The notes beneath the pieces were generated by a model that was given only the letters and a program-made list of their open reading frames with translations, searched no databases and was not told the DNA's origin. Position numbers and translations under genes: made by a program. From Antedon mediterranea (Eukaryota > Echinodermata > Crinoidea > Comatulida > Antedonidae), in the NCBI RefSeq assembly GCF_964355755.1, contig NC_092672.1:29322501-29386500 (forward strand): a stretch of DNA of 64,000 nucleotides. The letters are read 5' to 3'. The first letter of the stretch is position 1. Each line of letters begins with the position of its first letter. Below are positions 1 through 64,000 of the stretch, in pieces.

Positions 1-1022
1 CGTTAGTATTTCCACTCTATTGATCTGTTGCCATGGTTACTCATCAAACACTGGTTAATTGCTGTGCACTCTTTGATTAGTTAGATTAGCAACTGTTGTT
101 ATTAACAGCCATGATGGAAATAATTCTTTATCGGTTTTGACCCATAAAATCATAAACTGTATACCTGTACATGTAATATAAGGTTGATAGTTGATAGTAA
201 AAAGCTATTGTATGAATAAGCTGTTTTTTTATAGCTTTTATGTAAATTGTATGCTTCAGTAATATTATTAACATTGCATTTAAGTAGAATTTGTTATAAC
301 AAAGAATTTCAAAGTTAAATGGGTGGTTATCCAGATTCGCATTTAAAGATGTATTGTCCCCCAAAAACATGAAAAATAAAGATTAATAAAATCAGATTTT
401 GTATCTAGGCCATTTTGAAGTTTTAACAAAGTTATTCACCTTTGTGGAAATAAATAATGATTTCATAGTATTTTTTTGCTTTAAATTACATTATTTTTAG
501 GAAAATAATTTTTTTCGATCCAGTTTTTGATCAGACTGAGTGAATATTACTATTATGTGATATTAATTGGCATATTGAACAAAAAAATGTAAAAAAAAAT
601 TTAGGGGGAAAATATATCTTTTCTCATCGCAAAGGTCACATTAATTAACAAAAACAAAAAAATGTAAAAAAAAATGTTGGGGGGGAAAATATATCTTTTC
701 TCATCGCAAATGTCACATTCATTATTTTTACATCTAAGGGCATTCTTACTGAAAAAAATGACAATGCTATAACTGGATCTCAATAAAGATACTAATATAA
801 TAAGCAAAAAGCTAAATAAAAATTACTGCCAACACTAACACCATTCCTTCATCATTATTATATTATTAATTAAAAAGAACACTGTATATAAAACCTTATA
901 AAAGGTGACCCATAAGCCAAATTGCATAAATAAATTCATTATTTTAACTGGTTTAACACTGGTAAACTTTTTTTAGTAGGAAAATAAAAATACATAAAAT
1001 AATTGTTTTTTTAACTTTATAG
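1..1022. other. ELYS intron (5' part outside window)
   Basis: No coding sequence is visible before the acceptor at 1021-1022. The stretch is AT-rich and holds one copy of the ATTGTCCCC-type MITE (about 342-621) and a partial second copy of its right end (660-720). A motif close to an RFX X-box (GTTGCCATGGTTAC) lies at 27-40, with no context to support a function. Confidence 0.6.
342..621 (-). mobile_element. MITE, ATTGTCCCC family, copy 1
   Basis: The ends read TTTAAAGATGTATTGTCCCC and GGGGGAAAATATATCTTT and form an imperfect terminal inverted repeat. The interior (aataaaatcagattttg, ggccattttgaag, ttaacaaagttattc) matches, in reverse, the copies at 1964-2245, 32577-33000, 41500-41765 and 57131-57417. 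It is non-coding and non-autonomous. The superfamily is not determined. Confidence 0.6.
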
Positions 1023-4000
1023 GTCAGGCAGATCTAGAAACCAAACTGAATGTTGTAATGCTTATATCCAATCATCTTCAAGCTGTCATTTGGTTTATTC
1101 GTGTTGGACTGCTACCAGAGTGCCCAGGTAAAACAATAGATAGATTCGGTGATGAATTGCTTGTCACATGGTCTACACTATCAAACTAATTTGACAAAAA
1201 ACAAGGCCATATACATGGCTGAATTCGCGTTCTCAAGTTAGTGTTTACCGACCGACATAGTGAGCTGTAGAATCGCGTTGCACGTGACTAAAAATGTGTG
1301 ATACCAAATGCTTTCTTTCATATATTAGAGAAATTTTTACTAAGTAATGTTCATAAAATGTTGAAAAACGTCTGATTTTCTAAAACAATCGAAAAATATT
1401 TAATATTTGTTAAAACAAAGTGTTTATTATACTCAATTCTGAGATTTAATTGCAAGCCAATTGTTTTGTCAGGAAGTGTTGTTAGGACGTTCTTTCCGTG
1501 GAGTTCAGTGCAACTATTGAATTTATGTACTTGAAATTTAACATGTTTTTTTTTTTAAGATGATGGGCAACCGGTAATTGAAGGTCAGTTTTCGTACCCA
1601 GCCAATCGACTTCGAGAAGCATTTGACCAACGAAGACAAGAACTTCAAGCAATGACAAGGTAATTATCAGATGTTTGGTAATGATGTTCCCAAATATGGT
1701 AGTGATATTACATCATCATGTCCATATATGGGCACATCACATTTGTTTGTCAAATAAAGTTTGATACTGCAGACAGAGCTTTATATTTCCTACAAAATAA
1801 AGATTCAGTATTTTATATAATCAGGAACATTGTTTTCTTTGCGATAAGATGCGTGGCAAAACAATGCATCTCGTTAAAAAAATAGAGAAATAAATTATAT
1901 ATAATTAGTCATTTATTGAACATTCATTTCAATATACAGTACAAGATAAATAATACACAATAAACGTTATTGTCCCCTGAAAAAATATTTGTTTAAAATT
2001 TTAATGTCACATAATAGTTATTCACTTTGACCAAAAATTTGATGGGAAAAAAAATGTATTTACCTGAAAAAATGGTAAAGTAAAGTAAACCGTTTTATTT
2101 TATATTTAAGTGAAAACATTATTATTATTTTTTTGTTCTAAGGTAGTGATTATAACTTTGTTAAAACTACAAAATGGCTTATTAAAAGTTTGAATTTATT
2201 AATCGTCATTTTTCATGTTTTTTGGGGAAAATACATCTTTAAATTCAATCAATGTAACATAGTAAATTTAATAAATAAAATAAATTGTTTTTCATTTTTT
2301 CCAAGGTCTGGTGGAGATAGTGATATATTGATGATAGATGGAATAATAGAAGAACTAGGTGATCATGTGGTCCATTTGTGGAACCGAGAGGACAAGGATG
2401 GTAACGGGAAATATCCACCCCCAAGTATACATGTAAGTTTCTTTTATATCTTGAATACATTTTTATATCATACACAGAAAGTAACTCGCCTGAATTACAA
2501 GATGTAAAATGTTTTTAAACAAACTTACAGCATAAATTCAACATAACCTTGAAATTTCTATCTTCATGAGAAGAATCCTATGATGTTATGAGGATTGGTG
2601 ACCGATCTCATAACATAGGATTCTTCTAATGAAGACTTGTGAAACTTGTCGAAAATTCAAGTCTCATTTGAGGCTTAGGGAGTGGAATAGTTTTACAGTA
2701 GTCAAATATAACCCTTGGCATGAGGTAATGATTGAACCTTAGACCTTAGTATTGGAAGGTAAGCATGTTAACCACCACATGGCTAATTAACACAACATTT
2801 TTCTCTACATAATTATTTTAAATACAGTCAACTGAAAACCAGACACTCCCAAAACCAGACTGAGGTCCAAAGATCAATTTTTCCCATTACAGCCAATTTA
2901 CCACAGACAATATCTGTAATAAAAATATAGAATATGTGTTATTCCTTATGACCATTTACACAAAATGCGGAGCGGACAGGCAGTTTTACGCTTCGGATAG
3001 ATACAGATTATACGTGGGACAAGCTACACGGTTTTCCACTTACCGTAACCGCTCGTCTGTGTAAATTGGCCTTTTGAAACACATTATGAATACCAGACTT
3101 TCCAAAAAAACCAGACATATTAGGCTAGCCTAAAGGTGTTGGGAGAGGTGACTGTATAAGTTATCTTTTACCTAGGCACTATTGGATATCTATCTACTTG
3201 AGAATGTTCCACTTATGACTAAACACTGTATTGTTGCATACTTTCTACAAGGACTTGAGATCTGCCTCGACCCCAATAAGCATGAAGAGGTGAGTGAATT
3301 TTTATTTGTATCTATTGGTTATCATTCGTCATTAATGGTGTAACCAGAAATGAGTTTAAAACATAACAAAGCACAAATAAAATATACCTTGTTTAGTTAT
3401 TTATGTAAAATAAATTTAGTAAACAAAACTCAAAAGGACATTTTGCAAAGTAAAAATGCAAAAATGTCCTCATAAATTAATAATAAATTAAAGAGAAATG
3501 TGCATAATAGATATTAAATTCTACTATGTTAATGAGTTTATTTTAAATATTTCAGATTCTGGATAAAATTGGTCAATTTGAACAAACGTTTTGTATACCA
3601 CCTGGTGTTGCTAGGTTACTAAGAGGCTTTTTTCTTCTCGACCATAAGTTGTTTGAGGTAAATTTTTATTTTTTTTTAAAGGTCTGTCTGCACTTTCAAA
3701 CTTTATGTGATATCAACCAAATATGGTAGTGATATGTCCAAATATTACATCATGTCCATATATGGGCACATCACATTTTTTTGTCACATAAAGTTTGTTA
3801 GTGTCAGACAATGCTTTAATGTCTGACATACAGTAGAACTCCTATTCGGGAAACCCTTTTTAGGGGGACACTTTCCTGTGAAAAAAGTTGCAGAGAAATG
3901 TTTAATATGACACCCATCGTCTATTCACCGGACAATTAAATGGGTGAGTCCTTGTGTAGTAAATATTCTTATTGTGTGATCAAAGTATAAGAATTCTTTT

Positions 4001-7000
4001 TCTTCTATATTTTTACAGGATGCTATAACGACCTTTCTTGATCCACTCATCACTGTTGACCTACCGTCATGGCAACATCAACGCATCATGAAAGCCTTCC
4101 TGTACCACGACAACAGTAAAAAGGCGCTGCATTACCAACGGACACGAAACCCACCTCTCAACACGCTAGAAGACGTTCAAATGCACCTTACGGTTCTTCT
4201 TGCTAATGGGTATATTTAGAAATATTGTGTGTTCTATTTATAAAACCAACTGATTCTCAGTCCTGTTTCTAAATTTGTCTAGTGTATCTTAGGCAAATTC
4301 CATAATACAGCATCTCATGTGTTTCACATGCCCTGCCGGCATCATAGACTCTAAACTAACCATCAATCTAATTGTCCATTTTACAGGCACCACATGTGAT
4401 AAACATGATGTACTGTATTATGGAATGTGCCTATGATACTGTAGAAATAATTTTCATATGTGGAGATGCAGCACTGAGAATTGGGTGAATAATCGATATT
4501 GTGTATATTCATACCTGGTATTGGTTCAGGAACCGTCTAAATAGAGACATCTGGTACCCATTGACATAAAGTTTGCATTTAAATTGCACAATATTTTTTT
4601 AAAATAAAAACTCACCGATAATATTTCTTCTCCTTTCAGATTAACGTCTGAAGCGTTTCAATTCCAGAGAAAGTATAACGATCCCGCTTCTGCCCAGGAC
4701 CTTCTGCTACACCTGTTCCTAGGATGTCAACAAAGTAATGTTGTCTTTAATTAAAACTCCATCAAGTACACATCATTTTTATTCCTAATTAAATATTAGA
4801 AAATGACATTTCTTCAATTGTATTCTATTATGATTGGTTCCCACTTGGAAAAATGCAAATGTAATATAAGCAATTTGACCAATCACTAATGATGGATTAT
4901 CCAAAGGATTGTATGTGATTGGTTAATAATTCTTTACCTTCTGTTGTTGTTTTATGTAGGGGGTAAAATTTTAATAAACAGAACCGTTTACTGTTCTTGA
5001 ATGTGGTTTAAAAGATTCTTCCAAAAATACATGATACTCTCAAAGAAGAGGAAATTATATTTTTGTTTGAGTAAAAATCTTTTTTTAAAATGTAACATTC
5101 AAAGCAGATTGGCGCCCATGGTTATATTCAGTCAGATTTATTTGGTCCTTACGAAAATTCATTACAGGCACAATCGGTCACATAAAAATACAAGAACATA
5201 AAAGAACAAAACATAAAATGAGACAAATATAATAATAGTTAGAATTAATTATTCAGTCATTAAATATTTGTGTATGTTACTATTCATGCGTTTGTTGAAT
5301 TTCATAGAAATATTTTTTTTTATTTTTTTTATTTTTTAAATACAATATTTAAGATTTTAAAAATGTAACGGCTTTACCACGTTGAAACACCGGTTCTCGT
5401 CAGATCACCGTAGTTAAGCAACGTTGGGCCTGGTTAGAGCTTGGATGGGAGACCCATCTGGGAATAGCGGGTGCTGTATACGGAGCTGGGGTCCCGTTAG
5501 TCATTTGAAATCAGCACTGCTGACTCTTATGGCAGCCCCTGCATCTAGTATCTGCCTCAGACCTCTGGTCAAGATGGGCACTGGACGAGAGAAGCCCTTG
5601 ATCAATGTTAGGACCAATCAAGGTGCTTTAAACAGTCCTGACTTTGTTTGTATATCAAACCTGTTAGTGGCGGTAATTATCGCTGTTGGTTTCGATTGAA
5701 TAAAATAAAAATAAAAGTAAAAAATACATTGTTTTTGCAGCCCATACAATGGACAATCTTTTAAAATTACATTTTACTGATGAGGAAGAAACAATGCTTA
5801 TTCGTTACCTTGAAACGAGTACTGAGCCAAATTCACAAGAACTGCTCGTTATGCACTACCTCCAAAGAGGGCGCTATGTAGAAGCGATACAGCTAAATGA
5901 ACGTCTTAAACAGCGCAACATTATGGTGAGATTTTATTTACTTTATAACCGTTGTTCCTACTGGGACGACGCAAGTGAGTTGACCAATCACAAGCTATAG
6001 TTTGTTATGATTAGTCAAATTTATTGTGGTGCGCTTACATCTGAACCAAACTTTAGGCAAGATTTTTTTGTTTTGTATTTTTGTTGATGAGATTTGTATG
6101 CTTCCATTAAAAAAAGTTGTCGCAAATGGTGCTTATTTAAATACCTGTATTTATTAGCTAGCCTGCATGTCATTTTGCTTTCGTGAATTAAGTTTACATA
6201 AGTTATATGCTTAGATGACAATCTAGATTAAAAATCAAATTAAATTAAAATAAACATTTATTTCCTTCCAAAGCAGAAAAGATAAAACAAAATCAAAAAC
6301 AACGAAACGTAATATTGTTTAAAAAAAGAAAATGTAATGTACAAATCAGAGTATCAAAAAAGAAGTTATATGCTTAGATGACAATCTAGATTCATATCAA
6401 ATCAAATCAAATCAAATCAAAATAAACATTTATTTCCTTCCAAAGCAGAAAATATAAAAACAAAATCAAAAACGACAATGAAACATAATATGATTATAAA
6501 AAAAGAAAAAGTAACGTACAAATCAAAGAATCAAAAAAGAAGGTCAAAATTTATATTACGAAATGACACCAAGTGGTAGGAAAAAGTAATTGTAAATGTT
6601 TTGTAGCAGTTATTATATATTATATAGTATTATAATTCATAATCATAAATATCTAATATGTTTTTCTGTACTACCTTTAAGCTGTGTCCACATTGAATCT
6701 AGATTCGGCCAGTTGGCCTGAGAAACCCTGGCCTATGTAACATTTTCTGTGAGCTACATTTACACATGTATGTTTAAAGCGTGGTTCCCACTAGAACACA
6801 ACACAACGACGTATTGACACATAGTGATGTATTGCGTAATCACAAGTGGGAACCGACGACGCAACAGTTCTGCAAAAATCACAGGTTTAATTTCACAAAC
6901 ACAATTATTGGAAGGGCATTTTCTTACATTGCGTAGGTTGTGTTACGTTGCATCGCTAGTGGGAACTAAGCTTCATACAGAATCTGAAATGAGTTAATTA

Positions 7001-10000
7001 TCAAAATATTACACTCATTTTTTTTATATGAGGAATTTGGTCTCAGTGTCAGTCAGTGTGAACACAACCTAATAATAGTAAGAATAATCCACTATACCGC
7101 CATGAACAACTGACTCGTTAAACAGTCCCCTGCTTCTAGATTGATAGCTGAATGAATTCCGAGCTCTGGTTTCCTCAAGCTTGTTGGCGCTGAGAAATAA
7201 CTGACTTCTTTTGCATTTCTTCTTAGAATCTGTCTTTTTACCACTCCTTTTGAAAAGGAATTTGTGCGTGCTTGTTTCCTCCACTTCCAGAGGGCAGCCT
7301 ACTACTTGTTTACCATACAGTGTTAAGTTGAACTTATAAATCCCTCTCTTGGTCAATGTGTATGTAAATTCAAACTTTGTCTCTTCGATCTCAAGGACGT
7401 TTACTTCAATTGATTTTGATTCTGGATCGGTTCCACTTACTCTTAAACTTTCTTCCATAATTGGAAGATCATGAGGTCTGAGTACGTCAGTTCTTACTAG
7501 GATTGTCCTCTTGTCAGTTTTCTTACAGATTGGCTGTATTATTATGGTGCATGGTATTAAGGATTCTCTTTCTGTTGCCTGACTCTGATCCATCTCAAAT
7601 CTTGTATTTACTCCTGGTTCATGCAAATTAGCTTGTTCTCTGTGTTCCTCTGACATCCTTTCTGGAACATCCATATGTGGAACTTTAAAATCTCTATCAG
7701 ATAACTTGATGTTTGAGTTAGAATTGCTATGTAACACGCTTTCCACATCATCAGTAACTCTTTGCTGATCAGAAGATGAGGTCATCGTAATGGTAGCAGA
7801 AGACCGTGCACCTGTAGCACTGGTGGAAGTACGAGAAAAACCACCAACAGTCTTAAAATTACCAGAATCCAGATGGTTTATCTCCACCAAGTTTCTGACA
7901 GCCCAATTGTCTGGTATAACTGCAGATATGTCCTCTGAGGAGTCGCAACTTACGCGACAGAATGGACAACGAATAACGCCATTCCTGTAAATCCTTCTGG
8001 CACAAACGAGGCAAAGAGTATGTCCACATCGTGGAAGACACTTCGGCATACGTGTGTCATTATTAAAATGGTACAGGCAAATCTCGCATGCGAGTATGTG
8101 GTGATGTCCTGAATTTGTAGTTTTATTTTCATTTTTGTTCGCCATCTTAAAAAGATACAAAATTGATTTTTTGAGTTAACAGGTTTTAAACAAAAAACAA
8201 TGCCTCATAGAATAGAGTTGAAAAAACAATGCCTAAAATCTACTCACAGGTTGGCATGGAAACCGAGTAGTATTTGTCAGAAGCTTTAATAGATAAAAAC
8301 ATTCCAGAAAACCACACAACCAAATTTTTAGAAAAGTCTCAGCAAATTTGTTTTTTTTAATGACCCTACAGTGACCATACGTCACCGTTAACAGGTCTGA
8401 AAGACTTTTAATATAATATACTGTACATGCAAAAATCTACAAATAACTCAATGCAAGTAAGGGCTGAATTACTCAATATTGATTCTCAGAAAAATAAATT
8501 GTAAAGACACAACAAAGGAGATAATAAAATTGCAAATACATGTCACTAAAAAATAATAAAATGGAAGTCAAACATATGTTTCATTACTCGACTAAAGAAA
8601 TGAACACTCTTACCGTAGGCTTGCCTAACACTGACTACTGTATACTACTTATATCGAACAAGATGTGAGCAGCATGAAATATTTAACACTATGAAAGCTT
8701 ACCCTTATGGATTTGAGTGAGAATATCATTATTTTATTACCATATAGGCAAAATGCTGGTAGGTATGTACCTATGCCAAATAGTAAAATATGATTGCTAT
8801 ATTAACTGTCAATAGAACATTTGCATAACAAATAAATTAATTATGAAAATATATTCATATTAGAATGGTAGCTTTAAATCTATTTATATTCACAAAGATG
8901 ACCACCTTTTAAAATTTGATTGTTCATAATTTTTATTTATCCATTATTTATAAGGGACATATTGTAAACATCATTTTATTTCCTTTTTTACCTATGCAGA
9001 AAAATTATACAACAATGATGGAAAGGTTGCAATATTTAGAAGCATCTCCTGCTAGCATGAAATTTCTCCCGGTATTTTGGATTACCAAAAAAAAACTATC
9101 GCGATATGCATAAATTTACAATTAAAAAAGAGAATAGAAAATATTGTAATATCGGTCTGTATGGGATGTTTATAATCAATTACTATAGTTTCATAAACTC
9201 GTCAGATATTTCATTTTTTCCAAATAGGTCTGGTATAATTTGTTATTATATACCGGCACCTTTCAATTCACGCCATCTGATTGGTTAATCGCAGGTCTAT
9301 AGTTATTGCCATGCCCTCGAACTATAGACCGGCTAAACTGCGCATGTGTGTTTCATCTATCTTCTTTAAATACAATCAGATCCACACGCACAACGCAACG
9401 AGGCCTAGCCGCTAGCCTACGATGATTTACTTGTGTATGAGCCGACTTAGTATTTAGTAAGTTCGGCCAGTTAAATTCTGAAAAAACAAATGAAGTATAA
9501 TTTGGGAATATTTATTGCATATCTGGAAGTGATGAATTATCAAATGCAGGCAATTTTTGTTTTCTTCTTCACAGCCATATAGAATAGAGTTGAAAAAACA
9601 ATGCCTACCATTTACCCGCATGTTGGTGTGAAAACTGACCAGTATTTGTTCGAAGCTTCAACAGATAAAAACATTCCAGAAAAACACACAACCAAATTTT
9701 ACAAAAGGCTCTGCAATTTTGTTAATTTTTATGTTTATTTTTTATTTTATTTGTTTATTTTTTGTTTATTTTATTTCATCATCAACCTACAGTGACTAAA
9801 CGTAACCATTAACAGGGCTGAAAAACTTTTAATATACTGTAATATACATGCAAACATCTACAAATAACAAAAAGACAAAATTTAGATAAAGGCTAAACAT
9901 GATATCGATATTCATAGCTCATAGCTCATAGTTCATTTGTCCAAAAGGAAATTCATGTTGACATACATTTGCTCAAAATTAGTTGAAGGTTAGTAATACA

Positions 10001-13000
10001 GAAGAAGACACAAATATTTGAAAAATACAACAGAGCTACAATATTACTCTGATAAACAACGATATTAACTAATAGTTAATTAAAAAGCCTGATTGAATGT
10101 GGAACAAAATAATTAAGGAAGCGTTTTGTTCTACCTCGAGCAGTCCACAAATGCCTTACAGATCTTAACCATTGATAATTACTATGGAAAAATAAATTGA
10201 AAGACATAAAAAAAAAGATAATAAAAGTGCAAATGCATGTCACTAAAAAATAATGATATAGAAGTCAAGCACATGAAATTTATAACACTTGAGTGAAAAT
10301 ATCATTATTTTATTTACCATATAGAAAAAATGCTGGTAGGTATGTACCTATGTTATATTAACTGTCAATAGAACATTTGCATACAAATTAAATAATTATG
10401 AAAATATTTTCACGTTCAAAGGTTACTTGCTTTAATATCACAAACAAATAATACTTCCAAAGCTAAAAGTTAAAAATGTTATTGTTCATAAATTGTTATT
10501 TAAATTTAAAACACAATTTTATTTCTTTTTGACCTACAAAAAAAATTATATGGTTTTTGTTTATAAATCAGTAAAAATAAAAGTTGCAAGCCTGTTTGTG
10601 GTCATCTGTAACTGTAATTCAGACCTCCCACGATAATGGCGCGAAACTATGGATATTTCCAGTCATCTCCCGCCCTCCTGCTAAAAAGTTCTCCCAATAT
10701 TTTGGATAAATAAAAAAACTATTGCGATATGCATACATTTACAATTTACTACTAAACTCTAGATATAGATGAGAGAATGGGAAATATTGTAATATCAGTC
10801 TGTACGAATGTTTATAATCAATCAATTGCTTAGTTTATTTAGTTAAATAATGAGTTGGCACAACATTTTCCGCTTTATGCCTAACATATGTTTACCAATA
10901 TGTTATTTTTATAGCGCAAACTATAGGTTCATAAACCCTTCCGATATTTCATTTTTCCAAGTTTGGAGGTCTTGTTTTTTTTGTTGTTTCTAAAGGCCAT
11001 TATTATAGGGATCAGTGTTCAAAGTCTTGTTTAGTGGTGTATTTTGATGTTTCGCATTCGTCCGAGTGATACCGGAACATTGGAACTGCACCAAATATTG
11101 CCACTTTTAAAGACCAACTGAACACTATTGACATCGAAAGTAATTCGTCAAAAGCACACTTCGCTATAAATTAATATTTTTGAACATGACCCAACATTAA
11201 ACTGAGAAATTGATTTTGGTTTGAATTAGTTAATTCTTAATTAAGAAAAAAGGAGAATCTCTCTCCTTTACTTGCATTTTTCTTGATGTCATGTTTTTAA
11301 TTAACATCATGTTGTAATGTTAGCATCTTTTTTTGTAGTGTCACTGACGTTTTTTTTCTGTTTTCGTAGACTGGTAGTGATTTAAAGTCAAAAGAACACC
11401 ATGCAACCAGGAACGCCATCGTTGAAAGTTATGCTAAACTCTTGCCGTCTGTTCAACGTAAACTTGCGTTTTCACCTGAAGCTAGTCATAAGAGGGCGAC
11501 AGTCATCAAGAGAGAAGGTAATAGATTGTTGCTTTACTCCAATCTTCCACTCTTTTTTTTTATTTCTATTCTCTTATGGGAAAAATATAAAACAAAATAG
11601 CATAATATATTAAGGATAAAAAAAAATAAAGGAAAGGCTGAATCTATTAGTTATGTTAATCTGTTGTACAGCACAATAGAACCCTCCTTTTTGGACACCT
11701 CTATTCAGGGGACATTCTTAAGGAACACCTTAAATGAATGGGGATATACATTTTAACACTACAGCCAACCTACCTCTATTCAGGGGACATTCTTAAGGAA
11801 CACCTTGAATGAATGGGGATATACATTTTAACACTACAGCCAACCTACCTCTATTCAGGGGACATTCTTAAGGAACACCTTGAATGAATGGGGATATACA
11901 TTTTAACACTACAGCCAACCTACCTCTATTCAGAGGACACCGAATGTGCCCCTGTTGTTGTTCTACTGTAGCATGTTATTAAAAGACAGATTCATTTCAT
12001 TCAAAAACATGTTTTAAAAGATATTATGATTTTATTACCAATTCTCAGTGCAAAGACCAAAGCCGTTGTCCACAGTGGTGAACCCTGCCAAGGCTAGCCA
12101 GGTCATTTCCCATTCAAGTCTTATCAACTCTGTCCTGGACAAGATAGCAGAGGCTAGAGAGCAAATTAAGGAACAGGACACACCATTCAAAAACAGGTAT
12201 GTTTATTACATTTAGGTGACACTGTTTTTCTTAAGTCAAATTAGAATAGAATCAAAGATGTGTTCTCTGGTAGAATCTCACATTCCACATGTTGACCTCC
12301 AGGTCTTCTGTTCCATTACTATTAGTTAACTAAAATAAATGTCAATAATTCTTGCTAAACCAGATGTTTTAGGCCAATTTTGAAACCAGACTGACAACTA
12401 TATTTTCTGAGGAAACTGGAGATCACAGACCAGCCAGGACTGTGTCAGAGAAGTTTGAACCCCGCCCCCCCCCCCACACTTTTTTTTTTGTTAAACATTT
12501 TCATGCAATTACATTCTGGAAGATCATGATTTTTGACAGTATATTGAATCACAAAAAGAGGATTTATGTGATTGGCATATTATTTTCAGGACTGAAGAAC
12601 TTGTAGACATCACATGTAACATGCCATTTGTCACTACGCCCATGGTTTCTCATTCAAAGTCACGCCTTAGGTAAGCTTATGTCAAATCTATATATTCTTA
12701 AGCTCTGTCTACACTATCAAACTCACAAAAAAAAAAGGGATTTGCCCATTATTACCATATTTGGGCATATCACTGCCATATCTAGGCACTTCACAAACTA
12801 GTTTGATAGTATAGACAGAACTTTAGTTAGTTACAACTACAATACACTGTTAGTATAAATAAATTTAGTCCATTCATTTTGGTACCCCAAGGTAAGAACC
12901 TCTCATTAGATTGTTAATACATTTCTTATTTTTCTTTCTGTAGTCAAGGAACAGCGGAAACGATTTACCCCACCAATATTGAAGACATGATGGATGAGAC

Positions 13001-16000
13001 GCTACCAGGTGCCGGTGCATTTTCTCCTCGTAAATCGTTCTCTCCAATAATCAAATCCAGTATACCTAATTTTTTAATGCAAGATACAATCAACAGGTAA
13101 TGTAATTGAGGGATGCATCACAGCATTTTGTGTCATCTCTCTAAAATAAAATTTCTTCCGATTTAAATATCATTAATAAAATCTCCAGATATTTTATTTT
13201 TTAATTAAGAGTCCATGATTTAATGAAAGATATTTGGGTTATAAAATTGTTTCACATTTATCAAAAGAATTATGTTGAATTGTATGAATTTTTTAAAGTT
13301 CAAGAAAGCAAGATGTTTTAAAGAAAATAATATAATCAATAAAGAATAAAATTCATACAATATACTGTACTGATTAAATCATTCTTATTTATCATGCCGT
13401 CATTTGATTGGACATTTAAAAATATTATTATAATGTAATGTATAAATGGTAACCATATGTAATTCTAGGATGAAACCTTGTTTTTGTTTTCTGTTGGATA
13501 TTATAAACATATCTGTTTATTGTTGTTCAATAGGGAGTTTTCGCAACCTTACGAATACGATAACGAAAACGGATACGTCACACATTTGTGAAACTTTTGA
13601 GCTGATCCCCATTTCATATTCGTAAAGCGTATTCGTGTTGACGAATATCACCAGTCATATTCGTAACTACAAAACGAGTATAGTTTTTGATCTATTTTGC
13701 ACATTTTGCATTTGAATCAGGAATGATTCATGATTATAATATAATTATACTTTTATTGAAAGTAATTTACTAAAATGCCAGGTCAATTTTTATAAATAGC
13801 AGTTTTTAAAGTCCTCACTCGCTTTGATGTTACGCTAGGCCTAGGCAGCCAAGCACCAAGCAACACGTACCTGCGCTTCGCTCAAATTTACCACAGTCAT
13901 ATTTTGGACGGCGCCCTCAATATTTCGTTGCCATGCGAAACAGATTTTTACTGGCTTACGAAAAAGGAATACGTGTGCGTGGCGTATCCGTTTTCGTTAT
14001 CGTATTTGTAAGGTTGCGAAAACTCCCTATTATTGTCCTATTTTAACATATACCTTATACTTTTTTTTTATTTAGGTTGAACTACACTGGTGCTGATAGG
14101 CTTTCATTATTACAAACTCCACCTATTAAAAAAGTAAGGTTCTCACTTTTGTACTAATTCAATGTCTCTAAATAAAACATTTTTTTATATACATATTTAC
14201 GCAAATTGCCAAGGATAACTGTAATCAAATTCATTTTTGGGAGTGAAGTTGTAATTTGTCCCCAAAAAAAATTCAGATCCACAACAGGACTTGAACCCAG
14301 GACCTTTGGATTGGTAGCCAGGCATGAGAACCACCAAGCCACAATTCCACTCCAATTTGTGACTGTTAATTAAAATTAATTGTTTTTTGTCTACCAAACA
14401 GAGGTCACCAGGTCATTTAAGACGTCCACGGATGCCTACGCAACAGACACCTCAGTCGATTCTGAAGGTACAAGAAAAATCAAAACATCCGGCTTTGAGA
14501 ACTATAGGAGGCACACAAACAGGTATGCACACAGATTTGTATTGATTGCGTTTTTATAAGATAATCATCTCAAAGCGAAATGGACCAGATGTTACAACTT
14601 TCATCTCCTCTAGGGGTCCCTTTATGTTGAGTGTTGCCACCAAACGGTGCTCATACAAACTTGGTTTTTTTAAAGTGCATACAAGCCAGATGTGTACCAC
14701 AACTACCCCCATCAGAACTGTGGTCAAAGATCCTTGAATCTGTGCTGCTTTTTTTGGATATAACTTGCGGTGCCCCCTGCCTTAACTGCCTAGTGAAAGA
14801 GATCCTTGAACCTGTGCCGCTTTTTTGGATATAGCTTGTGGTGCCCCCTGCCTTAACTGCCTGGTGAAGCCACCTAGTGTCGGATTTTTTGTCTTGTTTC
14901 TAAAAATGTAAAAGACTAGCTACTGCAGAACAGTTACTAGCTTAACTGTAAAACAACAACTAACTGATTCATTCACTCAACCACAAAATATTAATGTTAG
15001 GTAATAGTAATAATATTTAATAATCTTTGAATTCAGAAATGTCAGATTCTGTGAGAGCTACTGCCATAAATAAGATGCCACCACCAATCTTCTCCATGCA
15101 CGATGACCAGCAGTCTGCTCCAACGCCACAGACATCACTACCAAAGCATATACGCTTCTCCACTGTCACAGAGAGGTCACCATCTCCTGACGATATGGAT
15201 CAGTAAGCAACATTTATTCCCGATATTTTGAGTCATTCTCCCAGGAAACCTTTCATGATAATGTATACATTTATTATTTTCTGCTTTTTGCCATGTCTGG
15301 AAAGCACCTGGCATCCATTGTAAAAGGGAGATACTTCAGATCATTTCAAATAATTTTATGAGTGTTTTTTTTTCCAATTTTGAAATCGCTCTCTTGTTTG
15401 GCTATGCTTTCATATTTGTGTATTTTTTTTTATATGGCCGACATTTGTCGCAAACAACAATATCAATTAGTTTTACATTCATCTAAATAAAAGATGAAAC
15501 TAAGAAAGGACTGTTTAAAGCACATTGATTAGTCCTATCATTGATCATGGGCTTCTCTCGTCCAGTGCCCACCTTGACCAGAGGAAAGGCATGTCATAAG
15601 AGTCAGCAGTGCTGATTTAAAATGCCCAATGGGACCTCAGCTCCATATACAGCACCTGATATTCTTTTAGATGGTCTTCCATCCAAGCTCTAACAAGGCC
15701 CAATGTTGCTTAACTTTGCTGATCTGATGAGAATTGGTGTTTCAACGTGTTTCGTAGATTATCCTGATATTTCATTTTTTTACCCATTCAGATCAGACAC
15801 TAGAGTTTCTATTGAAGTTGAAGGATCAGCAACTCCAGAATTCCTCACACCAGAAAAAGTCGACAAAGAAGAAGAAGATGAGGATGCAAGGTTTAGCACT
15901 CCTGAGCAAGAGGTTAGGAAAAGTTTGATAATGCAGACACCAGAACAAGAGGAAGTTTTAGAAGACATTAAATTGCAAACACCAGAAGAAGTAATGGAAG

Positions 16001-19000
16001 ATGTCAAAGAAAGAGGAGTTAAGGATGAATCAATAGATACTGAAATCACTTTTACTATTGATGTCCGGCCATCGAAAGAAGTGGATCATCCACACGCAGA
16101 AGAGATGGAACAAGACACACCAGTAGACCAACAAACAGGTATTACAAACATTCGTTGCTCATGGATGGCAACATTTATTTAAGTCTAGCTCTGGGTAAAA
16201 ATGTAAGATTTCTAATGATTTATGTTACTCTCATTTTTTATAGATGCCTCAGCATGTGGAGCTCTTCCAGCTGTTCCTTTAGCACATTTTCCAATTAAGT
16301 CAATGGCTCAATCCCCAAACTCACCAGTCCTAACATCTCCATTACAATTTGGTAATACGACTCCGCCTTCGGTAAAGCGCTCTCCTCTTAGTGAGATATT
16401 AGTAAGTAAACATTTAGAAATGTTTGATGAGAAAATGGATGTTGTCCCACCATCGCCATCAAGATCTGCACTGACTCCTCCGGCATCTGCGGAGTCTTCA
16501 CCAATGACCGCAGCGATGTCAAAGTCGGTGTCTTTTGCACCAACAAGTGGTCTCCTTAAGAAAGACAAAGCAGTTCATTCTCAGACATTTGCGGAGATTT
16601 CAATCCAGACCACTCCTGGGTTGTTACTCAGGCAAGAGAGTTCTACAACTAAGAAACCATCATTCACTGCGTCTTTGACGACGTCTCCAGAAGCAGCTGT
16701 TGAACAAGATGACAGGATAGATTTAGGGTTACCAACATCACCAATAGATATAGGTTAGTTACAATGGTTCATCTTTATATAACATTCTATCATCTAGACA
16801 AGCCTTGTAATTTTTATAACAATTCTATATAATACGACTGTTAATGGTATACTTAACTATAATAATAGTTATTTATATAATAACTAAATATATTTCTGTC
16901 ATTTGATTGGACCATTGTGGTTCACATAGCGTGCAATAGTATACAAATTATAAATGTTTATGAGTGTAATTGTACAAATAATGGCATGAGGTGAATGATG
17001 AAAGGTTATATCAACGAGACAACGCCGAGTTGATGTAACCTTTCATCATTCAACAATCAAGTTATATAATATGCACTATTTAACGATCGTTAAAATATTT
17101 TTTTAAGACCATTACTTTAGAAATCCAAAAGCTTGATGGTACCTCATGCCATTAATCCACTCATAAACATTCATTATTTGTATAATATAGACCAATTCTA
17201 ATTATATCCATTTATCTAATGTAAGTTTACAATGGTTCTTATAGATTCAACTTCACCAGTCAAACAAGAGCCTGGTAGTCCAGAGATCCCTATTCCAGAG
17301 TTGGATTCCCCAACTTGGTCTGCTAGTTCTTCTAAACTGCCAACCATCAAGCAAGAACCTGTGAAAAAAGAAGGTACATAAAAACAGTATGATTTTAATA
17401 ACACTTACCTGATATGTTAATATGGTGCTAATTTTTTGGTTCAAACATGCCTGGAAATATACTCCCATAATGTTGCAGCCAGTAATCAGTCCTACCAGGT
17501 ACCCATTTGTACACCTGGGTGGAGAGAGGCAAATGTAAGTATCTTGCCTAAGGATTCAAGCAATGTGACAAACGTTGGATTCGAAAACACGATCAATAGT
17601 CTAGTCTAGTCTAACACACTGCGTCATATGTCCCTATGATTTATGAATATTGATTACATAATGTTGGTAGAAGTTTTAATATATAAGAATTAATATTTTA
17701 CCTTTGCTAAATTTGTGTTAATATTTGTTCTTCTTCCCTTCAAAGGTTCACCAAAGCAACATATTGGAACACCGTCATTTATTTTCTCACCTCCACAAAC
17801 TCGTTCTTGGGCAAAACGTTCTGCAAGAAAAACTCTAACTAAAGTTGCCGCACCTTCACCAGCTCCTGCAATGACACCTGGTCTTCTGACAAACCTATCA
17901 ACGCCTGCATCATCTGGTGTGAGACAACTAAGGACTGGTTCTGGTTCAACTAGGAGAACAATTGGTGGACGGACTTCTGCATATGCTGGTGGTAGCAGTA
18001 ACGATACTCCTGCTGATGTTAAGACTCCTGCTCCAACACCACAAATGATTGCTGTTCGTCAAGCCATTGCTACTAGGTCAAGAGGATATAAAAAAGATGT
18101 GGATATTTCAGTAACCAAAAGAAATACACGGTAAAACATTTATTGCCTCCATTCATTTTGTCAGAAATTGTCATTGCTGAGATTATTTTTTTTGCCTCTT
18201 AAATTCTCATTTAGTAACTGTACTATTATAATCTTACCTGTTATCAACACTCATATTTTTATTGACTATTATGTTTGTCTTTATTATCATCATTATCAAC
18301 ATTGTCATCATAATCGTCATCATCAACATTATCATCATTATTGTTATCACTAACATTATTATCACATTCATCACCAACTGTCATCATTGTAATATTCATC
18401 ACCAACTTTGTCATCCTTGTCATATCCATCACCAACATTGTCATCATTGTCATATCCATCACCAACTTTGTCATCATTGTCACATTCATCACAACATTGT
18501 CACATTCATTTCTGCCATTGTCACATTCATCACCAACTTTGTCATCATTGTAATATTCATCACCAACTTTGTCATCATTGTAACATTCATCACCAACTTT
18601 GTCATCATTGTCACATTCATCACCAACTTTGTCATCATTGTCACATTCAGCACCAACTTTGGCATAATTTTCACATTCATCAACTTTGTCATCATTGTCA
18701 CATTCAGCACCAACTTTGGCATAATTTTCACATTCATCAAATTTGTCATCATTGTCACATTCATCACCAACTTTGTCATCATTGTCACATTCATCACCAA
18801 CTTTGTTATCATTGACACATTCATTACTAACTTTGTCATCATTGTCACATTCATCACCAACTTTGTAATCATTGTCACATTCACCACCAACTTTGTCATC
18901 ATTGTCACATCACCAACTTTGTCATCATTGTCACATTCATCACCAACATTGTCATTGTGGCATTCATCACCAACTTTGCCATTATTGTCACATTTATCAC

Positions 19001-20505
19001 CAACTTTGTTATCATTGTCACATTCATCACCAACTTTGTCATCATTGTCACATTCATCACCAACTTTGTTATCATTGACACATTCATTACTAACTTTGTC
19101 ATCATTGTCACATTCATCACCAACTTTAGCATCATTGTCACATTCACCACCAACTTTGTCATCATTGTCACATCACCAACTTTGTCATCATTGTCACATT
19201 CATCACCAACATTGTCATTGTTGCATTCATCACCAACTTTGCCATTATTGTCACATTTATCACCAACTTTGTTATCATTGTCCTATTCATCACCAACTTT
19301 GTCATCATTGTCACATTCATCACCAACTTTGTCATCATTGTCACATTCGTCACCAACTTTGTCATCATTGTCACATTTGTCACCAACTTAGTCAACATTG
19401 TCACATTCATCACCAACTTTAGCATCATTGTCACATTCATCACCAACTTTGTCATCATTGTCACATTCATCACCAACTTTGTCATCATTGTCACATTCAT
19501 CACCAACTTTTTCATTGTCACATTCATCACCAACCGCTTTGTCATCATTGTCACATTCATCACCAACTTTGTCATCATTGTCACATTCATCACCAACTTT
19601 GTCATCATTGTCACATTCATCACCAACTTTTTCATCATTGTCACATTCATCACCAACCGCTTTGTCATCATTGTCACATTCATCACCAACTTTGTCATCA
19701 TTGTCACATTCATCACCAACTTTGTCATCATTGTCACATTCATCACCAACTTTGTCATCATTGTCGCATTCATCACAAACTTTGTCATTATTGTCACATT
19801 CATCACCAACTTTGTCATCATTGTCACATTCATCACCAACTTTGTCATCATTTTCACATTCATCACCACCTTTGTCATAATAATAATAATAATAATACCA
19901 GATTTATATAGCGCCCTTTTCATGAGTAATCATGATCAAAGGCGCTTTACAAGCATTATTACCCCAGTATTTGTTGGGATCAAACACGTATGGAAACATA
20001 CTCCCATAATGCAGCCGGTAACCAGCGCAGTTGTGTCTAGATCTAACTGGGTACCCATTTATACACCTGGGTGGAGAGAGGCAACGTAAGTAAAGTATCT
20101 TGCCTACGGATACAAGCAATGCGGCGAGAGTTGGATTCGAACCTAGGTCTGACGATCGGTAGTCCAACGTCCAACACACTGCGCCACACACCAGCATTGT
20201 CTTCCATTATTTTCATCACCAGCATTGTCTTCCATTATTTTCATCACCTTTACCAGTAACAGTTTTTACCATTCACCTAAATTTCACTTTTCATTTCACA
20301 AGCACAGTTATTTTTCTCATTTGTCAACAGGGCGAGGAAGTCACCTGTGCAGAGCTTAGACAATTATCCTATTGTACTCATATCTCCCCTGAAATATGAA
20401 GATGAAAAACCAGTTACACGGAGCAATCCACGAAAGGTTGTCCACTCGCACAAGATGACATTACGAACACCAAAAGAACGCAAAAGACATGTGAAGCTAT
20501 GGTGA
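1023..20505 (+). CDS. AHCTF1: ELYS nucleoporin (AHCTF1), 3' 20 exons
   Basis: ELYS binds chromatin and recruits the Nup107-160 complex to start nuclear pore assembly after mitosis. Exons read here: 1023-1127, 1560-1659, 2306-2432, 3176-3289, 3556-3657, 4019-4209, 4640-4734, 5741-5925, 11370-11517, 12049-12196, 12590-12670, 12944-13096, 14076-14133, 14402-14522, 15037-15202, 15792-16138, 16244-16753, 17245-17373, 17746-18130, 20331-20505. All junctions are GT-AG and all phases agree, giving 1145 residues plus stop. The first eight exons encode the helical ELYS domain (RLLRGFFLLDHKLFE, SWQHQRIMKAFLYHD, NPPLNTLEDVQMHLTVLLANG type motifs); the ninth carries the conserved RNAIVESYAKLLPSVQRKLAF block. 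The rest is a low-complexity Ser/Thr/Pro tail rich in SP and TP sites, with TPQSILK and a basic RRARK cluster near the C-terminus. The N-terminal beta-propeller lies upstream of the window. No GRP-type AT-hook core is seen. The family call is firm; single exon edges are predictions. Confidence 0.9.
1677..1784 (+). mobile_element. MITE, AGCTCTGTCTACAC family, partial
   Basis: It holds the family core (cccaaatatggtagtgatat, catcatgtccatatatggg) and the right inverted repeat (AAGTTTGATACTGCAGACAGAGCTTTA-like). The left terminal repeat is missing here, though a lone left-end piece (ggtctacactatcaaact) sits at 1170-1187. Confidence 0.65.
1964..2245 (+). mobile_element. MITE, ATTGTCCCC family, copy 2
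   Basis: Left end ATTGTCCCCTGAAAAAATA; body aatgtcacataatag, then aactttgttaaaactacaaaatgg; right end GGGGAAAATACATCTTTAAA. It lies just upstream of the ELYS exon at 2306. Confidence 0.6.
2562..2634. repeat. Long hairpin (inverted repeat) in ELYS intron
   Basis: The arms CTTCATGAGAAGAATCCTAT and ATAGGATTCTTCTAATGAAG, extended by GTTATGAG / CTCATAAC, pair over about 30 bp with one mismatch and a 2-3 nt bulge around a loop of roughly 12 nt. Size and shape resemble a pre-miRNA or the centre of a foldback element. No other copy is seen in the window. Confidence 0.6.
3679..3824 (+). mobile_element. MITE, AGCTCTGTCTACAC family
   Basis: Both ends are present but diverged: ggtctgtctgcactttcaaac on the left, agtttgttagtgtcagacaatgc on the right. 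The core caaatatggtagtgatatg is present. It starts a few bases after the ELYS exon ending at 3657. Confidence 0.65.
4834..4916. mobile_element. MITE, GGTTCCCACT family, partial
   Basis: The stretch gattggttcccacttgg ... gaccaatcac ... gtgattggtt shares the end sequence and the 'gaccaatcac' arm with the better copies at 6777-6974 and 29543-29823. Confidence 0.4.
5364..5730 (+). mobile_element. 5S-rRNA-derived SINE, copy A
   Basis: The first 120 bases follow the 5S rRNA gene: taccacgttgaa, gttaagcaacgttgggcctg, then cttggatgggagaccc and gggtgctgta, covering the internal A-box, intermediate element and C-box used by TFIIIA/RNA polymerase III. After 5S homology stops (about 5485), a 210-bp body follows and is shared with the copy at 15505-15752. 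An A-rich tail (gaataaaataaaaataaaag) ends at about 5725, fifteen bases before the ELYS acceptor at 5740. A 91-residue ORF inside it is not a gene. Confidence 0.85.
6199..6543 (-). repeat. Tandem duplication carrying LINE-type 3' tails
   Basis: Two units of about 165-180 bp each start with agttatatgcttagatgacaatctagatt (6199 and 6364). Each then has, in reverse, a retroposon-like 3' end: tttggaaggaaataaatgtt followed by an (ATTTG)n-type microsatellite. The second unit has four extra aatca repeats. Confidence 0.65.
6777..6974. mobile_element. MITE, GGTTCCCACTAG family, full copy
   Basis: Ends AAGCGTGGTTCCCACTAG and CTAGTGGGAACTAAGCTT form the inverted repeat. The arms contain cgacgtattgac and gcgtaatcacaag. 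It is non-coding and related to copies at 27673-27805, 27880-27957 and 29543-29823. Confidence 0.75.
7069..8145 (-). CDS. RING-type E3 ligase with filamin-like domain, nested in ELYS intron
   Basis: An intact 358-residue frame lies antisense in an ELYS intron. A RING-HC finger is complete: C20-x2-C23, C40-x-H42-x2-C45-x2-C48, C60-x2-C63, which in this family binds two zincs and recruits E2-ubiquitin. Residues about 70-200 are Ser/Thr-rich and look disordered. Residues about 200-290 resemble a filamin/ABP280 Ig repeat (YTLTKRGIYKFNLTLYGKQV, GCPLEV). The C-terminus is basic and serine-rich. No B-box is seen between them, so this is TRIM-like rather than a standard TRIM. I start at ATG 8145, not the in-frame ATG at 8160, because CTTTTTAAG right before it looks like a splice acceptor. 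A matching donor (CCT|GTGAGT, about 8247) suggests a 5'UTR exon. Substrate unknown. Confidence 0.8.
   Translation of the reverse strand: MANKNENKTTNSGHHHILACEICLYHFNNDTRMPKCLPRCGHTLCLVCARRIYRNGVIRCPFCRVSCDSSEDISAVIPDNWAVRNLVEINHLDSGNFKTVGGFSRTSTSATGARSSATITMTSSSDQQRVTDDVESVLHSNSNSNIKLSDRDFKVPHMDVPERMSEEHREQANLHEPGVNTRFEMDQSQATERESLIPCTIIIQPICKKTDKRTILVRTDVLRPHDLPIMEESLRVSGTDPESKSIEVNVLEIEETKFEFTYTLTKRGIYKFNLTLYGKQVVGCPLEVEETSTHKFLFKRSGKKTDSKKKCKRSQLFLSANKLEETRARNSFSYQSRSRGLFNESVVHGGIVDYSYYY
8200..10960. repeat. Diverged segmental duplication upstream of the RING gene
   Basis: Blocks at about 8200-9245 recur in the same order and orientation at about 9560-10960. Examples: agaatagagttgaaaaaacaatgcc (8211, 9581), aaacattccagaaaa (8298, 9668), atgctggtaggtatgtacct (8751, 10332) and actat(c/t)gcgatatgcat (9097, 10718). 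The second copy is looser and longer. No RING coding sequence is found in either copy. Between them (9250-9560) is a short GC-richer stretch with no recognised feature. Confidence 0.65.
11682..11973 (+). mobile_element. MITE, CAGTAGAACCTC family, with internal 75-bp tandem repeats
   Basis: The left end acaatagaaccctcc and right end gttgttctactgt are inverted. The interior has three exact-spaced 75-bp units (starts 11701, 11776, 11851; partial at 11926), each beginning ctattcaggggacattct. It lies in the ELYS intron after 11517. Confidence 0.65.
12467..12491. repeat. Poly-C/poly-T tract
   Basis: A run of about ten C, then CACAC and a run of T. It is a low-complexity tract where length errors are likely in assembly. 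Confidence 0.6.
12699..12826 (+). mobile_element. MITE, AGCTCTGTCTACAC family
   Basis: Clear inverted ends, AGCTCTGTCTACACTATCAA and the reverse of it, TTGATAGTATAGACAGAACT. It lies in the ELYS intron that starts at 12671. Confidence 0.75.
13533..14027. mobile_element. MITE, GGGAGTTTTCGCAACC family, 495 bp
   Basis: The ends GGGAGTTTTCGCAACCTTAC and GTAAGGTTGCGAAAACTCCC form an inverted repeat that continues through gaatacgataacgaaaacgg. Flanking TA on both sides looks like the target duplication. The interior has tcatgattataatataatta and gcctaggcagccaagcacca, shared with the shorter copy at 22702-23064. No transposase frame is present. Confidence 0.85.
14154..14360 (-). mobile_element. tRNA-derived SINE, family 2, with pol III boxes
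   Basis: Read on the minus strand it starts gtggcttggtggttctcatg (A-box like TGGCTTGGTGG), with B-box GGTTCAAGTCC about 45 bases later, then a non-tRNA body. It does not fold as a working tRNA gene over its length. Related copies are at 53153-53325 and, as body only, 38870-39010. Confidence 0.65.
15505..15752 (-). mobile_element. 5S-rRNA-derived SINE, copy B (both ends truncated)
   Basis: In reverse complement it starts inside the 5S head at cacgttgaaacacc, continues through gttaagcaacattgggcc and cttggatggaagacc, and shares the body (cagcactgctgactcttatg, gggcactggacgagagaagccc) with copy A. It stops at aacagtcctttc, without an A-tail. Its 5' end lies 39 bases upstream of the ELYS exon starting at 15792. 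The C-box has a G-to-A change (GGAAGACC), so it is probably inactive. Confidence 0.8.
16925..17192. mobile_element. Foldback element with nested inverted arms
   Basis: The outer arms are tacaaataatggcatgagg, with ataaatgtttatgagtg, and their complement cctcatgccattaa ... cactcataaacattcat. Inside lies a 24-bp hairpin, GAATGATGAAAGGTTATATC / its near-complement at 17032-17053, around a 13-base loop. It sits in the ELYS intron 16754-17244. Its two half-palindromes suggest a MITE or a recent inverted duplication. Confidence 0.65.
17455..17625 (-). mobile_element. tRNA-derived SINE, family 1, 3'-truncated
   Basis: In reverse it has gacgcagtgtgtt (A-box region), a decayed B-box in gttttcgaatccaacg, then gcaagatacttacatttgcc, ctctccacccaggtgtac and actcccataatg-type body, as in 19877-20197. 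The 3' part of the body is missing. Confidence 0.65.
18262..19882. repeat. 30-bp minisatellite in last ELYS intron
   Basis: About 50 tandem copies of a 30-bp unit (cattcatcaccaactttgtc + atcattgtca). It begins in a looser (ATC)n-like zone (18262-18400) and becomes nearly uniform after 19400. Some units are shortened (27 or 33 bp). Because 30 is a multiple of three, all frames stay open for long stretches on both strands, giving spurious ORFs of up to 386 codons. The array resumes as diverged units at 20186-20260 after a SINE. Confidence 0.9.
19877..20197 (-). mobile_element. tRNA-derived SINE, family 1, full copy
   Basis: On the minus strand: TGGCGCAGTGTG (A-box), GGTTCGAATCC (B-box), then the body (gcaagatactttacttacg, ctctccacccaggtgtataa, tgcattatgggagtatgttt), a tail region aagcgcctttgatcatg ... 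ggcgctatataaatc, and a 3' (ATT)n microsatellite at 19877-19896. Minisatellite-like units lie on both sides, so it inserted inside the array. Confidence 0.85.
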
Positions 20506-21640
20506 AGCGTGAATATAGTATTTTGTTGCTAGAATTTTATAACGGGCGAATTAGTGAGGGCGGTAGATTATTAATTTTCCGGTGTAAGTTGGTTTCATGG
20601 ACACATTTGTCGCCAACTTTGGTGGGTAGGAACCAATTTCGCCAGGTAAATAACTACGCATAGACATGCCCTGGGTTTGGGTCTTGAAAGATTTTGGGTT
20701 TTCAGTTATTTGTAAAAGACTGTACAGTACATTTTTCTTGATAGGAGTCAGTAATGTACACAGATTAACTGTCCACATTAAGTAGCCCTAACTTGTGCTA
20801 AATGGTTTGATAATTCCATAATCATGTTTAAAGTTAATACAAGACTTGTATAGTACTTTTATAATTGAACTTAAGAGATATGGAGTTGAATAGAATTTTA
20901 GCAAACAATACAATTTGAGATAAGGTTTAAATCTATGGAATTCAAATAGAAGGGTATTCAATAAGACTTATCAACCAACAACAAATGTTTACCATACAAT
21001 TTTGCATTGTGGGTCATAAAATCAAAACTTTATTGAGGAGTTAAAATGCTGTTACTAATAACGGTTTGAAATTTAAACAAAACAGCGAAAGCTGCATGCA
21101 AAAATAATTGGAAGTTCTTCAGAGAGGATAATAACGATGAGAAGCCATGGTATCATAAACTACAAAACAATAGAACAAAGAAATTTACACATAAAAAAAA
21201 AATGTACACGCTTAAAAAACATTCTGTGTTGTGATAGCGTCGGCTGATAGCCAATTTCCAAAATTGGCATAGTTACAAAAGCTATCAGAACAATTGGCAC
21301 AAATATACTAATAGGTATTGCTGTATTACGCAAACAAAAAGGGAAAATATGTTATTTACAGAAAAAATAACTATGAATAACAATAGAGGATATGCTATTA
21401 AAACTAGGTGCTGTTTGTTTTAAGGTCATGCCTATATTTAATTTAATATTGAGGGGTTTTCTTAATTTAAAAAAGGGTCTGCACAGCATATGCTGAAGTG
21501 CAGTATATATAAAAAACAAAAGTTTATTTCAAGTTTTATATATGAGCTACTTAATGAGCTACTCAATTTCGTATTAAATGTTATGTCAGAGATATGGTAA
21601 ATGTATATTAATTGAAATAAAATTGCTACTTATTACAAAG
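20506..21640 (+). other. ELYS 3'UTR
   Basis: This non-coding DNA follows the TGA at 20503-20505. The first clear AATAAA is at 21616-21621, which would make a 3'UTR of about 1.1 kb. No repeat was recognised in it. Confidence 0.55.
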
Positions 21641-22631
21641 AGATATTAATTTTATTTCTTAAACTAAAGCACTGTTAAAATGGTGTCTCCTGAATTTGGG
21701 TGTTCAAAGGATGGGTTTGACTTCAGTATATACAAAGACCCAAGATTTAACAGATTTGATATTAAAAGAATTAAGGTATACATATTTATAAGTTGTAGAT
21801 AATAGATTTAGATAATTTTTTCATGAGTCGAATGATGTGTATATACATTACGGTGTATGAATTGACTGTTATATATATCGAGCCGGCCCGCGATTTGTTT
21901 TTCGTACATAAGTGAGGGACTCCTTATGTTAAAGATAGCCGACCTACTTCCTAAATATAACTTAACCCTCTAAATAATCTCTCTCTTACTGTAAACGAAA
22001 CGAACCCCTTCGATATACAAAGTCTAACTACAGTATTCGACTACACAGACGGGTCGACGGAAAGCATTAGCGAATTGCAGTCTTAATTCTTACGTCACAC
22101 CTTATGTATACTAGTAATTAATTATTCATGTTTATTTTGTGACGTTTCATGAATGATTCCCAACTTATGTACGAAAAAGACAATATCGCGTCCGGCCCAC
22201 TTTACAGGTGAGTTTGCCGTCGCCCAAAAGTCATGCTTCACACGTTTGCGCGTATATAACAATTTCACTTATTTTACAAAAACACAAGCATGAGCAGCAC
22301 AGTAGTAGGGGAAACATGTAATGCATCGTACGTGATAGGCCTGCAAATTTAATCAAAAACTTTCACACAGATTATTTTATTTAAGTGGTGTGTAGGTGGT
22401 ATGTTTGTATCCTTCAAAAGATTTTACTAAACCAACAATGTCTCAATCAGCGTGCCTACGCACTAAGATCGTCCGATAGTAGAACACACGATTTTTTTTA
22501 GATAATAACTGGTGGGGTGTTTATTTAAGTAACGTTATCGAAATTATTCCTACGCGTTTCAAATTTATTTGAACATAAAATAGATTTTGACAAGTTTTGC
22601 TTTGGGTGTGTGTATGCATTGTTTATCGTTT

Positions 22632-23118
22632 GTACAGTAGACACACTTGGTAAGAGTGTCCACTGAATAGAGGTAGACTTTAATGTTGCAAAGAGATAAT
22701 AGGGAGGTTTCGCAACCTTACGAATACGATAACGACGAAAATACATTTGAATCAGATATGATTCATGATTATAATATAATTATAGATTTATTGAAAGTAA
22801 TTTACTAAAGTAATTTACTAAAATGCCAAGTCAATTTTGATAAATAGCAGTTTTTAAAGTCCTCACTCGCTTTGATGTTACGCTAGGCCTAGGCAGCCAA
22901 GCACCAAGCAACACGTGTACCTGCGCTTCGCTCAAATTTACCGCAGTCATATTTTGGACGCGCCTCAATATTTCGTTGCCATGCGAAACAGATTTTTTTA
23001 TGGCTTACGAAAACGAATACGTATCCGCTTTCGTTATCGTATTCGTAAGATTGCGAAACCTCCCTATTCTCGTTTGTTTTACGGTAAAGTGTCCCACCCA
23101 AAGGAGGTGTTTCACTAT
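22632..23118. mobile_element. MITE, CAGTAGAACCTC family, split by another MITE
   Basis: The left half (gtacagtagacacacttgg ... ctgaatagaggtagac) ends at about 22699. The right half (taaagtgtcccacccaaagg, aggtgtttcacta) resumes at about 23080. Between them is the complete GGGAG element 22702-23064. The host is therefore older than the insert. Confidence 0.65.
22702..23064. mobile_element. MITE, GGGAGGTTTCGCAACC family, 363 bp, nested
   Basis: The ends GGGAGGTTTCGCAACCTTAC and its reverse complement (GTAAGATTGCGAAACCTCCC) are flanked by TA. The interior is a shortened version of the 13533-14027 copy: it shares tcatgattataatataatta, aaagtaatttactaaa and gctaggcctaggcagccaag. Confidence 0.85.
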
Positions 23119-23135
23119 ATATTTAATGTATACCT

Positions 23136-23275
23136 CTGAGCTCTGTCTACACTATCAAACTATACTATCATATATGAACATTATGATGTCATATTACTAC
23201 CATATTTAAGTATATCACTACCATATTTGGGAACATCACAATTTTATTTGTCAAACCAGTTAAGATAGCTTTATG
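23136..23275 (+). mobile_element. MITE, AGCTCTGTCTACAC family
   Basis: The left end GAGCTCTGTCTACACTATCA is intact. The right end (caaaccagttaagatagcttta) is decayed. The core ccatatttgggaacatcac matches its relatives. Confidence 0.7.
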
Positions 23276-23600
23276 CATTATTCCGATTTATAATTTTCTG
23301 AGCATCGGAAATGTTGTTTATATTCGACCTCATTGGATAGAATGGAGTGTTTTACCATAAAAAAAGGCGGGGTTTGTGTTTTAGGCCTACTTCGTGTTAC
23401 TGCATTTTACAGTAAGTCCAACAAACATGGGTAAATAATGACGTCAGTTAATAATCTTAATCATAATCTGGCACACCAAAGTAGTTGATGTTTCTATCAG
23501 TCGGTAAATATTAGAACATGATAAAAACACAACAACGCAAAGTCAACGGTAACTTAGTGTTTGTATCTGTAGTCGACAGATTGAGAGACAGGTTACAAAA

Positions 23601-26600
23601 ATGGCGAGGTGTAGGTCTACTCTGATTTTTCTATTTATTTTCTGTTCGTTGTTTATGGAAGCTAGAGGTGCAGCCAAGGCCCAAGGTAAATATATGTTTC
23701 TTAACTATTTTAAACGAATGATCATTTCTTTTTGCGGTTTCATTTTTTTTTTTAAAGTTTCCCATTTTAAATGTACAAGAGATAGGCTACTTGTGAAGCG
23801 TCCATATGATTCATCTCCGGTAGACCAAATGTTTTAAGCCATACTCACAGTTCTTCATTGTGAACAGTTTTTCCCCGATACTGTGAGAAAAACAAAGTAG
23901 GCCTACAATTAAGACGACGTCTCAAAGTAATACTTTCAGATAGGATCTTGACCCACCTGGATTACCATGTTTAGTAAATCTGTGCAAAAACACTGTACAG
24001 AACAAATTATGGATAGGCCTACAATATGACAATGCCTATGAAGGATGTTCTGGCCGAAGTCCATTTATTTCATCACCGAAATAATAGTAGGCGTCAAACG
24101 AAAATCTCAGACAGCATCGTATACGACGTTTGCCCGACGAGTCGTCTCGTGAAACATGTTTGAAGTTCTCCTGACGACATAAAACTACTACTACTACCCA
24201 CTACTACAGTATCTCAAGACGACTTGTCTCGTCGGGATCGTAGTACCTATCGTCTGTGAAAACAGCAGTTACATTAAATGTATTTCCTCCCTCTTTTAAG
24301 CTTGCAAGGAACCAATTTCGAAGAATGATCCCAAGAATGGTTACCACGCTAACTTCCACACAGGAGCGAAAGTAACTAAATATCCCGTACCGATTGGGAC
24401 TACGATTGAGTTCAAATGTAACCCGGGGTACACACTATTGGTGAAACAAGGGTCACAAAGAGTTACCTGTGACCAAACTCCAAAGTGGTACCCACCCGGT
24501 AATATCAAAGTGGTATGCAAAGGTAAGTGAGCTACCTGTACCTTTGTTTTGTCACCCGGACTCCATTTCCACCGGAAACTTTTAACTTGTTATATTTTTC
24601 ATTACAAAATCTTCATTTGTATTGTGTCGATGTGTTCAGTAAACAATGTATGAAGTAACCCACTGACCAATTCAATTCGTGGTAATACACTGTTGTTGGT
24701 GTAGCTTCTGTCGATTACAAATATGTTGAGAATTGAACCAGTCTATTTATAATATATGTATTGCTCTAAAAATACTTTTTAAAGAGAGAAGCACTTTAGA
24801 GAGATAAACTTTAAAAAAAGATTCGGTTACTGTACTCGTATATATGATGAAAGTTATAACTATTTTTATTTCGTTTACAATGCTAGCCGACTGTAATGAG
24901 CCAATTACCCCAATCTACGGGACGTACTTGGGCAGCACTAAGCACGGGTCATCCGTGGACATCGTCTGCGATCCTGGCTACTATCTAACAGGCCCGTCTT
25001 CGGCAACTTGTGACAACGGCAAGTGGATATATAATGGCGATAGCAAAGGCACTTCAACTTGTACAGGTATTGTAGGCCTACTTACTAACGTTTACATGTG
25101 TCAAAAATGACTGAACCATTGTTAAATGTTTGTCTATGGACGTTCAGCAAGAGTCCGAGATCAATATATAAAAAAAATATCCGATAGTGGAATGGAGAAA
25201 CAGCGCAGACGATAGACGCTTAGTGCGTCCAGATGATGACATCATAATATATGTCCGTAAATGCTGTAAGTTAATCTGTTTCTTCAACGACCGGTTACTT
25301 AATTACGACTTTTTATTCGTCTTCTAGATATTGACGAATGTGCCTCTAACCCATGCCTCAATGGAGCCGTGTGTGCCAATCTGGAGAACTCGTACCATTG
25401 CCGGTGTCCTCCACTTTACTCGGGTCCAAATTGTGAAATACGTAAGTTGAATTGTTCATTTCTTTTAGACGAATATTAGCAAAAATGGTATGGCGTTTTT
25501 CGAAGCCGTACAATAATAATGTAGGCGATTTTGACAATTCTCAATTGTGCCAGCGAAAGTGAAGAAAACACAGACTACGTAGGCCTACTGAGACCTACAT
25601 AATGTTGAGATTATTTTAAGATCGTTAAGCTCCTGTTTTTTTTTATTTTTCAGTTGCTGAGGGTTGCGCTTCGTCTCCTTGTATCAATGACGGTACCTGC
25701 CTAGACCAAGGCAACAACCAATACCAATGCGCCTGCCAAGAAGGCTATAGTGGTACTAACTGTGATGTCGGTAAGAAAGGAACAATTAATATTTAAACGT
25801 TTTGGCATACCATACTTAGCAGTTATCCTTTTTTGTGTAGGCCTATGTGTTCTCATTTAAGATTCACTTTATTTTAGTGAATATTGTGAATAAGTACGTA
25901 ACATAATGGATACAGTGAGGTCAGACATTAGGGAGCTTTCGCTTTGCTACAGTAGTGACCTTTCGATTTGCTAGTGACCTTTCGATTTGTTAGTGACCTT
26001 TCGATTTGTTAGTGACCTTTCGCTTTGCTAGTGACCTTTCGATTTGCTAGTGACCTTTCGCTTTGCTAGTGACCTTTCGCTTTGCTAGTGACCTTTCGCT
26101 TTGCTAGTTACCTTCCGATTTGCTAGTGACCACTTGAAACCTAAAATACCATCAAAAGTGGGAAAAGCGAGGAAACACGTTCCAATATTCCCGCGCATAG
26201 TGACTACTCATGACGTATTTGGGTCAACCCATTATTATATAAGGGGGTTTTCACACTACATTACTCATGACGTATTTGGTCGTCGATCATCGCAAATCAA
26301 AAGCTCCCTAGAGGCAAATTAGTAATATATACCCATACACAATAAGTTTCAAGTTTCCCTAATATTTAGGCCCCAGCCACCATCTATAGGCATATTGTAT
26401 ATCTATATCGTTTTTAATTGTTTTTTTATCGTTGCCAAAGTACACTTTTTTATTTTTGACTTAATAATAATTTGTTTTCTGCAGTCCATCACTGTCCACT
26501 GGAGGGTGTATGGTATAATGCCAAAGGGGCTGAACTCAACTTGACAAAAACACCGTCACAAAGTGAAATCATGGGAACAATCAGAAGCGAACAGGATGTT

Positions 26601-28468
26601 ACAAGTGGCCACTCGTGTAAGTTGTTTTGGAGACTTAGGTCAATTATTAATATTAATTATCCGTTATTTTTTCATTTCATTTAATTATTTATTTGGTCTA
26701 TTTCAGTATACACATAACAAAAAAAAATTAAATTGGGGAGTAAGTAAACTTAATCACTGTAGTTGAGCCGGTTGACCCAACCCCAAAGTCAGTTTACACA
26801 TAAAAGACAAAATACAGTTAGGCCTAAAGCGAATCAAAATAAATGTGAACTTTTCTAATGAAGGCTGATGATATCATATGACTATTTGCGATTTAACCAT
26901 ATAGGTCTACGTGTTTTATTTAAGCAAGGCAATCTTATAACACTGAGCTCGCCATAACAAGATAGGAACGCGTAACAGTCATTTGATCTTATGTCTGACT
27001 GCGACAAATACCACTGTACTATTCATATTCTCCGCGGCGCGTGGTGTCTATCAACGGGCGTGGAACTTATTGTGTCGCCGCCACAGATAAACCATTTGAT
27101 CTATGGAGCTCAGCATTCTGTTGTTGGATTGCCTTTATTTAAGTAAGGGCGTATGGCGCAGTATGTTGGACGTTTAACTACTGTTCGTGAGATCGTGGAT
27201 TCGAATCCAACGCTCGTCGCATTCATTGCAATGCACTTTACTTACGTTTGGCTCTCTCCACTCAGGTGTATAAATGAGTACCTGGTTAGGTCAAGATACA
27301 ATTGCGCTGATTACTAGCTGCATTATGGGAGTATGTTTCCATACGCGCTATATGTATAGCGCTTAGATGTTTCACAAACTTAGGCGTTTTTTAAATCTAT
27401 GATACTAGGCCTATTACTTTAAATATTTTTATATTTTAGCACCGACTATCATAGCCGGTTATGCAGCCAAAAACATGCAGTACATTACATTTGGCTATAC
27501 AACCGTACGCAATAATGGTGAGACAACCGTAAGCTGGACCGGGCAGTGCTATCCGTGTAACGGGCAGGATGTACTGTTTACAACGAATGTCGAAACCGAT
27601 AGAATGAATGCATGCCATGACCATAAGATGTCTAGCAGGTAGGCCTGGCCCAATGTGCTCACTTCATTATTCTTGGTTCCAACTAGATGCGCAACGTAAG
27701 GGCAACGTAAGTGATTTGGCCAACCATAAGCGATGGATTATTGGACCTGTCGCTTGTCATTGGTCAACTCGCTTGTGGTGTTTCTCTAGCGTGAACCAAG
27801 CTAGCTGTAGGCATTTCTCCCCTTGAGAGCGAGCGCAGCATAAACTTGCATTTACGTTTTACTAACATCATAACATACTAAAGCGTGGTTCCCACTAGCG
27901 ACGCAACGTAACGCAACGCAGCGACGTATTGACGCAAAGTGCTGTATTGCCTAAAGTCATAACATACTTAATTAACTTGCTTTTATGTATTTCCATACCA
28001 TACAATCCAAAGGAATAACACAGAAAAAAAGTTAATATTGTACCAGTAAAAGCACTCGAAAAAATACGATAATTGTCCTTGCGACTAATTTGTAAACACA
28101 CAACCGACTTTGAATGCCAAGTTATTTTATTGTTCTTACACGGCAATTCAGCGTAACATTTGTAAAAAGAAGTACTTTGGCACACATGGCGTGCCATACC
28201 TATACTTTAGCATGAATTTAGTTTTGAAAAAGAATGCGGTACTACTAAGTCTACCTTCTTAGGCCAAACAGTTAGAGGTACGACACCAGGACAATTATTT
28301 CATTTAGATAGTAGGCCTAAACTCACTGTTATAATAATTATATTGTAGTCTTTTTCTCTGAATTAATTAAAGATTTTGTTTTCCCACAGAGTACAAGAAG
28401 ATACATGGACACGTGTTGCTCCGCTTTATAAGCAGCCTGGACCCACAGTCCAACAAGCTTTACCATAA
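23601..28468 (+). CDS. Secreted Sushi-Sushi-EGF-EGF-avidin protein (fibropellin-like)
   Basis: Eight exons: 23601-23685, 24301-24522, 24887-25066, 25328-25441, 25654-25770, 26485-26616, 27440-27638, 28390-28468. All are GT-AG with matching phases, giving 375 residues. Residues 1-23 are a hydrophobic signal peptide ([11 protein letters not shown]). Exons 2 and 3 each encode one Sushi/CCP module, and exons 4 and 5 each one EGF module; the first EGF starts DIDEC, the calcium-binding form. Exons 6-8 encode an avidin-like domain ([39 protein letters not shown]). Sea urchin fibropellins, extracellular matrix proteins, also end in an avidin-like domain, but with many EGF repeats; this is a short form with Sushi modules. 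Several residues that line the biotin pocket are changed, so biotin binding is doubtful. All internal boundaries are phase 1 up to exon 6, fitting exon shuffling. Confidence 0.88.
25931..26308. mobile_element. MITE, GGGAGCTTTCG type, with 19-bp internal satellite
   Basis: The ends GGGAGCTTTCGCTTTG and CAAATCAAAAGCTCCC are flanked by TA. Inside, about ten units of a 19-bp repeat (gtgacctttcgmtttgcta) run from 25953 to 26138. A second internal pair, tactcatgacgtatttgg, occurs at 26206 and 26263. It lies in the intron between EGF 2 and the avidin exons. The GGGAG terminus and TA flank match the GGGAG family at 13533 and 22702. Confidence 0.75.
27143..27368 (+). mobile_element. tRNA-derived SINE, family 1, sense copy
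   Basis: TATGGCGCAGTATG (A-box) at about 27152 and GGATTCGAATCC (B-box) at 27197-27208, then the family body (actttacttacg, ctctccactcaggtgtataa, tgcattatgggagtatgttt). It lies in the intron before the second avidin exon. Confidence 0.75.
27673..27805. mobile_element. MITE, GGTTCCCACTAG family, short copy
   Basis: Ends cttggttccaactag and ctagcgtgaaccaag; arms gcaacgtaag, accataagcgatgg and cgcttgtcattggtc. It begins 34 bases after the avidin exon ending at 27638. A further half copy (left arm only) is at 27880-27957. Confidence 0.65.
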
Positions 28469-29542
28469 ACTGCGGCAATCAGCTTAAAATCATGATGTGT
28501 GTTGATTTAAATTCACGTTCTATCGTAAGCCTACAGTCTATGCTAATGATACTTTAACATAAATTAGGCCTATTTTGGAAATTAAATTATTCTCTAAAAT
28601 ACGAAAGTCAGTCGTTATTTGTTGTTATATCACAACTTTAATTATAATAATGTGTAACCTACAAAAAAGTAGAGGATCGTCTCCCGGTGTGCTTATCTGA
28701 TCTGAGTAGGAACTGCACGGCTGACGATTTTTTCTGTACGGCAGTTCCTCAATCGGTTCGTTTCGGGCTCAATCGGTTCGTTTCGGGCTCAATCTACTCG
28801 CATTTACCTTTAATAGTTATGCTGTACTACATGTCAACTATGGCATGATAAAGTCACACGAAATGAAATTAAACACAATTTATAATCTGTTTTAATTGAT
28901 GTAGGCCTCTTTTAATTACCTATTTGCTGCTGTTTGTAGTGAGGCCTAATGGTACCACCCAGGCACATAGCATACATTGTAAACAGGATCAGTCAGTCTG
29001 TCGGATGTTTTTATAAGCTATGAAGTATTGCGACAAAAATATATTATATTTGGCCAAAATCTAAACAAAAAATCGATGGTGATATAAATTCACAGGATGC
29101 AATTTTGATTTTTAGGTGAGGTTAGTCGGGAAATATATTTTTAGGCCTGTATTTTTCGGTCTATATTAAGGTCACAGGCGTTTTAATTCCGACATTCATC
29201 GCGCGCGGATGGATAATTTTTGTGCAATTTTAACTTGAAGGGAAAAAATTACTTTTATATTTTACATTTTCCTGCTGTCTTTATTCAACCAATTTGCATT
29301 ATGTTTTTATGATTATTTTGAGTTTGATTGCTTTGAGTTTTAGCAATTAATTCATTTTCATTTCATTTTTATAGAAAAAAAATTAAGTTGAAGGGGAAAA
29401 CAAAGTTTGTAATATAGGTCTTTAAAACACAACATCAACAACCCATTGCAAAATTATGCATTTCTAAATAATACATAATAGACCTATATATACATTTCTA
29501 AATTGTTTATACTACCAAGCTATCTTCGTTATTTTCTACTCT
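28469..29542. other. 3' flank of the avidin gene and intergenic DNA
   Basis: No AATAAA is close after the stop; ATTAAA at 28581-28586 is the nearest poly(A) signal candidate. A 22-bp unit (caatcggttcgtttcgggct) is tandemly repeated twice at 28752-28795. Nothing else was recognised. Confidence 0.45.
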
Positions 29543-29823
29543 AAAGCGTGGTTCCCACTAGCGACGCAACATAAGGACGTAACGCAACGCAAGTTAATTG
29601 ACCAATCACAAGCGATGGCTTATTCGCTTGTGATTGCTTAAGCGTGGTTCCCACTAGCGACGCAACACAAGGACGTAACGCAACGTAAGTTAATTGACCA
29701 ATCACAAGCGATGGCTTATTCGCTTGTGATTGCTACATGTCTATAACTTCGCTTGTCATTGGTTAAAACGCTTGCGTTGCGTTTACGTCCTTGCGTTACG
29801 TTCTAGTGGGAACCAAGCTTTAC
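29543..29823. mobile_element. MITE, GGTTCCCACTAG family, with duplicated left arm
   Basis: Ends TAAAGCGTGGTTCCCACTAG and CTAGTGGGAACCAAGCTTTA. The left arm of about 97 bp, including its terminal repeat, occurs twice (29543 and 29640) before a single right arm. The subterminal arms gaccaatcacaagcgatgg and cgcttgtcattggtt are inverted. Confidence 0.8.
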
Positions 29824-30059
29824 TCTCTTCACCCTCTGTCCCCCGTCTGTGTCGCCTTTGTTTTTTTTTGTATTCCAGTTGACTCATTTTTTTATTCTTA
29901 AAATGTGAGTAATCTCACTTGCATTGATGAGGGCTAGTGTTGCCCGAAAGCTCTGCTAATTCTTCTGGCTTTTGTTTGTATCTCTATTGAGATCCAGCCA
30001 CTGATACCCACAGCATTGTCATTGTTCATTTATTTTCCTTTGGATTAATATATAATATA

Positions 30060-32523
30060 TAGGCCTATATAAGTATATAGATTGTTTTCTTTCCAAACAA
30101 CGTTATGCATACTACTCAATCGCAGCTTTGGATTAGAAAAAAAAAAATGTACGGTACGCTTGTATCAATGATGTCCGTTCGTTGATGTCATTGTAGCCGT
30201 TGGCAACTGCGGATGTCTGATATTTTGTCAGTATATTGTAAATATTTTTTCTTATTCCTGTATCGAGTATCAAACGGGTTTTCCCCCACATTTGATTCTC
30301 TTTAATCTTTATTTTGATTAAATCGCTTAGGTTAGTTATAATGTTATAGTACAGAAGTGGCTAGTACTATAATACGGATAACATCAACAGCGTATTTGAC
30401 AACGTATTATTAGAGATGTACGCGATTTCGGAAACTGAACAATTTCAAGATTTACGATATAGCCGCGCGCGCTCGTCGTGCAGCCGTCACCGTAAATTGC
30501 TGTGACGTCAAAATCTACCTCATGAGTGTTGTTAACATACAAGAGATATTACCTGTAATTTTAATTTCTAATTTGACCTGCATTTGCCAAAATGTTTAGT
30601 CTGTTATTTATCATAATCGATCATAAGGGAGTTGTGATCACTTACGAGAGGTGATCGATTATGAGAATCGGTCCCTTACGAGGTGGTTGATTATGAGAAG
30701 TGGCCCCTTAACTGGTCATTCAATAGAGGCGGTCACTTACGAGAGGTTGTTACGGGAGGTGGTCGATTATTAAGAAGCGGTCACTTAAGAGAGATGGTTG
30801 CTTACGCTGTGTGGTTGTTTTAGAAAGTTGGTCGGTTACGAAAGGTGGATAGACTGATAAAGAGATGCACATGCACATGATTTAGAAATAGGTTTGCAAA
30901 ATATGTAATATTTTCTGCATTAGCTGGCGCTAATAACTACGGTACCGTACATTAGATGCGAGGCAATTTTCGTTATTGTTGATCCCGTTTTACATTAGCT
31001 GGTAGAGCGTTTTCTACATTAGCGGTTGTAACACTGCTCCCTCAAAGAAAGAAAAAGAAGCCGAATTAAAACTACAATAAGGCATTCGATATCGATTAAC
31101 CAATGGGTTCCTTTTCTAATTTCCCCACCTGCTTGCCTTTTTTTTTAATTTAACGTAATGTGCCCAATCCTCCTCAGTGCTGTATCGCTATATACTACTT
31201 CAGTATCATGGCAAAATGTAGTAATACACCATCTTATGTGTATTACATTGTGGTGCTTGTTTCGACATTAAATAAAATAATGTATATAGGCCTATATAAG
31301 TATATAGTTTGTTTTTTTTTCCAAACAACGTTATGCATACTCAATCGCAGCTTTGGATTAGAAAAAAAATATGTACGGTACGCCTGTATCAATGATGTCC
31401 GTTCGTTGATGTCATTGTAGCCGTTGGCAACTGCGGATGTCTGATATTTTGTCCGTATATTGTAAATATTTTTTCTTATTCCTGTATCGAGTATCAAATG
31501 GGTTTTCCCCCACATTTGATTCTCTTTAATCTTTATTTTGATTAAATCGCTTAGGTTAGTTATAATGTTATAGTACAGAAGTGGCTAGTACTATAATACG
31601 GATAACATCAACAGCGTATTTGACAACGTATTATTAGAGATGTACGCGATTTCGGAAACTGAACAATTTCAAGATTTACGATATCGCCGCGCGCGCTCGT
31701 CGTGCAGCCGTCGCCGTAAATTGCTGTGATGTCAAAATCTACCTCATGAGTGTTGTTAACATACAAGAGATATTACCTGTAATTTTAATTTCTAATTTGA
31801 CCTGCATTTGCCAAAATGTTTAGTCTGTTATTTATCATAATCGATCATAAGGGAGTTGTGATCACTTACGAGAGGTGATCGATTATGAGAATCGGTCCCT
31901 TACGAGGTGGTTGATTATGAGAAGTGGCCCCTTAACAGAGATGGTAGTCATTCAATAGAGGCGGTCACTTACGAGAGGTTGTTACGGGAGGTGGTCGATT
32001 ATTAAGAAGCGGTCCCTTAAGAGAGATGGTTGCTTACGCTGTGTGGTTGTTTTAGAAAGTTGGTCGCTTACGAAAGGTGGATAGACTGATAAAGAGATGC
32101 ACATGCACATGATTTAGACATAGGTTTGCAAAATATGTAATATTTTCTGCATTAGCTGGCGCTAATAACTACGGTACCGTACCGTACATTAGATGCGAGG
32201 CAATTTTCGTTATTGTTGATCCCGTTTTACTTTAGCTGGTAGGGCGTTTTCTACATTAGCGGTTGTAACACTGCTCCCTCGAAAGAAGAAAAAGAAGCCG
32301 AATTAAAACTACAATATACAGGCATTCGATATCGATTAACCAATGGGTTCCTTTTCTAATTTCCCCACCTGCGTGCTTTTTTTTAAAATATAATGTAATG
32401 TGCCCAATCCTCGGTGCTGTATCGCTATATACTACTTCAGTATCATGGCAAAATGTAGTAATACACCATCTTATAATTATGTATTACACGTGGTGCTTGT
32501 TTCGACATTAAATAAAATAATGT
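30060..32523 (+). repeat. 1.23-kb tandem duplication
   Basis: Two head-to-tail units, 30060-31283 and 31284-32523, differ by scattered substitutions and small indels only. Each starts taggcctatataagtatata and ends cattaaataaaataatgt. Each contains a degenerate array of roughly 16-20 bp motifs (ggtcacttacgagaggt, gatcgattatgagaa) at about 30610-30850 and 31840-32080, and a shared element (gaagtggctagtactataat) also found at 41066-41107. No convincing gene was found. Confidence 0.85.
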
Positions 32524-32576
32524 CAATGATCGGATACTGGATACATTTATACCGAGAATCTGGTGGCGTATGCTTA

Positions 32577-33003
32577 AAGATTTATTGTCTCTGAAAAAAT
32601 AATTCATAAAGATGTTTGTGTTGAATATGCCATTTTAATGTCACATAACAGTCGGCCATTTTGATTAAAAAATGGATGAAAAAAAATGTTATTTAAAGCA
32701 AACAAGGTTGTAGACGCGTGCTAAAATTTGAGTTAGTGTTTACCGACCGACCATCCGACCAACCGACCGACATAGTGAGCTGTAGAGTCGCTTTACGCCA
32801 GCCGCCAGCCGCCAGCCAGTGAAGTTTTGGTTTAATGTAACCATTTAATTTGCATTTTCATAAGTGAAAACATTATTTATTTATTGTTATTATTTTTTTT
32901 CTACCGAAGAGATTAACTTTATTAAAACTACATAATGGTCTATTCATAGTCTGATTTTATTAACCTTCATTTTTCATGTTTTTTGGGGACAATACATCTT
33001 AAA
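32577..33003 (+). mobile_element. MITE, ATTGTCCCC family, copy 3
   Basis: Left end TTTATTGTCTCTGAAAAAATA at 32580; right end GGGGACAATACATCTTAAA at 32985. It carries an extra internal piece with the 'gtttaccgaccgac...catagtgagctgtag' repeat (32730-32795) that also occurs at 1237-1279. Confidence 0.6.
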
Positions 33004-34008
33004 CATTGTGTCTCATTTATACAAATGATCAAGCAACCTTGCTAATACAATGGGAAGACTGATATTAAATAATAAGATCTATGTCACGAACTCCTATTAC
33101 GTAAGTTTCCGAGCGGTTGAAAATACTTTAGGATCTCTCTTGTGACATAAAAGTATACACAACAAAATCCACGAAGTTGTAAAATAACTCAAAAACAAGG
33201 CTTCAATTTCAATCAACTTCAACTTTCAACAATCCAGTACTTTAAACAACAGCTTCATATTAACTCTTACAATCTAATCTCCAACCTTCTTCAAAATCAA
33301 AAATTATTCCCCCTCCTTACAATTGTCATTCTTCCCCTTATATAAAATATGTTCATAACCTTCTAGATCATTCCCTATACTTCTTACTCTATTGGATTAC
33401 AGTTTCTATTAATAGAAACTTCTGGAATGTTCCTGATTTGTTGTTATATTAATTATACATGGTTTCTTAAATCTAAACATACTATTTTTAGCATGTTCAT
33501 GTAGATTCTATGTTACTGTATATGTTAAGGAATAATAATGTATTCCAATCTATCATATGACTTTTATGACAGAATATGGTAGGGATATGCCCAAATATGG
33601 TAGTGATATGACACTAAGATGGGCTCATTTTTGGGATTCTTTTCGAAATGAATGCTGTAGATTTATGAATTGCTAATACAATAACAAATAAATTGTGTTA
33701 TATAAACATTTCTCGACCACTAATTGTATATATTTTGCTTACGTAGCAGTTAATATTCATTGTAATTATTTTGTTGTCATTGGCAACTTCTGCACACTGT
33801 CTGATGTAAATATTTGGTCACTCTCGTACATTCTTGATTTAAGTATCGAGTGGTTTATATTTCTCGCACACTTCGTTTGTTCTTGGATTTCTTAATCTTT
33901 ATCGCTTTTTAAAAATAATAAAATCGCTTGTGTTAGTTCGGTTTATCCTTACTGTAAAAACATAAACTTACACACGTTTTCAAAGACTTGGAAAAGCGAG
34001 GCCAAGTA
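33004..34008. other. Non-coding 5' flank of receptor gene
   Basis: A pyrimidine-rich strip (33190-33340, repeated caacttcaactttcaac type) and a MITE core fragment (33574-33614) are present. No TATA box or upstream exon could be assigned. Confidence 0.4.
33574..33614 (+). mobile_element. MITE core fragment, AGCTCTGTCTACAC family
   Basis: Only the tandem core motif atatggtaggatatgcccaa-like is present, twice. No terminal repeats are seen. Confidence 0.5.
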
Positions 34009-35109
34009 ATGGAAAATGAATCGTCGCATGATGCGTTGCTGAACATTTCACTACCAATTGAAGAAACGCAATCACCAAATACCGAACAGAAGTTTGACTT
34101 TTCTTTTGGAAATATATGTGTATGGCTTATGGTTTTCATTACAATTGTCGGTAACATTATAGTGATTGTTGCTTGGTTGGTAGAAAAGAAAATAAACTGT
34201 AAACCGACAAACATTCTGATCCTTAACCTATCCATTGCTGATCTTCTTACCGGGTGTGTGACTATGCCTCTGTACAACATCATCACTCACCATGGACGCT
34301 GGACGCTTGGCAACTTTGCTTGTAAAATTTGGACTGTTGCTGTATTTACATCTGGTCAACAGTCACTTTTTATGATTTTATTAATTTCTCTAGATCGATA
34401 TTGGATGCTTAAGAAAGGTTTGGAGTATAGGCGTTTTCAAACCCATCGTAGGGCTTTTGTGATGTCTGGTGTCTGTTGGATAAATTCCATTACATTTGCA
34501 ACGATTCCACCCTTTGTTCTACCGATAATAACCTCAGGCTCCACCAATATTAACTACTATACGTGTGAGATTGTTAGTTGCAGTAAGATTAATAGTGTTC
34601 TGTTTATTTTTCCACTGTTCATAATACCGTTAATACTTTTGATATACTTAAATACTTTGGTATATATCAATATCCGGAGACGATCAAACCGATTAAGACA
34701 TCAGAACAAACTAACTCAGACTGGGGTTACACAAAGAAGATCCCGCATCGATCATAGTACGACAGAAGTCGTGAATATGTCAATTGTACATAGGTCTACT
34801 ACAATCAGTACGTTGCACGGGCACAACTCACGACCACCACCACCACCACCACGTATCAATCGCAAGTCATTTGTCATGCTAGTAACGGTTGTGGGTGTAT
34901 TCTGCCTTTGTTGGTTGCCTGTGAATATTACCCTTGTGGTTCATAGGTCTTGGCCTAAGTGGAATTTTAAGTTTTTAAACTATCTAATCTGGTCAAATTC
35001 TATGGTGAACCCCTTGTTATACGTGGCTACTAATCTTCAATTCAGAAAATTCTTTGCAAAAGTACTATGTCGCTTCAAAAGAAACAGAGTAGCGGTGTTA
35101 ATTGATTGA
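34009..35109 (+). CDS. Orphan rhodopsin-family GPCR, amine-receptor-like
   Basis: A single exon of 366 residues encodes a seven-helix plasma-membrane receptor. Landmarks: glycosylation site NIS at 12-14; GN in TM1 (N49); LSIAD in TM2 (D78); C105 paired with a Cys in loop 2; DRY at 129-131; W in TM4; P in TM5; a loop 3 of about 100 residues with six prolines from residue 276; CWLP in TM6; NPLLY in TM7, followed by a basic helix 8. The TM6-TM7 pattern recalls muscarinic and histamine receptors. Counting from C105 (3.25) to R130 (3.50), position 3.32 is V112, not the Asp that holds amines, so the ligand is probably not a classical monoamine. I start at ATG 34009; the frame runs upstream to a TTG only. 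AATAAA follows at 35125-35130. Ligand and G protein unknown. Confidence 0.88.
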   Translation: MENESSHDALLNISLPIEETQSPNTEQKFDFSFGNICVWLMVFITIVGNIIVIVAWLVEKKINCKPTNILILNLSIADLLTGCVTMPLYNIITHHGRWTLGNFACKIWTVAVFTSGQQSLFMILLISLDRYWMLKKGLEYRRFQTHRRAFVMSGVCWINSITFATIPPFVLPIITSGSTNINYYTCEIVSCSKINSVLFIFPLFIIPLILLIYLNTLVYINIRRRSNRLRHQNKLTQTGVTQRRSRIDHSTTEVVNMSIVHRSTTISTLHGHNSRPPPPPPRINRKSFVMLVTVVGVFCLCWLPVNITLVVHRSWPKWNFKFLNYLIWSNSMVNPLLYVATNLQFRKFFAKVLCRFKRNRVAVLID

Positions 35110-35124
35110 GGCCTACTATAAATG

Positions 35125-35130
35125 AATAAA
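35125..35130 (+). terminator. Poly(A) signal of receptor gene
   Basis: AATAAA starts 16 bases after the TGA. This would give a very short 3'UTR; a more distal signal may be used instead. Confidence 0.45.
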
Positions 35131-36522
35131 GTATTTGGAAATATATATTTGGAAATATTTATGCTGTAAAGGAATGATTTACGTCCACGCACAAAAGCTA
35201 ACGACCGCAACTCAAAGTACTACACATAAAATATGAACATTTAACTAGAACTGACCTAAGTTTGATCCCTATTCATGAAATAATAATGCTTTTTTAAAAC
35301 TCCATGTCAACTGAATATTTTAAAATTATTCTCACTGTGTAAACTCACTGAAATCGATTTTTAAGCACATTTGCTCACAGACTTATTCGCGCAAATAATT
35401 TCGTATCCACGTAGGCCTAATACGATGAAATATTGCAATTCTGTTTATTAAATTTAAAATTATTTACTATATAGATGGTACGCTGGCTTCGCTCGTGCAC
35501 CATAGGTCGTGCCCACCGATAGTTCTCGAATACACAGTAATTTCAGCGTAAAAAAATGGGTTTTTTTTATGTACGTACTGCAGGGCTATAATAGATTGTC
35601 GTTTACAGAAACGAATAAATAGACACGATGATTTATGTAGTCAACTAAAATTAGCACCCCGATAATTACTTCCGAGAAAGAAACAAAATGAGTCCAATTT
35701 GTTGATTTAGATTCATTTAAACAAACCCAATTTGAGTTTTGTATATAACATTAGGGTTTAGGGATCATGGGGAAGAGGATGGGTACAAAGAGGTACAATT
35801 TTTAAATATATTCTTTATCCACTCAGTAACGAAATATGTTTTTATGTTTTATAGGCCTATAAATTATATTCCACTAAATACGGTGAAACATTTGCGATTA
35901 GGCCTAATTAATTATATAATACCTTGTTAAAACTGTCACTGTCATAGTCGATTGAAATAAAGTACATGTAACGATACACGTACCACTACGTTTATATTTT
36001 TGTAATTATTAATTAATACAAACTTTAAGAAGCAAACTGTCAGTAATAAAGTTTATTTGTATATTATGTGTTTATATATCCATAGAAATATTATACCGTA
36101 GTTCACTATAATATCTGTATTATATATCTGACACACTCACAGTAATAAAGTATATTTGTATATGTGTTTATATATCTAACAGTACCCACACTCACAGTAA
36201 GAAATTTGTGATTTGTATTTACAGTATTGCAATACTATATCTAAAGGTTTTAAGTTTATCCCCAAGGACCCGTAAATTTACCTAGTTGTGTTAAACCAGA
36301 TATACTAAGACTGAGAGACTGGAATGTTAAATTCATCGCAAATTTAATATATTTGTATAAACGTATATTAAATCTTTCAAAATAGTTTTTTTTTAAAAGA
36401 AAATCGGCCTGTCTTCACCATTTTGATGCTATACTCGAGGAGCTATTCAACCGGTTTTCAGCTATTAAAACCAATTATCGTAGAAGGAGATAGGTAAATG
36501 CGAAGCATCCTCGTATTATTGT

Positions 36523-37575
36523 GTGCGGGTATTTTTCAAGATGGATATGCATTAGAGAGTGTATACCACGATCAGAAAACACCCCTATTTGAATCGTTGA
36601 ACCTAAATTCGTTTAATCGTCAATAACTAATTATCGAACTCAATTTAATTAGTAAACAGGGTTACATCAGGTGGTTAAAATCAGTACCGAAAGTACGAAC
36701 CAACTTTATATACCATCGAGTAAACATTCTAGAAATAACGCGTGATTTACCAACTTTTGCCCTTAAATACATTTATATATAGATGAACACAGAGAGAATG
36801 AATACAGTCAAACACGATTTAATCTGTAGCCAAATATAATTGCCATCTTGAGAATTTTATAATAAACTTGAATTGTCCGTATTGCATGGTATCGGCCTGC
36901 TACATTCCTGACTTATTTTATGATGGAATGGTATCTTCATATTTATAAAATTCGTATCAAACATGGATTGTTTTCTTACAACAATTGCAATAATGAATAT
37001 TATAGCCCTAATATATTTGTTGTACTCATACATCTACTTGTATCATCATTAGCATCAGTGTTATAAATAATTATATATTTTAACTGTCTGATCAATTTAT
37101 TTTATTTATTTATTTTATTCATTTCGGCAATAAACATAAAATAATAATTACAAAAAAAAACCAAAAAACATAGAAATATATATATATATATGAAAAACAA
37201 GACACGAGGCCGAGGAAAGACAAAAGCATTAAACAAAACGCTGTCACCGGTAAGGTGTGTCTCTCCAACAAATAAATTGAAATAAGAAGCACTGGCTTTA
37301 CAACGTTACTCATAATTATTACATAGTATTTATGTGTGCGGGTATTTGTCGGCATCGACATCCATTAGACATAGTATACCACGATCGGAAAACACCCCTT
37401 AGGGGCAAATCGTTGAACCTCTAACTAATTTTCTAACTCAACTTAATTAGTAACAGGGTTACATTAGGTGGTTAAAATCAGTGCCGAACGTATGAACCGA
37501 CTTTATCGACTACAAAATCTAGAAGTAACGTGCGATTTACCGAATTTTGCCCTTACGTAAATTTATATATAGATT
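36523..37575 (+). repeat. Pair of direct dispersed repeats, about 250 bp
   Basis: 36523-36786 and 37336-37575 share tgtgcgggtattt, gtataccacgatc, aaaacacccct, cagggttacat, aggtggttaaaatcagt and an end at tttatatatagat. Both start TGTGCGGG and end ATATAGAT. They have no inverted ends, so they may be LTR-, Helitron- or SINE-like. Confidence 0.6.
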
Positions 37576-38349
37576 ACCCCCCCCCCCCTATCCCAAAATG
37601 TTGTGTTGCATATTTTCTGTAGGTGCGTTGTTATATAATCATAAAAAATGACTATTAAGCTGAACAAATGGCATTGCTATCATTATATTTCTGAAATTTA
37701 CACATAATAAGCTTTCCAAAAATGTATGGTAGCATTTGATCTGATACTGTTTTCGCATAAAATTGGACCCGGCCCGTGGAATATTAATATATGCAGAGGC
37801 CAATGTGCAAGTTAGTTGTCTGTTTCCACACACAACTACCGTAATGTTCGATAATAGTAATTTGAATGCATTTTCATTAAGAGTTTTTGCCTATTGATAG
37901 GCCTAGATACCAATGTTGGTGTGTACATTATTCTATCAATGACACAAATTATTGATGCCCATTGATTGCAGTGCTCCGTTGTTTGAGTGTAATGATTTGC
38001 GTCAAACAACGAGTAATCAGGTATTCCTCCTAATTAGATTAAATTGAATATCCTTTCATAATGATATTTGTTTGTTCATTAAAATTCGAAGATTAGGCAA
38101 TTATATACCTACTATTGTTATGCTATTATAAATTCCACTGAATTGTTTAATTAGAAATAATATAAGAGTACCATAAAACCTTGAAAAGAAGCCCATAAAT
38201 ATGGTTTTCAAAAGTCTCAAAAAGATTCTCACTGATAACTCCGTAGGGGAAGATACCAGTGGAAATGTACGTGGGGAGTAGGCCTAGGTGGAAATTTCCA
38301 GGTGGGGAACTTTTTTCTGTCAGTATTTATTTTTTTAAAGATGACAACA

Positions 38350-38760
38350 CGAGGCACCTTTGGATTCGTACCGTAATGATTTATAGCAATAATCAACTAT
38401 TTATGGAACAAAACCTTGTGTATATTGTATAGACCTAATCATTCAATGTGGCTTTTTGTTCATCAATCAGTTTTAAGTATGTTTGTGTTTTTGTTTTAAA
38501 ATGTTAGTTATCAATTTATAATTCTGAAAATAAGTTTATTTATCAGTGGAGAAAATGAGGCACCTTTGAATTCGTACCGTAATGATTTATAGCAATAATC
38601 AATTATTTATGGAACAAAACCTTGTGTATATTGTATAGACCTAATCATTCAGTGTGGCTTTTTGTTCATCAATCAGTTTTAAGTATGTTTGTTTTTTGGC
38701 TTAAAATGTTAATATTTAATTCTGAAAATAAGTGTATTTATCAGTGGGAAAATTAGCGCA
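38350..38760 (+). repeat. 206-bp tandem duplication
   Basis: Units start gaggcaccttt at 38351 and 38557 and are nearly identical through gtaatgatttatagcaataa, ccttgtgtatattgtataga and tttatcagtgg. Confidence 0.8.
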
Positions 38761-38869
38761 ATCTATCGATCATCAAATATATTTCATCTCAAGTAAGTTA
38801 AGTATCAATCATTGCATGGGTATGAATTTAGACTTGCCCCAAGTCTGTATTTATTAGTCCACGTTTTCG

Positions 38870-39010
38870 ATTTTGTCCCGTCACATGTCAGGATTTCTTC
38901 TAAGGACAAAATTACAACTCCGCTCCCAAAGACTTGTAAAAAGACTTTGTTTATGTAGAGCATCTTGTGTATATGTTTGTCTTGTGAACCTCTGAAGGTT
39001 CCTAATGATC
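38870..39010 (+). mobile_element. SINE family 2 body fragment
   Basis: It shares gtcccgtcacatgtcagga, ctaaggacaaaatta, tgtagagcatcttgtgtata and gtcttgtgaacctctga with the minus-strand copy at 53153-53325. The tRNA-like head is not present here. Confidence 0.6.
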
Positions 39011-39898
39011 AGCAATTGCAGGATAAATTAAAATGAAGCTGAAGTAGTATACGTATGAAACGCCATATATGCCAAATATTAATCTTTTACTAATAAGTCA
39101 AAACTCCGTCTGGAACCCAGAATTGTACTGTCACTGCCTAAAAACATTGTTTTCATTGTAACAAATGTTTTCCCCTTTATCGTTCTGTTCTTTACCTTTT
39201 TTTTCTTGTATCACTGAGCTCTTTCACTTCATCCTCATCATGTTGTGTTTTCTTTCATTACAAAGACATCAAAGAGCCCGATGTTGTATTGATGCTATTT
39301 AAAGAGATAAGTATGGGCTATTAATGTGTCCCAGTGTCCCAATGTAAGTCAATCGCTTACTGCTAATTAATTCACACGTTATTCTTGAGGAACGGACAGA
39401 GGTTTTTTTTCTTTTGTGGTTCACCACCACCTTTATTCATTAAATGTTTTATTACATAATTTCTAAACATTTTCTACCTTTTTTCATTATTTTCTGTTTT
39501 CCTTATTGATATCATAATGTTAACCTTTAGTATCATACCATTAATACAAAGTATTTATTTCTTAACATTTTTGTTTTGTTAAATCGTATATTAATTAAAA
39601 TATTTAACTACATACATCAAATGGCATTGTTTGATGTACACGGTGCTATTAATCTGCACTCACACATAGTGTACACACATGGAACGGACAGAAGTTAACC
39701 TTAACACCTAAAGGTTAATCTCTGTTAATTGCCTATTGATTTCTCCTTATCACTAGCCTCATTATTTGTCTGTTAGTTATCGATTCTTGTTTCTGTAACA
39801 TAGATGATCGTTGTCTCTTGATAAACGGAAGATAGAAACAGAATAGAAATGTTCTTGTATGGAATTTCAAGACAATTACGATAGTCATTCTTAAAATC

Positions 39899-40104
39899 TT
39901 AAAGCTCTGTCTACACAATCAAACTACTTTGACACAAAAGTATGATGTGCCCAAATATGGTAGTGATATGCCCAAATATGGTAGTGATATGCTCAAATAT
40001 GGTAGTGATATGCTCAAATATGGTAGTGCTATGACATCATCATTTCCATATATGGTTACATTTTTTTTGTCACATAAAGTTTGATAGTGTAGAAAGAGCT
40101 TTAG
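39899..40104 (+). mobile_element. MITE, AGCTCTGTCTACAC family, full length with expanded core
   Basis: The most complete copy: TAAAGCTCTGTCTACACAAT to GATAGTGTAGAAAGAGCTTTA. The core has four tandem units of about 22 bp (cccaaatatggtagtgatatg) where other copies have one or two. It abuts the LINE fragment at 40107. Confidence 0.8.
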
Positions 40105-40106
40105 GG

Positions 40107-40740
40107 AACACCTAGTAAGTAAGTAAGTAATATTTATTGCTTTCCAAATACAGTACAAATAAATAAAACAGTATAATGTAAATGAAATAAAAAGAGAAAC
40201 ATTAAATATAAAAATACAAGACTAGACAAGAAAATAAGCATGGAAAGCAGGGGATGGCCCTTTAAGCCCAGAGGCTTGTTTCCAAAGGGGTCCCCAACAT
40301 AATAAAATAATATTACAATAATTATACAAAAATATGGATCTATTATTATTTTATACAGTATTACAAATTAATTTAATTACATGTTAGATTTATGCCGAAT
40401 TCTGATAATCATTATTATTACAAAAATATCTACTATTATTTACAAGAAAAGTCAATCATAATTTTAGGTCTATATAATTTGCATATTTGTTAATACAAAT
40501 TTCTTAAGAGTCCTTTTAAAACTATTGTGTGTAAAAATATTTTTTATTTCTATTGGTAATTTGTTCCACAGTGTGATTGCATTAAAAAAAAAGGTCTTAC
40601 TAACAGTGTAGTTATTCATTGAAACAATAAAATTACAATCTTTACCTCTAGTACCATGGTTATGATTTATCCTATTAAAATTATTTAACATAAAGTCTGG
40701 ACAACTTTTTGTATATATTGGAAAATATATTGTATATACC
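40107..40740 (-). mobile_element. Non-LTR retrotransposon 3' fragment (LINE)
   Basis: On the minus strand a 73-codon frame (40470-40691) matches the C-terminal end common in LINE reverse-transcriptase ORFs: HNHGTRGKDCNF, FFFNAITLWNKLPIEIKN, SFKRTLKKF. A 3' non-coding part follows, then gcaataaatatt and a (TTAC)n tail at 40110-40124. It is 5'-truncated and dead. Confidence 0.75.
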
Positions 40741-41499
40741 TGGAATCCAAACGTATCCTCGTGAGGTAATTTCCCGATTTATCGTAATCAAAACGGTACT
40801 GGGTTCATTCATAGAAGCCTTGATGAAGTAAGACTACCTGGTGGTGGCCATAGAATGGTCCCGAGATATATACTTTGGCTTTAGTTGATAGAAGATTAAA
40901 ATATTGTTAGAGATAGAGACATACGATGTTTGATTATGTGTAGATGTGTGACTTGTTCTATTACCGTATTCAAATGATGTTCCGCATAAGGAGATGAAGA
41001 TAGTAGTTGGGTGTAATGATTTTAATGAGACCTAATGTGACTGCGAATGTGTTCAAAAGGTATATAGTACAGAAGTGGCTAGTACTATAATACGGATAGC
41101 ATCAACAGCAGTAAAGTCTAGTTTTCGGCTGACCATGTTTTTTCGAAGAAAAGTGAAGTACTGCAAAGAAGGAGAGAATATCCGACATTTTTGGGAATAG
41201 GTCTATATCAATAGTCCTACCACAGTCCTCTAAATCTTACTTTTTTGATGATTAGTCGTGTAAATCAATATTGAATAATATATTATAATACTAATAAATA
41301 CTAACTAAATAATAATTAATACAAGTGTTTACTTTAGCTGTACTAGTAATACTGCCCTCTGTAACTTGGGGACGGGGCGGTTGAATTTCGTTTATTTGAT
41401 CAAAATAGAGACTCACATGATCGGAAACTGGTGAAATGCAGTGTATTGAAAAGCAACTCTATGTAATGGTAAAACAGTACTACTACACTACTAAATTTA

Positions 41500-41766
41500 T
41501 ATATTTTTAAATACTATGCTATTTTAATGTCACATTAGTTACAATTAGTTACAAAATTGGTGGGCAAAAAAATACTTGAAAAACTGTAGTCAAATTGTCA
41601 GTCAAACAATGGGTTTTGATTTAATTTGTAAAGTGAATTCATGCTTTTTGTATTTTTTTTTCTACGGAATTGATTAACTTTATTAAAACTGAAAATGGTC
41701 TATTTAAAGTGTAATTTTATTAATCTTCATTGTTCATGTTAATTTGGGACGGTACATCTTTAATGT
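41500..41766 (+). mobile_element. MITE, ATTGTCCCC family, copy 4 (left end decayed)
   Basis: It shares attttaatgtcacat, gattaactttattaaaact, atggtctatt and a right end GGGACGGTACATCTTTAA with the other copies. The left terminal repeat is not recognisable. Confidence 0.55.
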
Positions 41767-42159
41767 TGTCATTTTGAATCACATAAAGTTGTTGGCTGTT
41801 TTACTCGTAGGATAAGAAGGGTAGACTGACAGACGTTGTCAAAACCTTCTTCAGTGGATATATCGAATTCCGATTAATTTCATAAAAAGAATAAACAAAA
41901 TCAGAATCAGAAAAGCATGGCTATAATTTCTACATCCAACAATTTTCCAATGCAAACATCGCATCAATCTTCTTATTCTTAAAAACAATAACAGTGGTAA
42001 CTCACACACACTATAAGCTTGTCTTTTTATGAAAACCCCGCGAAATATAATAGGTATAGGCCTAATTACTTATATAAATTAGCCTCCACGTGCCACCAAG
42101 TGGATTAGGCCTACTTGAATTTGAATGGGGTAATTTCTGTTATTTTGAAGCAACCTCAA

Positions 42160-42167
42160 TTCCCACG
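42160..42167. promoter_or_regulatory. RBPJ/Su(H) motif TTCCCACG
   Basis: Exact match to the high-affinity site YGTGGGAA on the minus strand, 2.5 kb beyond the 3' end of HES. Confidence 0.4.
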
Positions 42168-42570
42168 ATTCTATCAAAGGTTATATTTAACACTTCGACT
42201 TGGAATTCGCACTTTTCATTGTGTACTAAATATAACACAAAGTAGTTAGATGAGAAATAAAAGCATACACGTGGTCTTAAATGGAATGCGCATGTGACAC
42301 CGCCTTTATGAATGATGCTATCAAGAACAGTTGGAAATCAAAGCGATTAGGTATGGTATTCACTCTTTCCTGGTAAATGTAATCGATTATATTAAAAATT
42401 ATCAAGCATAGTTAAAGTACTTATAAATACCTAAAGACAATGAATTTAAGGTGCAAAGTATTTTCTTTTAAAAGGATTTTTATAATGAATTAGCTATGTA
42501 ACATTGTGTCGCAAAGTTAGGGCGCTAAATATGCATACAACGTTCGCATTCTGTTGTATATTTGGAACAC

Positions 42571-42578
42571 TGTGGGAA
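42571..42578. promoter_or_regulatory. RBPJ/Su(H) motif TGTGGGAA
   Basis: Exact consensus match on the + strand, about 400 bp from the 42160 site. Confidence 0.4.
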
Positions 42579-43071
42579 AGCTAGGTCTGAGTCAATGGTT
42601 TCGACTTAATCGCCTCTTTCTGTTCGTCTTAAATTTACATCAAACAGGCCTAATGAGTTGTTATTTATGCTGCTTGTTCTACAGAATTTTGCCGCGCTAA
42701 TCCATAAGGCTATTAATTATGTCTGTAAAGGCTATTTGTACAACGTAGGCCTACAGAATGAGTTACCTCGTTTGTTTTCTATCTTATTTTATCATTGATA
42801 CGTTTTATTATAGTAATTTCTAACCGTAGTTAGACCACTTCTAACCATTTCTATGATCAATATTAATCGCCGGTGGAACATCATGTTTAGCAACAATGAA
42901 TATTAGGCCTAAATTATACCAATGTCCAATATCATTTCAACGTTCAATATCATTTATGAATGATCTATATTACGGTAATTAATGATAATAATTTATTTAT
43001 TTATATTGCGCAAATTCCATTAAAATAATGTTGATGACGCACATTTTATATTGTATGAATTAAATAGTAAA

Positions 43072-43277
43072 CTAATATTGTACGAATGAAATAGTAAATA
43101 CTATTGTACGAATGAAATAGTAAGTACTATTGTACCGGGTATTGTACGAATGAAATAGTATATACTATTGTATGAATGAAATAGTAAAATACTATTGCAT
43201 GAATGAAATAGTAAAATACTATTGCATGAGTAAAATAGTAAAATACTATTATATGAATAAATAGTAAAATACTAAAA
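43072..43277 (+). repeat. 25-bp minisatellite
   Basis: About eight units of actattgtacgaatgaaatag + taaat, with drift to tgcatgaatgaaatag in the later units. Confidence 0.75.
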
Positions 43278-44639
43278 GTTAAAATGACCATTTGAAAGAT
43301 TAAAATTTATCTTAATTACAGTTAAATTAGGCCTATAGGTTAATTTTCTTGTATAGGCCTACGCTTAGGCCAGACAGAATGAAGTTCTCTAACAACGAAA
43401 CGAGGCTAACTTAACATGAGATAGTTTTAATACTTTCATATTCAGCTGCTTTTAAAATGTCTGTTATGGCAATTTAGGAGACAGTTTGAGATTCGGGAGC
43501 TGCGATTTCCGACTTCATTACATATGTCTAGGCCTACTTAAACAACTAAAATATAAAGTCATTTCTTGTGAACAAAACTGCTAAAGCACACAACAAATGG
43601 TTATTACGTTGAATGACGCTAAATATGTTTAAGATGTTAAAATAAGACAAGATAGGCCCAATTAATTGTAAAAAGTTTTTCTCGTTTAGCCATTTTTGAA
43701 AAATATAATACTGTAGTTTATTGCTAATTGTATGCAACGACTTGCAGTTGATGTGTAGATTGTGGTGTGGGCGTTCGACCTCAGTTCCACATCCTTACAT
43801 AATGTTAAAGAGATTGCTTTATTTTTACTTTTGATATGATGAATGAAAGCTGAGATAATTTGAGTTAAAAAAACGCCCTGACAGATTATAAACATATATA
43901 GCGCCCTCTTTTTCCTGTACATCTTAGCAGCACGCACACTTTTTGCTAACTTGTGTATATAAAACTATAAATCGTCCGTATGTTTATTATTAGTATCTAC
44001 AACATTGCCAGTTTTAACTATGACTTAAAGGCCCTGTTGAGACCCATGGCGTTAGACCGTTTTAGTTAATTATAGTTTGTTAAACTAAAATCAGTGATTG
44101 GCTGATGTTGGTTTTTAGTATATAGCATAAAAATATTAATACAGTATGTATCATCTTTAATGCCGTTGACGGTGGTGCAAATTTCATACAAGAATCAAAT
44201 ATTAATCATTATTTGCCAAGTACGTCTACTCTAATCATCTCCAGGCAACGTCCGGCAGCCGACACAAAGCAAATTTCTTCTCGGACCCAGTACTTAGTCT
44301 TAGATAAGACTGCTACCAAACATCGACAAACACACGGGGAACTATGTTATTGAGTCGTATGTCAGGGCGATGCCGTAAAAACAATTTTTATTATTAATGT
44401 TATTGTCATTATTGACATTTGTTAAAATTTCACTGTTGTAGAAGTTATTAACAAGTTTTGCTGCAAAGCAATAAAAGTCAAACAGATCGGAAACTTCTTC
44501 ATAACAGCGCCCTCTACAATGTACACAAAGTTTTGTAATTGGTTTTTGCATCTCTCCGTAGTTTCATCATCACAGTCATCAACACAATTTCAAACTTAAC
44601 TTCAAAAATATACATAAGACCAAATATTAAGATTTTTCA

Positions 44640-44936
44640 TAATTTATTACTTCACATTAACGCAGTGAGGGACGGTTTTGTAAAAATAGAAAGTTGACCA
44701 GCAACAAATTTTAAATACATTGTTAATTAAACATTTATAATTTTATACATTTTATATACATTGTTATGGTTAAAATATTAAAACATTTGTAATTAAGTAC
44801 AGTAAAATAAAAAATTAATTCACTTATGCTATTGTAAATTTGGCGCATAAGAGTCAATTAATGATAGTACTATGGAAGACATCTTTTGTTTTTAAGTAAC
44901 TCAAATAAGATTTATTTAAATGTTCGTTTTTGCTGT
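44640..44936 (-). other. HES 3'UTR
   Basis: AT-rich sequence follows the stop at 44937. AATAAA on the minus strand (44643-44648) is the likely poly(A) signal, giving a 3'UTR of about 300 nt. An earlier AATAAA near 44911 could give a shorter form that would exclude the miR-7 site. Confidence 0.6.
44873..44880 (-). promoter_or_regulatory. miR-7 8-mer seed match (GY-box) in HES 3'UTR
   Basis: The transcript reads GTCTTCCA about 57 nt after the stop. This is the full 8-mer complement of the miR-7 seed, and GTCTTCC is the GY-box known from Drosophila Notch-target bHLH genes. Confidence 0.55.
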
Positions 44937-46204
44937 CTACCACGGTCGCCATACTGGTTTGTTGCTAACAATTTGTTGTTTTACAAAAAGATGTTGCATT
45001 ACATTAACTGATGTTATTCCATGTGATGGTGATGCTGATGAACGAACTGGAGAAGATGGTGGAGTGATAAATACTGCTCCAACTGGATAACATGATACTT
45101 TTGGAGGAAGCACTGTACATTCTGTCTGCCTGTAAGCTGGTGAAACTGCGTGTACTGGACTTGGAATGTAAGCTGCCTGTGGTGGTGGAGATGGTGGAAG
45201 AGCTGGACTGCATTGTTGTACGTTTGAGGTAAGTTTGTTGCTTAAATGTCCCATAATTCTCATCTTGACATCTAGGTCAATTTCGTCACAAGCACCAAGA
45301 CATTTTGAGATCTCTCCAACACATTCGCTGAATCCAGCTCTGAATTGAGATCCATCGTTTGGTAGTTGTTGGCAGCCGCTTACTCTCTGCTGTTGAAGGT
45401 ATTTTACTGTCATCTCCAAGATATCAGCCTTTTCCATTTTTGGTTGGCCATTACCCTGAAAAAAGCAATTAAAAATAAATTTAGTCAAAGGAAAACTGAC
45501 AAAATTTGAAAACACACTAATACAGTAGCAATCACGCAGTCTTATTGAAGAGGTAAATACAATAGGCAAAACAATGAATTGTAGTTGTTCATAGTTTTCA
45601 ATAGGCATTGTCAAACCGTCACAAGCGATTTGGTTTCAATAACAAAGAGTATAAATACTGTATTATTCACGAGCATCATGAGTACGCTATGATCAACCAA
45701 TTCCCACGGTTTTAACAAATGAACGGATTAGTGACTGTAGATACTAACAAGGATGTACAAATGTACACACAATTATTTAAAGACTTCTTAATGTTGTTTG
45801 GTTTATTTTTTAAAGTACATAATAAATCTGTAACATACCTCTTTTTTAATTGCCGGGAACACAAGACCTTTAAGTTGCAATAGACTGTCATTAATTCGGG
45901 CACGTCGTTTTCGTTCCATAATATGTTTTGACGTCTATAAAAGATAAAAAAAATATATATATTTAGACATAATGTATTTTCATGGTATATTGAAATGATA
46001 TTTTAATATTTAATTGAAAATGTTAAAACATAAGTATTTTTAAGTATACAATAATGATAGCAAAATGAAAATCATTTACGTACATTAAAATATGAATAAT
46101 ATTCAAATAGCTAAAAGTAAAATAAATTATAATAAGATGCTTACCCTTCTGATCTCGCTCATCTTTCCTTGGTTGTTAGAAGTATTTGGTGCTACAGGAG
46201 CCAT
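44937..46204 (-). CDS. HES (hairy/Enhancer-of-split) bHLH-Orange repressor
   Basis: Three exons, 46204-46145, 45934-45839 and 45455-44937, join in phase 0 to give 224 residues. HES proteins bind N- and E-box DNA as dimers and recruit Groucho/TLE to repress genes downstream of Notch. Seen here: basic helix-loop-helix at about 21-70 (IMERKRRARIND, KMEKADILEMTVKYL), Orange domain at about 85-125 (FRAGFSECVGEI ... LDVKMRIMGHLS), a proline-rich linker, and the C-terminal Groucho-binding WRPW. Exon breaks after RR and after KKE match the usual HES structure, but the usual third intron in the Orange region is absent. The proline that marks the HES basic region (KPIME in relatives) is His here (KHIME). 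The subfamily is not assignable by eye. Confidence 0.93.
45701..45708. promoter_or_regulatory. RBPJ/Su(H) motif TTCCCACG in HES intron 2
   Basis: It reads CGTGGGAA in the gene's direction, an exact high-affinity site, 130 bases into the intron between the second bHLH exon and the last exon. Confidence 0.5.
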
Positions 46205-46305
46205 TTTAAAGTTCCAAAGTAAATGTAATAGGCTAAGTCTTTCTGAAAATGTAGTAATTGTTTGAAGGCAAATGCAAGAAGTGATTATATCCAAAGTTTT
46301 GCATC

Positions 46306-46313
46306 CTTTTATA
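46306..46313 (-). promoter_or_regulatory. TATA box of HES
   Basis: TATAAAAG on the minus strand lies 102 bases upstream of the ATG, predicting a start site near 46280 and a 5'UTR of about 75 nt. Confidence 0.65.
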
Positions 46314-46453
46314 GGCCTAAGACAGAACGTCACTCGCGTGAGTCCTAAGCCCTAAGCTAATGCGCAATCAACCGCGAAATTCTTCTACATCGGCCCAATA
46401 GGATCACGTCTCTTTTGTGACTATTAATCTGGGCGCGCGACACGAGCGATCTC

Positions 46454-46490
46454 ATTGGCTTACCTGAAATAGATCGCTGCTTCTTATTGG
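46454..46490 (-). promoter_or_regulatory. Two CCAAT boxes of HES promoter
   Basis: CCAAT on the minus strand at 46454-46458 and 46486-46490, about 145 and 180 bases upstream of the TATA box. A third, in the opposite direction, is at 46394-46398. CACGAG N-boxes, possible HES autorepression sites, are at 46441 and 46703, and a CACGTG E-box at 46618. Confidence 0.5.
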
Positions 46491-49400
46491 TTGAATGTGT
46501 ACGCGATGTCAATCAGAATCGTAATAAAGGATTTCCTATAACCCCTATACAGCATAATACGGACGCCGTGATAATGGTTTCGATTGTGTACGCTGAACCG
46601 GTGGTTTTTACTTAGGCACGTGGCTTCTATTGTTCAAAGCCTGGGAAAGCGTCCAAAAGAGCTGAGAGTCCATGGGAAAACTCCGCCTACTTGGGGCTTC
46701 GGCACGAGTATAAGCCGCTATCTAAACGGATTGTAAACAATCTACATACCAAAGTAACAATAGGCGGATAATGCTGGTTATTGCCTAAGAACTGTAATAA
46801 AAAAAATACAACTTGTTAAGCATTAAAATAACTATTAAAAATCTAAGATATTTTATTTATTATTACTTTTTAATATATTAACATAGAATTAATAGTAACT
46901 GAATAATATTTGTACAACATTCCAATCGAAATCGATATCTAATTAAATCGGTAATTGGTGTCCTAATTAAAACAATTTTCATTTAATTACACAGTAAAAT
47001 GCTAATTACCGTTTACTGTAATTATAAAATAAATGTTAGCAATTACAATGAATTTCCTCACATTTCCATATACTTTAAAATGATTTAGAAACTCCTTTTT
47101 ATCTAAGAAAATTGTATTAGTTTTTTTAAGGAAACAAATTAAGGAAAAAATACAGAACAGTATACAAATTAAAGGCCTATGGTCTCAGATAATTGAAGAA
47201 GTGTGAGTCGCTTTTATGTTGACTTAAACTAACCAGAACATTTTCTCAATATTTTAGGTCTATGGTGTATAAAAACTAAGTAGTTTATTTTAAGAACAAA
47301 GTCAAAATTTGGAAACTTTTTTGACTTTTCTTGTGATCAACGTCAACGATTTTTGTGTGCATTAATCTTTGTGTATTTTTTTTTTATGTTGTTTATATTA
47401 ATATATCTATATGTGCAATTTCCGTTTAAATTTATTGCTAAATACAGCAGGAACTTACTTAAATGATATTTTCTAACTTAATGGGTTTTGATGATTTAGT
47501 TTTGTTGTCATTATATTATCATTGATATTACTCCATACCTGTATTCACCAACTAAATATGAATTATAGCAGAGTAATTGTGTTAATGATCCAACACTTAA
47601 TTATTGTAAGCATACATTCTTAACAATGTCCACAACTTATATGTTGCTATAAACCATTCTCTTTTCCTAAAGGGTGATTAAATAAAAGGAATTTTAAATA
47701 TGAACGATATTAAGACACGCGACGCGAACTTTAATTGCCAGCTCAAGCAGTAGAGGCACCTGTTAACATTTTTAATTATATTTGTATTAATCTGTTATAA
47801 ATGCATATTTCAACTTTTTAGATTTTGATAGGCCTACATTTTCTTTTTTTTTGTGGAAGTTTTTAAAAGTAATACTTTACACTTAGTATCTTTCCATGTT
47901 GAAATCACTGTCTAAGAAACACTAAAGGTAACATTACCTACATATTCTTTCAAGAATAAAATAAGTAAACTAAGACTATACTTTTTCTTTTGAGAAATTC
48001 ATATAGAAATTGGTATAGGGTATTAGTGACATCCTTGTTCGGACCAGAGAGACCAAAGATTAAGAATAAGATGGGTGTTTTTTTTGTCCTAAATGTGTCC
48101 ATTAGTAGTGGGTTTACTGTATGATAAATTGCATTATATACATAATTCATAAGACGTAATTTAAGGGAAATAAATAAATCATTTTTAAAAAGTTATTTCT
48201 ACAAAGAAAATATCTTACCTTTCAATTAGTATCCTAATCACTTCCTTAGGTATTTTTCTATTATGGGAATAAATAAACAGGTATTATACAAAAATCTATT
48301 CAGAATTCATTCCATTGATGTCAAAGCGTTGGGAGTTGGCCTGAGTCATTAGGACACAAAAGTCCTGGTAGCCTACTTGGTCATTTTAAAGCCCCTGGGA
48401 TTTCTAGGGTAGTAGGCCTAAGTAAGAAAGCACTTATTTTACCACGCTGTATATAGGCCTACTTGTCAGGATAATGGGCCTTCTGCGTGGGTGCTACTTT
48501 ATCATTAACGAAGTAATAATACTTTCATAGGCTTAGATTTGATTTCAACCACACTCGATTCACCAGGGACAAAAAGTAGTGAGCCCTCTATCGGCAGCCA
48601 ATCGTTTTTGCACACGAGACAGCGTGGACAATTACCCGGAAGCAACTTTGTTTTGAAAAGTAAATCTTAGGTTTTTGCAAACTGGCCAATTGGAACTTTT
48701 GGTTTTATTTACTAATGAATAATTCATGAAAACCTTTGACAAGGCATCTACGAACCACGTGATATTGTTTTTTAATCGACGAACCCATTATATTTGTGTG
48801 AAACAAGGGTGAATTACACCGATGTTTTTTAAACAATTTTAGGCTATTCGAATGTTAAAATTTCGTCTAATTTGTTGAGGCTGTAATAAAACAACGCAAT
48901 TTTTTGAGAAGGTGGGTTTTATAGTTTCTGTATATTTGATTTTTCAATAGTAGTTAATAAAAAAATCTCGTTGGGGTTATTTTTTATTTTTTTTTAATGG
49001 CTGCTTAAACATGTGCCTTCTTGGGTATTTCACTATTGAAAATGGAACACATGGTTGTAGCTAAAATCATTTTTTACGCCATAAGATAAAAAATGTGGTT
49101 TTGTAAATTAATAAGGGCAACATATAATATATAGGAAAGCTGTTTTTAATCATAAAACTCTACAAAGCTTCTTTTTTTTATTTATAAATCAATATAGTCT
49201 AGGCCTAGTAGTACAGTAGGAGAGCCAGGCTTTAGCCTATAGTGGGGTAGTGCGTGCATTATTGGCGCGTGTTCATTGTCGGGCGCGCGTTGTTTATAGG
49301 CCTAAGAAAATAAGTAAAATATACAAATATAATTGAATAATGATTATTATTAATTGAATGTTGTTTTTATTTTTACAGACCACAGAGGATTGTTCTACAT

Positions 49401-51928
49401 ACTTCAATACAAATAGCATTAAATCAACAACAATGTCTTATGAGTCATATTAATTGCTCTGGCATATAATGTGAAAAAGCACTATTAATACTGTAATAAT
49501 GGATATCTATAGATGTACTGCCAAAAAGACATTTTATTTTTTAAAAACTTTAACTAATATCCTAATTTGCTTATTTAAAGGTTCAAGTGGCGCTTGGTTG
49601 TTGTGCAGTAGTTTAATAAAGTTTAAATGTACATTTCAAATCGGCAAATAAATAATGGTAATAGGCCTACAGTACTGCAGTAAAGAAAATCTTTTCGAAG
49701 ATTAGGCTTAGTACAAAAGATGTTAGCTAAGTTGATGTAGAAAACTTGTTGTCTGATTTTTAAGGTAAAATTTGTGATAATATTAAAAGTTAAAATGTTA
49801 ATTGGTGTGTATTTGTATTTCATTTATTGCTCCATTATTATAATAAAAAGCAGGGAACCATGAAATTTCATTTTAGCTCCGATAAAAAGTAAACATTTTC
49901 AGCATATACTGTACTTAAATCAATCATATGTTAGTGACAGGTGACATTAACAGATTTATTATGAGATTACTAGTAAGCCTACTAGTAGGTTTAGCTCTAT
50001 TCATAAAAATAATGACATTATATACTGTACATTAATTAATTAGCCTAGCTAGGCCTAACTAATTTTACTGATTTTTCAGTATTTTACCAAGTCAACCGTT
50101 CAGGCATGCAGACAGTCCTCACTTCACACTAATCTTCATAATTTTAAGAAAAATGAAAGTTCAGCACTTTATTTTAAAATTTATAAGCCCATATTATAAG
50201 ATTCTGCATCATCCACTTAACAAGAACTAAAATCGAGAGCCCAGTGATAGAGCGCATCTTCCGACGTTCTCGTCGCCTAAGGAAACGAGTATTCCAGCCC
50301 TGCCGCGTCTTCCTAGGCCTACGCGCACCGCACTTTCGCTCAAAATACACTATCTTAAACTCCTTATAGAATTTGTTTGAAAAATAACCCCAAGCTTATA
50401 TTTGGAAATCTTTGAAAATGCATATAAGACTATATTATAGCGTTTTCAGAATTTCATTTAAAAATTGCAAATTAATGTTAGCTATTTTAACAGATTAGTT
50501 AGTTTTCACTTTTTTGTTTTCGCCGTATGACTCGCTTTGTTTACGTATACATTTGGCTTAGACGTTTATCTTAGAATTCGAATCAATTAATCCATAATCA
50601 ACTAAAATTGCTATTGTTGTGGTTTTTGTTTAATATAAATGTTCTTAATAAACAGAAATAAATCAAACAACAATATAATTTAATATAAATCGGTTAAAAG
50701 GGAAATTTATATAAAACACGGAAGTCAGAACTCGCGTCGCTCGAAATGCTCGGGAACTTTCTATTTATAGCCAATCGAAAAAGGCTCCGGCTAACTTAAA
50801 CAATGAAAACGGCTCTCGGAACACTTAATGTCCCATTTTCGCTGTTTGACGTGGATGTGCAACCTCTCTTTCTGTTCGTATTTTAATCGTAACATTTGGC
50901 TAGTGTATAACTTTTAACAGGCCTGTCATATCACCAAAGCTAGGCATTTTAAAAGTTGTTTTTTTTTAAAACTAATTTTGTTGTTTTTCTGACTTTTTCT
51001 TTCTAACTATTATATAATCTAAACTATATCTCAATATCAATCTTTTTATATTTATTTTAAATGATTACAGAACAAAATAAATAAATAAATAAAAAGCTTG
51101 TTTTTTATTTGTTTACAAGCAAGTAATGCTGAGACTTAGATAAAGTAACATAAACCTAAACTCGACTGGTTTTTGCCAGTTCTGAATATTTTTTAGAACA
51201 AAATAAAGTTAAAGATAAGATAGTAATGTATCTAAAAAGCCTTAACTTGCTTTTATTTTGTTTTGAGATTTTAGCCCGCTGATTTTTATAAAACATGTTC
51301 TTTGTAATATTCTAAAAATATATGAGTAATAAAAATAAACAAAAATTTTTATAAAAGAATGAAAAGTCTAGACTATAATACAAATAATATTGTTGGAAGG
51401 AACACACGTGTTCAATCTTTCTTTTAAGTTGACTTGGTGATGATTCAATGTTTGTATTCGGTCGGCGCGGAACTGATTTTCTTGTATTTTTACCCTTCAG
51501 TTGATTCCTCGCTTGATCATACACATTACTGTTAAATCGAGTGTTAGTAAATTGGCTATTTATCAGAAGCATTCTTGTGAGTCAGCAACACGTTCACATA
51601 TTGGAAAATTGAACAACCACTTCTGAAACATCAATAAATATTTTGTAAATTTGTTTTGTTCTAAATGACTAAGCCAGATCAAATAAAGGACAAAAGTCTT
51701 CAATCAAAGTATTTTAGCTTTATAGAGGCTTATTACAAGATGTCTTAATATTCAAGGAATTTAAATTGTTAAATTTTATATTACTTAATGTTGTTTCATT
51801 GCTCATTTCGTTGTTTTTAAAACCAGTAATGTATTTAAGTTAACCATGGCATTATAGATGAACACATTCGAGGTGATTTATGTTATAAAAATAAAGTTTG
51901 TATTAATCTCTATGTTAAATTAAAGAAT

Positions 51929-52452
51929 ACACTGTCTAGAAACACTGAAGGCACTACACCACCTACACATTCAAGACACTGTCTAGAAACACTTAAGGCA
52001 CTACACCACCTACACATTCAAGACACTGTCTAGAAACACTGAAGGCACTACACCACCTACACATTCAAGACACTGTCTAGAAACACTGAAGGCACTACAC
52101 CACCTACACATTCAAGACACTGTCTAGAAACACTGAAGGCACTACACCACCTACACATTCAAGACACTGTCTAGAAACACTGAAGGCACTACACCACCTA
52201 CACATTCAAGACACTGTCTAGAAACACTGAAGTCACTACACCACCTACACATTCAAGACACTGTCTAGAAACACTGAAGGCACTACACCACCTACACATT
52301 CAAGACACTGTCTAGAAACACTGAAGGCACTACACCACCTACACATTCAAGACACTGTCTAGAAACACTGAAGGCACTACACCACCTACACATTCAAGAC
52401 ACTGTCTAGAAACACTGAAGTCACTACACCACCTACACATTCAAGACACTGT
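51929..52452 (+). repeat. 47-bp minisatellite, about 11 units
   Basis: Units start cactgtctagaaacactgaa and end ctacacattcaaga, with an exact 47-bp period. Almost no variation is seen: one unit has cttaagg and two have gaagtc, spaced four units apart, which suggests recent higher-order expansion. Confidence 0.95.
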
Positions 52453-52640
52453 CGAAAGATCTTTTAATATTGATTTAGAATATAAGTATACTTTGTTAGG
52501 AAAGTTCACAAAAGTACTAATTTCTAAACGTTACAAAGAAATATAATCATTCATTATTAATTAAAATTATTATTTATTATTGTACTTGGGCCAGTGGCCT
52601 ACATACTATTAAATAAATAAATGGATGAATGAATGTATTA

Positions 52641-52641
<1 letters not shown>

Positions 52642-52703
<62 letters not shown>
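52642..52703. repeat. (AT)n microsatellite
   Basis: About 30 uninterrupted AT repeats. The length is uncertain in any assembly. Confidence 0.95.
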
Positions 52704-52706
<3 letters not shown>

Positions 52707-53152
52707 GAATATTATACAAGTATGAATATAGTTTTAACAACATTTCTCTTTATATTTTGTTTTGACGATTTGGCCTGAGTTTCTTGCTTTGTCTGATATC
52801 TGTTTTGTTATCTTGATATTCAGTCCCTGTTTTTCCACATAATTGTTTTCCCTGTAATTTTTCCTTCGAATGTATTATTAGCAATTTCCTGATTTAATTA
52901 AAAACAAGAATATTGTTTGTAGGCCTGGCTAGTAAATAGTAAAACTCCAGAAGACGATTGCAACTTAACAACAGAAATGACATTCTCAATTATACAGTAC
53001 TCCTTTAAGGGACACTTAGGAATGTCGCCTAAATATGAGTTTCTTCTGAATGAGACTGTAAATCCCATAAACAAGGCAGTCCACAATGATGGGTTATATT
53101 GTATGTCCTTTTTTTTTAAACCATATTTTAATGAGGGTGATCCATCCAGCTA

Positions 53153-53325
53153 TTGCTGATCATTAGGGACCCTCAGAGGTTCACAAGACAAACATTCATA
53201 TACACAAGATGCTCTACATAAACAAAGTGGAGTAATTTTGTCCTTAGAAAATATCCTGACATGTGACGGGACCCTTGGAGTGGTAGCCAAGCATCATAAC
53301 CACCAAGCCACAACTCCACTTTTTA
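53153..53325 (-). mobile_element. tRNA-derived SINE, family 2, B-box deleted
   Basis: On the minus strand it starts gtggagttgtggcttggtgg (A-box TGGCTTGGTGG) and continues through ccaagggtcccgtcacatgt to gagcatcttgtgtatatg and gtcttgtgaacctctgaggg. The B-box stretch present at 14154-14360 is missing, so it could not be transcribed by pol III in the usual way. Confidence 0.7.
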
Positions 53326-53498
53326 ATGCACGGTGGTGTACCAGAAACACACAAAAAATAAAATTATATATTTTTTGGTCATTTCTCACGAAACGATGAC
53401 GGTGCTTCTGTGCAGCCTGATTGTTTACTAATTATTGAAGTTGATTAATTTGCATAAACTTCACTACCACCAAGAACTCACTACTGTATCCGTTTTAC

Positions 53499-53506
53499 CG
53501 TGGGAA
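53499..53506. promoter_or_regulatory. RBPJ/Su(H) motif CGTGGGAA
   Basis: Exact high-affinity consensus, + strand, about 7.2 kb upstream of the HES start. Confidence 0.4.
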
Positions 53507-53655
53507 AGGAAGCCTCTAAAGTCTTCTTTAAGCTTTTGGCATTCTTGTTACGTCACGCCATTCACTTAATTGATAGTAACGGCATAGCAATATCATTACG
53601 CACATTATGATTTTCTGATACTGTACTACTAGTAGTATAGGCCTGGAAATTATAA

Positions 53656-53876
53656 TTACAGTAGATCCTCTATAGAGGGGACACATTTAGAGCCCAAACA
53701 AGTTTCCTCTTATTAGTGGTGTCCCCTTAATAGGGATTTGAAGTAGCGCCGGCTAGATAGACCACCCTCGTCAAATATTGTTGAAATGAATAAATTAAAA
53801 AAATAATATATATCATTCGGTTCACAAGAATGTGTCCAATTTATAGGGGTGTCCCAAAGGAGGTGTTCTACTTTTC
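53656..53876 (+). mobile_element. MITE, CAGTAGAACCTC family
   Basis: Left end tacagtagatcctctataga, right end ccaaaggaggtgttctact; both carry the gggg(a/t)cac motif. A second, rearranged partial copy lies at 53928-54076. Confidence 0.7.
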
Positions 53877-54883
53877 TATAAATAAAGAATTAGTATGTAT
53901 TCGCTAATACATTCCTCCTATACATGGTATACACCTATTCAAGGGATACACTATTATTAAGGATCACTTTCCCATGATGAATAAGGTTAGATATAATGTG
54001 TTAACATTACATCCAACCTCTATTCAAGAGACACTACTATTAGGTCCTGAAGGTATCCCATAATAGGGGGTGCTAATGTAATACTAACGTGCATTAAAGC
54101 TAATAAATTGAATTTATTATTATATAGACCTAATGTTATTAGATATTGATTTTTCATGATCAACAGGAATTTTGTATTTAAGGCATTTTATATTATGAAA
54201 TGATATTTCATGAACTAAGGAAAATATTTGAAATAATACTATTGAGCGAATTTATTTAAAAACAAATTTATTTTTAGTGCAGTTTTTGATCCACTGCTTT
54301 TAAATATGGATTTTAATATATTATCTTATACAATTTGTTTGTGGATTTGTCTCTTATAAAATATCTGATTTTAATACACGCGTTCTTTTCTTGGCGCCCA
54401 AACTGTAATTTTGCATCTTCGCGCCCAAAGACTCTGAGAACAAGAGTAAGTAGATTTGATTATCAATCCTACTGATTAACTTAAGTAGCCGTCAATCTGA
54501 GTTTAAGAGGGAAGTGTGTATGAGACATCAAAACAAGATGCAAATTGAGATTTGTTTAATTGTGTTAGCTCCTATTTATACGCGCAGCAAATTAGAGTCT
54601 TCTATCCAAGTCTGGGAATTCAAATGCCTGTGAATGTATGTGTGAAGGAATGTAAATTTATCCAATCCACAAGTCTTATTCATACTTGTAAAGTACATGA
54701 TATTGAAAGCACTAATCCCCCTTGTAGCAAATAGAAAGGTCCTTTGGCTATTCTTTCATATTTATGCCGACGAAACAGGGCTTTTATTCTAGCCACGAAC
54801 CTCAATAGGAGAACTTGAAAGCTCGGGTGCGCTTAACAATAACCTCCGCTCGGTGTTATTATTCTACGGGATGTAGACACTCG

Positions 54884-55026
54884 TTCCCACGGTAGAGAAT
54901 AAAGAACCTGCACACCCAGCCATTGTTCGTGCTTATTACTAATTGTAAACAACCACAATACACCGGGGCTTTTATACGGCTTACAACCTGTACGTTGAAT
55001 TTGTATACTCGATCAGAGTGTGGGAA
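54884..55026. promoter_or_regulatory. RBPJ/Su(H) pair in CpG-richer island
   Basis: TTCCCACG at 54884-54891 and TGTGGGAA at 55019-55026 face opposite ways, 128 bases apart. The surrounding 54720-55320 is richer in GC and CpG than its flanks and free of recognised repeats. Confidence 0.45.
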
Positions 55027-55799
55027 AGTCCAACGAAAAGCCACCAAGACCAAAGGCGTTGACACACGATAAGAGTATGACAATAGGGCCGACTACATGC
55101 ATGAGGTCTTCCGGATAGATCGAAGGACGATGAACAATACAAATAAGCCCTAACTACTTGACTTGTCGTACCCTCTATATGAGAAGATAGAAATATAAGG
55201 AGGTCGAATATAGAAATAAAATATTCGGGACCTTCTAAGGAGAGAGCGCTACAATGGTCGTCGGCAGCAAATATTGACATTTTAAATAAACTTAACAGAA
55301 ACAAAATTGGTAACATTTAAAAGAGATTCATAAAAAATATAAGTTAATCATAGTTCGTCGGAAGGTTGGATTTAAATTGATGGTGGTAGCCCTAATTAAA
55401 TTCGTTGAAACTAGAAATGGCATCATCATAGTTTCCTCCATGGTATCATTAATAAAAGTCAGCTTCAGTAAAATTCCGTAAAATTGATCTACTAATACTT
55501 TTCCACTATTTGACTACAAAAATGTTAACTGAAAAATTCTCCACATGTTAATTTTATAGTAAATACAACACATGGTGGATTGAATTAACATACCGGTATG
55601 GAATATGAATCACTATTATTTATGTAATTATGCAGTTTAACAAGTTATAACGTTAGGTCTAATTTCAAAAACTGTGAATTTATCTCACTAAGTATCTGTT
55701 TTTAATCTGTCTTCTAATCCAATAATGGTCTTTAAAATGTCTTATGTATTATATGTATTGTGATTGCCATTATTGAATTAATAAATGTTCTAATCTTAA

Positions 55800-55916
55800 C
55801 TAGTTTGAAAAAATAGTGTGAAGTGCCCGAAAGGTAGTGATATTACATCATCATGTCCATCATGGGTACATTACATTTTGTTACATACAGTTTGAAAGTG
55901 TAGACAAACCTTCAGA
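55800..55916 (+). mobile_element. MITE, AGCTCTGTCTACAC family, decayed
   Basis: Core gaaaggtagtgatattacatc and right end agtttgaaagtgtagacaaa are recognisable. The left end is reduced to tagtttgaaaa. Confidence 0.55.
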
Positions 55917-57130
55917 ATTCCAGATAATAAACACATGATTTTCTAGTTTATGTTCTTTAAGCAATCAAGGACCATCCTAGGTCTAATTTAATTAGAGGTC
56001 CTTTTTTGTAAACAACAATTAATTACCATTAAGCATTTGGAGTAATGATATTCTAATATAAATTTACGTTTTGATTTTAATATTTTCAAATAGGCCTAGC
56101 CAATCCGCCATGGTTTATCGCCTTGTGGAAAAAGCTTCTTTAAAAAAAAAGTTTTAAAGTAAGTCCTAATGTCAACAACCCCTATTGAACGAACCTATTC
56201 TTCTTACAAAAAGTTCAACAACTTTGTTACTTTTATCGATACAGTGTACCCATACTACCCCTTGGGAGGAAATCAATGGCCAGAGGAATTGCGCTATTGT
56301 ACCCAGGAGAGCATTTTGCAACGCGCCCTAACCTATCTTAACTTTAAAGTCCTGTAACATCTAAGGCAATAAGGCCATAGTTGAAATATATCTAACAATA
56401 TATTTAACTAAACACTAAATAGCACACATATTGAAATATTTTATAATGTTGTGTTGTTCCATACTGTATAATACTATTTTTTTATATTTTAAAGCTTAAT
56501 TATTATTAACTTAGGTAGGTATATACAAGAAAAATCGTTAGTTTGTCATAATGTTCGATTCCAAAACATTAGGTATTAGGTATTTTAATTACAAACGAAA
56601 AAGAATCCTCAAGAAGTGTTTCATTCTCTCAACACAAACATTTCACCATTTAATTTTTCACCAGTACCACCCTAAAGCTTTCGTGAACTTAGGATTCGTG
56701 ACACCCTTAAAACTTTAACTGTATAAGTCTACACCTGTGTCATCTCTCTATGTGCTAATTAGACATATTGGAATATTTTGTTTGAAAAAAAATAGTGTAC
56801 AATGTATTTGCAAATGTTTTGTTGTTGTGTGTGTTTATATAACAATACGCATTCATTAATGAGGTTTAAAAACCCGAAACAGTGGTATTTCAGACATTGA
56901 TTAAAACTGTTGAATATCCATTAACCAGTAATTACCGTACTTCATATGTTATAATAGGCTTTTGTATTTCTTTAAGAGGATGAGAAAGAAACTTTCTTTA
57001 ACAAAAATAGCATACTGATTAATATTAAATGATATATTATAAATATTAATTGAATTGCTAAATTATTTATAGGTCATCATTTACAATTGATATAACTTTG
57101 CACAATTCATCAAAAGCGTCACCAATACTA

Positions 57131-57419
57131 CTTAATGACATTATTGTGCCCCTGAAATAAATAATTTATTATTTTGCTTTTTTTAATATTCCATTTTGAT
57201 GTTTCATAATAGTTAGTAAAAAATAGTTACCAAAAGAAACTAATTGAAAGCAAACAAATATTCAAATTGGCTGCCAGCCAATGGTTTTTGAAATTAACTG
57301 TTTGTTTTGTTTTTTTATAAGTGAAACATTTTTTTTTATTTCTGCGGAAGTAATTAACTTTATTATAACTACAAAATGGCCTATTCAAAATCTTCATTTT
57401 GGGGGACAATACATCTTTA
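57131..57419 (+). mobile_element. MITE, ATTGTCCCC family, copy 5
   Basis: Left end near ATTATTGTGCCCCTGAAATA; right end GGGGGACAATACATCTTTAAA. The interior has ttaactttattataactac and atggcctattcaaaatc, as in the other copies. Confidence 0.6.
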
Positions 57420-58769
57420 AAACTGTTTTGTAGATCTATGGTTGTCTATCTTTACATTAGCAATACCGTACTTTAAATTGAAATAAAGTTATTTGAAAAA
57501 CAAATGAAAAAGGGTTCAGAAAGATTGCAAGATGTTTTGGATGATGAAGAATTTTCCCAGGCTTGTTGGATAAAAGAAATACCTTAATACGTCATAACTT
57601 CCTTCTCAAGCGCAGGCGTGAACGTTCTTGCCACAACAAAATTACTTTGCAATAAGGATATGCGGGCATTACGTGGCACGGAATTTTAGACGGCCCTGCC
57701 CAATTAAGACAATACTATACAAAATCGTATCTTGTACCATAGAGATATTATACTGTAATATCTCTATGCTTGTACTGACTTGTCATCTAATACGTGCCAA
57801 AATAAGTTCTGTTTAAATTTATAGAAAATATAAGAAAAACACCAAGTAGGACTAGGCGTACTGAAAGTTATGATAGATGCGGGCATTTTGTAAAGCAAAA
57901 ATTAATTACAACGGATTATCGAGCATTAATTAAATTTGTCTCTTCTAAAATTCATATTTGAAGCCATTTTTTGTAAGAGCAAATTTTCTAAGCTGGAACA
58001 CTCAGGAGGCGGGAATCTTTAAAACTTGTAGGCCTAATAGTCTGCACTTTTTCCACCCACCCTAATTAACCAAGAAGACGATTTTTTTAAACCCATGGTA
58101 CAATGTTTCCAAACTTCTTCTTGGTTTAGGGGCATGAACATTTTTTTCCCTTGATGATTGTACCAATTTGATCAAATTAAATGTTAAAACAAAGCACAAA
58201 AGAGAAACTTTAGGACTTAGTGTTAGAAAGTTATTTTATAAAGCAGGGTTCATTATGAATACAAACCAAGACACAGGAACGGCAACATCATTTTGGTAAC
58301 AATTGTCAAACCGTTGCGTTGTGTATCGTTCAATTTTACCAGGTCTCAATTATGCATGGCCTAGACCTCGTCGTATAATCGAACCACAATGATACCTCAT
58401 TAATATAATCTATACCAATCCCAAACTCATCTATCTGCGAATTGGGCCCAAGACAAACGTCTTGAACAATTTCTAAAATACCAATTATTTAAACTGTCTA
58501 CAATTTGAAATATTTTTACGATTAAAGATTATTTTGGTAAATGATAATACCAAAACGGAAATCATAAAGTTCCGTTAAAAACTGTAGCATTGTTACGTCA
58601 AATTTTATTGCGCTTTTAAATAATCATTTTAATACTTTGGATTTAATTTAACAAAGTATCAATAAAGTAGGAATTACCGAAAGCGATTATAAATTGTAAA
58701 TGTTTCAAATTCCATTTTAAGCGTTCTTTTATTCTTTTAGTAACGGGCCATTTCATATTTTCACTTGCA

Positions 58770-59140
58770 GAGCAGGTGCCGGTATGAAATTAAAACTTTT
58801 TGAGCCTTTCGGAATGCTGGGAGCAGGTAAGAACCGTGGCCTTTTCCGCTTGACAGGTACTACAAAAGGTATCAGGGCTTAACCCGTGCAATAACCTGCT
58901 AATCGATACTTAGATCACGTGATCAATTCTAACCTGTCGTCGACCAAACAAAGAGCTTAAACGAACAAACACTCCGATGCGCGCTCTTTTTGAATTGGCA
59001 AAGATTTCGAAACTATAGCATTTTCTATAGATGCAAACCATCTGTCTCGTTTTAACGGTTCTCACTGTATAAACACTGGAGGTTTTAGATAACAAAAGAA
59101 TTGGACTTCTTAACAGGTTGTTTTCCACCTGCACCTGCAA
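58770..59140. promoter_or_regulatory. E-box cluster, candidate enhancer
   Basis: CAGGTG at 58773, CACGTG at 58916 and two abutting CACCTG at 59128-59139, plus AACCTG and ACAGGT half-matches. These are Snail/bHLH-type sites in a repeat-free, GC-richer block. Function is inferred only. Confidence 0.3.
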
Positions 59141-60393
59141 TATCATCAATAGAAACAAAATCGAAACTATCTCTTTTAAAAAATGCAGTTCAGGCCTACT
59201 TTCTGACCTATCAAAGAATAAACAAAACTTGAAAAATTAGCTTGAGAGAGGCCGAGGCTTCATTTACCATACAACAAAGTGAAATATAATAGGCCTAGGA
59301 ATTTTTAAAAGGCCTAAAATAATAAGTTTTTGTATACATCCAAAAAACAACGTGAAATTAAGTTGGTTGTTATAAATACCACTATTGCAAAATGTTTGCT
59401 GGTCTCCTCACTGAACATGCACGGTAATCTTGCTCGTTTCAAAAACCTAAATTCAAATTATGTTTAGAACTCAACAGCAAGTAGAAAGATTGCAGAAATT
59501 GTGCAACACTTTTTGATGTACATTAATTTATACCATAGTACATTTAGAAATGTATATATATTATTATGTAGAAACTAATTTGTTCCTGAGTTATTGAGAA
59601 TTGTGAACTCTGTATTATTTTTTCCGAAATAAAAGATGAAATAAAATAAAGATTGCCACCAACTCTAGATGTGACTATTAGCGTCATGATATTTTTATGA
59701 ACTAGTAAAATATTGCTTGCTTGACAGCCCGAATGTGTGTTTACCTGGCTAACTTTGATTACCCTTTGAGTGTTTTTTGTATTTTTATATGCGATATTTT
59801 ATGTTTTACTTTAATTTTGTTTATGTAATGAATTGTGTTAGTTCAAATCAAGTAAAGGATACCAATTTGTGGATTAATTGTTTTAAACTCAGATTGTTGT
59901 GTAGGCCTATTTAACACAATAGATACCGCGTGCCTGTTTGAATTTTCAATAGGATCAGTTTCTTTTTCTCATTAGACATAAAACCTACTCGTTTAAAGTT
60001 AAAATTTGTTTGGCTTTTGTTTTGCAAACTGTTGTGGCTTTAGCTTTTTCAATTATTTTTTTTAATTTTGCCTTTTTTCCAATTGTTTTCAGGTCGTTAT
60101 TGTTTAATTTATTCAATTTCAATTTTATTTCTGCTGTGTTAATGAATAAATATTTATTGGATTTTTGTTTACAATTCTTTTATTTTCTAATTTTTCGTGT
60201 TCATTATCAAAACTTATATTCTGGTAATGACATGTAATCAACACACTGCTCAATAATTATCGTATGACATCATCATTCCAATCTATTGTTATCGAATTCG
60301 ATAATTATACGTACGCGGTACTGTCGAATCATGAAATACAGCTACCCTGATACGGATAATCATGACTATTTCTAACAACAAACGTAGAAAAGG

Positions 60394-60544
60394 TTCCCAC
60401 ACTCTTAACAATGCTTCGTGTGGCCAACACGCGTTCAAATCTGATCCGGATTAATTGATTGAACTAGCTCCGGGCTATTGTTTGCCTAACGCCTTATTTG
60501 AAGCAACGGCAAACAAACACAATGGTGTGGACTTGGTTCCCACA
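60394..60544. promoter_or_regulatory. RBPJ/Su(H) pair
   Basis: TTCCCACA at 60394-60401 and again at 60537-60544, same orientation, 135 bases apart, in a GC-richer block (60280-60620) without recognised repeats. Confidence 0.45.
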
Positions 60545-60619
60545 GTATTGAGCATCTCGACCGACTTCGGTATGTTGGTCATGTACATATCTATAGGGGG
60601 CGCTGCATAAGCAAGGGGT

Positions 60620-62500
60620 CTCTCCCTACCAAAAGAACAAATATTTAAACAAATAAACTACTAAAATTAACAATATTTTTTTAGATTTACATAAGTATGT
60701 TTGGGCTATGACAAGTCGTAATATTTTTTTAGACAATTTTGTTTATAGGCCTATTTTAATCTATCATAAATAGGCCTAGATTTCAATGAATAGGTTAACT
60801 ATTGAGATATCACAATACGGTAACATATTTTGATTTTAACCAATGTTTTAACTAACTCTAAAAATCGAAATCTAATGAACACGTTCTATTCCTGCAACTG
60901 TGTTCTCGTATGATCTCTATCGATATAACTAGAACATCACTTATAAATGACAAGCTTAGAAAATATGGAAATGAAAAATTTAGGCCTACTAAACAACACA
61001 GGTTTACCACCAGGGACATACACAGCCCACGAGAGTAACGAATGGCAGGGCGAGACCTATACAATATTTATATACTAACATGTTAATATTGTAATGTTAT
61101 TATTTTAATTAATGTCTAGTTGTATTTACAGTAGACACAATAAAATGTGTAAATACAGACATTAATTTGTCACCTGGTCCAAGTGTCTAAGGGAAAATGG
61201 ATGGATAAGCGTATATCGCTTATTTCTGTTATTTGACCTATTTAGCCAGACTTTTTCAAGAAACAAATGCGTGATGCGTTTGGTTACAGGCCTGTAAAAT
61301 TGAATAGTGTTACAACTTTATTTAATTTAGCCTCAGTCTCGAAACCAACTTGCACTCACCAGCAGGCGAATATAAATGCATTAATTTCATGTAAGAGTGT
61401 GCCAGGCGCATGCAGTATTCGCGAAAGTGACCACAAACAACACAGAAAAAAATCAAGTAAACACGCTCGCCTGACTTGTCGGTAGCGGGCGCGTGTCAAT
61501 TAATACATTCTGATTTGTTACTCGCTTGGCGATTAAGTATAATAGGTCTTAATAATCGTAACCAGTAGCAGAGTGCGCTGGCTATAATTTTCCCATGACC
61601 CGACACGCGCCGTTCTTGGCTCATCTGCCGGTTCGCCTACAAGCTAAATTGCTACATCCGTAAGTGGGAGGAAAGGCGGTGTGTGCGGTTTGTTGGCGAC
61701 ATGTGCCACTTTCAATTAGTTTACTTTTTTGATATTATATATAATTGTTTTTTGTTCGTAAATTAGGTATATTGATACTGTGCATGCGCTGGAAGAATAC
61801 AAGTTGTATATGGTCAATCTGCCCAATGCTTTTTGTTGAATGATGGCTACAGGTCACTTTAGTTAATTGATATACAATACTATTATTTATCATTATATGA
61901 TTATATAACAATTATAAGTATTGTATTTTTATATTATGCCTAAAGGCAGAAAATATAACGTACTGTCTCTTAAAAAATAAAAGATTTATTTTATTTATCC
62001 AAAGACAATTTACTTTGGTAATGATAATGCAGTGTTTAATCTCAATGGAGATACAATTAAAATAAGCAGAAAGCTAAAACAAAACTCTTAAAGACACAAA
62101 GTTAAACAACCAGAAAAAGTTTCAAGCTTTCGGAAAGCAGTATTTCATCATGAATATGCGTGTGTAGATGAAAAAGCATCTGTAATCTTGTCCTTTCACG
62201 TGTTTAATCTTGTCCCTTGCCAACTTCAAAACAAATAAAAATAGAAAAAAAACCCACAAAATATTACTTATAAAAACAATGGAAAAAATATATTTAAAAA
62301 TATAAAAATGAAATTCTGAAACATACAAAGTATACAGTTTACGCGCACAATCCTGTATACTTTTTTTTTATCAACATTAAACGCTGCGCGCACATCAAAA
62401 ACGTCCAGTGTAGCTTGATAAATGTTAGATCGAACTTATCTATCTAGTTTCTATTTATCACGCGTCATGTGATCTTCACGACTGTAAACATAATAAAACA
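60620..62500. other. Gene-poor DNA upstream of HES, third part
   Basis: AT-rich, except for a CpG-richer block at 61430-61720 in which no gene or known motif pair was recognised. Confidence 0.4.
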
Positions 62501-62573
62501 AATAATTTGATTTTGTGCTTGTTGATTTCATGAATCTTGTTGATTCAACAACGAAAGTAACAGATTCGGTCAA

Positions 62574-62647
62574 TTCCCACGGCAGCCCGTGGCTCGTGGT
62601 CGATCATCTGCGCTCTCGTAACAATAGAAGCTCGTGGCTTTCCCACG
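62574..62647. promoter_or_regulatory. RBPJ/Su(H) pair in CpG-rich island
   Basis: TTCCCACG at 62574-62581 and 62640-62647, same orientation, 58 bases apart. The island 62500-62880 also has CACGTG at 62832. A 116-codon frame crosses it but shows no protein-like pattern. Confidence 0.45.
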
Positions 62648-62879
62648 TCCACGCGAATTACAATGTAATTAAATACGCCACAGTCGGTATCGCTTGCGAC
62701 GGTCTGAATATACCGCACGCTTCGCGTGTAAACAAAGGGATGTTTAGGCCTAACTCATGTGTTTGTTGTCCACGGAACACCACGCAAGGACGCTATTTTG
62801 AAGGGGACGTGTTAGTTGTTTCGATCGTGTGTCACGTGGCTGGCAACTGCTATAGCAACTGTTGAACGTGTGGTACCAA

Positions 62880-63115
62880 CATAATGTGCCTACATAATAA
62901 CTTAACGCCATAGTGGTAATTTAAATCAACAAACACGTTGGTGTACTTTTTCTCTGTAATATAAAATCAAAAGCTAAAACGCCTAGACAATAAATATACT
63001 TTTCAAGAATCTGCAAGTTAATTGTAAACGGTTTTGGACCGTTACAGACAAACAAACAATAATAATAATGTTTTTCAATATTGATTATTGTAGTAAATGG
63101 CTTTAATGGTTTTAA
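62880..63115. other. Short AT-rich intergenic stretch
   Basis: Nothing was recognised. Confidence 0.4.
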
Positions 63116-63830
63116 AGAAAAAATATTATAGAAGATAACATAACATGGTTTAACAAGGCTCAAACTAAATCATCCTTAACAAATTACTTAAGATATAAAA
63201 ATGAACCTAAAATGGAAAAATACTTATTGGAAAAACGTAGCTACCATGCATCAAGTCTAAAATTCAAAGCTCGTTCTAACTCATTACCACTCGAAGGAAG
63301 AAAGGAAGCTTGGTCACCACAAAATTTAGGATCGTGTTTGTTATGTAATTGTGGTGAAAAAGAAACAATTTATCATTTTGTATTCAATTGTACTAGATTA
63401 ATAAATATTAGAAACTCAATATTTAAACAACTTAAAGAAGATCTATACCACAATGATTTGCATAAAATATGGGACTTATTCACGTCAAGCTCATCTGAAC
63501 TTAAATATCACCTTTTTTTTGACGACCTAGAAATTCATGAAGAATATCAAATCCAATGTATAAACAATATTAACTACCGGTATTTATTAGCAAGTAACAT
63601 CTTTGACAAATATTGTAAATTATTTTTAACAACTGCATGGAAAGAACGCAACGAAATTTATAATATCCGTCCATAACACAATCTTTTACTTTTCGCTCAA
63701 ATGTATTGAATGTATTTTTATAACCTAATGTTTATATACTTTTTGATGTAATAATTTATAATGTTTGTATTCAATCAATCAATCAATCAATCAATAATTT
63801 TTATTTCTCAAATAAAAACACAAAAAAACA
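63116..63830 (+). mobile_element. Non-LTR retrotransposon 3' end with zinc knuckle
   Basis: A frame open from 63116 to 63676 (first ATG 63212) ends in the zinc-binding tail of LINE reverse-transcriptase ORFs: CLLCNCGEKETIYHFVFNC, a CxxC...HxxxxC pattern, preceded by WFNKAQ...LRYKNEP. The reverse transcriptase itself is missing (5' truncation). The frame has no stop, so the insertion may be fairly young. The 3' end carries a (TCAA)n tail at 63773-63794. Confidence 0.8.
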
Positions 63831-64000
63831 GTTAACATTTTCTAAAAATAATAGATAATAAATGAGAAAAAGGTATTTGATTGTGTAGTAAGATAAGTCC
63901 ATATTTATTTTGTTGTTGTTGCACATCTCTTGAGAATTGTGCCTCTGTTATAAAAGAGAAACAATAAAGTTATTATTATTATTATTACTGCAGTTTCCTG
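63831..64000. other. Window end
   Basis: Non-coding. It contains AATAAA near 63963 followed by (TTA)n, possibly the 3' end of another retroposon or of a transcript. Confidence 0.3.

Follow-up and report, generated by a model that had tools for sequence, protein, structure and literature searches.

The HES Locus and Its RBPJ-Type Sites

The window, a stretch of 64,000 nucleotides of Antedon mediterranea DNA, contains a HES gene on its minus strand whose joined exons encode a protein of 224 amino acids with all three features of the bHLH-Orange-WRPW class, namely a bHLH domain, an Orange domain and a C-terminal WRPW. Pfam recognizes HLH (5.7e-13) and Hairy_orange (1.1e-11) in this protein, and comparison with PDB sequences gives two matches at E up to 0.01, both HES-1, the best at 3.4e-16. 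In subtype the protein is tentatively HES2-like. A TATAAA box upstream of the start codon suggests that transcription of HES begins near 46283. The genome also encodes RBPJ, with DNA-binding-domain exons on C7, where two LAG1-DNAbind matches exceed the cut-off. A literature search, which was not made by species and so says little, found no published study of the present HES locus. The features of the locus are as follows, in window numbering.

42160..42167, minus strand: RBPJ/Su(H)-type site CGTGGGAA, 3' of HES, about +4.1 kb from the probable start
42571..42578, plus strand: RBPJ/Su(H)-type site TGTGGGAA, 3' of HES, about +3.7 kb from the probable start
44937..46204, minus strand: HES gene, coding part, in three exons (46204-46145, 45934-45839 and 45455-44937) with GT/AG borders
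45701..45708, minus strand: RBPJ/Su(H)-type site CGTGGGAA in HES intron 2, about +0.6 kb from the probable start
46308..46313, minus strand: TATAAA box, lying about 105 bp 5' of the start codon of HES
46671..46678, plus strand: weaker RBPJ-like word CATGGGAA, near the HES promoter
53499..53506, plus strand: RBPJ/Su(H)-type site CGTGGGAA, about 7.2 kb upstream of HES
54734..55176, no strand: candidate enhancer island, GC 0.445, with sites 54884 (minus) and 55019 (plus) at about -8.6 and -8.7 kb
60244..60694, no strand: candidate enhancer island, GC 0.386, with sites 60394 (minus) and 60537 (minus) at about -14.1 and -14.3 kb
62424..62797, no strand: candidate enhancer island, GC 0.433, with sites 62574 (minus) and 62640 (minus) at about -16.3 and -16.4 kb

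The borders given for the three candidate islands are the sites plus 150 bp and nothing more. Within 1 kb upstream of HES the word CATGGGAA at 46671 is the sole match to YRTGDGAA. We also note CGTGAGAA at 53383, near the site at 53499.

The window holds 11 exact YGTGGGAA words, ten of which lie in 42160-62647 (likewise ten in 42001-64000) and one in 1-42000. The cluster is centred on HES, with sites 3' of the gene, in its second intron and upstream. An earlier note on this DNA had reported these counts and the flanking of a HES gene on both sides, and each of its 11 coordinates proved exact; the lone early site, at 28381, sits in what looks, as that note had it, like a splice acceptor (TTTTCCCACAG). 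Its description of six upstream sites in three close pairs, within islands that are GC-richer and free of repeats, also holds: the spacings are 135, 143 and 66 bp, the GC contents listed above compare with 0.321 for 42-64 kb, and the upstream sites fall outside the repeats that were detected in genome searches.

Excess over Background

Across the whole genome there are 14,781 YGTGGGAA words in 354.4 Mb, corresponding to 0.85 expected per 20,488 bp, close to the value of about 0.7 per 20 kb in the earlier note. The ten observed give a Poisson P of 2.6e-8, and the CpG form CGTGGGAA, with 5,182 copies in the genome, accounts for six of the ten where 0.30 would be expected (P 7.8e-7); both P values are nominal, because the word and the borders were chosen after looking and the genome counts include repeats and arrays. 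When the window was shuffled with dinucleotides preserved, 0 of 100 shuffles reached 11 sites (mean 2.80, largest 8). The locus thus carries a cluster of RBPJ/CSL-type binding sites defined by local excess over real genomic background, and the excess is driven by the CpG form. Lack of enrichment over matched background had been named beforehand as a result that would count against the earlier note's reading; shuffles, letter permutations, genome counts and control loci (see below) all show enrichment. The observation itself is confirmed and is somewhat stronger than originally put.

The most serious alternative is that the sites do nothing and have clustered by chance, picked out from the many words and genes that were looked at. 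The choice of word and borders after reading the sequence lends this some weight, as does the form TGTGGGAA, which taken alone is unremarkable and only mildly enriched (rank 88, 76, 172 and 543 under background orders 1 to 4), and with 14,781 copies in the genome many must be inert. The three neighbouring pairs within 150 bp compare with 0.59 expected for ten random sites (P 0.016), and one of four arbitrary 10-kb pieces (L036) likewise holds a close pair, two sites 193 bp apart, so that such pairs arise elsewhere too. Against chance, the motif has 840 letter permutations, itself included, and only one of them reaches at least ten in the last 22 kb. Moreover, among 11,631 8-mers CGTGGGAA ranks 8th, 6th, 5th and 4th under background orders 1, 2, 3 and 4, and in orders 1-3 the only words ahead of it are fragments of TAGGCCTA, which recurs all along the window; in order 4, TAGGCCTA and two other words stand above it. 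A further comparison comes from the first 100 CGTGGGAA places listed genome-wide, which all fall within 5.63 Mb of C1 and of which 52 belong to five stretches whose regular spacing led us to class them as arrays. The other 48 amount to 0.17 per 20,488 bp with a maximum of two in any 20,488 bp, as against six in the HES region, the maximum in these 5.63 Mb rising to 13 when the arrays are included. Taken together, we regard chance clustering as improbable.

The excess is specific to the exact word, as a comparison with its one-letter neighbours shows. In the masked test region there are ten exact words and 17 occurrences of the 22 one-letter patterns; over 192 kb of comparison DNA, which takes in the second HES and HEY loci described below, the figures are 10 and 188 (Fisher P 1e-5). 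Speaking against the Notch reading, the variant YGTGAGAA is not enriched, with one in 22 kb versus seven in 40 kb of arbitrary DNA. A further possibility is that the words are used by another factor, or that RBPJ acts there only as a repressor independent of Notch. GTGGGAA does overlap the sites of other factors, of Ikaros type or NF-kB type, but the RBPJ consensus is intact at either end: in 42-64 kb a Y precedes 10 of 10 GTGGGAA, compared with 1 of the 11 that lie before 42 kb, and an A follows 10 of 10 YGTGGGA. We consider use by another factor, or without Notch, to be very unlikely.

It might also be that the islands are RBPJ enhancers serving a neighbouring gene. Two such exons lie beyond the window, a THAP-domain exon near 78.7 kb and a MIB/HERC2 (Mind-bomb-like) exon near 86 kb in window numbering. 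Their distances from the 62.6 kb pair are comparable to that of HES, and this outermost pair lies roughly midway between HES and the THAP-domain exon. The sites, however, are found on either side of HES and do not extend as far as the neighbours, with no YGTGGGAA in the 30 kb of chromosome immediately after the window, and we give service to a neighbour instead of HES only a slim probability.

Context and Spacing of the Sites

Mean GC in the 308 bp around the ten sites is 0.393, compared with 0.321 for 42-64 kb, and none of 5000 random sets is as high. The contexts of the ten sites are all different and both strands are represented. A genome search with 53300-55300 found other copies only for approximately 53651-54069, and one with 60200-62900 only for approximately 61968-62151, neither portion including an exact site (40 of 248 and 40 of 113 candidates, respectively, were scored). 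Local comparison placed repeat-like matches at about 53199-53328, away from the sites, and where the islands resemble the other loci examined, the matches are either short or of repeat type, with the strongest lying near 53199-53328 and 53650-53806. Repeats therefore do not explain the cluster, a statement that draws on the genome searches for the seven upstream sites and on differing contexts alone for the other three. Delivery of the sites by a repeat or tandem array is the least probable alternative: the genome does have stretches in which CGTGGGAA recurs in array-like fashion (C1 3.08-3.17 Mb is one), a PAX locus on C10 with three of three sites in one repeat, and a palindromic element beginning GTGGGAACC with which site 60537 has 12 bases in common, but the ten contexts differ, both strands occur and no second copy appeared among the candidates scored for the stretches holding the upstream sites.

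The 19 YRTGDGAA words in 42-64 kb were searched, as consensus halves, for a head-to-head arrangement separated by 15-17 bp; none occurs, so that, unlike the Hes1 and Hes5 promoters, this set contains no sequence-paired site (SPS). The islands, if Notch-responsive, would therefore act through single complexes. A genome-wide SPS search gave 175 forward and 184 reverse matches, useless as a list of targets since, on inspection by eye, 98 of the 100 matches listed seem to belong to a single palindromic element.

Related Loci and Accompanying Motifs

A genome search for the Orange domain leads to five places, the present HES and one each on C3, C1, C6 and C7. The C3 gene is a second HES ending in WRPW, with a bHLH that we take to be close to the HES1/4 type, and the C1 gene is a HEY with YRPW; the C6 gene we take to be HELT-like and the C7 gene to be a bHLH-Orange gene to which we attach no type name. 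A protein search for further HES genes returned only the present HES and that on C3, so that diverged members may be missed.

Tested afterwards, the second HES and HEY loci each contain four YGTGGGAA per 30 kb, the C6 gene one and the C7 gene none. The eight in 60 kb at second HES and HEY compare with 2.5 expected at the genome rate (P 0.004; each alone P 0.04). The controls, pooled to 232 kb, comprise positions 1-42000 of the window, the 30 kb after its end, the C6 and C7 loci, three PAX places with 20 kb each and four arbitrary 10-kb pieces. They contain nine sites. Three of the nine, all at the C10 PAX locus, belong to copies of a single repeat; with three CGTGGGAA in 20 kb that locus had been a candidate second cluster, which we rejected on account of the repeat while keeping its sites in the control count. 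The region around the present HES (10 in 22 kb) exceeds these controls at binomial P 1e-6. The contrast for second HES and HEY, 8 in 60 kb versus 9 in 232 kb, is weak (binomial P 0.013), and it weakens further, to 9 in 120 kb versus 8 in 172 kb, when the C6 and C7 genes, which were put among the controls after their counts and type had been seen, are counted as targets.

We tried 34 motif words around the ten sites and retried five around the eight sites of second HES and HEY. The HES-type word CACGMG occurs seven times around the ten sites versus 1.4 expected (P 0.001) and four times versus 1.4 around the eight (P 0.08); the FOX word TRTTTAC occurs five times versus 1.8 (P 0.014) and four times versus 1.4 (P 0.046). 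Both signals are suggestive only. The SOX word AACAAT, noticed by eye beforehand, is found ten times around the ten sites versus 3.5 expected (P 0.0005); we rejected it as a general rule, with four versus 2.6 (P 0.28) around the sites of second HES and HEY, and TAATTA failed there too (P 0.54).

Proposed Function

The earlier note had read the islands as distal Notch enhancers. A non-repeat cluster of RBPJ-type words at HES is indeed present, and for its role an enhancer function is the best interpretation that the sequence offers. We consider it probable that the cluster receives the Notch input within the HES regulatory DNA, as a set of dispersed RBPJ-responsive enhancers located 7-16 kb upstream, inside intron 2 and beyond the 3' end of the gene. 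RBPJ binding, enhancer activity, HES as the target and the direction of the response are each inferred here from the letters of the DNA. A Notch-enhancer role for the cluster is likely, and Notch/RBPJ wiring is what is expected of a HES-family gene.

According to one report, RBPJ represses at rest and activates once it has been joined by the Notch intracellular domain (PMC8325870). A second describes, for mouse and human cell lines, TGGGAA/TGRGAA words as marks of Notch-responsive RBPJ sites, which overlap enhancer clusters more than unresponsive sites do (PMC11109962). At the present locus RBPJ (CSL) would bind the scattered YGTGGGAA words, either one at a time or as loose pairs, and, when there is no signal, its presence on the islands would repress HES. 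Upon cleavage of Notch, the Notch intracellular domain and Mastermind would join RBPJ and the islands would then activate HES, acting on it from a distance; the HES protein would in turn repress differentiation genes.

It is possible to go further and to suppose that the HES locus is among the strongest unique RBPJ-site clusters of the genome, and that its Notch input comes almost wholly from distal, loosely spaced single-site islands with HES-type repressor words built in, making up a distributed, self-repressing Notch enhancer array that does without a paired site at the promoter. We regard this extended version as doubtful. Should dispersed Notch input as such be borne out, it would add a case in which HES is addressed from distal sites rather than through a promoter paired site. 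General knowledge of Notch targets would be unchanged; a plain word count can nonetheless single out candidate Notch enhancers where a genome lacks functional data, and at this HES gene it supplies a few short, testable candidate fragments.

Comparison with Known Notch Targets

The cluster would be a further case of a known kind of Notch-target regulatory DNA. One close parallel is the mouse Hey1 enhancer at -18 kb, active in endothelial cells, which contains two Rbpj sites, one of them including CGTGGGAA, and loses its reporter activity when its Rbpj sites are mutated (PMC7762959). The likeness is that of a bHLH-Orange gene with a distal enhancer at about the same distance; the difference is that Hey1 is a HEY and not a HES gene and that its enhancer is proven in mice, whereas here there are about three candidate islands, known from sequence alone.

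The organization of Drosophila Hey, as described in PMC11353301, is similar in another respect. There, too, a bHLH-Orange gene has groups of sites upstream (three) and in intron 2 (four), found by the same kind of word search, and these YGTGRGAA groups carry Notch-dependent activity. The Drosophila sites, however, lie within approximately 2.2 kb of the gene, while here they are up to 16 kb away, and six of the seven are conserved in eight species. The Drosophila enhancers were also tested by reporters and deletions, the HES islands being candidates.

Hes1 and Hes5 share with the present gene the placement of RBPJ sites near a HES gene, but theirs are sequence-paired, oriented head-to-head with a 16 bp gap, 15-17 bp being tolerated (PMC7685452), in contrast to the closest exact pair here, which is 66 bp apart and on one strand.

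Repeats and RBPJ-like words

The pattern search for paired sites, in which RBPJ cores face each other head-to-head, returned 175 forward and 184 reverse matches across the genome, and it was here that a palindromic element of ∼31 bp, dispersed in the genome, was found (for example at C1:439726-439756, C1 being one of the contigs). The element starts with GTGGGAACC and therefore carries two head-to-head RBPJ-like cores, their spacing being the paired-site gap that was set in the search pattern. Such a dispersed element could draw RBPJ to it or mislead it. The single word CGTGGGAA, the CpG form of YGTGGGAA, also occurs in repeat-like DNA: among the matches listed, array-like runs at C1:3079565-3172246 contain one copy per ∼1.5 kb, and at the PAX locus of contig C10 (L027 and L028 joined, ∼14.8-20 kb) it lies within repeat units of ∼1.2-1.4 kb.

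Within the window, no 8-mer exceeds expectation more strongly in the masked interval 42001-64000 than TAGGCCTA, which is present there at 24 places and is common in 1-42000 too. Extended repetitive DNA at 18232-19930, readable as open frames on either strand, shows a strong GC skew (-0.51 in 18001-20000).

Neighboring features

33958-35109 (window): Rhodopsin-type GPCR, a single open frame covering the full Pfam 7tm_1 profile (1.1e-47)
51832-52547 (window): tandem repeat with a 47-bp unit, between HES and the upstream islands
L002:4654-4965 (DNA past the window end): THAP-domain exon (Pfam 2.4e-9), with HES on one side and the MIB-like gene on the other
L003:2103-2447 (∼22 kb past the window end): MIB/HERC2-domain exon (Pfam 5.9e-28)

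The last of these, ∼40 kb from HES, looks like Mind-bomb 2, a further Notch-pathway gene. Linkage of HES to a MIB2-like gene may be ancient, because HES2, HES4, HES5 and MIB2 share a chromosome in human. HES5 and MIB2 both lie on human chromosome 1. According to PMC3396596, the same chromosome carries HES2 and HES4.
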